Below the pieces are notes generated by a model. That model searched no databases. It was given only the letters and a program-made list of their open reading frames with translations, and was not told the DNA's origin. Positions 1-53,162 of a stretch of DNA of 53,162 bases are shown piece by piece. Origin of the DNA: Actinotalea fermentans ATCC 43279 = JCM 9966 = DSM 3133 (GTDB lineage: Bacteria; Actinomycetota; Actinomycetes; Actinomycetales; Cellulomonadaceae); NCBI GenBank assembly GCA_000767215.1, contig AXCX01000006.1, positions 1 to 53,162 on the forward strand, written 5' to 3'. Made by a program: the position numbers and the translations under genes. Every line of letters starts with the position of its first letter. Position 1 is the stretch's first letter.

Positions 1-504
1 GAGAGATCGGGAGGGCCTCTGGCGTCGGAGTGGCCATGAGGCACGCGAGGGCGCCCGAGGTCGCGTGTGTGGGACTCCGGTAGATGGTGGACATCGTGCT
101 TCCAGCTCCGCCATCACAGGTCGCGGACGCGGTTCCGGCACGTGGGCGACGGCGATTCCGGCTCGTGCCTGACGCTCGCGCTCACGTCCGCTCGTTCGCG
201 GCTGCGGGGTTTGGCCGTCGTGTCGATGCGTCGCGGTCAGCGGAAGTGTTGTGCTGGTTGGGCGGCATGGTGGAGCAGCGGCTCCAGTCGACGGTCGAGA
301 TCCTCGGCGGAGTGTCGCCGGCTGAGGTCGTCCACCGCAACGGAGTGGTCCCCCCAGCCGATCCACGAGTCGCTGCGCCGGTATGCCGGACTGGCCGACT
401 GGCCGACTGGCCGCGGCAGACACCCTCCGTGGCCGAGGCGACGGAGATTCGGCGGCGGCATCCAGTCTGCGGTTCGTCGTGCAGGGAGGCGTGAGGCCCG
501 CCGG
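1..504. other. Left-edge region with no confident gene
   Basis: No recognisable gene lies in the first 500 bases. One forward frame (84-494, 136 codons) has moderately biased codons and could be a small or broken gene, but its translation resembles no family I know, it has no good ribosome site and it overlaps several open frames on the other strand. A perfect tandem repeat of three 8-mers (GACTGGCC) lies at 389-412. The stretch may be gene debris or the upstream region of the first operon. Confidence 0.4.
389..412. repeat. Three tandem copies of an 8-bp unit
   Basis: GACTGGCC is repeated three times without a mismatch. It lies in the non-coding left edge, and its length is not a multiple of three. 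No function is apparent. Confidence 0.6.
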
Positions 505-534
505 TTGACGTACTCCGCGGCTCCCTACTACTGT
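505..534 (+). promoter_or_regulatory. Probable sigma-70-type promoter of operon A
   Basis: A TTGACG hexamer (505-510) and TACTGT (529-534) are separated by 18 bases, 43 bases upstream of the first binding-protein gene. A palindromic operator candidate follows directly, the same layout as in operons B and E. Sequence match only. Confidence 0.5.
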
Positions 535-537
535 GCG

Positions 538-549
538 GAAACCGGTTGC
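538..549. promoter_or_regulatory. Candidate LacI-family operator before operon A
   Basis: GAAACCGGTTGC contains the perfect 8-bp palindrome AACCGGTT and fits the general LacI/GalR operator pattern with a central CG. It lies just downstream of the -10 hexamer, where a bound repressor would block transcription start. The likely partner is the LacI protein at 6299-7363, encoded in the same operon. Outer bases are only partly symmetric. Confidence 0.4.
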
Positions 550-576
550 GAAACTTCGAGCAAGGGAGCTTGAGCG

Positions 577-1884
577 ATGACTGCAGCGAGATGGGCGCGG
601 TGCGTGCCCGCCGTTGGAGCGACACTGGTTCTGACCCTCGCGGCGTGCGCCCCGTCGGCGCCCGAGGCAAGCGGGCCGACGGCGCCGACTGGTGGAGAAG
701 GTGGCGAGAGGTCCATCACCGTGGGTATGGAGGCTGGATCTCCCCACGAGTCCTTCTACAAGGAGAAGGCCGAGCAGTTCACCGCGGAAACCGGTATTGG
801 CGTGGAGATCCTCGGCGTTCCGCACGACAACATGCACCAGCAGTTCCTCTCGGACGCCGTCGCCGCTGGCGGCGCGCACGACGTCCTCATGGTGGATCAG
901 CCGTGGGTCGCCGAGTTCGCCGCGAACGGGTACCTCGCCAGCCTCGACGAGCGGCTGTCTGACGAGGACCGCGACGACTTCATCGAGGGCACGCTCGATA
1001 CCGTCAGCTATGAGGGCGCGGTCTACGGGCTGCCATTCCTCGTGCACAACCAGGTCATGTACTACCGCCCGAGCCTCCTCGAGGCTGCAGGCTACGACTC
1101 GCCTCCCGCCACGTGGGAGCAGTACCGCGAGATCGCGGCTGCGACGACCGATGCGGCCGCCGGGACCTTCGGGACGATGATCCCCGGCAACCGCGACGGC
1201 GAGGTCGCCACCCGCTTCATGTCGTACGTCCAGCAGGCCGGCGGTGACATCGTCGACGAGAACCTCCGCCCTGCCATCGAGAACGATGCCGCCCTCGAGG
1301 CGTTCGCGATGATGCAGCAGATCCAGTTCGAGGACGGCTCCAGCCCCGAAGGGCTGCACGATCTCTCGGCTATCCAAGGCCAGTTCCTCGAAGGCAAGAT
1401 CGCGATGGTCGCCCAATGGCCGTACATGTGGGCGATGGCAACCGACCCCGAGCAGTCGAAGGTCGTTGACGACGTGGCCGTAGCGCTGGACCCGGGCAAC
1501 CCGGACCAGGTCGCTACGACCTTCGCATGGGGTCTCGGCGTCAGCGCTTCGTCGGACGACCAGGACGCCGCGTGGGAGTTCGTCCACTGGGCGACGAGCG
1601 GCGAGGTGCTCGCGGCCAAGGCGATCGAGCAGCTCTCGCCCGTGCCGCGCGTCTCGTCGATGGAGGCGCTCGCGGCGGCCGAGGAAGTCTCCGAAGCAGA
1701 CCGTGCCGCCTTGGCTGTGTTCGGGGAATCCGTGGCGCGTAGCCGCACCATGCCGATGACGCCGGCGTTCCCCCAGTACCAGACCGCCATCGCCGAGGCC
1801 GTTTCGGCTGTCATGTCGGGCCAGGCCACGCCGGAGGCGGCGCTCCGGCAGGCCCAGAGCCAGATGGAGCAGGCCGCCGGCTGA
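577..1884 (+). CDS. Sugar ABC transporter solute-binding lipoprotein (operon A)
   Basis: A 435-aa family 1 extracellular solute-binding protein of the MalE/UgpB type. The N-terminus is a lipoprotein signal: basic residues, a hydrophobic stretch and the lipobox LTLAAC with Cys24 as lipid anchor, then a low-complexity linker. The mature protein would capture an oligosaccharide outside the membrane and deliver it to the permeases at 1982 and 2968. The ATG is preceded by a GGGAG site at 564-568. The ligand cannot be read from the sequence; co-encoded GH127 suggests an arabinose-containing oligosaccharide. A strong hairpin follows the stop codon. Confidence 0.9.
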   Translation: MTAARWARCVPAVGATLVLTLAACAPSAPEASGPTAPTGGEGGERSITVGMEAGSPHESFYKEKAEQFTAETGIGVEILGVPHDNMHQQFLSDAVAAGGAHDVLMVDQPWVAEFAANGYLASLDERLSDEDRDDFIEGTLDTVSYEGAVYGLPFLVHNQVMYYRPSLLEAAGYDSPPATWEQYREIAAATTDAAAGTFGTMIPGNRDGEVATRFMSYVQQAGGDIVDENLRPAIENDAALEAFAMMQQIQFEDGSSPEGLHDLSAIQGQFLEGKIAMVAQWPYMWAMATDPEQSKVVDDVAVALDPGNPDQVATTFAWGLGVSASSDDQDAAWEFVHWATSGEVLAAKAIEQLSPVPRVSSMEALAAAEEVSEADRAALAVFGESVARSRTMPMTPAFPQYQTAIAEAVSAVMSGQATPEAALRQAQSQMEQAAG

Positions 1885-1891
1885 GGCTCGC

Positions 1892-1921
1892 GGTGGGCCG
1901 GCGCCCCGTCGCCGGCCCACC
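1892..1921 (+). terminator. Intercistronic hairpin after the operon A binding-protein gene
   Basis: A 12-bp perfect stem (1892-1903 with 1910-1921) and a 6-base loop follow the binding-protein stop. There is no T-tract, and permease genes continue on the same strand. It more likely attenuates transcription or protects the upstream message than ends the operon. Equivalent hairpins follow all the other binding-protein genes here. Confidence 0.65.
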
Positions 1922-1981
1922 CGCTCACCGGCACCGGTCCCGTGCGTCAGCACGCGACCGCCGCACCGAAGGGAGGAAGTT

Positions 1982-2971
1982 GTGGAGCGGAACGCACCAG
2001 GCGACGCGATCCACCTCGCCCCGCGCAGGGTCGCCGAAGCGACCCGGGCCCCCGCGCCCGTCCGGGCCGCACGGCACGGCCGTCGAGGCTCGCTCGTCGA
2101 CCGGCGCCGCCGGTCGGGGATGCTCCTGACGCTGCCGGCATTGCTCACGCTCGCCGCGACGGCCCTGTACCCGCTTCTGTGGACCATGTCGCTGAGCTTC
2201 CAGAGCTTCAGCCTCGCCGTCGGCGGTGAGGAGCCGGCCTTCGCCGGACTCGCGAACTACGAGCGCGTGCTCGGTGACGCCGCCTTCTGGACAGCGATCG
2301 GCCAGACCGTCGGCTACGTCACCGTCACGCTCACTGTAGAGCTCCTCGTCGGCCTCCCCATCGCCCTCGTACTGCACCGGGAGACGCGCGGGCGCAAGGT
2401 CCTCCGCCTCGTCGTCGCCCTCCCGCTGATGATCGCGCCGGTGGTCGCCGCAATGGCCGGCAAGTTCCTCTTCTCACCGGGCTACGGCCTCGTCAACGAG
2501 GGCCTTGCGGCTCTGGGCATCGATGGGCCCGCCTGGTTCGCGGACCCGTGGCTCGCGCGCGCCGCCGTGCTGAGCACGAACGCGTGGCTTGCCCTGCCCT
2601 TCGTCGTCCTCGTCCTTCTCGCCGGCCTCGCCAACATCCCAGGCGAGCTGCGGGAGGCTGCGGTCACCGATGGTGCAGGCCGGTGGCGGATCCTTTGGCA
2701 CATCACCTTGCCGCTGCTGCGCCCGTCGATCCTCATCATCCTCGTGATCCGGCTGGCGGACGCCTTCCGCGTGTTCGACGCCGTCTACGTCATGACGGGC
2801 GGAGGCCCCGGCTCCGCCACCGAGGTCCTGAGCACCTACCTGTACCGGCAGATGTTCACGCGCACCGACTTCGCCGGTGGCGCCGCGACCTCCGTCCTCT
2901 TCGTCCTCGTGATCGGCATCTGCGCCGGCGCTGTGTTCCTGTCGTTGCGCGGACGGAGAGGTGAGCGATGA
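1982..2971 (+). CDS. Sugar ABC transporter permease, MalF/UgpA type (operon A)
   Basis: A 329-aa inner-membrane permease of the binding-protein-dependent family. About 45 basic, probably cytoplasmic residues precede the first membrane segment (near residue 42), and about six segments are expected. The ATPase-docking EAA loop is visible as EAAVTDGAGRWRILWHITLP. The GTG start is chosen because GGGAGGAAG (1971-1979) lies just upstream. It forms the channel with the permease at 2968, whose start overlaps its stop by four bases. No ATPase gene is in this operon. Confidence 0.92.
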   Translation: MERNAPGDAIHLAPRRVAEATRAPAPVRAARHGRRGSLVDRRRRSGMLLTLPALLTLAATALYPLLWTMSLSFQSFSLAVGGEEPAFAGLANYERVLGDAAFWTAIGQTVGYVTVTLTVELLVGLPIALVLHRETRGRKVLRLVVALPLMIAPVVAAMAGKFLFSPGYGLVNEGLAALGIDGPAWFADPWLARAAVLSTNAWLALPFVVLVLLAGLANIPGELREAAVTDGAGRWRILWHITLPLLRPSILIILVIRLADAFRVFDAVYVMTGGGPGSATEVLSTYLYRQMFTRTDFAGGAATSVLFVLVIGICAGAVFLSLRGRRGER

Positions 2972-3867
2972 CCACCGACAGCATCACTAGGGCGCGGCGG
3001 GCTCCCGCCCGAGGAAGCAGCGAGTGGCTTCGGTTCGGCCCACGCGCGGTCTCGCGGCCCGTCGCCTTCACGGTGGTGGCCCTGGCCGGCGCGTTCCTCC
3101 TCCTCATGCCGGTGATCTGGATCGTCTCGACGTCCCTCAAGCCGGACGGAGAGGTCTACGCGATCCCCCCGACGTTGCTGCCGCAAAACCCGACGCTGGA
3201 GCACTTCGTCTCTGTGCTCGGGGACGAGACCGTCCTGCGCTTCTTCGGCAACAGCCTGGTTGCCAGCGCCGGCGCCACGGCAATCAGCCTCCTCATGGGC
3301 ATCCCGGCGGCGCTCGGGTTCGCCCGGTTCCGCTTCCGGGCGTCGGGAATGCTGCTGGGCGCGATCCTCGTCACCCGGATGTTCCCGCCCGTGGCTCTCG
3401 CACTGCCCTTCTTCCTGCAGTTCAGGCAGCTCGGCCTCATCAACTCCCCAGTCGGCCTGGTCATCGCGTACATCCCGATCGTGCTGCCGCTGGTCATCTG
3501 GATGCTCGAGGGGTTCTTCCGGGACCTGCCCGAGGAACTGCTCGAGGCATCCCGCCTCGACGGCCTGGGCACCCTCGGCACGCTGCTGAGGATCGTGCTC
3601 CCGATCGCCAAGCCCGGGGTCGCCGTCGCCGCCCTCTTCGGCTTCCTGGCGGCGTGGAACGAGTTCATCATCGCGCTCTCGCTGACCCGGACGCCCGATG
3701 CGCAGACCATGCCCGTCGGCATCGCCGGGTACATCACCCAGTTCCAGACCCTCTGGGGCGACATGACGGCGGCCTCGGTCATCTACCTGGTGCCCGTGCT
3801 GATCGTGACCGTCGTCACCCAGCGGGGCATCATCTCCGGCCTCACCGCAGGAGCCACCAAGGGCTGA
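2968..3867 (+). CDS. Sugar ABC transporter permease, MalG/UgpE type (operon A)
   Basis: A 299-aa partner permease. A basic N-terminal tail is followed by a membrane segment (about residues 32-52) and further segments. The EAA loop reads EASRLDGLGTLGTLLRIVLP, and the MalG-like AAWNEFIIALSL stretch near the C-terminus is typical of this subunit. The ATG overlaps the previous stop (ATGA), so translation is probably coupled. Transport would need a shared MsmK/MalK-type ATPase from elsewhere in the genome. Confidence 0.92.
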   Translation: MTTDSITRARRAPARGSSEWLRFGPRAVSRPVAFTVVALAGAFLLLMPVIWIVSTSLKPDGEVYAIPPTLLPQNPTLEHFVSVLGDETVLRFFGNSLVASAGATAISLLMGIPAALGFARFRFRASGMLLGAILVTRMFPPVALALPFFLQFRQLGLINSPVGLVIAYIPIVLPLVIWMLEGFFRDLPEELLEASRLDGLGTLGTLLRIVLPIAKPGVAVAALFGFLAAWNEFIIALSLTRTPDAQTMPVGIAGYITQFQTLWGDMTAASVIYLVPVLIVTVVTQRGIISGLTAGATKG

Positions 3868-3939
3868 CACGCCGGCGCCCGTCGGTACCCGCCGCCGTCC
3901 CGTGCCGGCCTCGGCACCAACGCACCACAAGGAGCACCC

Positions 3940-6249
3940 GTGATCGACATCCGAACGACCGGCACCACCGGTCACCAGGGCATCGAGCTGCTGCTGACCG
4001 GCGGCGCCCCCGAGACCCTCGTGCGGCTGGACCGGCCCGTCCGGCTCGAGACGTTCGACGGTCGGGGCGACCGATGGGAAGGCGCGGCGTCGACCCACGC
4101 GTACGCGACGGTGACCCGTGAGGGTGCACGGGTCGTCGGCACGGTCACTGCTCCCACCTCCGCCGGGCCCGTCGAGGTGGTCGACCGGTGGACAGTCGAC
4201 GATCGGGGCGTGCAGGTCGAGCGCCGGGTCCGGCAGCTCGAGCCGGTCGCGGGCGGGGCGGTCCGCGCCGTCCTGGAGCTCCCCGTGGTCGCCGACGGCT
4301 TCGGCGAGGACGCGCAGGTGTTCGCGCCGCCGGCGCTGTACGACCTCAACGACATCGACGGCGACGGGGTGGAGGACTACCTCGACACGCGTGAGCTCGT
4401 CTTCCGCGACGATCGGCTGTCCGGTCTGGCGGTGCTGCTCCACGCCAGGTCGCGCGGGCTGGGCGTCGCGCTCAGCCGGGAGGACCTACCCGACCACGAC
4501 GACGTGCCCGAGCGGGTGCGCGGGCAGCAGGCGTTCGTCCAGCGGACCGACATCGGCAGCCTGGGTGTCGTGCCGCGTGACGGGGGCTGGTCCGTTGTGG
4601 CCGCGTACCCGTTCGTCGAGCGCGCGCGCTCCCACGCCCTGACCGCTCGGGCGCGCGAGCCGTGGGGCGCCTTCTGGCCGGCCGACGGCGGCGACGCGAT
4701 CGCTCGGTACCGGGTCACCGTCGTGCACGGTGCCTCCGCGATCGACTCCCTGTGGGCGCTCTGGCGGGACCGCGCCGCCCACCTCGCGCCGCGGCGGGTC
4801 GAACTGCCGGAGACGGTCGAACGTCTGACGCGCCTGCGGCTGGACGCGCTCCTGCCCTACTACCGGCAGGACGAGAACGTCGCGGGGTTCGTCACCAACT
4901 GCCACCCGCAGGACGGAGTGCAGCTCGAGGACATCGTGCAGTACGGCTTCACCGGTCAGATGGTGCTGAACGCGCTGCACGTGCTCAACCACGCCGACGA
5001 GCTCGACGACCCCGAGGCACGAACCAAGGGGCTGCGGACGGTCGAGAGCTTCGTCCGCCGCGCCGGCGCGTCGCCGCACGGCCTCGTGCACACGCTGTAC
5101 GACTTCGAGAAGCAGCGGGACGCGTCCTGGTGGAGCGGCCTGCTGCTGCCCCTCGCCTACGCGGACGAGGACACGAACCTCGAGGAGCTCATGGGCCCGG
5201 TGCTCGACCACATGCGCTATGCCGTCGACGCCTTGTCTGCGGCCCCGGACGGGACGTACGTGCGCTGCGTCGCCGAGGAGCACCACGCCCTGCTCCGGGC
5301 CTACCGCGCCGAGCGGGGGCGCGGGCAGGACCACCCCGAGTGGCTGTCGACGGCCCAGTCCTTCGCCAGGTTCCTCCTGCAGGTGCAGGAGGAGGACGGC
5401 TCGTGGCGCCGGGCGTACACCTTCGCCGGGGAACCACTCGTCGAGCCGCGGGCCTGGTTCGGCCGAGCCGAGCTCAACCAGAAGTCGTCGACCGCGACGG
5501 TGGTGCCGTTCCTCCACGAGCTGTACGCCCTCACGGGTGACCTGGCCGTCAGGGACGCCGCGATCCGCGCTGCGCGCTTCGTGGCCGAGCACTTCGTCCG
5601 CGGGGTCTCGCACAACGGCGGCATCCACGACTCCATCTACGCACGGGCCCAGCTCGTCGACTCCGAGAGCATCCTCTTCTCGCTCCGGGCCTGCCTCGCA
5701 GCGGCCGAGATGAGCGGGGACGAGGACCTCGCGCAGGCGGCGGTCGACGCCGCCCGCCTTCTCGCGACGTGGGTCTACCTCTGGGACGTGCCCCTGCCGC
5801 CGTCGAGCACTCTGGCCCGGTACGGCTTCCGGACCACCGGCTGGAGCGCCTGTGACACGGCCGGCGCCGGGTACATCCACCCGTACGAGCTGCATGCGGT
5901 TCCCGACCTCGTGGAGGCGGCGCTGATCGGGCGGGACGAGCTGCTCGCCACGGTGGCCGACCTCACGCTCCACGGCTCGAACGAGACCGTCGCCACGGAG
6001 GCCAAGGACTGGGGCTACGCCCGCCTGGGACTCCAGGAGGAGGGCGTCCTCGTGAGCTGGTGGCTCATCGACGACCCGATGTTCGTCGACACCGGCTTCG
6101 GCGGCCGAGGCAAGGGCGAGGGCAACAAGACCTGTCTCCCCTGGATCTCCGCCGTCGGTATCGACGCGACCGACGTGGTGCTCGAGCGCTACGGAACGAC
6201 GGAGGTCCTCGAGGCATTCCGGGTCCGTGCTGCATCGGTCACCCACTAG
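3940..6249 (+). CDS. Uncharacterised ~770-aa hydrolase-like protein, paralogue 1
   Basis: A 769-aa cytoplasmic protein (no signal peptide) of a family with six members here. Residues ~1-290 look like beta-sandwich. The rest is helix-rich, as in (alpha/alpha) barrel glycosidases. It has a calcium-loop-like DIDGDGVED (Asp138, 140, 142, 146), a DIGSLGV motif, FTGQ, the family-wide Tyr440-x-Arg442-x3-Glu446, DGSWRRAY, and GFRTTGW. Glu446 is a candidate catalytic acid (inference). The C-terminus differs from the operon E copies: KGEGNKTC replaces KGDDNDTC. It is co-transcribed with an importer and a LacI gene, so it probably cleaves the imported oligosaccharide. The GTG start follows AAGGAG at about 3930-3936. 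Specific activity is unknown. Confidence 0.85.
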   Translation: MIDIRTTGTTGHQGIELLLTGGAPETLVRLDRPVRLETFDGRGDRWEGAASTHAYATVTREGARVVGTVTAPTSAGPVEVVDRWTVDDRGVQVERRVRQLEPVAGGAVRAVLELPVVADGFGEDAQVFAPPALYDLNDIDGDGVEDYLDTRELVFRDDRLSGLAVLLHARSRGLGVALSREDLPDHDDVPERVRGQQAFVQRTDIGSLGVVPRDGGWSVVAAYPFVERARSHALTARAREPWGAFWPADGGDAIARYRVTVVHGASAIDSLWALWRDRAAHLAPRRVELPETVERLTRLRLDALLPYYRQDENVAGFVTNCHPQDGVQLEDIVQYGFTGQMVLNALHVLNHADELDDPEARTKGLRTVESFVRRAGASPHGLVHTLYDFEKQRDASWWSGLLLPLAYADEDTNLEELMGPVLDHMRYAVDALSAAPDGTYVRCVAEEHHALLRAYRAERGRGQDHPEWLSTAQSFARFLLQVQEEDGSWRRAYTFAGEPLVEPRAWFGRAELNQKSSTATVVPFLHELYALTGDLAVRDAAIRAARFVAEHFVRGVSHNGGIHDSIYARAQLVDSESILFSLRACLAAAEMSGDEDLAQAAVDAARLLATWVYLWDVPLPPSSTLARYGFRTTGWSACDTAGAGYIHPYELHAVPDLVEAALIGRDELLATVADLTLHGSNETVATEAKDWGYARLGLQEEGVLVSWWLIDDPMFVDTGFGGRGKGEGNKTCLPWISAVGIDATDVVLERYGTTEVLEAFRVRAASVTH

Positions 6250-6298
6250 CTACGGTACGAGCACGGCTGTGATCGACGGCCGCAGGGAGGGGGACGGC

Positions 6299-7363
6299 AT
6301 GGGCGCTGACCTTCAGGTCGTCGCCGGCCAGGGGCGCCGGCCGACCATCGCCGACGTCGCACGGGTCGCCGGGGTGTCCAAGGGCACCGCGTCCAAGGCG
6401 CTCAACGGACGCGGAGAGCTGACGGACGAGACCCGTCGCCGCGTCCTCGAAGCGGCGGAGGAGCTCGACTTCCGTCCCTCGTCGCTCGCCCGCAGCCTGG
6501 TGAGCGGTCGGACCGGGATCGTCGGCGTGCTCACGAACGACCTCGAGGGCCGGTTCGTCCTTCCCATTCTCATGGGCGCCGAGGACGCCTTGGGTGCTGG
6601 GCGCGTGTCGGTCATCCTCACCGATGCGCGGGGCGACGCCGTACGCGAGGCCCAACAGCTCCGCACGCTGCTGGAGCGACAGATCGATGGGCTCATCGTC
6701 GTGGGAGGCCCCCGTAACGACGCACGCCCGTCCCTCGGCCGGGACCTCCCCGTGCCGGTCGTCTACGCGTACGCGCCGTCCGAGGACCCCAGGGACCTGT
6801 CGATCGTGCCTGACAACGTCATGGCTGGTCGGCTCCTGGCCGAGCACCTGTGGGAGCTCGGCCGACGCCGGATCGGCTTCGTCGGGGGCGACCCGACCTA
6901 CGGCGCCTCCCGCGCACGCGAGTCAGGGGCGGCGGCGGCGCTCGCCGAGCGCGGTGCAGAGCTGCTCGGTGCCGGCGTCACGGCCGGCGACTGGACGGAA
7001 CGTTGGGGACGCGCGGCGACCGCTCGGTTGCTCGCGGCGCACCGCCCGGACGCGATCATCGCGGCGTCGGACATGCTCGCGCGAGCCGCGCTAGACGTGC
7101 TGCGGGACCTCGGCCGCCGCGTGCCCGAGGACGTTGCGGTAGCCGGCCACGACGACTGGTCTGTCATCGTCACCAACACCCGACCTGAGCTCACGAGTGT
7201 GGACGCGCGGCTCGAGTCGCTCGGCCGGCGCGCTGCCGCAGCCATCTTCGCCGCCCTCGCGGGAGAGCCGATCGGCGAGGGCGTCGAGTACCGCCCGGTC
7301 CGACTCGCCATCCGTGGGAGCACCGTTCCGGACAACTGGGCCTCCGGGACGCACGAGCCCTGA
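6299..7363 (+). CDS. LacI-family transcriptional regulator (operon A)
   Basis: A 354-aa regulator with an N-terminal helix-turn-helix and hinge (PTIADVARVAGVSKGTASKA, residues ~14-33) and a periplasmic-binding-like effector domain. ATG 6299 is preferred over an in-frame ATG 72 bases upstream because it follows GGGAGGGGG and places the helix-turn-helix at the usual distance. Its effector domain shares stretches (GAEDA, VVYAYAPS) with the LacI protein at 12230 and the fragment at 23086, so the three are paralogues. Its place inside operon A suggests autoregulation, perhaps through the palindrome at 538-549. Confidence 0.92.
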   Translation: MGADLQVVAGQGRRPTIADVARVAGVSKGTASKALNGRGELTDETRRRVLEAAEELDFRPSSLARSLVSGRTGIVGVLTNDLEGRFVLPILMGAEDALGAGRVSVILTDARGDAVREAQQLRTLLERQIDGLIVVGGPRNDARPSLGRDLPVPVVYAYAPSEDPRDLSIVPDNVMAGRLLAEHLWELGRRRIGFVGGDPTYGASRARESGAAAALAERGAELLGAGVTAGDWTERWGRAATARLLAAHRPDAIIAASDMLARAALDVLRDLGRRVPEDVAVAGHDDWSVIVTNTRPELTSVDARLESLGRRAAAAIFAALAGEPIGEGVEYRPVRLAIRGSTVPDNWASGTHEP

Positions 7364-7444
7364 ACAGTTCCCATCGTCCTCACATCCCACGATCAGACCG
7401 CGCGCAGTCGACAGTCGTCGGCGTGTGCGACGAAGGAAGCAGCC

Positions 7445-9403
7445 ATGCCATCGAACGCGACCACCCCACTCCTGCGGGGCGCCGCCGCACCCGTCCGGGG
7501 CCTCCCCGTCGTGCCGTCCCAGGGAGTCCTCCGGCCGCTCGGCATGGCGGATGTGACGATCGACGACGGCTTCTGGGCTGACCTGCAGGAGCTGAATGCG
7601 TCGACGATGATCGAGCACGCGCAGTCGTGGATGGAGCGCCTGGGTTGGATCGGGAACTTCGACGCCGCCGTCGAGGGCCGGCTGCCGCACGACCGTCGCG
7701 GCCGGGAGTTCTCGGACTCGGAGATCTACAAGCTCCTCGAGGCGATCGCGTGGGAGGGTGCGCGCACGGGCGACCCCGCCATGGAGTCCCGCTTCCAGGC
7801 ACTGTCGGCGCGCGTGGCCCGCGCGCAAGAGCCGGACGGCTACCTCGGCACGATGTTCGGCCGTCCCGGCCAGCGGCCGCGCTACAGCGACCTGGAGTGG
7901 GGGCACGAGCTCTACTGCCTGGGCCACCTCATCCAGGCCGGGGTCGCGCGGGCGCGCACCGCCGGTCTGGATGACTCGTTCGTCGACGTGGTCCGCCGGG
8001 CTGCGGACCACGTGTGCGACGTCTTCGGCCCGGGCGGGAACCCTGGGGTGTGCGGGCACCCCGAGATCGAGGTGGCGCTTGTCGAGCTGTTCCGCGTCAC
8101 GGGGGAGCGGCGGTACCTGGACCAGGCGCGGCTCTTCGTCGACCGGCGCGGTCATGGGGTGCTCGCCGAGATCGAGTTCGGTCAGCAGTACTTTCAGGAC
8201 GACGTCCCGGTGCGTGACGCGACGGTGCTCGACGGACACGCGGTGCGTGCGCTCTACCTGGCGGCAGGAGCCGTCGACCTTGCGATCGAGGACGACGACG
8301 CCGACCTGCTCGCCGCGGTGCGCGCGCAGACCCTCGCCACGCTGGCCACCCGGACCTACCTCACGGGCGGCATGGGCGCGCACCACGAGGGGGAGTCGTT
8401 CGGCCAGGACTTCGAGCTCCCCCCTGACCGGGCCTACTCCGAGACGTGCGCGGGGGTGGCGTCCGTGATGCTCAACCAGCGGCTGCTCCTCGCCACCGGC
8501 GAGGCCCGCCACGCCGACGCGGTTGAGCGCACGCTCTACAACGTCGTGGCTGGGTCCCCGGCGCAGGACGGCCGGGCCTTCTTCTACACCAACACGCTCC
8601 ACCAGCGGACGCCGGGCCGGGCGCCGGCCGAGGACGAAGTAAGCCCGCGCGCCGCGTCGTCGTTGCGCGCGCCGTGGTTCGCCGTGTCCTGTTGTCCGAG
8701 CAACCTCACCCGCACGTTCGCGTCCCTGGCGGCGTACCTCGCAACGGTGGATGACGACGGGGTACAGCTCCACCAGTACGCCGGCTCCACGATCCGGGCG
8801 GCGCTTCCCGCAGGCGTCGTCACGCTCCGGGTGTCGACGGCCTACCCTGCCGACGGCAGGGTGGAGGTTCAGGTGCTCGACGCGCCGCCGTCGGCGTGGG
8901 CCCTGCGGCTGCGCGTCCCCGGCTGGGCGCAGGGCGCGACCCTGACCGCGCCGGACGGTACGTCGACCGGCGTGGCACCGGGGTACGCGGAGGTGCGTCA
9001 GGTCTTCGCCCCGCGGGACCGCGTCGTCCTCGACGTCCCGATGGCGCCGCGATGGACCTGGGCCGACCCGCGCGTCGACGCCGTCCGGGGGCAGGTCGCG
9101 GTTGAGCGTGGCCCCGTGGTCCTGTGCATGGAGTCCGTCGACCTCGGCGCGGACGTGTCGCAGGTGCGGGTGGACACCGCTCGGCCACCGCGCGAGCACG
9201 ACGGGCAGGTCGTCGTGCGTGCCACCGTGCTGGACGTCGCGAAGGGCCCCTGGCCGTTCGCGGCCGATCCTGTGGCCTTGGTGCGTGGCGCGGACGCTGC
9301 TCGGGAGGTTCCTCTACTGCCGTACCGCCAGCGGGCGAATCGAGGCCCGTCGACCATGCGGGTCTGGATGCCCGTCGTCGATCCCGCATCCCCGACCGGC
9401 TGA
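7445..9403 (+). CDS. GH127 beta-L-arabinofuranosidase, copy 1
   Basis: A 652-aa glycoside hydrolase family 127 enzyme (former DUF1680). This family releases terminal beta-L-arabinofuranose with a zinc-bound cysteine nucleophile. The expected ligands are visible: Glu333 and Cys335 in SETCAG, and Cys416-Cys417 in SCCPSN. Glu317 in GESFG matches the acid/base of the characterised enzyme HypBA1. The N-terminal two thirds form the (alpha/alpha)6 barrel, followed by beta-sandwich domains. No signal peptide, so cytoplasmic. Start follows GAAGGAAGC. It sits 81 bases after the LacI gene and probably belongs to operon A. It is very similar to the copy at 29090 and less so to that at 13365. Confidence 0.93.
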   Translation: MPSNATTPLLRGAAAPVRGLPVVPSQGVLRPLGMADVTIDDGFWADLQELNASTMIEHAQSWMERLGWIGNFDAAVEGRLPHDRRGREFSDSEIYKLLEAIAWEGARTGDPAMESRFQALSARVARAQEPDGYLGTMFGRPGQRPRYSDLEWGHELYCLGHLIQAGVARARTAGLDDSFVDVVRRAADHVCDVFGPGGNPGVCGHPEIEVALVELFRVTGERRYLDQARLFVDRRGHGVLAEIEFGQQYFQDDVPVRDATVLDGHAVRALYLAAGAVDLAIEDDDADLLAAVRAQTLATLATRTYLTGGMGAHHEGESFGQDFELPPDRAYSETCAGVASVMLNQRLLLATGEARHADAVERTLYNVVAGSPAQDGRAFFYTNTLHQRTPGRAPAEDEVSPRAASSLRAPWFAVSCCPSNLTRTFASLAAYLATVDDDGVQLHQYAGSTIRAALPAGVVTLRVSTAYPADGRVEVQVLDAPPSAWALRLRVPGWAQGATLTAPDGTSTGVAPGYAEVRQVFAPRDRVVLDVPMAPRWTWADPRVDAVRGQVAVERGPVVLCMESVDLGADVSQVRVDTARPPREHDGQVVVRATVLDVAKGPWPFAADPVALVRGADAAREVPLLPYRQRANRGPSTMRVWMPVVDPASPTG

Positions 9404-9494
9404 CAGGTCTTCGACGCCAGGGCCGACCGTCAGGGCAATCGGTCGGTGGCCGCCGGCAGGTCGATGAGGTCCGCGTTCGCGACGCCGAGGGACG

Positions 9495-10334
9495 GTGTTC
9501 TCGCTGGAGAAGGCTCGGGAGGCAGGGGCGGCGGCCGCGCGCGCCGGTCGCGTGCAGCCGGTCCTCGCGCGGATCGTCGCCGACGGCGACAGGTTCTACC
9601 GCGGCCACGAAGGCGGCTTCCCGGCCGACGACGTGGTCTCGGTTTCAGATGCGCTCGACGCGATCGACGGGGTTCGCTTCGCCGGCGTGACGTCGTTCCC
9701 CACTGCACTGTTCGACGTCGAGAGCGGCGCGGTGCGCACCACGCCGAACCTCCGCACGCTCACGGCCGCGAAGGTGGCGCTCGACGCGACGGGCCGCACC
9801 GGCGTCGAGCTCAATGCCCCGGGCACGACGTCGACGGCGATGCTCGCGATGCTCGCCGAGGCCGGAGCGACGCAGGTCGAGCCGGGCCATGGCCTTACGG
9901 GCACGACGCCCTGGCACGCGGTCACGGACCTCGTCGAGGAGCCCGCGGTGGCGTACGTGACGGAGGTGTCGCACCTCTGGGCGGGTGAGGCGTTCGTCTT
10001 CGGCGGCGGGCTGTACGTCGACCCCGTGCTCGGGCGCACGCCGACCCGGGCGCTGGTCGTACCGGCCGGCGGTGGGCTGGCCGACGCGCGTCTGTTCGAC
10101 GTCGACATGCCCGCACCTGAGGCGATCGACTACTACGCGACGATCCCGCTCGAGGGGGCGCCGGTGCGCCCGGGTGACACGGTCATCATGGGTTTCCGCC
10201 CCCAGGTGTTCGTCTCGCGGTCGCTCACGGTGGGTATCGCAGGGGTGGGCGGTGCGCCGACCGCCGGGGTGCCGTGGTCGGCCGATGGCGCCCGGCCGCT
10301 CAGTCTCACCGACACGACGGGGGGCGCCCGATGA
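9495..10334 (+). CDS. N-terminally truncated YhfX-like PLP-dependent protein
   Basis: This 279-aa frame matches the C-terminal two thirds of YhfX/alanine-racemase-like PLP enzymes (TSFPTALF, TPNLRTL, APGTTSTAML, VEPGHGLTGTTPWH, VAYVTEVSHLW, FGGGLYVDP). The family is usually near 390 aa. About the first 110 residues, including the PLP-binding lysine region, are missing, and no continuation is visible in 9404-9494. The GTG assigned as start lies inside the homologous stretch (TVFSLEKA), so the frame is probably a remnant. Its stop overlaps the start of the ATPase gene, showing these three genes once formed a coupled operon unrelated to GH127. Confidence 0.65.
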   Translation: MFSLEKAREAGAAAARAGRVQPVLARIVADGDRFYRGHEGGFPADDVVSVSDALDAIDGVRFAGVTSFPTALFDVESGAVRTTPNLRTLTAAKVALDATGRTGVELNAPGTTSTAMLAMLAEAGATQVEPGHGLTGTTPWHAVTDLVEEPAVAYVTEVSHLWAGEAFVFGGGLYVDPVLGRTPTRALVVPAGGGLADARLFDVDMPAPEAIDYYATIPLEGAPVRPGDTVIMGFRPQVFVSRSLTVGIAGVGGAPTAGVPWSADGARPLSLTDTTGGAR

Positions 10335-11080
10335 CCGCCACGACCACCACGTCTCCGCTGGTCCTGCGAGGCCTGAGCAAGCACTTCGGGGGCGTCGTTG
10401 CTGTCGAGCGGTTCGACCTCGAGGTCGCCGCCGGCGAGATCGTCGCGCTCGTCGGCGACAACGGCGCCGGCAAGTCCACGCTCGTGAAGATGATCTCGGG
10501 CCTGTACCAGCCGACGGACGGGGAGATCGTCATCCACGGCAAGCCCGTGCACTTCAGGGACGCCTCCGACGCGCGGGCCGCAGGTGTCGAGGTCGTCTAC
10601 CAGGACCTGGCCCTCGTCGACCAGCAGCCTGTCTACATGAACCTCTTCCTCGGCCGAGAGCTGCGGAAGCCGTTCACGGGTGTCCTCGACCGGCGCCGGA
10701 TGGCGGACGAGACCCAGCGGCTCATCGACGAGCTCGACGTCCGCATCCCGTCGGCGCGTGCGGTGATCTCGGACCTGTCGGGTGGTCAGCGTCAGGGCAT
10801 CGCCATCGCGCGGGCCACCCACTGGGCGTCGGGACTCGTGCTGATGGACGAGCCAACCGCGGCGCTTGGCATCGCGGAGACCGCGCGGGTCGAGGACACG
10901 ATCATGCGGCTCAAGCAGCGCGGTGCCGCCGTACTCATCGTGTCGCACAACCTCGACCAGGTCTTCCGGCTCGCGGACCGTGTGGCCGTGCTGCGGCGCG
11001 GTCGTCAGGTCGGGGTCCGCGCCATCGGTGAGGTGGAGCGCAACGACATCGTCGGCATGATCACCGGGTTGGTGTCGTGA
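10331..11080 (+). CDS. Orphan sugar ABC transporter ATP-binding protein (FrcA/RbsA-like, single domain)
   Basis: A complete-looking 249-aa ABC ATPase. It has Walker A GDNGAGKST, signature LSGGQRQGIAIARA, Walker B LVLMDEP and switch histidine IVSHNLDQ. It resembles the single-domain ATPases of CUT2 monosaccharide importers (FrcA type), not MalK/MsmK, since it ends soon after the core without a regulatory domain. No matching permease or binding-protein gene is adjacent. The ATG overlaps the previous stop and its own stop overlaps the next GTG. With both neighbours truncated, this is probably the surviving middle of a lost importer operon. Confidence 0.85.
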   Translation: MTATTTTSPLVLRGLSKHFGGVVAVERFDLEVAAGEIVALVGDNGAGKSTLVKMISGLYQPTDGEIVIHGKPVHFRDASDARAAGVEVVYQDLALVDQQPVYMNLFLGRELRKPFTGVLDRRRMADETQRLIDELDVRIPSARAVISDLSGGQRQGIAIARATHWASGLVLMDEPTAALGIAETARVEDTIMRLKQRGAAVLIVSHNLDQVFRLADRVAVLRRGRQVGVRAIGEVERNDIVGMITGLVS

Positions 11081-11886
11081 CCGGGGAACCCGATGTCGCC
11101 CCGGTGGTACCCCTCGTCCTCCCCCAGTCGGGCGCCTCGCCGGACCTGCTCGCGGTCGTCGCCGGCGCGCGCGCCGCTGGCCGGCGGGTTGTCGCGTTCA
11201 CGAACGCCGCGGACAGTCCGCTGGCACGTGAGGCGGACGTCCACGTCGACCTGAGCGCGGGACCCGAGCGCTCGGTGGCGGCGACGAAGTCGTACACGGC
11301 CGAGCTCCTGGCCCTCTTCGCGACGGTTCGGGTCGCGGCGGGCGAGCCATGGGAGGCCGTGGTCGCCTGGGCCTCGGCGGCGGCCGACGTGGCCCGTGGA
11401 GCCGTCCCTGCGGCCGAGGAGTGGGCGCGGACCGTCGTCGCCGGCTGGGGCCGGCCGGACCACGCCGTGATGGTGGGTCGGGGGGCCAGCCTCGCGTCGG
11501 CGCTCGAGGGTGCGTTGAAGCTCGTCGAGACGTCCGGGATCGCGGCGTCCGGCTGGTCCTCGGCGGAGGTACGGCACGGCCCGCTCGGGCAGGTGTCGTC
11601 CGGGGTCCCGTTCGTCACGTTCGGGGTTGGCGCGCCCGGCGACCAGTCCACGGTCGATGCCGCCCTCGCCGCAGCGGACCTCGGCGCGCGGGTCATTGCC
11701 GTCGGGTGCGGGCACCCTGGTGCCGCGCACGTGTTCGAGATGGACGGACGAGCCGGGCTGGACCCGGCGCTCGTACCGCTCGTGGACATCATCGCGGCGC
11801 AGCACCTCGCCCTGGCTGCATCCCTCGGGCGCGGCCGCGACCCGGATCACCCGAGAGGGCTGTCGAAGGTGACACTCACGCGTTAG
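11077..11886 (+). CDS. N-terminally truncated SIS-domain sugar isomerase/deaminase-like protein
   Basis: A 269-aa protein of the sugar-isomerase family (like the isomerase half of GlmS and AgaS-type deaminases). QSGASPDL and GPERSVAATKSYTAELLAL belong to the first SIS domain, and the second half (GRGASLASALEGALKL, EVRHGPLG) is intact. Usual members are ~340 aa. About 75 residues at the start, including the first Rossmann strand, are missing, so activity is doubtful. The GTG overlaps the ATPase stop. The context suggests a former amino-sugar or similar catabolic operon now fragmented. Confidence 0.7.
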   Translation: MTGEPDVAPVVPLVLPQSGASPDLLAVVAGARAAGRRVVAFTNAADSPLAREADVHVDLSAGPERSVAATKSYTAELLALFATVRVAAGEPWEAVVAWASAAADVARGAVPAAEEWARTVVAGWGRPDHAVMVGRGASLASALEGALKLVETSGIAASGWSSAEVRHGPLGQVSSGVPFVTFGVGAPGDQSTVDAALAAADLGARVIAVGCGHPGAAHVFEMDGRAGLDPALVPLVDIIAAQHLALAASLGRGRDPDHPRGLSKVTLTR

Positions 11887-11919
11887 TGAGTTCGCCGGTC
11901 GGAGGTGACGCACGACTTC

Positions 11920-12215
11920 CCCGCTCCCGTGTTCTCCAAAGGGGTCGTGGGTTACTCCGTCAGCGACCGCACGGTTCCCTGAGAATCGTGGCGAACGCGC
12001 TGGTCAGTGCCGTGCATCAGCGACGCGATGTGGCGGGCGCGTGGTGCATCGGAGAGCGTCTTGTTCCGTTGCTGCAGAAGAACGTCCTGGAACGGGGTCG
12101 GTGGGATCGCTCGGATCGGGAGGCCGTGCTGTCGCCGGCGACGCCACAGAGGCTCGGTCGCCTGACTCCTGTCGAGTTCGGGGCGATCATGACCACTCAG
12201 ACCCGCTGTGTACCC
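11920..12215 (+). pseudogene. IS3-family transposase remnant
   Basis: Pieces of an IS3-type integrase-core transposase can be read in shifting forward frames: VFSKGVVGYSVSDR from about 11929, then IVANALVSAVHQRRDVAG, then LLQKNVLERGRW, then LGRLTPVEFGAIMTTQ near 12150-12205. These follow the order of the OrfB C-terminal half, but large parts (the HSDRGSQF and catalytic glutamate regions) are deleted and frames are broken. No terminal inverted repeats were found. The remnant lies exactly between the decayed operon and the LacI gene of operon B. Limits are approximate. Confidence 0.7.
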
Positions 12216-12229
12216 ATGCAGCGGATCCC

Positions 12230-13267
12230 TCACCGCCGGTGTGAGGTGAGTCCGGTGGACTCCCGGACGACCAGACGCGGTTCGACGGTGTGACGCCCGG
12301 GTGACGGTGCGCCCTCGATCGCCGCGACGAGGAGCTGCGCCGCTCGCTGTCCGAGCCCTTCCAGATTGAGGTCCAGGCTTGTCAGGGGAGGGGCGGAGTC
12401 GGCGGTCAGGACCTCCCAGTTGTCGAATCCGATCACGGCGATGTCGTCGGGCACGCCCCGGCCACTCTGCTGAACCACCTCCATCGCGCCTCGCGCTATC
12501 TGGTCGTTCGCGCAGACGAGGGAATCGACGTCTGGGTCGAGTTCAAGGACCACGCGTGCGGCAGTGCGCCCCCAGCTCTCTGACCAACTCCCGTAGTGCG
12601 GCCGACCACCGGCCCCGAGGGGTAGGGAGGCTTCCTCGAGACCGACGGTCACGCCCGCGGCCCGGTCACGAGCGGCGGCGAACGCGCTGTCACCGCCGAT
12701 GTGAGCGATCCGCCGTCGGCCCATCTGCACGAGGTGCTCCACCGCGCGGCGGCCCGCGGCGACGTCGTCAACGGCGACGGAGATGTCCTCATCCGACGTC
12801 GAGGGCGCGTACGCGTACACGACTGGGACCTCCGCATCGAGCGATAGCGGCGGTCGAGGGTCCGTGCTGTTGCCCACGACGATGAAGCCGTCGATCTGCC
12901 GCCGGAGCAACGCCCTGATGTGGTGTTGCTCGCGGATCGAGTCCCCGCGAGCGTCACAGAGGAAGACGGACAGTTGGCCGGCCCCGAACGCATCCTCTGC
13001 ACCCATGAGGATGGGGAGGCTGAAGCGACCCACGAGGTCACTGGTGAGCATGCCCACCGTGCCCGAGCGCCCGGCCGAGAGTCCTTGAGCCAGGGTGTTG
13101 AACTCAAACCCGAGTCTCTCTGCCGCGACCCGGACTCGCTCTCGCGTTGCGTCCCGCACGTCGCCCCGGCCGTTCAGGGCCTTCGAGGCGGTCGCGAGGG
13201 AGACGCCGGCGAAGGCCGCGACGTCCGCGAGCGTGACGCGGCGGCTGCCGGAGCCGGGCGACGACAT
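12230..13267 (-). CDS. LacI-family transcriptional regulator, divergent from operon B
   Basis: A 345-aa regulator with an N-terminal helix-turn-helix (RVTLADVAAFAGVSLATASK, residues ~9-28), a hinge and a sugar-binding effector domain (AEDAFGAGQ, VVYAYAPS, FDNWEVL). The ATG at 13267 is chosen because GAGGTG lies 5-10 bases upstream and the helix-turn-helix falls at the family position. A longer frame would run through the promoter and operator. It is transcribed away from the GH127 gene at 13365, with a near-perfect palindromic operator between them. It probably represses both itself and operon B until an imported sugar binds. Its stop abuts the transposase remnant. Confidence 0.93.
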   Translation of the reverse strand: MSSPGSGSRRVTLADVAAFAGVSLATASKALNGRGDVRDATRERVRVAAERLGFEFNTLAQGLSAGRSGTVGMLTSDLVGRFSLPILMGAEDAFGAGQLSVFLCDARGDSIREQHHIRALLRRQIDGFIVVGNSTDPRPPLSLDAEVPVVYAYAPSTSDEDISVAVDDVAAGRRAVEHLVQMGRRRIAHIGGDSAFAAARDRAAGVTVGLEEASLPLGAGGRPHYGSWSESWGRTAARVVLELDPDVDSLVCANDQIARGAMEVVQQSGRGVPDDIAVIGFDNWEVLTADSAPPLTSLDLNLEGLGQRAAQLLVAAIEGAPSPGRHTVEPRLVVRESTGLTSHRR

Positions 13268-13291
13268 CGATGCACCTCGCGGAGACGGTTC

Positions 13292-13320
13292 TTGACTGGG
13301 CCTGAGCATGAGCCTAGAGT
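13292..13320 (+). promoter_or_regulatory. Probable promoter of operon B
   Basis: TTGACT (13292-13297) and TAGAGT (13315-13320) are spaced by 17 bases. The predicted start point, about 7 bases downstream, falls inside the LacI operator. It is one of the best promoter matches in the window. Confidence 0.6.
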
Positions 13321-13322
13321 AC

Positions 13323-13356
13323 CCGAAACAAGCGAAAGCGCTTTCGAGAGTTTCGG
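13323..13356. promoter_or_regulatory. LacI-type operator, extended inverted repeat
   Basis: The core CGAAAGCGCTTTCG (13333-13346) is a perfect 14-bp palindrome with the central CG typical of LacI-family operators. Outer arms CCGAAAC (13323-13329) and GTTTCGG (13350-13356) are perfectly complementary and share the same centre at 13339.5, so the whole 34-bp element is a two-tier palindrome. It lies between the divergent LacI and GH127 genes and over the predicted transcription start. Confidence 0.8.
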
Positions 13357-13364
13357 AAAGGAGC

Positions 13365-15287
13365 ATGGCGATGGTGCGCGCCCGCGAGGCAGTCCCGGTC
13401 GCACCGGTCGGCGGCCGGCTTGCGCCGATCGGCGTCGGTGCTGTTGAGATCACCGGTGGCTTCTGGGCCGAGCGTCGGGCTGTGAACAGTGCAAGCACGC
13501 TCGAGCACTGCACCTCGTGGCTTGAGGAACTGGGTTGGCTGGCGAATTTCGACCGCGCCGCGGCAGGGCAGCGCAGCGAGCGGTCGGGCCGGGAGTTCGC
13601 CGACTCGGAGACCTACAAGGTCATAGAGGCGTGCGCCTGGGATGTGGCTGGCGCGGCGGACCCGCAAGCCCGGGAGACGGCCGAGCGGCTCTACCAGTCG
13701 TTGGCCGCGCGCGTCGTCGCGGCGCAGCAGCCGGATGGGTACCTCAACACGCGGTTCGGGGGAGCAGGGCAGCCGGAGCGTTACTCCGACCTTGCGTGGG
13801 GGCACGAGCTGTACTGCGCTGGTCACCTGATCCAGGCGGCGGTCGCCCGGCTTCGGACGGCGGGCGAGGACGCGTTCGTGCGTGCCGCATATCGGGTCGC
13901 GGACCACGTCTGCAGCGTGTTCGGGCCTGGTGGTGCGGAGCAGGTCTGTGGTCACCCCGAGATCGAGACGGCGTTGGCCGAGCTCGCCCGAGCAACGGGC
14001 GTCGACCGATACCGCCAGACGGCGGCGGCGTTCGTCGAGCGGCGCGGGCGCGGCCTGCTGCCCCCTTCGTTGTTCGGGTCTGCGTACTTCCAGGACGACG
14101 TGCCGGTCAGGGAAGCGACCGTACTCAGGGGTCACGCCGTACGAGCGCTGTACCTGTCTGCGGCGGCGGTGGACGTCGCCGTCGATACGGGGGACGACGA
14201 CCTCCTCGCGGCCGTCGTGCGCCAGTGGGACGCCACCCTGGCTCGACGGACCTACCTGACCGGCGGGATGGGCTCCCGCCTCATGGACGAGTCCTTCGGC
14301 GACGACTACGAGCTCCCTTCGGACGGCGCCTACGCCGAGACCTGTGCAGGCATCGCGTCGATCATGCTCGCGTGGAGGCTGCTCCTCGCTACCGGCGAAG
14401 AGAGGTTCGCCGACGCGATGGAACGCGCCATGTACAACATCGTGGCCGCGAGCGTCGGTCGGGACGGTCGTTCGTTCTTCTACGCGAACACCCTCCACCG
14501 CCGGGTCGCGGTCGACGATGTCGACCCGAGCACCCCGCATCCGCGTTCCGTGTCCGGGCTGCGAGCACCGTGGTTCGACGTGTCCTGCTGCCCGACCAAC
14601 TCAGCCCGGTTCCTGGCCAGTCTGCCCGGCTACGTCGCCACCGCCGATGGCGACGGGGTCCAGATTCACCAGTACGCGACGTCGCGGGTTCGGACGGTGG
14701 TCCGCGGGATGAACGTCGACCTGGACGTCGAGACGGACTACCCCGTGAGCGGGCGTGTTGCCGTCACAATCCGAACGGACGCCGCCGAGCCATGGTCTCT
14801 GAGCCTGCGCGTGCCGGAGTGGGCCGACGGAGGTGCACGGCTCGACGGCGTGCCGGTCGTCGGGCCCGTCGCACGTGTCACCCGTGCCTTCTCTTCGGGC
14901 GACACGGTGGTTCTGGACCTTCCTGTCGTACCCAGGCTGGTGCACCCGGACCATCGGATCGACGCCGTCCGCGGCACGGTCGCGGCGATGCGTGGACCGC
15001 TCGTCGAGTGCCTGGAGTCCATCGATCTCCCGCCCGGTGCACGCCTCGAGGACGTTGTCGTGTTGCCCGAGCCGCCGCGATTGGAAGCCGGCAGGGTCGT
15101 CCTCCGCGGCGTGACCGTGGAGGCCTCGCAGCAGCTTCCCTACCGGAGAGAACCAGACCGGTCTTCCCGGTCATCGGAGCCGTTCGACGTGGTGCTCGTG
15201 CCGTACCTCGAGCACGCCGAGCGAGGGCCGAGCGCCATGCGCGTCTGGCTGCCTCTAGCAACGCCGGACCCGGAGGCGACGGCATGA
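13365..15287 (+). CDS. GH127 beta-L-arabinofuranosidase, copy 2
   Basis: A 640-aa GH127 enzyme that would remove beta-L-arabinofuranose in the cytoplasm. The zinc-site motifs AETCAG and SCCPTN and the acid/base context DESFGDDYELP are present. Start 13365 follows AAAGGAG (13357-13363); an in-frame upstream ATG lies in the operator and is rejected. It is the first gene of operon B. It is clearly more divergent from copies 1 and 3 than they are from each other, including a proline-rich insertion after HRRVAVDDVD and a different C-terminal tail. Substrate preference may therefore differ. Confidence 0.93.
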   Translation: MAMVRAREAVPVAPVGGRLAPIGVGAVEITGGFWAERRAVNSASTLEHCTSWLEELGWLANFDRAAAGQRSERSGREFADSETYKVIEACAWDVAGAADPQARETAERLYQSLAARVVAAQQPDGYLNTRFGGAGQPERYSDLAWGHELYCAGHLIQAAVARLRTAGEDAFVRAAYRVADHVCSVFGPGGAEQVCGHPEIETALAELARATGVDRYRQTAAAFVERRGRGLLPPSLFGSAYFQDDVPVREATVLRGHAVRALYLSAAAVDVAVDTGDDDLLAAVVRQWDATLARRTYLTGGMGSRLMDESFGDDYELPSDGAYAETCAGIASIMLAWRLLLATGEERFADAMERAMYNIVAASVGRDGRSFFYANTLHRRVAVDDVDPSTPHPRSVSGLRAPWFDVSCCPTNSARFLASLPGYVATADGDGVQIHQYATSRVRTVVRGMNVDLDVETDYPVSGRVAVTIRTDAAEPWSLSLRVPEWADGGARLDGVPVVGPVARVTRAFSSGDTVVLDLPVVPRLVHPDHRIDAVRGTVAAMRGPLVECLESIDLPPGARLEDVVVLPEPPRLEAGRVVLRGVTVEASQQLPYRREPDRSSRSSEPFDVVLVPYLEHAERGPSAMRVWLPLATPDPEATA

Positions 15288-15361
15288 CAAACGCAGCACC
15301 GCAGGGGACCTGCGTCGGGCAAGGTGCCGCGACGCGCACACTGAGGGCGAGGAGGCCCACG

Positions 15362-16624
15362 ATGCACAGGATCATGCGCCGACGCGGCGCGCTCGCGGTT
15401 GCCACGGCGGCATCCGTGGCGGCCCTGGCCGCTTGCAGCGGCGGCGGTAGCGGCGAGGTAGAGGACTCCGCGACGCCGGCCGCCGAGGAAACGACCGAGA
15501 TCACCGTCGGGTACGCCGCCGGCTCCCTGGACGCGTACCTGGAAGCGATGTTCGACCGCGTCGAGTCGGAGCTCGGCGTCACCGTCACGCCCGTCGTCTA
15601 CCCCACCTACGACGACCAGCTGAACCAGCTGCCCAACCAGTTCGCTGCACAGACCGCGCCCGACATCATCCTGTGGGACAACGCAGCCCCCGTCGCCCAG
15701 TACGCGACCGAAGGTGTGATCCAGCCCATCGACGGCCTCGTCGCCGACGCGGGGGTCGACCTCGGCGCTTACCCCCAGGCCCTGGTGGACGGGTGGACGA
15801 TCGACGGCGGCCTCTACGCCGTCCCGTCATACCTGCAGAACTCGGCAATGATCTTCAACCTGGACGTCCTCAGCGCGGCAGGTGTGGCGGACGTTCCGAC
15901 GTCTGTCGAGGAGCTCGGACGAGTCGCCCAGCAGGTGAAGGACGAGACCGGCAACGCCGGCATCGTGGTCCTTGAGAACCTTTTCCATCTCACGCAGTAC
16001 GTGTTGGCGTTCGGCGGAGGCTGGGACTACGGGCGGACGATCGACTCGGCGGAGAACGTCGAGGCACTCCAGTGGCTCGCGGACCTGTACGGCACCGGTG
16101 CGGCCGCCTCGGCGCAGCAGCTCGGCGCAACGTGGGACGGCGAGGCGATCGCGGCGGGCACGGCGGCGATGTCGGACGGCGGTCCGTGGTACGTCGGCTT
16201 CATGGCCGGCTCCGCTCCGGACGTGAAGTACGAGATGCTCCCGATCCCCGGCGCGGACGGCTCGGGAGTCGTCACGACCTACGGCGGCGGCTTCAGCATC
16301 AACGCTCAGGCGACCGATCCGCAGACGGCGATGGATGTCGTCAAGGTCCTCACGGACGCCACGGCCCAGGAGGCGATCGTGTCGATGGAGGTCGGCTTCG
16401 TGCCGGCGATGACGCAGTTCGCGGCGGACTACCGAGGCGCCACGCCGCAGTACGCCGCATTCACCGACGAGGTGCTCGGTTCCGGCCGCACGCTCGACTA
16501 CCCGCTTCAGACGGCCGAGTTCGGGAACGCGCTCGTCTCGGGCTTCCAGGCCCTCGTCGCCAACCCGGGGAGCACCACGGCGGCAGAACTGCTCGCGGAC
16601 CTCCAGGAGCAGTTCGGTCAGTGA
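15362..16624 (+). CDS. Sugar ABC transporter solute-binding lipoprotein (operon B)
   Basis: A 420-aa family 1 binding protein. Basic residues (MHRIMRRRG), a hydrophobic stretch and the lipobox ALAAC with Cys25 are followed by an acidic linker. The mature sequence has the usual features of oligosaccharide-binding proteins (PDIILWDNAA, YAVPSYLQNSAMIFNLDVL). ATG 15362 follows GAGGAGG about 8 bases upstream. It lies 74 bases after the GH127 gene and would serve the permeases at 16718 and 17692. The ligand is unknown. The stop is followed by a 14-bp hairpin. Confidence 0.92.
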   Translation: MHRIMRRRGALAVATAASVAALAACSGGGSGEVEDSATPAAEETTEITVGYAAGSLDAYLEAMFDRVESELGVTVTPVVYPTYDDQLNQLPNQFAAQTAPDIILWDNAAPVAQYATEGVIQPIDGLVADAGVDLGAYPQALVDGWTIDGGLYAVPSYLQNSAMIFNLDVLSAAGVADVPTSVEELGRVAQQVKDETGNAGIVVLENLFHLTQYVLAFGGGWDYGRTIDSAENVEALQWLADLYGTGAAASAQQLGATWDGEAIAAGTAAMSDGGPWYVGFMAGSAPDVKYEMLPIPGADGSGVVTTYGGGFSINAQATDPQTAMDVVKVLTDATAQEAIVSMEVGFVPAMTQFAADYRGATPQYAAFTDEVLGSGRTLDYPLQTAEFGNALVSGFQALVANPGSTTAAELLADLQEQFGQ

Positions 16625-16651
16625 CCCGAGCCGCTGCGCGGCTCCGACCGT

Positions 16652-16697
16652 CGCGTCGGGCCCCCTCTTCTTCTCCTCCAATCGGGGGCCCGACGCG
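16652..16697 (+). terminator. Intercistronic hairpin after the operon B binding-protein gene
   Basis: A perfect 14-bp stem (16652-16665 with 16684-16697) closes an 18-base pyrimidine-rich loop. There is no T-run after it, and the permease start lies 20 bases downstream. It probably sets the ratio of binding protein to permease by attenuation or 3'-end protection. Confidence 0.7.
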
Positions 16698-16717
16698 GCA
16701 GATCACAGAGAGATGAC

Positions 16718-17692
16718 ATGACGACGATGCTCGATCGGCGGCCTGGACCTTCGCCCAGTTCCGGGCAGAGCGCCAGCGCTCAGCTCACCGGGCGCTGGCG
16801 CGGCCGGTGGCGACGCACGACCACCCGCGAGGCGGGCGCCGCATGGGTCATGCTGACCCCGGCGATCGTTCTGCTCGCGTGGTGGTTCGTCACCCCCATC
16901 GTGCAGTCGGTGGTTCTGAGCTTCCAGCAGGTGAGCAAGTTCCGGTTCGACGAGCGAACCTTCGTCGGCCTGCAGAACTACTCCGAGCTCTTCGCCGACG
17001 ACGCGTTCCGACGCTCGCTCGGGATCACAGCGACCTTCGTGCTCTTCGTGGTTCCCGCGCAGACGGTCCTGGCGATCCTCGTCGCCGCGACGCTCCAGGG
17101 CGTCGCGCGCGGCCGGACCCTCTTCCGCACGGTCTTCTTCGTCCCCTACATGACCTCGACCGTCGCGATCACGACGATCTTCATGCAGCTGTTCGTGAAG
17201 GGCGGCCCCGTGTCGTCCACCCTCGCCAGGTTCGGGACGCCGGACGTCACCTGGTACGCGGATACGGGGATGGCCCTCATCTTCCTGGTCATCGTGTACG
17301 TCTACATGTTCGTCGGCCTCTACATCGTGATCTTCGTCGGCGGGATGGAGAGCATCCCGGCGAGCCTCTACGAGGCGGCGACGATGGACGGCGCGGGGGT
17401 CGTGCGGCGCTTCTGGCACGTCACACTGCCCGGGCTGCGGCCCTATGCGGTCTTCGTCGTGGTCGCGGGCGTCATCCAGGCGATCCAGGTGTTCGACCAG
17501 GCGTACGTGATCTCTGGGGGGACGGTGCTCGGCAGTCCGGCGGGTGCGACGTCGACGATCGTCGTCTTCATCTACCAGCAGGCGTTCCGGCTGAACGCGA
17601 TCGGCTACGGAAGCGCTGCGACGGTGGTGCTGCTGGCCACCGTGATCATCGCCGGCGTGATCAGCCGTCGCATCGCTCCGAAGGAGGCATGA
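16718..17692 (+). CDS. Sugar ABC transporter permease, MalF/UgpA type (operon B)
   Basis: A 324-aa inner-membrane permease. A basic ~40-residue N-terminal tail precedes the first membrane segment (AAWVMLTPAIVLLAWWFVTP). The EAA loop is EAATMDGAGVVRRFWHVTLP, and VFDQAYVISGG is a typical MalF-type C-terminal motif. It pairs with the permease at 17692; the two genes overlap around an ATGATG. The ATPase must come from elsewhere. Confidence 0.92.
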   Translation: MTTMLDRRPGPSPSSGQSASAQLTGRWRGRWRRTTTREAGAAWVMLTPAIVLLAWWFVTPIVQSVVLSFQQVSKFRFDERTFVGLQNYSELFADDAFRRSLGITATFVLFVVPAQTVLAILVAATLQGVARGRTLFRTVFFVPYMTSTVAITTIFMQLFVKGGPVSSTLARFGTPDVTWYADTGMALIFLVIVYVYMFVGLYIVIFVGGMESIPASLYEAATMDGAGVVRRFWHVTLPGLRPYAVFVVVAGVIQAIQVFDQAYVISGGTVLGSPAGATSTIVVFIYQQAFRLNAIGYGSAATVVLLATVIIAGVISRRIAPKEA

Positions 17693-18561
17693 TGGCCGCC
17701 ACCGCCACGCGAGTCCCGCCGCCGTCGGTCGTTCGTGGGGGCCGCAGCAGCGCTCGGCGGGTCGCTCGCATGGCCCAGCTCCTGGTGCTCTCGGTCTTCG
17801 GCCTCGTGATGGTCGCCCCCCTCGCCTTCGCGCTCTACGTGTCGATGCTCGACCGAGCGGACTACCTCTCGTTGGTACCGCCGAGCCGACTGACGCTCGA
17901 CAACTACCGCTTCGTCTGGGAGAACGCGCCCGTCGGGCGCTGGTACCTGAACACCATCCTGGTCACGGCGCTCGTCGTCGGCGGTGCCGTCGTGGTCAAC
18001 ACCCTCGCGGGATACGCGCTCGCCCGGTTCCGTTTCCGTGGACGGCAGCTCGTCTTCCTGGCCGTCGTGGCGATCCTCATGGTGCCGCTCCAGGCGTACC
18101 TCATCCCCCTCTACCTCCAGGTGGTCGACCTGGGCTGGCTCAACACGATCCTCGCCCTGACCGTCCCCTTCATCGTGAACCCGCTGCTGATCTTCCTCAT
18201 GCGGCAGTCGTTCTCGACCTTGCCCAAGGAGCTCGACGAGGCCGCGGCTGTGGACGGTGCGGGACGCTTCTACACGTTCTTGCGGATCGGTGTTCCCCTG
18301 ACGCTCACGGGCGTGGCGACCCAGGCCATCCTGGCCGGGACGTGGACGTGGAACTCGTTCATGATCCCGGTGACCATGACGACGGAACCTGAGAAGTTTG
18401 TGCTCACCGTCGGGCTGAACAGCCTCCAGGCCCAGAACTACGTGCTCCCGACCGTCCAGATGGCCGGCGTGGTCCTGCTCACGATCCCCGTCGTCCTCAT
18501 GTTCGTCGTCTTCCAGCGCTTCATCGTCCCCAGCTTGGCCTCGACCGGGATCAAGGGGTGA
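17692..18561 (+). CDS. Sugar ABC transporter permease, MalG/UgpE type (operon B)
   Basis: A 289-aa partner permease with EAAAVDGAGRFYTFLRIGVP as EAA loop and about six membrane segments. Two adjacent in-frame ATG codons (17689 and 17692) compete. The second has better spacing from AAGGAGG (17681-17687) and is chosen. Its stop overlaps the GTG of the next gene, so all of operon B after the hairpin is tightly coupled. Confidence 0.92.
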   Translation: MAATATRVPPPSVVRGGRSSARRVARMAQLLVLSVFGLVMVAPLAFALYVSMLDRADYLSLVPPSRLTLDNYRFVWENAPVGRWYLNTILVTALVVGGAVVVNTLAGYALARFRFRGRQLVFLAVVAILMVPLQAYLIPLYLQVVDLGWLNTILALTVPFIVNPLLIFLMRQSFSTLPKELDEAAAVDGAGRFYTFLRIGVPLTLTGVATQAILAGTWTWNSFMIPVTMTTEPEKFVLTVGLNSLQAQNYVLPTVQMAGVVLLTIPVVLMFVVFQRFIVPSLASTGIKG

Positions 18562-20708
18562 CCACCCGGTTCGAAGCCGTCCGCTCTGCGGACGGGTGGG
18601 GCGTGCGGCTGGCGGCCGACGGATGGCGACTCGTCCAGGACCGACCCGTGGCCGTGCTGGTGCCCGGCGGACCGGCGACCGGGACGGCCGTCGCCTATGC
18701 GCAATGGACCGCCGACGGCGGGGGAGGTCGAGGCTGCGCCCGCGTCCCGCTGGGGGACGACGCCTGGGCGGACGTGACGGACACTTGGTCGCTCGTCGGC
18801 GACGGCGTCCGCGTCGCCCGCGAGCTGGTGGTCTGCGGGACCTCGCGTGGCGCTTTCGGGTCGCGCCTCTCCCTGCGCCGGGACGACGTTCGTGCCGGGT
18901 GGGCGGACGTCGCCGTCTTTGTTCCGGGCGTCGCCTACGGCGACGCGACCCAGGTCGCGGAAGGGGCGCTCGGTGGGCTGCCGGCGCGGCATGCGGGCGT
19001 GCGGGCGGTCCTCGTGCGGGAGGACCGGGCGGCAGCCCCGCTCTTCGTCGCACGCTACCCGGATGGCGGCTTCGTGGCGTTACTGCACGAGGACGTCCGC
19101 GGCGGCACGACCGCTGCCGACTGCCTTGTGCCTGACGGTGGCGAGACGCTGGTGGACGAGCGCTTCGACTTCGCCTCGCTCGGTGGTGTCGTGACCACGG
19201 ACGAGACCGTCGAGCTCGGCCTGTGGTTCCCGGCCACGGAGGGTGAGTACACATACTCCAGCGGCGGCCTGCCGCTGGGTCAGCCGCGAGCCTGGCGTGC
19301 CCGCTTCCAGCCGGTGCGCGACGGCCTGCGGCAGCGCTACACGATGGTGGTACGCACCGGTTCGACCGCGGTGGGGAGTGGCGTCGCGGCGCTTGCCGGG
19401 CTGGCGTCGACGACGTGGCGGTGGGCCTGGGACGAGCTGCGCCCGGCGGTCCCGTCGGTGGACATCGGGCGCGTCGCCGGCGCCGTTCTCGACGTCTTGG
19501 CCGAACGCGTCGTCACGGTGGCCGACCGGACCGGCGTCGCGCTCGAGGCCGACGCGGTGGAACGGCACGACCACGGGTGCGCCACCGTCTCGGTCATGGG
19601 CTTCGTCGGTGCGGCCACGGACGCCGGCTACCTCCTGCTGCGTGCCGGGGGACACCGTTCCGGCGACCGTGGAATGACCATGGCCCGCCAGGGAGCCGCG
19701 ATCCTCGACACGTTCGCCGCGATGCCGATGGATCCGCCGGCGGGCGAGGGCTTCGACACGGTCACCGGCGGCTGGGCGACGTACCGGTCCGTGGCGGGCA
19801 GGCCCGCGGTCTACGCGCGATCCGTCGCCGAGGGGTGCCTCGCGACCCTCCGGGCGGAGGCACACGAGGAGGACGCAGGACGCAGTCGGCCGGTATGGCG
19901 GACGTGGTGGCAAGCGGGAGCCCGCTGGCTCGTGGCCAACCAGGATCCCGACGGCGGCCTCCCACGCGCCTGGGAGGCAGGGACGGGGGAGGTGCTGGAT
20001 CCCTCGCGCTCGTCGGCGGCTGTCGTCGTGCCCTTCCTCGTGGCCGCGTCGAGGCGTGCCGATGAGCCCCGCTGGCTCGAGGCGGCCGTCGCGGCCGGGT
20101 CGCACGCCTGGGCCGAAGCGGACCGGACGGGATGCTTCGCCGGCGGGACGCTCGACAACCCCGACGTGGTCGACAAGGAGGCGGCCGTGCTCGCCCTGGA
20201 GGCGTTCTGCGACCTGCACCAGGCCGTCGGCGGAGAGCCGTGGCTCGAGCGGGCGCTCGTCGCGGCCCGCCTCGCCGAGACGTGGACGTACGTCTGGGAC
20301 GTGCCGATGCCTGTGGACGCCGATCCGGCGGACCTGCACTGGAAGCCTGGCGTCCCTACCGTGGGCCACCAGCTGATCACTACGGGCGCGTCGATGACCG
20401 ACGGGTTCCTGGCTGTGAACGCCGCAGCCTTCGCGCGGCTCTGGCGTCTGACCGGCGACGACCACTGGCTCGATGTGGCGCGTCTCGTGACGCACGGGAC
20501 GACCTCGATGCTGGCGCTTCCCGGGCGTACCTTCGACCTGCGTGGCGTCGGCTGGCAGCAGGAGCACTGGTGCTTCGGCGGCCGTCGCGGATATGGGCTC
20601 AACCGGCGCTGGCTCACGTGGGTGCCGGTGGCCCACGCCCTCGGCGCCGCCCGGCTCGAGGACCTAGGCCCCTGGGCCGCCACGGTGACCGGCGGGGGAG
20701 GCCGATGA
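18558..20708 (+). CDS. Uncharacterised hydrolase-like protein, paralogue 2 (subgroup without calcium loop)
   Basis: A 716-aa cytoplasmic member of the six-copy family. The N-terminal ~270 residues are predicted beta-rich and the rest helical. It keeps the Tyr419-x-Arg421-x3-Glu425 motif (VYARSVAE), a DGGLPRAW segment, SSAAVVVPFL, GGTLDNPDVVDKEAA and WTYVWDVPMP. It lacks the DxDxDGxxD loop, and the GFRTTGW motif is replaced by a divergent segment. With the protein at 23851 it forms a second subgroup. GTG 18558 overlaps the permease stop. A role in cleaving the imported oligosaccharide is inferred from the operon; no activity is established. Confidence 0.82.
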   Translation: MTTRFEAVRSADGWGVRLAADGWRLVQDRPVAVLVPGGPATGTAVAYAQWTADGGGGRGCARVPLGDDAWADVTDTWSLVGDGVRVARELVVCGTSRGAFGSRLSLRRDDVRAGWADVAVFVPGVAYGDATQVAEGALGGLPARHAGVRAVLVREDRAAAPLFVARYPDGGFVALLHEDVRGGTTAADCLVPDGGETLVDERFDFASLGGVVTTDETVELGLWFPATEGEYTYSSGGLPLGQPRAWRARFQPVRDGLRQRYTMVVRTGSTAVGSGVAALAGLASTTWRWAWDELRPAVPSVDIGRVAGAVLDVLAERVVTVADRTGVALEADAVERHDHGCATVSVMGFVGAATDAGYLLLRAGGHRSGDRGMTMARQGAAILDTFAAMPMDPPAGEGFDTVTGGWATYRSVAGRPAVYARSVAEGCLATLRAEAHEEDAGRSRPVWRTWWQAGARWLVANQDPDGGLPRAWEAGTGEVLDPSRSSAAVVVPFLVAASRRADEPRWLEAAVAAGSHAWAEADRTGCFAGGTLDNPDVVDKEAAVLALEAFCDLHQAVGGEPWLERALVAARLAETWTYVWDVPMPVDADPADLHWKPGVPTVGHQLITTGASMTDGFLAVNAAAFARLWRLTGDDHWLDVARLVTHGTTSMLALPGRTFDLRGVGWQQEHWCFGGRRGYGLNRRWLTWVPVAHALGAARLEDLGPWAATVTGGGGR

Positions 20709-22999
20709 GCGCGCCAGGACACCCCCGCGCGTGCTGGGTGCGGCCTGACGGCCTCGTCGACGTCCTCGGTACCGGCGGCTCCTCGACGGCCGTCGCGCCC
20801 CACGGCCGGATCGACGGCTGGACGCTCATGGCTACCCTCGGTGACGCAGCCATCCTGGAGACCCTCGGCATCGACGAGGGGGCGATCCTCCTGGTCGGAC
20901 CCGAGGGGACACGGCGCTGCTGGCCCACGTCGCTCGCCTGGACCGGCCGTGACCAGGGCAACCAGCCGTCCCACGAGGACGTCCTGCCCGGGACACCTGA
21001 CGTCCTGCGTGCCCAGCTGTTGGCGGGGCCCGATGATCCCGACCCGGCAGCCATCGCCCGTGCTGTGGCTCCGATCAGACGCCTCGCGGACGGCGCCGGC
21101 GAGCGGCCGCACACCTTCGTCGGCTCGCCCGGGTGCGCCGACGTCGTGCCGGTCTACTACGACAGCCTGCGGGCCACGACCCGGGTGAACCCGGTGGTCG
21201 TGGCACCGGAGGCGCGCGCCGCCATCGAGGCGCAGGAGCTCGGCGAGGGCCTGGTGGGCGGTTGGCTCCCCGCGGTGCGGATCGTCTACCCCGTGGCGGA
21301 CGGCTCCCGCTGGGAGCAGCTGCTCTTCGCCGCGCCGAACGCCTCGCGCGAACGGTCCCAGCCCGTCTGGTACCGCTTCTGCCACGTCGGCGCGGACGGT
21401 GCCCTCCTTGCGGTCCGGTACGTCGACACCTACCTGCCGTACCCGGTCGGCGAGGAACCTCCGGCCGAGACGTTCTACGCCGCCCTCGCCGAGCTGGACG
21501 ACTTCTGGTCGGAGCGGCTGCCCGGAGGCGTCCAGGTCGACCTGCCCGAGCCCCGGCTCGCCGATTTCGTGCGGCACTCCTTCGCGCTGGAGATGATCAC
21601 ACGACAGGGCGACGCGCCGCGGTACGGCGTCGTCGACCGGATCTACGGCGCGCCGGAGCACGACGGCTTCCAGGACACCCTCACGAGCACTGCGGCCGCG
21701 TACCTCGCGTGGGGGAGGTCCGATGTGGCTGGCCGTTACTTGGACCAGTACCTGGCCGACGTCGTCCGCCCTGACGGGTCGCTGGACTACCGCGGGCCCG
21801 AGATCGGCCAGTACGGCCGGATGCTCACCGTCCTGGCAGACCACGCGACGCAGACCGGGGACTGGTCGCTGCTGCGGAGACATGGCGCCAAGGTGGACGC
21901 CATCGTCGGGATCCTCCTTGCCCGCCGTGCCGCCGGCCTGCGGCGTCCCGCCGAGGATCCCGCACATGGGCTGATCGCCGGCCGGCACGAGGCCGACATC
22001 AGTTTCGACACGCCCTCGTTGGGCACGCACGACTACGAGCAGCCGTACCTGTCCAACTCGGCCGAGGGGTGGAGAGGTCTGCGGGACCTCGGGCGCGCCT
22101 GGCAGCGCCTGGGCCGGGTGGACGGGGACGAAACGCGCGTCGTCGCGGGCCGTTCGCTGGTACGCGCGGCCGAGAGCCTGCGCACTGACCTCCTGCGGGC
22201 CGTCGAGGCGTCCTGGATCGAGCGGAGCGACGACCGAGTGCTGCCGATCGTCGCCGGGTCCACGCACGGCCACCTCGACGCGCCGTACCGCAGCAGGCCT
22301 GAGTCCTTCGACGACAACCGCGTGTGGCACGAGCTGTTCGGCTCCGGCGCGCTACCCGCCGACGTCGTCAGGGAGATCGTCGAGGGAGGCGCGCGGCGCG
22401 GGGACACCGCCTTCGGCATTTTCGGCAACCGCAAGCACGCCGTGGCGTTCACGGCGCACGGCGTTGCGTACGGTCTCCTGCAGCACGACCTTGTCCGTGA
22501 GTACCTGCTGCTTCTGCGCGCGCACCTTTTGCACATGCACACCCGAGGGACGTGGACCGCGGTCGAGTGCTCGGACCTGGACCGCGATCGCGGCGAGCAC
22601 TGGCCGTACTGCGCCCCAGCTCAGATGACCATCCCACTGCTGCTGCGTTGGCTGCTCGTCTTCGAGGACCCGCTGGCGCCGCGGGTGTGGCTGGCGCGCG
22701 CGGTGCCGCGAGACTGGCTGCGGCGTGGGCAAACGGTGGCCGTGTCGGGCGTCCCGACGGCCTACGGTCCTGTGGGGTTCAGGATCGAGTCGACGCTCGG
22801 GGGGGGAATCATCACCGCGGAGGTCGACCGCCCGGCCGGCGCTACCTTCGTCCTCCGGCTACGCGCGCCACAGGGATGGACCCTCGACGAGGCGGAGGTG
22901 GACGGTCGAGACGTGCCCGTCGTGCGCGGTGCGGAGGACCTCGAGCTACCGCGGGGATCGGGCATTGTCAGAGTTGCTGTGCGTTACCGGGTGGAATGA
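20705..22999 (+). CDS. Unrecognised 764-aa protein, probable (alpha/alpha) barrel glycosidase
   Basis: A 764-aa cytoplasmic protein I cannot assign to a named family. The first ~290 residues look like beta-sandwich. The central part (about residues 295-640) is helical with aromatic-acidic clusters typical of six-hairpin glycosidases (DRIYGAPEHDGFQDTL, DYRGPEIGQYGRML, SFDTPSLGTHDYEQPY). A short beta-rich domain ends it (GFRIESTLGGGIITAEV). It lacks the Tyr-x-Arg-x3-Glu signature, so it is not simply a seventh paralogue. Its ATG overlaps the stop of the gene at 18558, and it closes operon B. A catalytic acid might be within DGFQDT (inference). Confidence 0.75.
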   Translation: MSAPGHPRACWVRPDGLVDVLGTGGSSTAVAPHGRIDGWTLMATLGDAAILETLGIDEGAILLVGPEGTRRCWPTSLAWTGRDQGNQPSHEDVLPGTPDVLRAQLLAGPDDPDPAAIARAVAPIRRLADGAGERPHTFVGSPGCADVVPVYYDSLRATTRVNPVVVAPEARAAIEAQELGEGLVGGWLPAVRIVYPVADGSRWEQLLFAAPNASRERSQPVWYRFCHVGADGALLAVRYVDTYLPYPVGEEPPAETFYAALAELDDFWSERLPGGVQVDLPEPRLADFVRHSFALEMITRQGDAPRYGVVDRIYGAPEHDGFQDTLTSTAAAYLAWGRSDVAGRYLDQYLADVVRPDGSLDYRGPEIGQYGRMLTVLADHATQTGDWSLLRRHGAKVDAIVGILLARRAAGLRRPAEDPAHGLIAGRHEADISFDTPSLGTHDYEQPYLSNSAEGWRGLRDLGRAWQRLGRVDGDETRVVAGRSLVRAAESLRTDLLRAVEASWIERSDDRVLPIVAGSTHGHLDAPYRSRPESFDDNRVWHELFGSGALPADVVREIVEGGARRGDTAFGIFGNRKHAVAFTAHGVAYGLLQHDLVREYLLLLRAHLLHMHTRGTWTAVECSDLDRDRGEHWPYCAPAQMTIPLLLRWLLVFEDPLAPRVWLARAVPRDWLRRGQTVAVSGVPTAYGPVGFRIESTLGGGIITAEVDRPAGATFVLRLRAPQGWTLDEAEVDGRDVPVVRGAEDLELPRGSGIVRVAVRYRVE

Positions 23000-23000
23000 G

Positions 23001-23031
23001 GGCTGCGAAGCCAGCCCCCCGTCTCGCAGCC
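23001..23031. terminator. Putative terminator between operon B and the LacI fragment
   Basis: An 8-bp inverted repeat (GGCTGCGA at 23001-23008, TCGCAGCC at 23024-23031) starts at the stop codon of the 764-aa gene. A nested 6-bp alternative (GGGCTG/CAGCCC) is also possible. Genes on both sides converge here, which suits a terminator. No T-tract. Confidence 0.45.
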
Positions 23032-23085
23032 TGCGCCCGGTAGGTAGCGCTCCGTGCGGATCGAAGCACGACCACGGCTCGACGA

Positions 23086-23844
23086 CTACGCGCCCGCGAT
23101 CGTCGAGCCCCGGACCACGACGTGGACCGGGACCGCTTCGATCCCCTGGGCAGGGCGCCCGTTGATGGCGTCGACCAGTCGCTGCGCGGCGATCCGACCG
23201 AGGGTCTTGAAGCTCATGTCGACGCTCGTCAACTGGGGTCGTGCGCCCGAGGTCATGATCTCCCAGTTGTCGAAACCCATGACGGCGACGTCCCGTGGGA
23301 CGGCAGCGCCGCGCTCATGGAGTGCGTCCAGAGCGCCACGGGCGATCTGGTCGCTGCCGCACAGCAGAGCGTCCACGTCCGGCGCGTCGTCGAGGGTCGC
23401 GTGCGTCGCCGCCCTTCCCCACGCCTCCGTCCAGCTCCCGTACCGGACGGGTCCGACCTGCTCAAGCCCGGCGGCCGCGAGCGCGCTCGCGACGCCGAGC
23501 GCGCGGTCCTGCGCGGCGGTGTAGTGCACGTCGCCGGAGATGTGGGCGATCCGACGCCGACCGACGGAGACCAGATGTTCCACCGCGAGCGACCCGGCGC
23601 TGACGTTGTCCGGGACGATGCTGCAGTCCTCCGGGTCCTCGGAGGGCGCGTACGCGTACACGACGGGAACGGCGAGGTCGCGGCCGAGCGACGGCCGGGG
23701 GTCGGTCTTCGAGCCGACCACGATGAGGCCGTCCACCCGCCGGCCGAGGAGCGCCTTGAGGTGGTACTGCTCCCGGATGGCGTCCTCGCGCGCGTCACAC
23801 AGGAACACGGACATCTGCCCGGCGCCGAAGGCGTCCTCCGCGCC
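23086..23844 (-). pseudogene. LacI-family regulator fragment lacking the DNA-binding domain
   Basis: The minus strand encodes about 253 residues of a LacI effector domain, from GAEDAFGAGQMSVFLCDAR to the stop at 23086. It is closely similar to the regulator at 12230. Homology stops abruptly at 23844-23845; the ~75 residues holding the helix-turn-helix and hinge are absent. On the other side, a plus-strand hydrolase-like gene begins within about 6 bases. The junction therefore looks like a deletion that removed the regulator's 5' end, the shared promoter region and possibly the first codons of the neighbour. The fragment cannot bind an operator and has no start codon. Confidence 0.85.
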
Positions 23845-23850
23845 CTGCGG

Positions 23851-26007
23851 GTGTCGCCGTTTGGCGGCGGTGTTCGGCTGGAGTCCGACGGCGACGTCGT
23901 CGCGACCTGCGACGCACCGGTGCGCGTCCTCGCGGAGGGCGATGCGCCGATAGCCATGGGCTACGCCACGACGACCGACGGGCCGGACGTTGTCGGCGAG
24001 GCTGAGGTCACCCGGGTCGGCGCTGTGGTCCGGGTCGTGGACGTCTGGGCGCTCGCGTCGGACGGCGTCACCCTTACGCGCCGGCTCACCGTCCAGCCAC
24101 ACGGACCTGCGTCGGGGGCGGTCCACGTCGGGCTCGACCTGGAGCTCCCGGGCGTGCGGCCGAGGTACTTCGCGCCCGGCATGGCCTACGCGCCCGGCCA
24201 GTGGGCCCGCGGGGGCTGCTTCACCTACGCGGACCATCGGCTGGCGTACCCCGTCGTCGCAGCCCACGTCGGTGAACGAGGGGCCGTCCTGTCCCTCGAG
24301 CGCCAGAGCCTCGCCACGTACGACGCCGCGCCCGAGCGGCGCCCCGGGCAGACGGTGTACCGGCAGCGGACCGATGTCGGATCGGTCGGCTTCAGGGCCG
24401 GCGACCGGGCGGCCCTCTGCGCCGCCTGGCCGTACGCGGAGGTCGACGAGTCGGCGATGCTGGACGCGCAGCGCAGCCCCGCGGTGGCGCTGCACCCGGT
24501 CGGGGACGGCCTCGACGTCGTCGTCCGGTACCGGCTCCGCCTGCTTCCGGCCGCGGACTACGTGTCCGCCGTCCGAGGCGTCTTCGGTGCCGTCGTCGCC
24601 GCCGTCGCTCCGGAGCCGAGCCCGCTGCCGGTCTCGCTCGAGGAGAGCATCGCGCTCCGCCTGGACTCCGCGGCGAAGACGTACACCCGCTTCGCCGACG
24701 GCTTTGCAGGGTTCGTCCTCAACGTCGACCCGGATCGCGGCTACGCCTCGCAGGCGAAGGCGTTCGGCGCGTCGTTCGCCGACCACCACATGGACGGGTC
24801 CCGCGAGATCCTCGAGTTCGGGTTCACCGGCCGACAGCTCAACATCGCGGCGATGCTCGCCAGGCGTTCACCCCGCCAGTGGCGCGACCGCGCCGCTGCG
24901 GTCGTCGACGGGTTCGTCGAGCGGATGACGACCCCGTCGGGCTGGGTGCACACCCTCTGGGACGCGGGCCGCGGGCGCCCACTCTTCGCCTGCGGTGATC
25001 CGAGCGGGACGGTGATGCACTACCTCGGCCGCTCCGACGCACCTGGCACCTACACGCGGATGATGTGCGAGGCCGGCTCGGACCTCCTGCTCAACGTCGA
25101 CCTGCGGGCGCGGGACGACGTCGTCCGAGGGCGGTGGTGGGCGGCGGCCGTCCGACTCGCGGAGTTCCTCGTCAGGGTCCAGGAGCCCGACGGCGCCTGG
25201 TACCGGGCCTATGCGCCCGACGGCTCCCCCCTGACGGGTGACTGGTTGGGCGATGCAGGCAGCGGCGGCAAGAGCGCCACCGGCACCGTCGTCCCGTTCC
25301 TGCTCGATGTTGCAGCCCGGGCGGATGACGGGGCGCGATACATCGCCGCCGCCCGCCGCGCAGCTGGCTACATCCTCGCGGAGCAGACGGCGTCAGACGA
25401 GTACCGCGGCGGCACGCTCGACAACCCGAACGTGGTGGACAAGGAGGCCGCGTTCATCGCCATGCGGGCGCTGCTGGCCGTGCATCGTCACGACCCGGAC
25501 CCCGCGCTCCTCGAGGGCGCGCGACGTGCCGCCGTCCTTGCCGTGACCTGGCACAGCATCTGGGAGGTGCCAGCGGTGCCCGGCACACGGCTGGCCACGG
25601 AGCGGGTCCGCTCCGTGGGCTGGGGAGGCATCAACCCGGTCTGGGGCGTCGGCGTCACCGACATCTACTCCCTCTTCTTCCTGGCGGACCTGCACGAACT
25701 CGCCGGCCTCGTCGGCGACCAGCTCTTCGCCGAGGTCGCCCGGCTGTCCGCGCACTCGTCCCTGCAGATCCTCGCCGTGCCGCACGACCGGCACGGGCTG
25801 GCGGACGCCGGGATGCAGCCCGAAGGCATCTCCTTCTGTCCCCAGGGCGTCGACGACGGCCTCATCGCCAAGGGCGACACCTGGGGCGGCCTGGCCTGGC
25901 CCTACACCGCAGGAACATTCGCGCTCGAGCGCTATCTCGAGGCGTGCGCGCGCGATCGGAAGTCCCCCGAGCACGACCGAGCGAGACCAACGGAGGTTTG
26001 GCAATGA
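23851..26007 (+). CDS. Uncharacterised hydrolase-like protein, paralogue 3 (5' end at a deletion junction)
   Basis: About 718 aa, of the same subgroup as the protein at 18558. It keeps Tyr401-x-Arg403-x3-Glu407 (TYTRMMCE), EPDGAWYRAYAPDGSPL, GGTLDNPNVVDKEAA and the C-terminal QPEG...FCPQG segment. GTG 23851 is the most plausible start because the protein then aligns almost from its N-terminus with paralogue 2, but there is no ribosome site and the truncated LacI gene ends 6 bases away. A longer forward frame into that gene is only its antisense. At most about 15 residues may be lost. Its own promoter has apparently been deleted. Confidence 0.8.
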   Translation: MSPFGGGVRLESDGDVVATCDAPVRVLAEGDAPIAMGYATTTDGPDVVGEAEVTRVGAVVRVVDVWALASDGVTLTRRLTVQPHGPASGAVHVGLDLELPGVRPRYFAPGMAYAPGQWARGGCFTYADHRLAYPVVAAHVGERGAVLSLERQSLATYDAAPERRPGQTVYRQRTDVGSVGFRAGDRAALCAAWPYAEVDESAMLDAQRSPAVALHPVGDGLDVVVRYRLRLLPAADYVSAVRGVFGAVVAAVAPEPSPLPVSLEESIALRLDSAAKTYTRFADGFAGFVLNVDPDRGYASQAKAFGASFADHHMDGSREILEFGFTGRQLNIAAMLARRSPRQWRDRAAAVVDGFVERMTTPSGWVHTLWDAGRGRPLFACGDPSGTVMHYLGRSDAPGTYTRMMCEAGSDLLLNVDLRARDDVVRGRWWAAAVRLAEFLVRVQEPDGAWYRAYAPDGSPLTGDWLGDAGSGGKSATGTVVPFLLDVAARADDGARYIAAARRAAGYILAEQTASDEYRGGTLDNPNVVDKEAAFIAMRALLAVHRHDPDPALLEGARRAAVLAVTWHSIWEVPAVPGTRLATERVRSVGWGGINPVWGVGVTDIYSLFFLADLHELAGLVGDQLFAEVARLSAHSSLQILAVPHDRHGLADAGMQPEGISFCPQGVDDGLIAKGDTWGGLAWPYTAGTFALERYLEACARDRKSPEHDRARPTEVWQ

Positions 26008-27317
26008 AGAGAACGACCCTGGCGATCGCGGCGTCCGCCGCCGTGACCCTGCTCCTCGCCGCTTGCGGGAGTGCTGTCCCCGACGAAGATGGCGGTGACG
26101 ACGGCACGACCGCACCGGGCGAAGAGGTGCGCATCGAGGTCATGTCGAACTTCACGTCCGACATCGCCCGCGGCGAGGTCCTCGACGAGCTCATCGCGGA
26201 GTTCAACGCCGCGAACGAGGGCACGTACGAGGTGGTCTCCACGACAGAGGCGGACTGGCCGACGCTCCAGCAGCGGATCCGCGCCATGATCACCGCCGGC
26301 ACGACGCCGGACCTCTTCCTGTACAACTTCAACCCCACCGACCTCAGCCGCGAGCAGTCCGGTGCGCTCATGGACTGGAGCCAGTACCTCGCCGAGGACC
26401 CTGAGTGGGCGGCCCGGTTCGCCGACGTCAACATCGACGCGCTCACCATGGACGGGCAGGTCGTCGGGATTCCCGGCGACCAGTCACCCGCGCTCGTGTA
26501 CTACCACGAGGATCTCCTCGAGCAGGCGGGATTCAGCGAGTTCCCGCAGACCTGGGACGAGGTCGTCGCCCTGGGCGAGGCGCTCGCCCCCGAGGGCATC
26601 GGTGCGATGGCCATGATGACGGCCGACGACGCATGGCACACCATGAACGTCTTCAGCTACCTCGCCACGTCGGCGGGCGGCGAGGACGCGTACGCGCCGG
26701 GCACCAGCCTGAACAACGACGCCGTGGTCACGGCGGCGGACTACACCGAGCGCCTGCTCGAGGTGTCCACGCCGGATGCCGTCGGCGCCAACTACTCGGT
26801 GAGCTCCGCCAACTTCCTCGGCAAGCGCGCGGCCGCGATCATCGACGGCCCATGGCTCATCAGCTCGATCCAGTCCGAGGTCGAGGACCCGTGCTCGGTG
26901 AAGGTCAGCCCGGCACCGGTCCTGGCGGACTCGGCCATCCCCGCCGGCTACACGATCACCGACTCGCTCAACGTCTGGGGCGCTGCCAAGCAGGACGACC
27001 CGGCCCGGGAAGCGGCCGTCGTCGCCTGGATGAAGTTCTTCACCTCGAACGAGAGCGCGGTGCGCATGGCCGTCGACGGTGAGTACGCGCTCGCCGTCCA
27101 GACCGAGCTGACCGACGAGGACGCCGAGCGGGCCTCTTGCCAGATGGCCCAGGTCCTGGAGATCACGAATGCGGCGCCCACCGCCGTCGTTCAGATGGGC
27201 CGGGGAATCACCGCGAGTGCGCAGGAAGCCCTGCCGTCGCTGCTCGAGGGACTCGCGCTGGGCCAGCGCACCCCCGAGGACTTCGCCGCGGCGCTCGACG
27301 AGGCGAACGCCAACTGA
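26004..27317 (+). CDS. Sugar ABC transporter solute-binding lipoprotein (operon C)
   Basis: A 437-aa family 1 binding protein. Signal MKRTTLAIAASAAVTLLLAAC places the lipid-anchor cysteine at residue 21, followed by an acidic linker (DEDGGDDG). ATG 26004 follows CGGAGG (25991-25996) and overlaps the previous stop. Two cysteines deep in the mature protein (EDPCSVKV and ERASCQM) could form a disulfide. It serves the permeases at 27383 and 28243. Ligand inferred to be an arabinose-containing oligosaccharide from the GH127 gene in the operon. Confidence 0.92.
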   Translation: MKRTTLAIAASAAVTLLLAACGSAVPDEDGGDDGTTAPGEEVRIEVMSNFTSDIARGEVLDELIAEFNAANEGTYEVVSTTEADWPTLQQRIRAMITAGTTPDLFLYNFNPTDLSREQSGALMDWSQYLAEDPEWAARFADVNIDALTMDGQVVGIPGDQSPALVYYHEDLLEQAGFSEFPQTWDEVVALGEALAPEGIGAMAMMTADDAWHTMNVFSYLATSAGGEDAYAPGTSLNNDAVVTAADYTERLLEVSTPDAVGANYSVSSANFLGKRAAAIIDGPWLISSIQSEVEDPCSVKVSPAPVLADSAIPAGYTITDSLNVWGAAKQDDPAREAAVVAWMKFFTSNESAVRMAVDGEYALAVQTELTDEDAERASCQMAQVLEITNAAPTAVVQMGRGITASAQEALPSLLEGLALGQRTPEDFAAALDEANAN

Positions 27318-27322
27318 CGTCC

Positions 27323-27366
27323 GCGTGCGGCGGCCGACGAGCGACGCTCCGCCGGCCGCCGCACGC
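27323..27366 (+). terminator. Intercistronic hairpin after the operon C binding-protein gene
   Basis: A perfect 14-bp GC-rich stem (27323-27336 with 27353-27366) and 16-base loop lie between the binding-protein stop and the permease start, with no T-tract. Position matches those in the other four importer operons. Confidence 0.7.
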
Positions 27367-27382
27367 CACCGAACGGAGCACC

Positions 27383-28243
27383 ATGGCATCGCGCCGCAAC
27401 ATCGCTCTCTACCTCGTGCCAGCCGTGGCGCTGGTGACCGTCTTCCTCGTCCTACCTCTTGTGGTCGTGGCGATCCTCAGTACGACGCGCTGGGTCGGCG
27501 TCGGTACGCCGGAGCCCGTGGGGTTCGACAACTTCAGCCACCTGCTGACCGACCCGGCCTTCCGTCGGGCGCTCGCGAACACCGTGTTGTGGGTGGTCGT
27601 CGGAACGGTCGTCCATACCCCGCTGTGCGTGCTCGTCGCCCTCGTCGTGGCGCGGCGGCCGCGCGGCTGGCGGTTCTTCCGCACGGCGTTCTTCGTGCCC
27701 AACGTCATCTCCGCCACGGCCTTGGCGCTGCTCTGGTACTTCGTCTTCCACGTGAGCCTGGGGCCGCTCAACACTCTGCTCAGAGCGGCCGGGCTGGACG
27801 ACTGGGCGCGCGCCTGGCTGTCGGACCCGAGCACGGCACTGGGCGCGACCATGACGCCGTGGGTGGTCTACGTCGGCTTCGGCATGGTGCTGTTCCTGAC
27901 CCAGATCTCGACCATCCCGCGGGAGTACTACGAGGCCGCCCAGCTCGACGGGGCATCCGGGCTCCGGCAGGACCTGCACATCACGATCCCGCTGATCCGT
28001 CGGGCGATCGCACTCCAAGTGCTGTTCGTCGTCGGCTACGCGCTCCGGAGCTTCGAGTACCCGTTCATCATGACGAGCGGCGGTCCCGCGGACTCGACCA
28101 TGACGCTCTCGCTCTACATCTACCGCCAGATGATGACGGCCAACCAGTACGGGCTCTCCATGGCGGCCGGCGTCGTGACGCTCGTGGTCGGGATCGTCCT
28201 CACGGCCCTGATCTTCCTCGGCCTGAGAAGGGCGGAACGCTGA
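27383..28243 (+). CDS. Sugar ABC transporter permease, MalF/UgpA type (operon C)
   Basis: A 286-aa inner-membrane permease starting almost directly with its first membrane segment (NIALYLVPAVALVTVFLVLP). The EAA loop is EAAQLDGASGLRQDLHITIP. ATG 27383 is chosen over longer in-frame options because CGGAG lies just upstream and the preceding bases form the hairpin. The stop overlaps the ATG of the next permease by one base. Confidence 0.92.
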   Translation: MASRRNIALYLVPAVALVTVFLVLPLVVVAILSTTRWVGVGTPEPVGFDNFSHLLTDPAFRRALANTVLWVVVGTVVHTPLCVLVALVVARRPRGWRFFRTAFFVPNVISATALALLWYFVFHVSLGPLNTLLRAAGLDDWARAWLSDPSTALGATMTPWVVYVGFGMVLFLTQISTIPREYYEAAQLDGASGLRQDLHITIPLIRRAIALQVLFVVGYALRSFEYPFIMTSGGPADSTMTLSLYIYRQMMTANQYGLSMAAGVVTLVVGIVLTALIFLGLRRAER

Positions 28244-29052
28244 TGCTCGGAAAGATCGCCCGATGGAGCGTGCTGGTCGTCTTCACGCTCATCACGCTCG
28301 CGCCGCTGCTGTGGCTCGTGCTGTCGTCCTTCAAGACGGACGCTGAGCTCTTCGGCAACCCGTTCGGGTTGCCCGCATCCTGGTCCTTCGTCAACTACCA
28401 GGACGCGCTCGACGCGCACCCGCTGCTTCTGTTCCTGCGCAACAGCTTCGTGGTGGCGTTGCTCTCGAGCGTCCTGATCATCGTGGCCGGCCTGCTCGCC
28501 TCGTACGCGTTGATGCACCAGTTCCGGCTGAGCAGGTTCACCTTCGGCTTCCTGCTGTTCGGGATCCTCCTGCCCGTGAACGCCCTGATGACGCCGATCT
28601 TCTTCCTCGTCAACATGATGGGCCTTTACAACAACGTGCTGGGGGTCGCACTCGTCTACGCGGGGCTCTTCTTCCCGCTGGGGTTCCTGGTCATCAAGAG
28701 CTACATGGACACCACTCCCATGGAGATCCTCGAGGCAGCGCGGGTCGACGGAGCGTCCTTCCACCGGATCTTCCGGAGCATCGTCGCGCCGCTCAGCGCG
28801 CCCGGCGCCGTCACCGCGGGGATCTTCCTCATGATCACGGCGTGGAACGAGCTGCTCTTCGCGTCGATCCTCACGCAGGACGCCTCCGCCCAGACGGTCC
28901 AGGTCGGAGTGCGCTACTTCCTCACCGCGTACTCGGCCAACTACCCCGTGGCCTTCGCCGCGACAGTGATGGCGATCGCGCCGACCGTCGTCATCTACAT
29001 GGTGCTCAGCGAGCGCATCGTCGACGCGATGACCGCCGGAAGCCTCAAGTAG
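28243..29052 (+). CDS. Sugar ABC transporter permease, MalG/UgpE type (operon C)
   Basis: A 269-aa partner permease. It has six expected membrane segments, EAARVDGASFHRIFRSIVAP as EAA loop and the MalG-like TAWNELLFASILT. The ATG shares its first base with the preceding stop (TGATG), so translation is coupled. Together with the protein at 27383 it forms the operon C channel. The energising ATPase is not encoded nearby. Confidence 0.92.
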   Translation: MLGKIARWSVLVVFTLITLAPLLWLVLSSFKTDAELFGNPFGLPASWSFVNYQDALDAHPLLLFLRNSFVVALLSSVLIIVAGLLASYALMHQFRLSRFTFGFLLFGILLPVNALMTPIFFLVNMMGLYNNVLGVALVYAGLFFPLGFLVIKSYMDTTPMEILEAARVDGASFHRIFRSIVAPLSAPGAVTAGIFLMITAWNELLFASILTQDASAQTVQVGVRYFLTAYSANYPVAFAATVMAIAPTVVIYMVLSERIVDAMTAGSLK

Positions 29053-29089
29053 CGCCGTGGCATCGCCCTCTCACCGCCTAGGAGCACGT

Positions 29090-31078
29090 GTGCACCCCAA
29101 CCCGTCGTCCGTCGAAGGCGGAGACCCCGCCGACCCGGCAACCGTGACCGGCACGGACAGCGGCCTTCCGTTCGCCCCGTCGCGGGGCCGTCTGCGGCCG
29201 CTCGGCCTCGCCGACGTCGTGATCACGGGCGGCTTCTGGGCGGAGCTCCAGCAGCTGAACTCGACGGCGATGATCGCCCACGCTCAGTCCTGGATGGAGC
29301 GGTTGGGCTGGATCGGCAACTTCGACGCCGCCGTCGAGGGCCGCCTGCCGCGGGATCGGCGGGGGCGTGAGTTCTCGGACTCGGAGATCTACAAGCTCCT
29401 CGAGGCGATGGCGTGGGAGGTGGGGCGCACCGGCGACCGGGACATGGATGCGCGGTTCCGCATCCTCGCAGCGAGGGTGGCGCGTGCCCAGGAACCCGAC
29501 GGGTACCTCAACACGATGTTCGGACGGCCGGGACAACAGCCCCGGTACAGCGACCTGGAGTGGGGCCACGAGCTGTACTGCTTCGGGCACCTGATCCAGG
29601 CTGGTGTCGCCCGTGCTCGTACGGCTGGGACGCAGGATCCGTTGGTGGACGTCGCGAGGCGCGCGGCGGACCACGTGTGCGAGGTCTTCGGTCCAGAAGG
29701 CAACCCAGGCCTGTGCGGGCATCCCGAGATCGAGACCGCGCTCGTCGAGCTCTTCCGCGCGACAGGGGAGCGGCGGTACCTGGACCAGGCGCGGTTGTTC
29801 CTCGAGCGGCGTGGCCATGGCGTGCTGGGCGAGATCGAGCTCGGGCAGCAGTACTTCCAGGAGGACGTGCCCATCCGCGAGGCGACGATCCTCGACGGGC
29901 ACGCGGTCCGCGCGCTGTACCTGGCAGTTGGCGCCGTCGACCTCGCCGTCGAGGACGACGACCGGACCCTCCTCGCCGCGGTCCGAGCGCAGACTCTCGC
30001 CACGCTCGCACGCCGCACCTACCTGACCGGCGGCATGGGTGCACACCACGAAGGCGAGTCGTTCGGACAGGATTTCGAGCTTCCGCCGGACCGCGCGTAC
30101 TCGGAGACCTGTGCCGGCGTCGGCTCCGTGATGCTCAACTACCGCCTGCTCCTCGCTACGGGCGAGGCCCGCCACGCCGACGCCGTCGAGCGCACCCTCT
30201 ACAACGTCGTCGCCACTTCTCCGGCGCAGGACGGCAGAGCCTTCTTCTACACCAACACACTCCACCAGAGGACACCCGGACGGGTCCCGGCCGAGGACGA
30301 GGTCAGCCCGCGTGCCGCATCCTCGTTGCGCGCGCCCTGGTTCGCCGTGTCGTGCTGTCCGAACAACGTCACGCGCCTTGTCGCATCGCTCGGCGCATAC
30401 ATCGCCAGTGCGGACGACCAAGGGGTTCAGATCCATCAGTTCGCGGGTTCGACGATACGAGCGACAGTGCCGGATGGTGTCGTCGCCCTCAAGGTCGACA
30501 CGACGTACCCGGCCGATGGGCGTGTACACGTGCGGGTGCTCGAGACGCCGTCAACGCCGTGGGCACTCAGCCTGCGCGTCCCTGCATGGGCCGAGGGTGC
30601 GACCGTCCGAACTGGTGACGGCTCGGCGGTTGCCGTCGGCGCGGGGTACGCGGTCGTGCGCCGCGTCTTCGCGGTCGGCGACGAGGTGGAGCTCGACCTG
30701 CCGATGGCACCGCGCTGGACGTGGGCCGACCCTCGCATCGACGCTGTTCGCGGCCAGGTCGCCGTGGAACGGGGGCCACTGGTCATGTGCCTTGAGTCGG
30801 TCGACCTCGGGGCCGACGTCGCGGGCGTGCGTGTGTGCACAGACGAGCCGCCGGCAGAACGAGGTGGACGGGTCCTCGTCCGTGCCAGCCTTGTGGATGC
30901 AGCGGCCGATGTGGACGAGGCATGGCCATACGGGCCTGGGCCCGGACGCAGCACCCGCGATCCTGAAGTCGGCGGGCAGGTCGGTCTCGTGCCATACCAC
31001 TCGTGGGCCAACCGAGGCCCGTCCACGATGCGCGTCTGGCTGCCGGTTGACGACGCCCATGGGCTCGCCCCTCACTAG
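29090..31078 (+). CDS. GH127 beta-L-arabinofuranosidase, copy 3
   Basis: A 662-aa GH127 enzyme. Zinc-site residues are in SETCAG and SCCPNN, and the acid/base context is [13 protein letters not shown]. No signal peptide. GTG 29090 is preferred because AGGAG lies 5 bases upstream. By eye it is about three quarters identical to copy 1 (7445) over the full length, including SEIYKLLEA and [19 protein letters not shown], so the two arose by fairly recent duplication. It ends operon C. Its stop codon overlaps the stop of the recombinase remnant on the other strand by two bases. Confidence 0.93.
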
Positions 31079-31479
31079 CGGATGCGCTCCTCCGCTTCCG
31101 AGGAGACGGGCGCTCCCGCTGGCGTCACCTGACGCCGGCGACTCCAAGTGTCGGCGAGGTCGGCGAGCTGTTGGGCGGACCGCGTGGAAGGCGGCGAGGC
31201 GCGCTGATCGGCGTCGTCGAGGGTGTGCAGGTACTTCTGGGTTGTCTGGATCTGGGCGTGGCCCATGCGTGCCATGACGGATCGCAGGTCGGCGCCGCCG
31301 GCGAGGAGCCAAGAGGCGTGGGCGTGTCTCAGGTCGTGCATTCGGACGGGGAAGTCGATGCCGGAGCGTTTGACGGCGGGCTGGCCCCTGTGTCCGGGCC
31401 TTCGTCGTACGCGCAGCATCCCCCGGAGCACCCGGCTCGCTGCCGGTAGAGCACCGTGGCCCCGCCGACGGGGGCCTGG
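31075..31479 (-). pseudogene. Tyrosine recombinase (integrase) C-terminal remnant
   Basis: The minus strand encodes the C-terminal catalytic part of a phage-type integrase: [18 protein letters not shown], then [20 protein letters not shown], with the HxxR box, the second histidine and the nucleophilic tyrosine. Upstream, the frame shifts and the first catalytic arginine and the DNA-binding domains are missing. Downstream, a one-base deletion near 31199, relative to the copy at the right edge of the window, shifts the frame after DDADQRA and gives a foreign tail. It is therefore non-functional. The left limit is the overlapping stop at 31075; the upstream limit is approximate. Confidence 0.85.
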
Positions 31480-31687
31480 TCGGCGGCGCGGGGGTCGCTG
31501 ACGCTGCCAAGCGGCCGTCGACCGTCGGCCGCAGCGTCCCTGAGGCAGCCCGCCGCGGCCACGCCGCTGGTGGTGAGGGCTGCAGTGGGTCCGCCGTCGT
31601 ACGCTGACGGCGGCAGAGGTGACGAGCCGGGCGACCGGACATCGCGACGTGGCGAGCGCCACGACGGCGCAGAGAACTGAGGGGCGA
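31480..31687. other. Gap between recombinase remnant and LacI gene
   Basis: No gene is supported here. It probably contains further recombinase debris (fragmentary frames on the minus strand) and the promoter of the LacI gene at 31688, but I see no clear promoter hexamers or operator palindrome. Confidence 0.4.
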
Positions 31688-32704
31688 GTGACGAGCGGAC
31701 GACGGCCCTCCCTGAAGGATGTGGCCCGCGAGGCAGGGGTCTCGTACCAGACCGTCTCCCGCGTGATCAACAACGGCCCCCGTGTCTCGGTCGCGACACG
31801 GGACCGCGTGCTCGCCGTGATCGCAGAACTCGGCTATCGCCGGAACGACGCAGCGCGCGCCCTCGTGACGAGCAGGTCGCACGCCATCGGGGTCATCGCC
31901 GACGCGTCGCCGCGGTATGGCCCGGTGAGCACGCTGGCTGCGGTCGAGTCTGCCGCCCGGGACGCCGGCTACACGGCCCTCGTCGCCACGATGAGCAATC
32001 CTGATCTGCCGACGGTCGTCGGAACTCTCCGGAGCTTCATGGAACGCGGCGTCGAGGGCATCGTCGTCATCGCCCCGCGCGTGCCGATGGCGCACGTTGC
32101 TCAGGCGGTCTCCGCGACGATCCCCATTGTCATGCTCGCGCCCGGCGAGGTGAGTCAGCGGGGCATCACCGTCTTCGCGGAGGACCAGGAGCTCGGCGCC
32201 CGTCTCGCGACGCGCCACCTGGTGCACCTCGGCCATCGGGAGATCGCGCACCTCGCCGGGAGCCAGGAGTGGCTGGATGGTCAGGTCCGCCTCAGGGGTT
32301 GGCAGGCTGAGCTCGCGGCGCACAAGATCCCCGCGGTCGCGGTTCAGTACGGTGACTGGTCGGGTGACAGCGCGTACCGCATCGGTCAGAAGATGGTGGC
32401 CGACGGCCTACCGAGCTCGATCTTCGTGGCGTCCGATCTCATGGCGCTGGGCTTCATGCGCGCCCTCTACGAGAACGGCGTCTCCGTGCCCCGAGACATC
32501 TCGATCGTGGGCTTCGACGACAACGAGTTCGCCCCGCAGGTCCACCCCCCTCTGACGACAGTCAGACAGTCGTTCGCCACCGTCGGCGCCCGCTGCATGG
32601 AGATCCTCCTGGGGCTCATCGCTGGCGACGAGGTGGACACGACGCCGGCGATGCCGGAACTGGTCGTGCGCAAGTCCGCGAGTTCGCCGCGTCCTCACGC
32701 GTAA
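31688..32704 (+). CDS. LacI-family transcriptional regulator (operon D)
   Basis: A 338-aa regulator. The helix-turn-helix is [20 protein letters not shown] (residues ~7-26), followed by an effector domain ending in [11 protein letters not shown]...[17 protein letters not shown]. It belongs to a different LacI branch from the regulators at 6299 and 12230. GTG 31688 follows GAGGGGCGA and puts the helix-turn-helix at the family position. It lies upstream of, and in the same direction as, the importer genes. It probably acts on the two GGCGAACGTTC sites at 32809 and 32845. Confidence 0.92.
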
Positions 32705-32808
32705 GTGGTCCCCGCGGGTGACGTGAGCGCCCCCGCCCACCAGGGTCGACTGCCGCGCGCACCTGGATCCCTTTCGCGCATCGCTGGGGACGCGTTACCG
32801 AATCGTTA

Positions 32809-32822
32809 GGCGAACGTTCGCC
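32809..32822. promoter_or_regulatory. LacI-type operator O1 of operon D
   Basis: GGCGAACGTTCGCC is a perfect 14-bp palindrome with a central CG, 9 bases upstream of a -35-like TTGACC. A second near-copy starts 36 bases downstream, so a dimeric or looping repressor could contact both. Confidence 0.75.
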
Positions 32823-32830
32823 CTGCTCTG

Positions 32831-32860
32831 TTGACCGTGGCGAGGGCGAACGTTCACACT
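32831..32860 (+). promoter_or_regulatory. Candidate promoter of operon D
   Basis: TTGACC (32831-32836) and CACACT (32855-32860) are spaced by 18 bases, about 100 bases before the binding-protein gene. Operator O2 overlaps the spacer and -10 element, as expected for repression. The -10 match is weak. Confidence 0.4.
32845..32858. promoter_or_regulatory. LacI-type operator O2 of operon D
   Basis: GGCGAACGTTCACA repeats the O1 sequence for its first 11 bases and keeps the central GAACGTTC palindrome. It overlaps the candidate -10 region. The spacing of 36 bases from O1 places both on a similar helix face (about 3.4 turns). Confidence 0.7.
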
Positions 32861-32963
32861 CCTTCTGTCGGGCGCCCCTCGGGGGCGGCGCGCGGCGCCT
32901 CCGAGGCCACCTGGCAACCGGGGGCAGTCAGAACCACGACCGCACACCGATCGAAGGAGATTG

Positions 32964-34145
32964 ATGATGTTGCGTAGGCTGCGTTGGGTAGCCCCCCTGG
33001 CGGTCGCCGCCGTCGCGCTGACGGCTTGCGCCTCCGAGCCCGGCGAGACCGCGCCGGCGGCGTCCGAGGAGAGCGAGACGCCGACGAGTGACGTCGCGGC
33101 GCGGGCGGACGAGGCGCTCGAGATGGTGACGGGCCAGATCCTCGCGAGAGGCCCACACGGCGAGGAGCCGTCCCCTGCATCCGTCGCCGATCTGACCGAG
33201 TACGAGGTCGAGCAGATCCAGGGGCTCGGGGCGACGGCTGCCATCGTTCTGCACTACGGCGGCAACGACTGGGCAACCGCGCAGGTGGCCGGTCTGCGCG
33301 CCCGGTTCGAGGAGCTGGGCATCGAGGTCGTCGCGGTCACCGACGCCGATTTCGACCCGGGTCAGCAGGTCTCCGACATCGAGACCGTGATGGCGATGGA
33401 CCCCGACATCATCGTGTCGATCCCGACCGACCCGGTCGCGACGGCCGCCGCCTACAAGGCTGCCGCTGATGCGGGCATCAAGCTCGTCTTCATGGACAAC
33501 GTGCCCAACGACCTGGTCGCGGGCACGGACTACGTCTCCGCGGTCTCCGCGGACAACTACGGCAACGGTGTCGTCTCTGCCCATCTCATGGCCAAGGCCA
33601 TGAACGGCCAGGGCACCCTCGGGATCATCTACCACGAGGCGGACTTCTTCGTCACCCAGCAGCGCTACGACGGGTTCCGGACGACGATCGAGGAGGAGTA
33701 TCCCGAGATCGAGATCGTGGAGGAGCAGGGCATCGCCGGGCCGGACTTCGCCGGTGACGCCCAGGCCGTCACCGACGCCTGGCTGACGCAGCACCCGGAC
33801 CTCGACGGCATCTGGGCCGTCTGGGACGTTCCGGCGGAGGGTGTCATGGCGGCGGCCCGCTCGGCCGGCCGGACCGATCTGATGATCGCCACCGAGGATC
33901 TGGGAACGAACGTCGCGATCGCGCTGGCGAAGGGCGAGATGGTCGTGGGTCTGGGCGCGCAGGTGCCCTACGACCAGGGCGTCACGGAGGCCAACCTGGC
34001 CGGCGGCGCCCTCCTGGGGAAGTCGTACCCGCCGTACGTCGCTCTGGCGTCCGTGCCGGTCACCCACGACAACGTGCTCGAAGCCTGGGAGATCGTCTAC
34101 CACACCGCGCCCCCTGCTGAGGTCGCCGACTCCTTCGTCGACTGA
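32964..34145 (+). CDS. RbsB-type sugar-binding lipoprotein (operon D)
   Basis: A 393-aa periplasmic-binding-protein-like receptor of CUT2 importers. The lipobox AVALTAC gives a lipidated Cys22. A linker leads to the RbsB-like fold (VLHYGGNDWATAQVAGLRARF, DPDIIVSIPTDP, YVSAVSADNYGNG, LDGIWAVWDVPAEGVMAAAR). Such receptors bind monosaccharides or small glycosides. Two adjacent ATG codons (32964, 32967) follow AAGGAGA; either may be used. It works with the ATPase at 34244 and the permease at 35749. With a GH35-like enzyme downstream the ligand may be a galactoside, but this is inference. Confidence 0.9.
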   Translation: MMLRRLRWVAPLAVAAVALTACASEPGETAPAASEESETPTSDVAARADEALEMVTGQILARGPHGEEPSPASVADLTEYEVEQIQGLGATAAIVLHYGGNDWATAQVAGLRARFEELGIEVVAVTDADFDPGQQVSDIETVMAMDPDIIVSIPTDPVATAAAYKAAADAGIKLVFMDNVPNDLVAGTDYVSAVSADNYGNGVVSAHLMAKAMNGQGTLGIIYHEADFFVTQQRYDGFRTTIEEEYPEIEIVEEQGIAGPDFAGDAQAVTDAWLTQHPDLDGIWAVWDVPAEGVMAAARSAGRTDLMIATEDLGTNVAIALAKGEMVVGLGAQVPYDQGVTEANLAGGALLGKSYPPYVALASVPVTHDNVLEAWEIVYHTAPPAEVADSFVD

Positions 34146-34174
34146 GCACCCCACGCGACCGGCGACGTCGCGCC

Positions 34175-34208
34175 CGGGCCGGGAGTCGCCCTCTGTCCTC
34201 CCGGCCCG
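34175..34208 (+). terminator. Intercistronic hairpin after the operon D binding-protein gene
   Basis: An 11-bp perfect stem (34175-34185 with 34198-34208) and a 12-base loop lie between the receptor and ATPase genes. Even in this CUT2 operon the hairpin follows the binding-protein gene, as in the four CUT1 operons. Confidence 0.65.
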
Positions 34209-34243
34209 CCTCACAGACCCCTCACCACGAACGGAGGTTTGGC

Positions 34244-35752
34244 ATGCCCACCGACGGCCCGCTCGCTGTCCGCATGGCTGACGTGTGCAAGTCCTTCGAC
34301 GGCGTGAAGGTGCTCGACGGCGTGCACTTCGAGGTGCTCCCCGGCGAGGTTCACGCGCTAGCGGGTGGCAACGGTGCCGGCAAGTCCACCCTCATGAAGG
34401 TGCTCCTGGGCGCCTACCGGCGAGACGCCGGGCACGTCGAGGTGTTCGGCCGAAGGCTCGACGCGGCCTCGATCCACGCAGCCAAGGCCGCTGGCGTCGG
34501 CATGGTGTACCAGGAGTTCTCGCTCATCCCGACCCTGACGGTGGCGCAGAACATCTTCCTCGATGCCGAACCCTTGCGGGCCGGGCTCATCGATGACGCG
34601 GTCATGCGCAGGCGCGCGGCCGAGATCCTCGCCCGCATGGAGGTCGCCATCGACCCCGCCGCGGAAGTGGGGTCGTTGCCCACTGCCCAGTGGCAGCTGA
34701 CTGAGATTGCCAAGGCGTTGAGCCAGGACGCCCGTGTGCTCGTGATGGACGAGCCGACGGCCTCCCTCGCCAAGCACGAGGTAGATGCGCTGTTCGGCCT
34801 GATCGAGAGGCTCAAGGCCCAGGGAATCGCGATCATCTACATCTCGCACCGGATGGACGAGATCCATCGGATCGCGGACCGGATCACCATCCTGCGCAAC
34901 GGCCGCAACCTCGTGACGGCTGCGCTTGACGAGATCACCCCCCAGGAGATCGTCGCCGGGATCGCCGGCCGCGAGCTGGCCGCCCAGGTGTCCTACGGCC
35001 CCCGAAGCGCCGCGCGAGAAGGCAAGGTCCTCCTCGACGTCCGAGAGGTCTCGGCGGAAGGGGTCCGTGAGGCGACGTTCCAGGTCCGCGCAGGCGAGGT
35101 CCTGGGCGTCGCCGGGCTGATGGGCTCGGGCCGCACGGAACTTGCCCGCGCACTGTTCGGCATCAGCGCCATCACGTCCGGAGCCGTCGTCAAGGATGGT
35201 CAGCCGCTGCGGCTCGCGTCGCCGGCGGACGCCATCCGCGCCGGCATCGCGCTCATCCCGGAGGACCGGCGTCTCCAGGGGCTCGTCCTCGACCACTCGG
35301 TCCGGACGAACCTGACCCTGCCCATGCTCGCGTCGCTGCGCCGTTGGGGACTGGTCGCGGTCGACAAGGTACGTGCGATGTCGGAGCACCTCATCGAGCA
35401 GCTCTCCATCGCGGTGGCCCGACCGGACGCGCCCGTGCGCCTCCTGTCCGGAGGTAACCAGCAGAAGGTCGTCATCGCCAAGTGGCTCGGCACCGAGCCG
35501 GAAGTGCTCGTCATGGACGAACCCACCGCGGGCGTCGACGTCGGCACCAAGTCAGAAATCGTCCGTATCGTCCGCGACCTCGCGCGGGCGGGAAAGGGAG
35601 TCGTTGTGATCTCCTCGGAGTACCCCGAGCTCATCGCCATGTGCGATCGCTACCTGATCATGCGCGACGGGCGCGTTGCCGAGTGCCTGGACGCCCGCGA
35701 GATCCGCTCCGAGCTCGATCTCGAGCTCGCCGTGCAGGGACTCTCGGCATGA
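34244..35752 (+). CDS. RbsA-type double-domain sugar ABC ATPase (operon D)
   Basis: A 502-aa ATP-binding protein with two fused ABC domains. Domain 1 has Walker A GGNGAGKST and Walker B VLVMDEPTAS, with an unusual signature (SLPTAQWQLTEIAKAL). Domain 2 has the degenerate P-loop GLMGSGRTELARALFG, signature LLSGGNQQKVVIAKWL and Walker B VLVMDEPTAGVD. This arrangement is characteristic of CUT2 importers (RbsA, MglA, XylG). The ATG follows CGGAGG. It overlaps the permease gene by four bases and would energise uptake by 35749 and 32964 only. Confidence 0.93.
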   Translation: MPTDGPLAVRMADVCKSFDGVKVLDGVHFEVLPGEVHALAGGNGAGKSTLMKVLLGAYRRDAGHVEVFGRRLDAASIHAAKAAGVGMVYQEFSLIPTLTVAQNIFLDAEPLRAGLIDDAVMRRRAAEILARMEVAIDPAAEVGSLPTAQWQLTEIAKALSQDARVLVMDEPTASLAKHEVDALFGLIERLKAQGIAIIYISHRMDEIHRIADRITILRNGRNLVTAALDEITPQEIVAGIAGRELAAQVSYGPRSAAREGKVLLDVREVSAEGVREATFQVRAGEVLGVAGLMGSGRTELARALFGISAITSGAVVKDGQPLRLASPADAIRAGIALIPEDRRLQGLVLDHSVRTNLTLPMLASLRRWGLVAVDKVRAMSEHLIEQLSIAVARPDAPVRLLSGGNQQKVVIAKWLGTEPEVLVMDEPTAGVDVGTKSEIVRIVRDLARAGKGVVVISSEYPELIAMCDRYLIMRDGRVAECLDAREIRSELDLELAVQGLSA

Positions 35753-36729
35753 CCGCCCTCGCCGCCCCGCCGAAGGACAAGGACCGGCGCACGTTCACGT
35801 GGCCCGACATCGGCATCGACTGGCGCCGGGACATCGTCTACATCGGGTTCGTCGTGGTCTTCATCGCGTTCGCGATCCTCCTCGGCGACGAAGGGTTCCT
35901 CTCCACGGCGAACCTCCTGAACATCTTGCGCCAGGCTTCGATCGTCGCGGTCATCGCGGTGGGCATGACATTCGTCATCGGGTGCGCAGAGATCGATCTC
36001 TCGGTCGGCTCCGTCGCCGGACTCGCCTCGATCACCACGGCGATGGTCATCTCCCGGTACGGCCTTGTCGCCGGGATCATCGCCGGCGTCCTCGTCGGCC
36101 TGGTGGTCGGTGCGATCAACGGATCGCTCGTCGCCTTCGTGCGCATACCGTCGTTCCTGGTCACCCTTGCGATGCTCGGCGTCGCGGTGGGCATCGCGCA
36201 GTGGGTCACGGACTCCGCGCCGCAGCCCATCCTCGACTCGACCTACACCAGCATGTTCGGGTCCGGGACCGTCGGCTTCCTGCCCGGGCTCGTCGTCTGG
36301 AGCGCCGTGGCGGTGGCCGTCGGCGCAGTCGTGCTGAAGAAGGCGCGATTCGGGCGCCAGGTCCTCGCCACCGGGGCGAACAGGACGGCGGCCGAGTACT
36401 CCGGCATCAACACAAGGGCGATCAAGTTCCGCGTGATGATGATCTCGGCAACGGCTGCCGCCATGGCAGGAATGCTCTACGCAGGCCGTCTCCAGTCGGG
36501 TCGCTTCCAGTTCGGCTCGGGCGACGAGATGAATGCGATCGCCGCCGTCATCCTCGGCGGCACGGCGCTGTCCGGGGGCCGTGGCTCCGTCATCGGAAGC
36601 CTCTTCGGCGCCCTCCTCATGCAGCTCATCACCAATGGTCTGATCCTCGCCGGCCTCGACCCGAGCCAGCAGCAGGTGGTCAGGGGCGTGATCATCGTCC
36701 TCGCGGTGGCGCTCGCCCGTAACAAGTAG
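35749..36729 (+). CDS. RbsC-type sugar ABC permease (operon D)
   Basis: A 326-aa inner-membrane permease of the CUT2 family, with 8-10 hydrophobic segments (GFVVVFIAFAILLGDEGFLS, IAVGMTFVIGCAEIDLSVGS). The family motif AEIDLSVGSVAGL and the C-terminal GGTALSGGRGSVIGSLFGAL are clear. It presumably works as a homodimer, since no second permease gene is present. The ATG overlaps the ATPase stop (ATGA). Confidence 0.93.
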   Translation: MTALAAPPKDKDRRTFTWPDIGIDWRRDIVYIGFVVVFIAFAILLGDEGFLSTANLLNILRQASIVAVIAVGMTFVIGCAEIDLSVGSVAGLASITTAMVISRYGLVAGIIAGVLVGLVVGAINGSLVAFVRIPSFLVTLAMLGVAVGIAQWVTDSAPQPILDSTYTSMFGSGTVGFLPGLVVWSAVAVAVGAVVLKKARFGRQVLATGANRTAAEYSGINTRAIKFRVMMISATAAAMAGMLYAGRLQSGRFQFGSGDEMNAIAAVILGGTALSGGRGSVIGSLFGALLMQLITNGLILAGLDPSQQQVVRGVIIVLAVALARNK

Positions 36730-36755
36730 TACCTCACACACCGAAAGGAGCAGTC

Positions 36756-38855
36756 GTGGCACACGACACCGGCACTTCGCGCCCCGTGACGATTCAGGAC
36801 GGTGCCCTCGCCCTCGCGGGCGAGCCGGCACGTCTGTACGGCGGCGCAGTGCACTACTGGCGGCTCGAGCGCGAGAAGTGGGACGGCATCCTGGAGTCCG
36901 TCAGGCGTATGGGCTTCACGATGATCTCGATCTACATCCCATGGGAGGTGCACGAGATCGAGAAGGGCCGCTTCGACTTCGGCGAGATCAACCCCTCGAA
37001 CGACATCGATGCGTTCCTCACCCTCTGTGAGGAGAAGGGCTTCAAGGTCATCGTCCGGCCGGGGCCGCAGATCAACTCGGAGCTGACCTGGTTCGGTTAC
37101 CCCAAGCGGATCCTGGCCGACGAGCGGCTGCTCGCCAAGAGCGGCCGTGGCTCGAAGGTCATTCTGACCCAGGTGCCCAAGCCGATTCCCGCGCTCAACT
37201 ACGCCTCGGACGCGTTCTTCGACGAGACCGCCCTGTGGTACGACGCCATCTGCGCCATCCTCGCCAAGCACGCGTATCCCCAGGGCGGCATCGTCGCCGC
37301 TCAGGTCGACAACGAGATGGCCTACTTCTTCGGCGTCAACGCCTATATCGCCGACTACTCGCCCGAGTCCGTCGAGGCGTACCGGCGGTTCGTGGTCGAC
37401 AAGTACGGCGATCTGCAGTCGGTCAACGCCGCCTACTCACGCGACTACGCCGACATCGCCGACGTCGAACCGCCTCGCCGGTTCGCCGCCACCGACAAGG
37501 CGGAGATCCCCTGGTACGCGGACTGGGCCGAGTACCGCGAGGAGTACCTCGTCACCGCCATGGACCGGCTCGCGGGCATGATGCGCCAGCGTGGGCTGGG
37601 CGGGATCGCGCTCTTCCACAACTACCCGCACCCGCTCGGGCCGGGCGGTGCGGCGTCGGGGTTCACCACGCCGTTCAACCTGATGCGCCTGGAGGAGAAG
37701 CTCGACTTCACCGGCTTCGACATCTACTCCCGCAAGGAGCTGTTCTCCCACGTCAAGACCGTCGCCTCGTACGTCGTCGGCACCAGCAGGTACCCGTACA
37801 TCCCGGAGTTCATCGCCGGCGTGTGGCCCTGGTACCTCAACCCCGGCGACTGGCACGACGAGGAGTTCGTGACCAAGGCGGCTCTCATGCAGGGCATCAA
37901 GGGCTTCTCGCGCTACATGCTCGTCGAGCGGGACCGGTGGCTCGACTCGCCGGTCCGGCGCGATGGGCGAGAGCGCCCCGAGAAGGTCGCGATGTTCGGC
38001 AACGTCAACGCGATGCTCGAGCGCGGCGAGTTCCATCGGTTCCGCCGCGACGCCGACGTCCTCCTGCTCGCCAACCGCGAGTACGACCGGCTCGAGGCGA
38101 CGAGCGTCCTGGTCTCCTTCCCAGGTGACTTCCTTGAGACGCCCTCGGGGTTCTCCGAGTACGCGGGCGCGCTGACCGTCAGCGAAGCCACGCTCGGGTT
38201 CGCGGAGCCTGTGCAGCTCGCCAAGGGCACGTGGTTCGGGGCGTTCACCGAGGCGCTCGCGGCGACCGGAGCGGGCACCGTGCTGTCGGACACCGATCTC
38301 CGGCCCGATCGGTGGGGCGGTCGAAAGGTGGTCGTCCTGGCGACGCTTGAGTACCTCGACGCGCGCGTGCAGAGGGCCCTCGTGGACTTCGCCCGTAAGG
38401 GTGGAAGCGTCCTGATCGGGCCCAAGGTTCCCGAGCTCGACAGCCTCATGCGCCCGTGCACGATCCTGTCCGATGCTCTTGGTGACGATGCCGCGGAGGC
38501 GGGCGTCCGTACTTCACGGCTCGGCGCGGGATCGATCACGGTCGTGGGTGACCTCGCGTCGGTCCCGACCGCCGTCGCGCGCGTGCTCCGCACGGCCGGC
38601 GTCCACGAGGTCGCGACCAACGACGCCCGGCTGGACGTGGCGGTGCACTCCGATCCACACGATCCCTCCGCGAGGCTGGTCTTCGTCGCCAACCCGACGG
38701 CGGAGCCCGTCGACGCGGAGGTGTCGCTCGGCGTGGACCTCAAGGAGGTCCACGAGATCTGGGACGACCGCGACGTCGAACCGAGCGGCCCCGTCATCGC
38801 CGAGCGGGTGCCGCCGTACTCGATCCACGTCTACCGGTGCACCGTCACCGCCTGA
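36756..38855 (+). CDS. GH35/GH42-like clan A glycosidase, putative beta-galactosidase
   Basis: A 699-aa protein with an N-terminal TIM barrel of the GH35/GH42 type (GGAVHYWRLEREKWDGILES, VIVRPGPQINSE). Glu187 in AAQVDNEM is the likely acid/base and Glu351 in YIPEFIAGVW the likely nucleophile. A beta-galactosidase trimerisation-like region (LLLANREYDRLEATSVLV; EYLDARVQRALVDFARKGGS) and a C-terminal beta domain follow. No signal peptide, so cytoplasmic. GTG 36756 follows AAAGGAG. It is placed directly after an RbsABC-type importer, so it probably hydrolyses a small imported beta-galactoside. Family assignment between GH35 and related families is uncertain. Confidence 0.8.
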   Translation: MAHDTGTSRPVTIQDGALALAGEPARLYGGAVHYWRLEREKWDGILESVRRMGFTMISIYIPWEVHEIEKGRFDFGEINPSNDIDAFLTLCEEKGFKVIVRPGPQINSELTWFGYPKRILADERLLAKSGRGSKVILTQVPKPIPALNYASDAFFDETALWYDAICAILAKHAYPQGGIVAAQVDNEMAYFFGVNAYIADYSPESVEAYRRFVVDKYGDLQSVNAAYSRDYADIADVEPPRRFAATDKAEIPWYADWAEYREEYLVTAMDRLAGMMRQRGLGGIALFHNYPHPLGPGGAASGFTTPFNLMRLEEKLDFTGFDIYSRKELFSHVKTVASYVVGTSRYPYIPEFIAGVWPWYLNPGDWHDEEFVTKAALMQGIKGFSRYMLVERDRWLDSPVRRDGRERPEKVAMFGNVNAMLERGEFHRFRRDADVLLLANREYDRLEATSVLVSFPGDFLETPSGFSEYAGALTVSEATLGFAEPVQLAKGTWFGAFTEALAATGAGTVLSDTDLRPDRWGGRKVVVLATLEYLDARVQRALVDFARKGGSVLIGPKVPELDSLMRPCTILSDALGDDAAEAGVRTSRLGAGSITVVGDLASVPTAVARVLRTAGVHEVATNDARLDVAVHSDPHDPSARLVFVANPTAEPVDAEVSLGVDLKEVHEIWDDRDVEPSGPVIAERVPPYSIHVYRCTVTA

Positions 38856-38868
38856 GAGGAAGAAGCAC

Positions 38869-39651
38869 ATGCTGCACCAAGACGTTCTCATGGCCGACAT
38901 CGACGTCGACCAGTGGCGCAACGCGCAGGCGCTCCTGCTGCGCTCGGCCAAGGCGGCCCGCCGGCTCGTGGTCATCCACGAGGACGGCGACGTCGTCAAG
39001 TTCCGGCACACGAGCGGCGCGACGTGCGTCGGAGCCGTGGAGCGGGTCAACGAACCCCGCGCGCTGGCCCAGCGGCTGTACGAGGCGAACCGCGAGTCGG
39101 TCGACTTCGTCGTCGTCATGGAGCGTGGCGCCGTCGACAGCTACTTCGCGGCCCTGCAGGACTCCTGGAACATCGACGAGGACCTGGACGTGTTCGTCCA
39201 GCGCACGTACGCGCTCCTCGACGAGTACCCGGAAGGGGTCGTGACGTACCCCGGACCTGCGCGGGACATCCTCGGCCTGCAGTGGAGGACGGGAGCGTCG
39301 CTCGACGCGGTGAACGCCGCCGCGAGGGCCCTCGTCGCGCCGGGCAGCACGGTGGTGCTCGGGGTGCACGACAGCGGTTCCCTCTGGGCCTCCCTCGTGC
39401 TCGACTTCGACGACGAGTGGAAGGTCACCTCGATCACCACTGCCGACCCTTCACTGGTCGACGTCACCGGTGCCATCGGCCCGGTGCTGAACCGGGTGGT
39501 CGCCTGGCAGGAGAGCCGCGGCAAGAAGGTGTCCCTGGCGCTGTCGATGGACCGCACGGGCGCGGAGGAGTTCCTCGCTGCACCTGCGGCCGAGAAGGCC
39601 GGCGTTCTCGGACGCCTCGTCAGCGCCGGGCGCGCCGCTCGTCGGCCGTGA
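38869..39651 (+). CDS. Protein of unknown function co-encoded with the GH35-like enzyme
   Basis: A 260-aa soluble protein with no signal peptide, no membrane segment and no motif I recognise. It has mixed alpha/beta character: VVIHEDGDVVKFRHTSG, DFVVVMERGAVDSYFAAL, TVVLGVHDSGSLWASLVLDF. A C-terminal arginine/alanine-rich tail ends it. The ATG follows GAGGAAGAAG, 13 bases after the GH35-like stop, so it is the last gene of operon D. Its position suggests a role in sensing or processing the same sugar, but nothing in the sequence names a reaction. Confidence 0.8.
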   Translation: MLHQDVLMADIDVDQWRNAQALLLRSAKAARRLVVIHEDGDVVKFRHTSGATCVGAVERVNEPRALAQRLYEANRESVDFVVVMERGAVDSYFAALQDSWNIDEDLDVFVQRTYALLDEYPEGVVTYPGPARDILGLQWRTGASLDAVNAAARALVAPGSTVVLGVHDSGSLWASLVLDFDDEWKVTSITTADPSLVDVTGAIGPVLNRVVAWQESRGKKVSLALSMDRTGAEEFLAAPAAEKAGVLGRLVSAGRAARRP

Positions 39652-39704
39652 CCCCGGACACGCCGCCGGTCGTGCCCCCGATGCACTGACGTCCGACGGC
39701 TGCC

Positions 39705-39735
39705 CTCTGCCCCGGCGCGCTGCGTCGGGGCAGAG
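39705..39735. terminator. Bidirectional terminator between operon D and the LacI gene
   Basis: A 10-bp perfect stem (CTCTGCCCCG with CGGGGCAGAG) and an 11-base loop lie in the 123-bp gap between two converging genes. The position suits termination from both sides, although no T-run follows. Confidence 0.65.
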
Positions 39736-39774
39736 AGGCCGCGGGTCGCCGACCCGGCGAGCGGCGGTGGGACG

Positions 39775-40872
39775 TCAACTGGAGTGCCCAGCGGGCGCAG
39801 ACAGCGCGACGCCGTCCATGGTCGAACGGTACCCAAGGGCGGTCGCTGAGGACATCGCACGACTCGGCGGTGCGGTCGACTCGTTGACCAGAAGTCGGGT
39901 GACGAGCTGGATGTGGCGGGACTCCGGCGGGTTGCCCCGTGCACTCTCGACGATCATCCGAACCGCCATTCGCCCCATATCGGCAAGGGGCTGGAAGACC
40001 GTCGTCAAGCGCGGCGTGGTCCATGAAGCCTGTGGGATGCCGTCGTAGCCGGTGACCGACAAGTCCTCAGGGATCCGCAAGCCCAGGGAGCGTGCAGCTT
40101 CGATGACTCCGATCGCGATCTCGTCGTTGGCGGCGACCAGTGCCGTGGGACGGTTCTCGAGTCCGAGCAGTGGCGGAGCCGCCGACCGGCCGAACTCCAC
40201 GCTGAAGTCCCCGTTCGTCTCGATCGAGTCGTCGAGCGGAATGCCGGCGGACTGGAGCGCCGCACGGTACCCGTGCAGGCGGTCCGTCGACGCCTCCGAC
40301 TCCGGCGGCCCACCGACCCAGCCGATGCGCCGATGACCGAGTCCGATGAGGTGCTCCGTGGCGGCCTTGGCGCCCGCCCAGTTTGTGCCGCCGATCGTCA
40401 TCCAGTCGGCCGGCTGCACCTCCGACGGGTCGATCACCACGACGGGCAAGTTCGCTTGGGCCTCGAGCAGCCCGATGCTGCGCATGCCGTAGGTGATGGC
40501 GACGATGCCGATACAGCCGAGCGGCAAGGACTTCTCGGGCGCGTCGTCGTCCGTGTGCGGGCCGATCCCGAACCGCACGACGACGTCGGCGCCCTGAGAC
40601 CGTCCCGCCGCGACCATGCCGTGCAGGAGGGTCGCCGTGTAGACCGTCAGGATCCCGTCGGTGAGAACGAGGACCTGAGGCATCTGGGCGGCGTGGGCCC
40701 GCGCGGCCGGGTTGCGGTAGCCGACGGAATCGATCGCACGGATGACCCTCGCCCGCGTGCTGGCCGCCACGTCGCGGTGCCCGTTGAGCACCTTCGAGAC
40801 CGTGGCCATCGAGACGTTCGCCTGGGCTGCCACATCGGCCAGGGTTGGACGAGCGCCCACCGGGACTCCCAT
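39775..40872 (-). CDS. LacI-family transcriptional regulator, divergent from operon E
   Basis: A 365-aa regulator. The helix-turn-helix is PTLADVAAQANVSMATVSKV (residues ~8-27), then a hinge and an effector domain (VVIDPSEVQPADWMTIGGTN, GHRRIGWVGG, GYDGIPQASW). It is distinct from the other LacI proteins in the window. It is transcribed away from operon E. Two GAAA/TTTC palindromes (40886 and 40999) lie in the shared promoter region, suggesting repression of operon E and of itself. The ATG at 40872 gives the standard N-terminus. Confidence 0.93.
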   Translation of the reverse strand: MGVPVGARPTLADVAAQANVSMATVSKVLNGHRDVAASTRARVIRAIDSVGYRNPAARAHAAQMPQVLVLTDGILTVYTATLLHGMVAAGRSQGADVVVRFGIGPHTDDDAPEKSLPLGCIGIVAITYGMRSIGLLEAQANLPVVVIDPSEVQPADWMTIGGTNWAGAKAATEHLIGLGHRRIGWVGGPPESEASTDRLHGYRAALQSAGIPLDDSIETNGDFSVEFGRSAAPPLLGLENRPTALVAANDEIAIGVIEAARSLGLRIPEDLSVTGYDGIPQASWTTPRLTTVFQPLADMGRMAVRMIVESARGNPPESRHIQLVTRLLVNESTAPPSRAMSSATALGYRSTMDGVALSAPAGHSS

Positions 40873-40885
40873 CAGTGCATGTCGA

Positions 40886-40904
40886 GGTCGAAAGTATTTC
40901 GACC
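40886..40904. promoter_or_regulatory. Operator candidate next to the divergent LacI gene
   Basis: GGTCGAAA and TTTCGACC form a perfect 8-bp inverted repeat around GTA, 14 bases upstream of the LacI start codon. It could mediate autorepression. The GAAA/TTTC halves are shared with the palindrome at 40999. Confidence 0.65.
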
Positions 40905-40959
40905 GTACCGGGTGGACCGCTTCCGCACAAGCGCCACATCACGATTAGGGTTCGGGGCG

Positions 40960-40988
40960 TTGCGGAGCGCATGTCGCCCGTGTAACGT
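40960..40988 (+). promoter_or_regulatory. Candidate promoter of operon E
   Basis: TTGCGG (40960-40965) and TAACGT (40983-40988) are spaced by 17 bases and lie about 90 bases before the binding-protein gene. The predicted start point falls next to the operator at 40999. Match is moderate. Confidence 0.4.
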
Positions 40989-40998
40989 GCCGACCGGA

Positions 40999-41025
40999 CC
41001 GAAAGATTCCTGGAAAATCTTTCGG
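40999..41025. promoter_or_regulatory. Operator candidate of operon E
   Basis: CCGAAAGATT and AATCTTTCGG form a perfect 10-bp inverted repeat with a 7-base spacer, just downstream of the candidate -10 hexamer. It is the probable binding site of the LacI protein at 39775. The 7-base spacer is longer than in a compact LacI operator, so another architecture (an RNA hairpin in the leader) is possible. Confidence 0.6.
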
Positions 41026-41077
41026 GATCCACCTCCCCGGCGCCGAGCGACGACGCTCGTCAAAGAAGGGTAACGAC

Positions 41078-42385
41078 ATGCCACGCCGAACCAGGAAGTA
41101 CCTCGCGGTCTCCCTTGCCCTCTCGCTCACCGGTGTTCTGGCCGGTTGCTCAGGGGCTGAGTCCGCCGACTCGGACGCGATCGAGCTCGAGTTCTGGAAC
41201 CCGGAGGCCGACGAGGCCGTCATCTCCGTGCTCGAGACGATGATCGAGAAGTACGAGGCGGAGAACCCGAACGTCAACGTCAACCTCGTGACAGTGCCGT
41301 GGTCAGACATCTTCACCAAGTGGCAGGCCGCGCTCCAGGGCGGCAACGCGCCCGACGTCACTCTCGGCTCGGCGGCCTTCGCGGCGTCGCTCCAGGAGCA
41401 GGGCGTCCTCCTCCCGTTGAATGACGTCGTCGAGGCGATCGGCGGTGAGGAGGCGTGGGCGGACACCGCGTCGTCCCTGGTCGAGTTGAGCAAGACGCCC
41501 GACGGCGAGTACTTCGCGCTGCCCTACTCCACCAACTCCGTTGTGCTCTGGTACAACAAGCCGATGTTCGAGGCTGCCGGCCTCCAGCCGCCGACCACCT
41601 GGGACGAGCTCGAGGCGGCCGCCGCGGCGCTGACACACGACGACCAGTACGGGATCCTCATCCCGTCGTCGAAGAGCTATGTGACCACCCAGAGCCTGTA
41701 CAGCATGATCCTGGCCAACGGTGGCGACCTGGTGGACCGGAACGACCCGGACACGGTGACGTTCGACGCCCCCGAGGCCGTCGAGGCACTCGAGTTCTAC
41801 TCCTCCCTCGCGCAGTACTCCCCACCCGGCGCCGGGGGCTATGACCGGCCCGAGGCGCAGGCCGCGATGACGACGGGCAAGCTCGGCATGTTCGTCTACG
41901 GCAGCTGGATGCAGGGCGCGCTCGAGGCGGCCGGTGCTGACGTCGCTGAGCAGTTCGGCGCAGTCCCCGTGCCGTCCAACGGCGGCGCCGGGGCGTTCAT
42001 GGGCAACGTGTCGCTCTACGCCTTCAACACGACGGAGCATCCGGAGGAGGCCCGCGACTTCCTCGCATACCTGCTCGACCCGCAGGCATACGAGCAGTTC
42101 GTGCTCATCAACCCCGCTTCGTTCGTCCCCGTCATCGACGCGGTGCACGAGAGCGAGACGTACCAGACGAACGAGAAGGTCGTCGCTGCCGGGGAGCTGC
42201 TCGCCGCGGTTGGCACGACTCTCCCCGACGCCTGGGTGTTCGGCCTGCCGAATCCGCACGCCGGAGAGTGGGAGAGCCTCAACCTCGTCGCGCAGGCGGC
42301 GACCGCCGTGATCGAGCAGGGCGAGGACCCGCAGGCGGCCGCGACGCGGATCGCCGACGAGATGCGTGAGTCGATCGGCAACTGA
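41078..42385 (+). CDS. Sugar ABC transporter solute-binding lipoprotein (operon E)
   Basis: A 435-aa family 1 binding protein. Basic N-terminus MPRRTRKY, a hydrophobic stretch and lipobox GVLAGC with Cys24. The mature protein has typical features (VNLVTVPWSDIFTKWQAALQ, LPYSTNSVVLWYNKPMFEAA). It would deliver its ligand to the permeases at 42454 and 43425. With GH43 and three family paralogues downstream, the ligand is probably an arabinose- or xylose-containing oligosaccharide, but this is inferred. A hairpin follows the stop. Confidence 0.92.
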   Translation: MPRRTRKYLAVSLALSLTGVLAGCSGAESADSDAIELEFWNPEADEAVISVLETMIEKYEAENPNVNVNLVTVPWSDIFTKWQAALQGGNAPDVTLGSAAFAASLQEQGVLLPLNDVVEAIGGEEAWADTASSLVELSKTPDGEYFALPYSTNSVVLWYNKPMFEAAGLQPPTTWDELEAAAAALTHDDQYGILIPSSKSYVTTQSLYSMILANGGDLVDRNDPDTVTFDAPEAVEALEFYSSLAQYSPPGAGGYDRPEAQAAMTTGKLGMFVYGSWMQGALEAAGADVAEQFGAVPVPSNGGAGAFMGNVSLYAFNTTEHPEEARDFLAYLLDPQAYEQFVLINPASFVPVIDAVHESETYQTNEKVVAAGELLAAVGTTLPDAWVFGLPNPHAGEWESLNLVAQAATAVIEQGEDPQAAATRIADEMRESIGN

Positions 42386-42401
42386 CGCCGACCAACCGAG
42401 C

Positions 42402-42434
42402 GGGGGCGGGCGGCCTCCCGGGTCGCCCGCCCCC
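42402..42434 (+). terminator. Intercistronic hairpin after the operon E binding-protein gene
   Basis: An 11-bp stem (GGGGGCGGGCG at 42402-42412 with CGCCCGCCCCC at 42424-42434) and an 11-base loop lie between the binding-protein stop and the permease start. It is the fifth of five such hairpins. Confidence 0.7.
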
Positions 42435-42453
42435 CCAACGTCCGGAGGACGAC

Positions 42454-43425
42454 ATGACCGCCAATGCCGCGCTGCGCGAGCGCCCTCGCGCCGCAGGGCC
42501 GCGCCCTGACGCGGGCCGCGGATCGCACACCAGGCGCCGGGGGCGCAACGGGCGCCGGGACCTCATCGTGAGCGTCGCTCTGCTGGTCCCGGCGGCCGCC
42601 GTGATCGTCCTGCTCATGGGCGTGCCGCTGGCCACCGTCGTCGCCGACAGCTTCACGGACCGCAGTTTCCTGCGGCCGGTCGCGGAGTTCGTCGGCCTGG
42701 AGAACTACAGCGAGTTGCTCGGCGACCCGGCGTTCTGGCAGACGCTGGGCCGCTCGCTCCTGTGGACCGGCGCGTCCGTCGTCCTCCAGATCGCGCTCGG
42801 TCTGGCCTTCGCCATGCTGCTCAACCAGCGGTTCCGGGGGCGAGGGCTGCTTCGTGGCCTCTTCCTGCTCCCGTGGGTGACGCCCGTCGTCGTCGTCGCC
42901 CTCATCTGGAAGTGGATGCTCAACGACCTCTACGGCGTCATCAACGGGTTGCTCGGGACCGTCAACCCTGCCTGGGGCGACCTGGCCTGGTTCTCCGACC
43001 AGTCCCTGGCGCTCGGGACGGTCATCGGCGTCAACGTCTGGCGCGGCGTGCCCTTCACCATGATCATCCTGCTCGCCGGGCTGCAGAGCGTGCCGAAAGA
43101 GCTCGTCGAAGCCGCGTCGGTCGACGGTGCGGGCCGGCTCCGCACCTTCCTCAACGTCACCCTGCCGCACCTGCGAGGCATCCTCCTCACGGTCGCGATG
43201 ATCTTCACGATGTTCAACTTCAACAACTTCGACCTCGTCTACCTGGGCACGAGGGGCGGGCCGGCGGACCGGACGATGATCCTCCCGGTCAAGACCTACG
43301 ACGTGGCCTTCAACGGCCTGCAGGTCGGAGAGGCCGGCGCGTGGGCGGTCCTCACGCTCATCACCATCGCGCTCATCGCCGGCATCTACTTCGCGTACAT
43401 GCGGCGTGCGGAGAGGAAGTACTGA
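42454..43425 (+). CDS. Sugar ABC transporter permease, MalF/UgpA type (operon E)
   Basis: A 323-aa inner-membrane permease. A ~40-residue arginine-rich cytoplasmic tail leads into the first segment (LIVSVALLVPAAAVIVLLMG). The EAA loop is EAASVDGAGRLRTFLNVTLP, and NFNNFDLVYLGTRGGPA is a MalF-type motif. The ATG follows CGGAGGAC. It overlaps the next permease by one base. Confidence 0.92.
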   Translation: MTANAALRERPRAAGPRPDAGRGSHTRRRGRNGRRDLIVSVALLVPAAAVIVLLMGVPLATVVADSFTDRSFLRPVAEFVGLENYSELLGDPAFWQTLGRSLLWTGASVVLQIALGLAFAMLLNQRFRGRGLLRGLFLLPWVTPVVVVALIWKWMLNDLYGVINGLLGTVNPAWGDLAWFSDQSLALGTVIGVNVWRGVPFTMIILLAGLQSVPKELVEAASVDGAGRLRTFLNVTLPHLRGILLTVAMIFTMFNFNNFDLVYLGTRGGPADRTMILPVKTYDVAFNGLQVGEAGAWAVLTLITIALIAGIYFAYMRRAERKY

Positions 43426-44261
43426 TGGCACGGTCGGTTCTCGCCCGCGTCAGCCCGCGGGCCGCCCTGTGGCTCGCCATCGTGACGGCCACGATCTACG
43501 TCACGTTCCCGTTCTACTGGCTGCTCATCTCGTCGGTGACGCATCCCGCTGAGCTGTTCACCGGTGACCTGGTGCCCTCGCGCTTCACGCTCGACAGCTA
43601 CGGCCAGCTGTTCGCGGCGTCGCCCGTGCTCACCTGGGTCGGCAACAGCGTCCTCGTCGCGGTCGCCGTCACCTCGCTCACTGTCGTGGTGTCCGTGATG
43701 GGCGCCTACAGCCTCGCGTTCTTCGACACGCGGCTGGGCCAGGCGGCCGGTCGGCTCATCCTGTTCACCTACATGTTCCCGGGCGTCGTCATCGTCGTAC
43801 CCGCCTATCGGATCCTCAGCCAGATGGGTCTCGTCGACAGCGTCGCCGGCCTCGTGCTCGTCGAGCTCGTGCTCACAGTGCCGTTCTGCATCTGGATGCT
43901 CCGGAGCTTCTTCATCCAGATCCCCAAGGCGCTGTTCGAGGCTGGTCGGGTCGACGGCGCCTCGCACCTGCGCGTGCTGTGGAGTGTCATGCTGCCGATC
44001 GCGCGCCCGGGCGTCATCGTCATTGCCGTCTTCTCGTTCATCTTCTCGTGGAACGAGTACCTCTTCCCGCTGGTGCTCGTGAACTCGGACGCGGACAAGA
44101 CCCTGCCGCTCGGCGTCGCGGGGTTCATGGGCAACCTGACGGTGGAATGGGGACCGCTGCTCGCCTCCGGCGTCGTCACCGTGCTGCCGGTCCTCGTGCT
44201 GTTCCTCTTCCTGCAGCGGTACCTCGTCGAGGGTCTCATGGTCGGGGCGGTGAAGGGGTGA
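43425..44261 (+). CDS. Sugar ABC transporter permease, MalG/UgpE type (operon E)
   Basis: A 278-aa partner permease. The EAA loop is degenerate at the third position (EAGRVDGASHLRVLWSVMLP), and FSWNEYLFPLVLV is the MalG-like motif near the C-terminus. The ATG shares a base with the previous stop (TGATG), and its own stop overlaps the GTG of the GH43 gene, giving a fully coupled permease-hydrolase segment. Confidence 0.92.
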   Translation: MARSVLARVSPRAALWLAIVTATIYVTFPFYWLLISSVTHPAELFTGDLVPSRFTLDSYGQLFAASPVLTWVGNSVLVAVAVTSLTVVVSVMGAYSLAFFDTRLGQAAGRLILFTYMFPGVVIVVPAYRILSQMGLVDSVAGLVLVELVLTVPFCIWMLRSFFIQIPKALFEAGRVDGASHLRVLWSVMLPIARPGVIVIAVFSFIFSWNEYLFPLVLVNSDADKTLPLGVAGFMGNLTVEWGPLLASGVVTVLPVLVLFLFLQRYLVEGLMVGAVKG

Positions 44262-45865
44262 CCGAGGTGCGCACCTTCACCAACCCGGTCATCCCGGGGT
44301 TTCACCCGGACCCCAGCATCTGCCGCGTCGGGGGCGAGTACTTCCTCGTGACGAGCTCGTTCGAGTACTTCCCGGGCCTCCCGATCTTCACGAGCCGGGA
44401 CCTCGTCTCGTGGCAGCCGCTCGGCCACGTGCTCGACCGGGAGAGTCAACTCGACCTGACGCGGGCGCCGGCGTCCGGCGGGATCTTCGCGCCGACCATC
44501 CGGCACCACGACGGGCGTTTCTACGTGACCGCCACCAACGTGTCGGACCGCGGCCACTTCATCGTCCACGCGGAGGATCCGGCCGGCCCCTGGTCCGACC
44601 CGGTGTGGGTGGACCAGAACGGCATCGACCCGTCGCTGTTCTTCGACGAGGGACACGTCTACTTCACGTCGAACATCGAACCGGACCCCGCGGGACCCCA
44701 TGTCGCAGATCCCCACTTCGAGCGCGGCATCCAGCAGTCCTTGGTGGACCCGCTGACGGGCGCTGTGCTGCAGGAGCCGCGGTTCATCTGGGGTGGCACC
44801 GGTGGTCGGTACCCGGAGGCGCCGCACCTGTTCCGGCGCGGTTCCTTCTACTACCTGGTCATCTCCGAAGGGGGGACGGAGTACGGGCACATGGTGACCG
44901 TCGGGCGCTCGACGTCGCCGTGGGGACCGTTCGCGGCCTCGCCGCACGGACCTATCGTGAGCCATCGGAGCATCGTCAGCCCTTTTCAGGCCGTCGGTCA
45001 CGCCGACCTCGTCACCCTGCCGAACGGCGACTGGTGGATGGTCTGCCTCGGGGTGCGCCCGGTCGGTCAGTGGCCGAGGCACCTCCTCGGCCGGGAGACC
45101 TTGCTGGCCGCCGTGCGCTGGACGCCGGACGGGTGGCCGATCGTCGGCGAGCGAGCAGTGATCGAAGTCGACCAGACGCGCCCTGCTCTGCCCGCTGCGC
45201 CACCGCCCCGGCACGTCGTGCGCGACGACTTCGACGCCGCCACCCTCGGGCCGGAGTGGGCCTTCGTCAGGCGGCCGATGGCCCCGGAGGCGATCCTCGC
45301 ACGCCCGGGTTGGCTGACCCTGTCGCCTCGCACCGGCCTCGCGGAGCGCTTCCCGTGCTTCGTCGGACGTCGCCAGCAGCACTACGACTTCGTCGCGGAG
45401 ACGCGCCTCGTCCTCGACGCGCGGGAGGACGGGGACGAGGCCGGCATCGCCGTGCGGATGAACGAGGAGCACTTCTACGCCCTGGGGTTGCGCCGTGCCG
45501 GCGCGGCCATGGAGGCGGTCCTCAGGACGCGGCTCGGGCGGCTCGACATCACCTCCGTGGTGGGCGTCGTCGAGGGCCCGGATGTCGTGATCAGCGTCGA
45601 GGGCAGCGCCGACTCCTACACCTTCAGCGTGAGCGACAGCTCCGGGCGGGTCGCGCGCACTCAGCCGCGTGACGCGAAGTTCCTCAGCGCAGAGTTCGCG
45701 GGCGGCTTCACCGGCGTCTTCGTCGGCATGTACGCAGCGACGTCCAGCGCAGGGTCGGGCACCGTCGCGCGCTTCGACTGGTTCGACTACCGGCCGGCCC
45801 CCCGCGCGTCCTCGCACGGGCAGCTCGACCGCGAGGACTCGTGTCACGTCGCAGCAGGCAGCTGA
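44258..45865 (+). CDS. GH43 beta-xylosidase / alpha-L-arabinofuranosidase
   Basis: A 535-aa glycoside hydrolase family 43 enzyme. The N-terminal five-bladed beta-propeller carries the catalytic triad: base Asp18 in FHPDPSICR, pKa modulator Asp124 in GIDPSLFF and acid Glu187 in RYPEAPHLF. A C-terminal beta-sandwich (residues ~335-535) matches the accessory domain of GH43 xylosidases. No signal peptide, so it acts in the cytoplasm on imported xylo- or arabino-oligosaccharides. The GTG overlaps the permease stop. Which sugar it removes cannot be decided from sequence alone. Confidence 0.92.
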   Translation: MTEVRTFTNPVIPGFHPDPSICRVGGEYFLVTSSFEYFPGLPIFTSRDLVSWQPLGHVLDRESQLDLTRAPASGGIFAPTIRHHDGRFYVTATNVSDRGHFIVHAEDPAGPWSDPVWVDQNGIDPSLFFDEGHVYFTSNIEPDPAGPHVADPHFERGIQQSLVDPLTGAVLQEPRFIWGGTGGRYPEAPHLFRRGSFYYLVISEGGTEYGHMVTVGRSTSPWGPFAASPHGPIVSHRSIVSPFQAVGHADLVTLPNGDWWMVCLGVRPVGQWPRHLLGRETLLAAVRWTPDGWPIVGERAVIEVDQTRPALPAAPPPRHVVRDDFDAATLGPEWAFVRRPMAPEAILARPGWLTLSPRTGLAERFPCFVGRRQQHYDFVAETRLVLDAREDGDEAGIAVRMNEEHFYALGLRRAGAAMEAVLRTRLGRLDITSVVGVVEGPDVVISVEGSADSYTFSVSDSSGRVARTQPRDAKFLSAEFAGGFTGVFVGMYAATSSAGSGTVARFDWFDYRPAPRASSHGQLDREDSCHVAAGS

Positions 45866-45912
45866 CCCGCCTCCCCGTCCGCCGACCAGAACCCGCACAA
45901 GGAGAGACCCTC

Positions 45913-48210
45913 ATGTCGGCAGTCACCCTCCAGGTCGACGGCTCCCCGGAGTCCGTCGTCGGCCTCCGCCGAGGAAGGGCCACGATGGTGGTCCATCGGC
46001 CGATCGTCGTCGTCCCGACACGCGGTGCGCCGATGGCCACGCAGTACGACACCTTCGACGCCTCCGGCGAGACCGTCCGTTGCACGGCGACCGTCGAGGT
46101 GCCGGGAGAGCTCGCCCTCGACATCGTCGACATCTACCGGGTGGTCGCGCCGGATGCCGTCGCGTTGACGCGGCGGGTGGAGGTCAGGCAGGCCCGGGAG
46201 GGCGCCGGCATGCGGCTGGAGCTTGAGGCGGCGGCGACGAGCCCAGGCGGCGGGGGCGCCTGGCAGTACTTCCTGCCATGCACCCTCTACAACCGCAACG
46301 ACTCGGACGGGGACGGGGTGGAGGACTACCTCGGCACGTTCGACCAGGCGCTCCGTGACGACAAGAACGGCGTGCTGGCTGTGCTGACCCGGTGCGAGGT
46401 GACGGGTTCGACCTTCTCGCTCGCGCGCACGTCGGCCCCCACGTCCGACGCCGCGCTGACCCGCGAGGAGCTCCTCGGGCGGCGCGTGCTTCAGCCCACG
46501 GACATCGGCTCCCTGGGGGTCATCACCCGCCCGGACGGCTCTACGGTCCTCCACGCCGAGTACCCGTTCCGGGAGGAGCGGACCTTCTGCCTCGACATGG
46601 CCGGCACAGGCTGGGAGGCGTTCTGCCCGGTCGAGACGGGGCAGGTGATCGAGCTCGCCTACGAGCTCCGCGTCGACTCGACGGGCGACCTCACGGAGGC
46701 GATCTGGCGGCTCTTCGAGCGCCAGCGGAGGCTCCTGGGCACTAGCCGCCCCGATCCGGGGGTGACGCTCGACGACGCCCTCGAGCACCGCCAGCTGGCG
46801 ACCCAGCTGAGCTACCGCCGGTGGACCGCCGAGGAGAACCCCAAGGAGCCGGCCGGCTTCCTGGTGCACTTCTCCCCGCGGACCGGCGACGTGCAGGGGT
46901 CCCTCATCGAGTTCGGGTTCTCCGGCGACCAGACGCTCGTCGCGTGGGCACAGCTGGAGTACGGCTATCGAACCCGGGTCCCGCTCTACCGCGATCGGGC
47001 GCGATCAGTGATCGATTTCTTCGTCCGGCACTGCCAGCTCGACAACGGGATGCCTCAGGGCATCTACGACCCCGTCCACGACCGGTTCGTGTACTGGTTC
47101 ACGGGCATCCTCATGCCGTTCCAGTACGCCGAGGACGAGCAGGACGTCCGCCGCTTCGTCGGCAAGCAGGTCGCCGAGGCGTTGATGCCCGTGGCGCGGG
47201 AGCTACGGGGGGTCGAAGGCAACTACACGCGAACGATGTGCGAGTCGTTCTGGCCCCTGCTCCTGGCCTACGAGCTGGAGCGTGCGCACGCCGTCGAGCA
47301 CGAGGACTGGCTCCAGGCCGCGTGTCGCTTCGGCGAGTTCCTCCTGCGCAGTCAGGCGAGCGACGGCTCCTGGTACCGGGCCTACAGCACGAGCGGCCAG
47401 GGCCTCACGTCGCCCGCGAGCTGGTTCGGCGCCTCGGAGGTGGAACAGAAGAGCGGAACCATCTTCCCCGTCCCCGTCCTCGTGGCCCTGCATCGGATCA
47501 CGGGGGACGGTCGATACCTCGACGCGGCGCGCAAGGCGGCCGACTACATCATCGACGCCCAGGTCGAGCCGACGGTGTACGTCGGAGGGCTGAACGACAC
47601 CACGCACGTCAAGTCCGTGAAGACGGACGCCGTGGGCGTGATGTTCCTGATGCGATCGCTCCTGACCGTCCACGAGGCGACCGGCGAGCCGCGCTACCTC
47701 GCGGCTGCGGTCAAGGCGGCCAAGGTGCTCTGCTCATGGGTGTACCTGTGGGACGTCCCGATGCCCGAGGGAAGCCTGCTGGCGCGAGCGGGGTTCCGGT
47801 CGACCGGCTGGGCGGGGTGCGACGTGATCGCCTCGGGCAGCTACCTCGACAACGAGTTCCTCGAGTTCACCGCCGACCTCGTCCGGGTCGCCGAGCTGTC
47901 GGGCGAGCGGGCGCTCTTCGAGGTCGCCGAGCTGGTCGAGTACGGGATGCAGCATGCCCTCTCGACCCCGGAGAACGACCACGGCTACGTGGCGCCCGGT
48001 CTCCAGTGCGAGGGGGTGCTCACCTCGTACTGGCTCAGCGCCCCCGACGTCACGGCCTTCTCCGGCGCGGTGAACAAGGTCAAGGGCGACGACAACGACA
48101 CGTGCAACGCGCTGACCAACGCGCAGGCCGCGTACGGCCTCTACCTGCTCGCCGACAGGTACGGCACGACGGAGTTCACCGAGATCCGGCGACGGCTCGG
48201 TTGGTCATGA
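45913..48210 (+). CDS. Uncharacterised ~770-aa hydrolase-like protein, paralogue 4 (first of tandem array)
   Basis: A 765-aa cytoplasmic protein of the six-member family. It has a beta-rich N-terminal ~270 residues with the calcium-loop-like DSDGDGVED (Asp130, 132, 134, 138) and DIGSLGV. The helical barrel part carries FTGILMPFQY, the Tyr438-x-Arg440-x3-Glu444 motif (NYTRTMCE), DGSWYRAY, GGLNDTTHVKS and GFRSTGW. The C-terminus reads QCEGVLTSYWLSAP and KVKGDDNDTCN. ATG 45913 follows AGGAGAG; a longer frame would invade the GH43 gene. It follows GH43 by 47 bases. A glycosidase role is inferred from fold features and context. Confidence 0.85.
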   Translation: MSAVTLQVDGSPESVVGLRRGRATMVVHRPIVVVPTRGAPMATQYDTFDASGETVRCTATVEVPGELALDIVDIYRVVAPDAVALTRRVEVRQAREGAGMRLELEAAATSPGGGGAWQYFLPCTLYNRNDSDGDGVEDYLGTFDQALRDDKNGVLAVLTRCEVTGSTFSLARTSAPTSDAALTREELLGRRVLQPTDIGSLGVITRPDGSTVLHAEYPFREERTFCLDMAGTGWEAFCPVETGQVIELAYELRVDSTGDLTEAIWRLFERQRRLLGTSRPDPGVTLDDALEHRQLATQLSYRRWTAEENPKEPAGFLVHFSPRTGDVQGSLIEFGFSGDQTLVAWAQLEYGYRTRVPLYRDRARSVIDFFVRHCQLDNGMPQGIYDPVHDRFVYWFTGILMPFQYAEDEQDVRRFVGKQVAEALMPVARELRGVEGNYTRTMCESFWPLLLAYELERAHAVEHEDWLQAACRFGEFLLRSQASDGSWYRAYSTSGQGLTSPASWFGASEVEQKSGTIFPVPVLVALHRITGDGRYLDAARKAADYIIDAQVEPTVYVGGLNDTTHVKSVKTDAVGVMFLMRSLLTVHEATGEPRYLAAAVKAAKVLCSWVYLWDVPMPEGSLLARAGFRSTGWAGCDVIASGSYLDNEFLEFTADLVRVAELSGERALFEVAELVEYGMQHALSTPENDHGYVAPGLQCEGVLTSYWLSAPDVTAFSGAVNKVKGDDNDTCNALTNAQAAYGLYLLADRYGTTEFTEIRRRLGWS

Positions 48211-48292
48211 ACGCCCACGACGCCCGCGATGCGAGGCGTCCACGGGGCGGCACCGGATGTCCCCTCCTCTCCGACTACAGGAAGTGAAACGC

Positions 48293-50614
48293 ATGGCTCT
48301 CCACCTGTCCTCCGCACCAAACGGCAACGGCAACGGCCTCGTGCTCCGCAGCGACGGCGCGGACGTCCTCGTCGCGCCCACCCCCGTACGACTGGCCACC
48401 AGCGACGGCGGTGCGGTGGCGCTGGGCTACGACACCGTCGAAGCCGACGGTGAAGGGACCCGCTGCCGGGTCGATGCCGCACTGGGCGACGGCACGCGCG
48501 TCCGCGTCGAGGACGTCTGGACGCCGTCCGAGCAGGGCGACGGCTTCCTCGTGGACCGGTCCATCACCGTCCTCGAGCCGGGCTCCGCCGCGGGCGTCCG
48601 CGCCGAGCTGCTCCTCGAGTCCTCGCTCGCCGCGGCCCAGGCGGACTGGCAGTTCTACGTCACCGGTGCCCTGTACAACCGGAACGACACCGACCTGGAC
48701 GGGCGCGAGGACTACCTCGGGGGCCACGTCCAGGAGTACCGCGACGACCGGAACGGCCACCTCGCCGTGCTGGCCTACCTGCCGACCACCCGCCAGGGTC
48801 TCTCGCTGGCCCGCACGAGCGTCCCGAGGTACGACGTCGCGCTCGACACCGACGAGCTCGCCAGTGGCGTGGTCGTGAAGGACTCCGACATCGGGTCGCT
48901 CGGCGTCGTCTTCGCCGAGGAGAGCCCCCTCGTCCTGCGTGCGGGCTACCCCTTCGGCGAGGAGCGGACCTTCAGCCTGGAGACGAGCGGCCGGGCCTGG
49001 GCCGGCTACCTGCCGATCGAGCGGGGCCGTGCCGCCGGCGTGCAGTACGAGGTGCGACTCTTCAGCGCCGAGGACCTCACCGAGGCGATCTGGGACGTGA
49101 CCCAGCGCCAGATGCTGCGCCTGGGCACGCGCCCCGCGCCCCTGCCCCTGCCGCTCGAGGAGCTGGAGCAGCATCGCTTCCTCCTGACCCAGCTCTACTT
49201 CAAGTCGTGGGAGTCGGAGGAGGACGAGCGCCGGCCGGCCGGCTACCTCACGCACTTCTCGCCCCGGAGCGGCAAGACCCTGGGATCTCTCATCGAGTAC
49301 GGGTTCACCGGCGCGCAGTCGCTGCACGCCCTGAACGCCATCCGCCGAGGCCACCGGGACGAGGTCCCGCTCTGGATCAACCGCGGGCGTCAGGTCCTCG
49401 ACTTCTTCGTTCGCGAGTTCCAGAGCCCGAACGGCTTCTCGCAGGGCATCTACGACCCGCTGCACCAGCGGTTCGTGACCTGGTTCACGGGCATCCTCAT
49501 GCCCTTCCAGTACTCCGACGACGAGGCCACCCTCAAGACGTTCCTGGGCAGCCAGATCACCCGAGCACTCGGGCCGATCGCCGCCGAGCTCCGCGAGGTG
49601 CCGGGCAACTACACGCGGACGATGTGCGAGTCGGCCTACCCGCTCTTGCTCGCCTACGAGGAGGAGCTGCGCCACGGTACCGAGCACCCCGACTGGCTGG
49701 CCGCGGGGGAGGTGTTCGGAGCGTTCCTCCTCATGACGCAGGGGGCCGACGGCTCGTGGCACCGCGGGTACTCGCCCGAGGGCGACCCGCTCACGCACCC
49801 TGTCGAGTGGTTCGGGAGCAGTCGAGTGGAGCGGGGATCCGGCACGATCTTCCCCGTCGAGGTCCTGGAGGCTCTCCACCGGATCACCGGGAGGGACGAC
49901 TACAAGGCGGCTGCCCTGAAGGCGGCGGACTACATCGCCGAGACCTTCGTGCCGGGGGTGCTGTACTGCGGCGGGCTCAACGACACGACGCACATCAAGT
50001 CGGTCAAGATCGACTCGGTGGGCGTGATGTTCGCCATGCGCTCCCTCATCCGCGCATATCGGCTCGGCGGCGACGAGCGCCACCTGGCGGCCGCCGTCAA
50101 GGCGGCGAAGATCCTCACCTCGTGGCTCTTCCTCTGGGACGTCCCGTTCCCCGACGGAAGCCTCCTGGCGAGCGGTGGGTTCCGGACGACGGGGTGGGCG
50201 GTCTGCGACGCGATCCCCGGCGGGAGCTACGTCGACGACGAGTTCCTGGAGTTCCTCGGCGACACGCTCGACGTCGCCGTCGCCGGCGAGGTGCCGGAGC
50301 TGGTCGACGTCGTCGAGCTCGTCCTCAACGGCATGCAGTACGGGCTGTCGATCCCGGGGAACATGCTCGGTTACGTCGCGCCCGGGATCCAGTGCGAGGG
50401 CTACATGACGGCCTACTGGCTGAGCGCGCCCGAGGCCACCGCCTTCTCGGGGGCCGCCAGCAAGGTCAAGGGCGACGACAACGACACGTGCAACGGACTG
50501 GTCAACGCCCAGGCCCTGTACGGGCTCGATGCACTCCGTGACAAGTACGGCACCGTCGACTTCGGCGAGATCCGCCGACTCGCGCTCGAGCGGATGGGCA
50601 CCCAGACCCGCTAG
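48293..50614 (+). CDS. Uncharacterised ~770-aa hydrolase-like protein, paralogue 5 (second of tandem array)
   Basis: A 773-aa protein, by eye roughly two thirds identical to its neighbour at 50720 across the barrel. Motifs in order: YNRNDTDLDGREDYLGG (Asp132, 134, 136, 140), DIGSLGV, EYGFTGAQS, FTGILMPFQY, Tyr440-x-Arg442-x3-Glu446 (NYTRTMCE), DGSWHRGYSPEGDPL, GGLNDTTHIKS, GGFRTTGWAVCD and KVKGDDNDTCN. No signal peptide. The ATG follows AGGAAG, 82 bases after paralogue 4. A 14-bp hairpin after its stop could lower expression of the third copy. Function unknown; probably cytoplasmic glycosidase. Confidence 0.85.
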   Translation: MALHLSSAPNGNGNGLVLRSDGADVLVAPTPVRLATSDGGAVALGYDTVEADGEGTRCRVDAALGDGTRVRVEDVWTPSEQGDGFLVDRSITVLEPGSAAGVRAELLLESSLAAAQADWQFYVTGALYNRNDTDLDGREDYLGGHVQEYRDDRNGHLAVLAYLPTTRQGLSLARTSVPRYDVALDTDELASGVVVKDSDIGSLGVVFAEESPLVLRAGYPFGEERTFSLETSGRAWAGYLPIERGRAAGVQYEVRLFSAEDLTEAIWDVTQRQMLRLGTRPAPLPLPLEELEQHRFLLTQLYFKSWESEEDERRPAGYLTHFSPRSGKTLGSLIEYGFTGAQSLHALNAIRRGHRDEVPLWINRGRQVLDFFVREFQSPNGFSQGIYDPLHQRFVTWFTGILMPFQYSDDEATLKTFLGSQITRALGPIAAELREVPGNYTRTMCESAYPLLLAYEEELRHGTEHPDWLAAGEVFGAFLLMTQGADGSWHRGYSPEGDPLTHPVEWFGSSRVERGSGTIFPVEVLEALHRITGRDDYKAAALKAADYIAETFVPGVLYCGGLNDTTHIKSVKIDSVGVMFAMRSLIRAYRLGGDERHLAAAVKAAKILTSWLFLWDVPFPDGSLLASGGFRTTGWAVCDAIPGGSYVDDEFLEFLGDTLDVAVAGEVPELVDVVELVLNGMQYGLSIPGNMLGYVAPGIQCEGYMTAYWLSAPEATAFSGAASKVKGDDNDTCNGLVNAQALYGLDALRDKYGTVDFGEIRRLALERMGTQTR

Positions 50615-50625
50615 CCCCACCGAGC

Positions 50626-50659
50626 GGAGTGGGTGCCGGCCCCGACCGGCACCCACTCC
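50626..50659 (+). terminator. Strong hairpin between paralogues 5 and 6
   Basis: A perfect 14-bp stem (50626-50639 with 50646-50659) and 6-base loop follow the stop of paralogue 5, without a T-tract. It may end the main operon E message or reduce transcription of the last copy. Confidence 0.7.
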
Positions 50660-50719
50660 TCCCGCGGCGGCGTGACTCGCCCCAACCGACGTACCTCACC
50701 GACCACCTTGCGAGGAATC

Positions 50720-53035
50720 ATGGAGTTCGACGTCACGATGTCCCCTGCTGGCGTCGCCATCGCCGTCGTTCTTGACGGAGAGACCGTCGCGCGAGCCAGC
50801 GCGCCCGTCCGGGTCGAGACCACGGCGAAGGCGTCCGTGACGCTGAGCTACGACACGGTCGTGCGGGAGGGGGACCATCTCGTGGCGAGCGCCGCCGTCG
50901 TGACGGGTGACGGCTGCGAGGTGAACGTCGTCGATCGGTGGGAGCCCGGTCGCGACGGCACGTCCCTCGTGATCAGGCGGTCGTACGACGTCCGCTCCGC
51001 CGGCACGTGCACCGGCCTGCGCTGGGACCTGATCCTCGAGAGCGCCTTGCCGGCCGCGTCTGACGAATGGCAGCTCTTCATCTCGGGCAACCTCTACAAC
51101 CGCAACGACACCGACCGCGACGGTCGGGAGGACTACCTCGGCGGCGACGTGCACGAGTTCCGCGACGACCGGAACGGGCACCTCGCGGCTCTCGCCTACC
51201 TTCCGAACGCGGGCGTCGGGCTGAGTCTGGCGCGCACGAACGCACCCTCCCACGACGCCACGGTGACGGCGGACCAGCTGCGCGACGGCGCGGTCGTGGC
51301 CGAGTCCGACATCGGCTCGCTCGGCATCGCCGTCCTGCCGGAAGGCCCGCTCATCCTCCGGGCCGGGTACCCCTTCCGGGAGGAGAGGACCTACTGCCTC
51401 GACACCTCCGGCCGAGGCTGGGCCGGGTTCCTGCCCGTGACCGATGGACGTACCGGCACCGTTGTCTACGAGTTCCGGGTCGTGCGCGCTCGCGATCTCA
51501 CCGAGGCGATCTGGGACGTGTCGCGCCGCCAGTGGGACAACCTCAGGACGGCGCCGTCGCCGCTCCCGCTCCCGATCGAGCGGATCGAGGATCACAGGTT
51601 CGCCTTGACCCAGCAGTACTACCGGCAGTGGACCGCCGCCGAGGACCCGCGGGAGCCCGCCGGGTACCTCCTCCATTTCTCGCCACGGAACGGGCGCACC
51701 CTCGGCTCGTTGCTGGAGTTCGGGTTCACCGGTGCCCAGTCGCTGCTCGCCCTCGCCGCACTCCGTCGCGGCCACAGGGACGGCGTGCCGCTCTGGGTCG
51801 ACCGCGCGCGGCGGGTCAACGACTTCTTCGTCCGCGAGTGCCAGCACCCGAACGGCTTCGCCGACGGGCTCTACGACACCCAGACCGGCCAGTTCGTGCA
51901 CTGGTTCACGGGGATCCTCATGCCGTTCCAGTACGCGCAGGACGAGGAGGCGCTGCGCCGATACCTGGGCTCGCAGATGGTGGAGGCCCTCGGACCCGTG
52001 GCCGAGCGGCTCCGGGACGTCGCCGGCAACTACACGCGCACGATGTGCGAGGCCGTCCTCGCCGTCCTCCTGGGGTACGAGGAGGAGCGCAAGCACGGGG
52101 TGGGCCAGCCGGGGTGGCTGTCGGCCGGCGAGCGGTTCGGCACCTTCCTCCTCGCCACGCAGCGACCCGACGGGTCCTGGTACCGCGGTTACTCGCCCGA
52201 CGGGGAGCCGCTGACGGAGCCCGCGGAGTGGTTCGGCGCGAGCAGCCTCGAGCAGGGGTCCGGGACGATGTTCCCCGTTCCGGTCCTCGCGGCGCTGCAC
52301 CGCCTGACCGGGCGCGAGGAGTACCGGGCAGCAGCGCTGCGAGCCGCCGACTACATCGCTCGGACCTACGGGCCCGACGTCCTCTACTGCGGAGGGCTCA
52401 ACGACACTGCGCAGCTGAAGTCGGTCAAGGTTGACTCCACCGGTGTCCTCTTCGCGATGCGGTCGCTGATCACGGCCTATCGCCTCGGCGGGAAGCCGAG
52501 GCACCTCGAGGCCGCCGTTCGCGCGGCAAAGGTGGCCGCTTCCTGGATGTTCCTGTGGGACGTCCCGTTCTCCGAGGAGACGCTCCTCGCCCGTGCCGGG
52601 TTCAGGACGACCGGGTGGGTGGTGTGCGACGCAATCCCGGGCGGCTCGTACGTCGAAGACGTCTTCCTCGAGTTCGTCGGAGACGTACTCGCTGTCGCGA
52701 CCGAGGCAGGCGTTCCTGAACTGGTCGACGTCGCAGAGCTCGGTCTCGCGGGAATGCAGCAGGGCGTGTCGGTACCTCACGCGATGCTCGGCTATGCCGC
52801 TCCAGGGATCCAGTGCGAGGGCTACATGACGTCGTACTGGCTGAGCGCACCCGACCAGACGGCGTTCTCCGGGGCGGTGGGCAAGGTCAAGGGGGACGAC
52901 AACGACACCTGCAACGGCTTCGTGAACGCAGCTGCCTTCTTCGGCCTCGACGCCGTGCGCGACGCCTTCGGAACGCTGGACTTCTCGACGATCAAGCAGC
53001 TCGCGACGGCGCGACGGCGCCCTGTTCACGGCTAG
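50720..53035 (+). CDS. Uncharacterised ~770-aa hydrolase-like protein, paralogue 6 (third of tandem array)
   Basis: A 771-aa member of the family with all subgroup I signatures: YNRNDTDRDGREDYLGG (Asp130, 132, 134, 138), DIGSLGI, EFGFTGAQS, FTGILMPFQY, Tyr438-x-Arg440-x3-Glu444 (NYTRTMCE), DGSWYRGYSPDGEPL, GGLNDTAQLKS, GFRTTGWVVCD, KVKGDDNDTCN. It departs slightly from paralogue 5 where the conserved His of NDTTH is replaced (NDTAQ). ATG 50720 follows CGAGGA; the longer in-frame start lies within the hairpin region. It is the last gene before the recombinase copy at the window edge. Confidence 0.85.
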   Translation: MEFDVTMSPAGVAIAVVLDGETVARASAPVRVETTAKASVTLSYDTVVREGDHLVASAAVVTGDGCEVNVVDRWEPGRDGTSLVIRRSYDVRSAGTCTGLRWDLILESALPAASDEWQLFISGNLYNRNDTDRDGREDYLGGDVHEFRDDRNGHLAALAYLPNAGVGLSLARTNAPSHDATVTADQLRDGAVVAESDIGSLGIAVLPEGPLILRAGYPFREERTYCLDTSGRGWAGFLPVTDGRTGTVVYEFRVVRARDLTEAIWDVSRRQWDNLRTAPSPLPLPIERIEDHRFALTQQYYRQWTAAEDPREPAGYLLHFSPRNGRTLGSLLEFGFTGAQSLLALAALRRGHRDGVPLWVDRARRVNDFFVRECQHPNGFADGLYDTQTGQFVHWFTGILMPFQYAQDEEALRRYLGSQMVEALGPVAERLRDVAGNYTRTMCEAVLAVLLGYEEERKHGVGQPGWLSAGERFGTFLLATQRPDGSWYRGYSPDGEPLTEPAEWFGASSLEQGSGTMFPVPVLAALHRLTGREEYRAAALRAADYIARTYGPDVLYCGGLNDTAQLKSVKVDSTGVLFAMRSLITAYRLGGKPRHLEAAVRAAKVAASWMFLWDVPFSEETLLARAGFRTTGWVVCDAIPGGSYVEDVFLEFVGDVLAVATEAGVPELVDVAELGLAGMQQGVSVPHAMLGYAAPGIQCEGYMTSYWLSAPDQTAFSGAVGKVKGDDNDTCNGFVNAAAFFGLDAVRDAFGTLDFSTIKQLATARRRPVHG

Positions 53036-53091
53036 TACTAGGGCTGGGTGGCGCCCGCCTGCGCCCAGGGCCGAGGAGCGGCGGGGGTAGC

Positions 53092-53162
53092 TCAGCCGCG
53101 CCTGCGCACTGAGTGGAAGGCGGCGAGTGCGCGTTGGTCGGCGTCGTCGAGGGTGTGCAGGT
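53092..53162 (-). CDS. Tyrosine recombinase C-terminus, cut by the window edge
   Basis: Read on the minus strand, the last bases encode [22 protein letters not shown] and a stop (53092-53094). This is the end of a tyrosine recombinase. The DNA is nearly identical to 31190-31232, but here the frame is intact: a base missing near 31199 is present. Whether the rest of the gene is complete lies outside the window. Confidence 0.75.
   Translation of the reverse strand, partial: LHTLDDADQRALAAFHSVRRRG

Follow-up and report, generated by a model that had tools for sequence, protein, structure and literature searches.

The last three genes of a sugar-import operon in Actinotalea fermentans, c4, c5 and c6, encode paralogues which, judged by their trees and relatives, are old and separate lineages; the pattern allows either vertical descent or joint transfer. 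On our best, still tentative reading, they are exo-glycosidases that partner the GH43 enzyme of the same operon. In the window (the whole stretch of 53,162 nucleotides analysed), the operon and its surroundings read as follows, with Pfam E-values in brackets for the proteins that passed Pfam cut-offs.

39775..40872, - strand: LacI-type regulator, divergent from the operon (PF00356, 4.5e-14; PF13377, 4e-35)
41078..42385, + strand: extracellular sugar-binding protein (SBP) of the importer (PF01547, 7e-48)
42454..43425, + strand: ABC importer permease 1 (PF00528, 2e-21)
43425..44261, + strand: ABC importer permease 2 (PF00528, 4e-17)
44258..45865, + strand: GH43 enzyme with a C-terminal GH43_C2 domain, upstream of c4 (PF04616, 5e-82; PF17851, 3e-41)
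45913..48210, + strand: c4, paralogue of the c4 lineage, 765 aa (frame and BLASTP)
48293..50614, + strand: c5, paralogue, 773 aa, the one modelled structurally (frame, BLASTP and model)
50626..50659, + strand: perfect 14-bp hairpin with a 6-base loop in the c5-c6 gap (folding against shuffles)
50720..53035, + strand: c6, paralogue, 771 aa (frame and BLASTP)

The initial annotation had described three full-length paralogues lying head to tail at the end of an operon, with gaps of 82 and 105 bases, of which copies 5 and 6 were the most alike. All of this held. Each frame opens with ATG and reads through without an internal stop, and the gaps are exactly 82 bases (c4-c5) and 105 bases (c5-c6). 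The trio forms the last three genes of SBP-permease-permease-GH43-c4-c5-c6 on one strand, with a gap of 68 after the SBP gene, two small overlaps, and then gaps of 47, 82 and 105. In BLASTP comparisons, c5 and c6 shared 62% identity over 767 aa, whereas c4 shared about 52% with either of them along almost its entire length; every E-value was printed as 0, well outside chance expectation. The nearest PDB entry to the operon GH43 was the beta-xylosidase 5z5d, followed by the arabinofuranosidases BoGH43A/B. The N-terminus of SBP looked lipobox-like when judged by eye.

The hairpin in the c5-c6 gap has a folding energy of -44 kcal/mol over 96 nt (z -3.5), and none of 200 shuffles was equally stable. 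It lacks a T run and was missing from the output of the terminator scan. Because it lies within the 105-base gap, it may uncouple c6 from c4-c5, so that expression of c6 may differ from that of the other two genes.

Employing BLASTP, we found three further members of the family in the window:

3940..6249, + strand: c1, further family member, 769 aa, 33-34% identity to the trio
18558..20708, + strand: c2, distant family member, 716 aa, 23-26% identity to the trio, two of its three matches spanning just ~280 aa
~23842..26007, + strand: c3, distant family member, 26-30% identity to the trio; its ORF opens at 23122 and the start at 23842 is approximate

With six members in one window, the c4-c5-c6 trio belongs to a wider expansion. 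Relatives of c1 (71-73%) were found in Puerhibacterium and Cellulosimicrobium, and a relative of c2 (49%) shares its stretch with a GH127 homologue in locus L061.

A single scan with two peptide patterns yielded 7 loci, from Mycetocola miduiensis, Humibacter albus, an uncultured Cellulomonas, Cellulomonas sp. 73-92, a Marmoricola MAG, Puerhibacterium puerhi and Cellulosimicrobium cellulans. Relatives of the c4 clade (57-66%) occurred in Mycetocola, Humibacter, Cellulomonas sp. 73-92 and Marmoricola, those of c5 (70-73%) in Mycetocola, Humibacter and the uncultured Cellulomonas, and a relative of c6 (73%) in the uncultured Cellulomonas. In the tree, c4 grouped with its relatives from four other genomes (support 99/99), and c6 paired with a single Cellulomonas copy (98/100); the union of c5 with three others was weak (86/79), was unresolved with one more row, and fell to 77/60 on rebuilding. 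A second tree was built without c2, c3, L061, L062, L063 and L059. Constraining c4, c5 and c6 to a single clade was rejected (p-AU 5e-50), as was a clade of c5, c6 and L010_b (p-AU 4e-6), a group chosen after the tree had been seen. These constrained trees, together with the relatives of separate types in other genomes, ruled out a recent tandem triplication. Mycetocola and Humibacter each carry three near-full-length copies (Humibacter also has one short partial match), which by the tree comprise one c4 type and two c5/c6 types apiece.

The c4-c6 family is rare and patchy. Matches at E ≤ 0.001 were obtained in 23 of 200 genomes in a family-level search, and matches above 900 bits in just 6 of the 200, the own genome counted; with five or fewer candidates per genome, these counts are lower bounds. 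None of the 18 additional members listed for the genus of the window gave a match. At the order level, 14 of 396 genomes matched at E ≤ 1e-10, mostly with the distant c2-like type or a partial protein, and a phylum-wide draw of 396 returned one match at E ≤ 1e-15, namely the own genome; with two candidates scored per genome, both counts are again lower bounds. Such an occurrence suggests that the c4-c6 set moved horizontally. A tblastn search of 72,556 plasmid records with c5 gave no match at E ≤ 1e-5, which speaks against plasmid carriage. The source assembly consists of 841 contigs.

The initial annotation had attributed the retention of three frames to selection for different but related specificities, and had named synonymous and non-synonymous rates as a check and identical cleft residues together with indistinguishable activity as contrary evidence. 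The rates were computed but proved uninformative between paralogues: four-fold site identity was 0.46-0.48, so synonymous sites are saturated and the dN/dS values of 0.42-0.67 are untrustworthy. pN was lower than pS in 9 of 9 pairs, including all three paralogue pairs. The longest identical DNA runs between paralogues were 23-35 bases, which we read as showing no recent tract of gene conversion.

For comparison of the types, we grouped 5 rows as c4, 4 as c5 and 2 as c6, leaving Humibacter_a outside all types; besides c5 itself, the c5 group includes three rows that the tree joins to it with weak support, and the grouping predates the finding of the third Mycetocola copy. Across the types, 225 columns were identical and 39 were fixed differently. 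The toroid (the C-terminal domain described below) holds 31 of these 39, with 13 in presumed active-face loops, whose borders were drawn by hand from the helices of the c5 model, and 18 elsewhere. The loops make up 225 of the 494 toroid columns and showed no enrichment of type-specific positions (13/225, against 18/269 in the other toroid columns), in a comparison that is a weak test because there are just two c6 rows. The 13 positions are 339, 341, 447, 484, 567, 573, 576, 642, 647, 648, 650, 691 and 735; examples (c4/c5/c6) are D/A/A at 341, H/H/Q at 567 and E/E/V at 650. Given these 13 positions, the clefts of c4, c5 and c6 probably differ, though the loops are no hot spot of difference.

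The copies might instead be redundant ones kept for dose, their differences being drift. The identical candidate catalytic acids of c4, c5 and c6 (see below), the lack of enrichment in the face loops and pN below pS in all three paralogue pairs are in keeping with redundancy. We nevertheless consider it unlikely, as separate lineages persist across several genera and families, Mycetocola and Humibacter retain one c4 and two c5/c6 types despite altered gene order, and long identical tracts (maximum 35 bases) are absent. The earlier claim of diversified specificity therefore stands in part: three distinct versions have been kept, as the rejected clade and the Mycetocola and Humibacter sets indicate, and the face loops are not identical; the shared acids and the lack of loop enrichment in type-specific positions speak against it.

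Sequence searches related the family to known ones at most weakly. No Pfam cut-off was reached by the 16 of 17 family members scanned with cut-offs printed (the 17th, L014, had only a scan without printed cut-offs), and the best Pfam E-value across all 17 was 0.0058, for pectic acid lyase. c4, c5 and c6 reached no NCBIfam cut-off; the best NCBIfam match across the 17 was to class III LanKC, in one member (E 4.5e-4, cut-offs not printed). LanC-like domains are alpha-toroids as well. The GH127 model PF07944 appeared at E ≤ 0.1 in one of the 17, below its gathering score (c4, E 0.0062, 16 vs 24.9 bits), and the AGE epimerase model PF07221 in two, c4 (12.4 bits) and L012 (15.0 bits), which missed its gathering score of 23.4. 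The 17-row profile gave weak matches in the PDB (best E 2e-4), the topmost being alpha-toroid enzymes: GH76, a pectate lyase and N-acylglucosamine epimerases. The GH76 match (E 2.2e-4) was confined to one 76-position stretch in the GG-loop region, with a domain E of just 0.05. GH76 enzymes use a catalytic Asp-Asp pair, and the segment aligned to the family profile is without it. The PDB searches gave no useful sequence link from the c4-c6 family to solved structures. We found no paper on the family in the literature searched (open-licence papers only), in which it appears undescribed as a sequence family; its fold and cassette type are of kinds already known.

We modelled c5, alone among the trio, with AlphaFold2 from a 17-sequence input (pLDDT 87, pTM 0.92). 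The model runs from strands (to residue 258) through linker helices to a helical toroid (~340 to 770), forming a galactose-mutarotase-like beta-sandwich and an (alpha/alpha)6 toroid, as in GH94 and PL27. As far as the model can be taken, c5 is built like glycan-active enzymes, and fold alone proves no function. Folded alone, the N-domain (pLDDT 87) resembled by VIA the sandwiches of a galactosaminidase, PL26 and galactose mutarotases (best Z 16.8), with modest Foldseek E-values (best 2.6e-4).

The best Foldseek match of the c5 model, spanning both domains, was the PL27 lyase BACCELL_00875 (5no8, E 1.2e-11), an L-rhamnose-alpha-1,4-D-glucuronate lyase and one of three characterised PL27 members; by VIA, 479 residues were aligned with it (Z 22.7, rmsd 6.3). 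PL27 enzymes are described as acting on gum arabic, from which they release rhamnose through beta-elimination at glucuronate (PMC8377490). The c4-c6 proteins could likewise be lyases that act by beta-elimination beside a uronic acid, with Y440 as the base and arginines, or Ca2+ held by a DxDxDGxxD loop, neutralising the carboxylate. Because PL27 is the closest two-domain structure and two arginines, R442 and R491, occur in all 20 rows, this is the strongest rival on chemistry, and the likeness of the N-domain to PL26 (Z 16.3) and the loop in c1 and c4-c6 agree with it. We regard it as rather unlikely all the same. Identity to 5no8 is just 10-12%, and no PL27 chain was among the PDB matches at E up to 10 (phmmer with c6; hmmsearch with the 17-row profile). 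The rmsd is large (6-10), limiting the agreement to architecture. Y440 is replaced in one of the 20 rows, no gene for an unsaturated uronate was present among the window genes scanned by Pfam (a subset), and the c4-c6 genes, unlike PL27 BACCELL_00875, accompany an ABC importer.

Next after 5no8, Foldseek listed GH94 phosphorylases, with cellobiose phosphorylase 3qde matched over both domains (E 3.6e-9). GH94/GH65 phosphorylases have the same domain plan of beta-sandwich and (alpha/alpha)6 toroid, and GH94 entries were among the structural matches. That the paralogues use phosphate to split an imported oligosaccharide would suit this shared plan and a probable cytoplasmic location, but is decidedly improbable: global superposition was poor (full-length GH94 pairs gave Foldseek TM-scores of just 0.24-0.28 at rmsd ~24-25), and GH65/GH94 Pfam models were absent among the families at E ≤ 0.1 in the 17 members.

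When the toroid was compared separately by VIA, cellobiose 2-epimerases and their relatives ranked highest among the folds listed (Z 23.6-25.5), above GH76 alpha-1,6-mannanase (Z ~22) and an unsaturated glucuronyl hydrolase (Z ~21.5), which we take to be GH88. The latter two are mostly chains of ~340-380 aa, in which the N-domain of c5 has no counterpart. The toroid ranking is what favours sugar epimerases or isomerases of the N-acylglucosamine 2-epimerase fold. Epimerases of this fold have two catalytic histidines. We hold such an activity to be highly improbable for the c4-c6 family, in which histidine conservation never reaches 19 of 20 rows; the family also has the extra N-domain, and the Pfam epimerase model stayed below its cut-off wherever present.

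Conservation was assessed in an alignment of 20 rows that includes the most distant members, excluding L059, which nearly duplicates L014, and the third copy from Mycetocola. In c5 numbering, the toroid residues R442, R491, D564, D574, W611 and E702 are invariant (20/20 rows), as are W468 and several residues of the N-domain; Y440 and W615 are present in 19/20 rows, and E446 and D486 in 18/20. By the helix borders of the model, D564, D574, E702, R442 and R491 fall in loops, and most of the conserved toroid residues would sit within or beside loops on a single end of this domain. The sites of interest are:

49610..49630, + strand: Y440, R442 and E446 of c5, in a loop opening an inner toroid helix (alignment and model helices)
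49982..50014, + strand: D564 and D574 of c5, acids preceding helix 575-592, catalytic candidates (20/20 rows)
50396..50398, + strand: E702 of c5, acid of the QCEG loop, catalytic candidate (20/20 rows)
46300..46326, + strand: DSDGDGVED loop in c4, candidate Ca2+ site (motif pattern)

The N-domain DxDxDGxxD loop is present in c1, c4, c5 and c6, and the pattern is absent from c2 and c3. It resembles an EF-hand-type Ca2+ loop; its confidence was low in the models of both whole c5 and the N-domain.

Tentatively, and with a little less than even confidence, we propose that c4-c6 are undescribed two-domain enzymes of the cytoplasm that hydrolyse imported oligosaccharides together with GH43 and differ in fine specificity. 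The importer would take up a branched plant-derived oligosaccharide. In the cytoplasm, each paralogue would trim off a single type of terminal residue through acid/base hydrolysis, the candidates for the catalytic acids being the invariant D564, D574 and E702; GH43 would act in between, taking off xylose or arabinose units in alternation with the paralogues. Differences in fine specificity would be the reason why three paralogues are kept. The cytoplasmic location is one we infer from the lack of an obvious secretion signal: the N-terminal 15-mers of c4 and c5 are not strongly hydrophobic (0.85 and 0.86), that of c6 is moderately so (mean 1.69), and the first strand of the modelled c5 N-domain runs from residue 3 onward. 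As a counter-point to the hydrolase reading, the best structural match over both domains is a lyase.

On balance, we lean towards a broader picture in which this Pfam-less family, rare among actinobacteria, comprises at least three co-inherited specificities in one import cassette, with variants in other sugar-import operons of the 53-kb region, directed at a plant side chain that is branched and may bear uronates. For an unnamed family, its partners (importer, GH43 and regulator) reduce the range of substrates to be considered. Should the c4-c6 proteins prove active, they would add a family of carbohydrate-active enzymes, and the retention of three types side by side provides a natural experiment in the partition of one substrate among closely related clefts.

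The partners recur in relatives. A GH43 match was found in 4 of the 5 genomes examined, in all 4 with the best one at most 4 kb from a family gene; Marmoricola carries a c4-type gene but gave no GH43 match. In Mycetocola and Humibacter, the family copies lie near a close homologue of the operon GH43, and the three-type set is kept despite differing gene order. The GH43 match of Cellulomonas sp. 73-92 was reported with one internal TGA. Regulators like that at 39775 (LacI39775; 45-75%) lie near family genes in 3 of 5 stretches (L056, L068 and L069), and SBP and both permeases are 72-80% alike in 2 of the 5 stretches examined. These two are L056 and L068, with SBP at 72-74%, both permeases at 74-80% and the regulator at 75% and 58%, respectively; in L069, the regulator gene is 45% alike and SBP similarity is just 23%. 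L011 carries GH43 and the c4 type beside other permeases (32-38%), and in L012 the c4 type is the sole operon component recognised. In L008, genes for a GFO/IDH/MocA oxidoreductase and an aldo/keto reductase come after the c4-type gene.

The operon that closes with the tandem paralogues c4, c5 and c6 seems to be linked to the neighbouring operon, two genes of which are:

31619-32704, LacI of the neighbouring operon
32961-34145, simple-sugar-type binding protein

Homologues of both (80% identity for LacI, 68% for the binding protein) lie at 1425-5403 of L056, a locus of an uncultured Cellulomonas, and the linkage is suggested because both adjoin a c6-type gene there.

Three GH127 genes are present in the window, with importer genes nearby:

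7445-9403, plus strand, GH127 (assigned by similarity, not by Pfam)
13308-15287, plus strand, GH127
29057-31078, plus strand, GH127

Their pairwise identities in BLASTP were 77%, 54% and 56%. A GH127 homologue was also found in L061, in the same stretch as a distant relative of c2, itself a distant member of the c4-c6 family. The third GH127 gene of the window is directly followed by a phage-integrase-type C-terminus, of which two repeats were detected:

31075-31773, minus strand, phage-integrase-type C-terminus (PF00589, 2e-13)
53104-53162, minus strand, repeat of about 60 bases at 90% identity, past c6 at the window's end
2-62 of own-genome contig C266, repeat of about 60 bases at 90% identity

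Recurrence of the integrase end after c6 and on C266 hints that site-specific recombination moved or shuffled these sugar blocks.

A truncated relic of the c6 3' end was found in a locus outside the window:

L005 131-469, minus strand, 91% identity over c6 residues 660-771

The relic adjoins the same integrase end as in the window, and rpiB-type and ROK-family genes are its neighbours. Between c5 and c6 there is a strong 14-bp hairpin without a T tail (50626-50659).

Two frames lacked a family match:

20705-22999, plus strand, 764-aa frame directly 3' of c2
about 38875-39651, plus strand, frame of about 258 aa, 3' of a GH35/42-like gene

The former matched neither Pfam (E <= 0.001) nor c4-c6 in BLASTP, and may be another unnamed carbohydrate enzyme; the latter had no match in Pfam (E <= 0.1) or NCBIfam.

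After its c4-type gene, Mycetocola carries:

L008 12404-14471, minus strand, GFO/IDH/MocA oxidoreductase and aldo/keto reductase genes

Their presence hints that the sugar, once released, undergoes redox steps.
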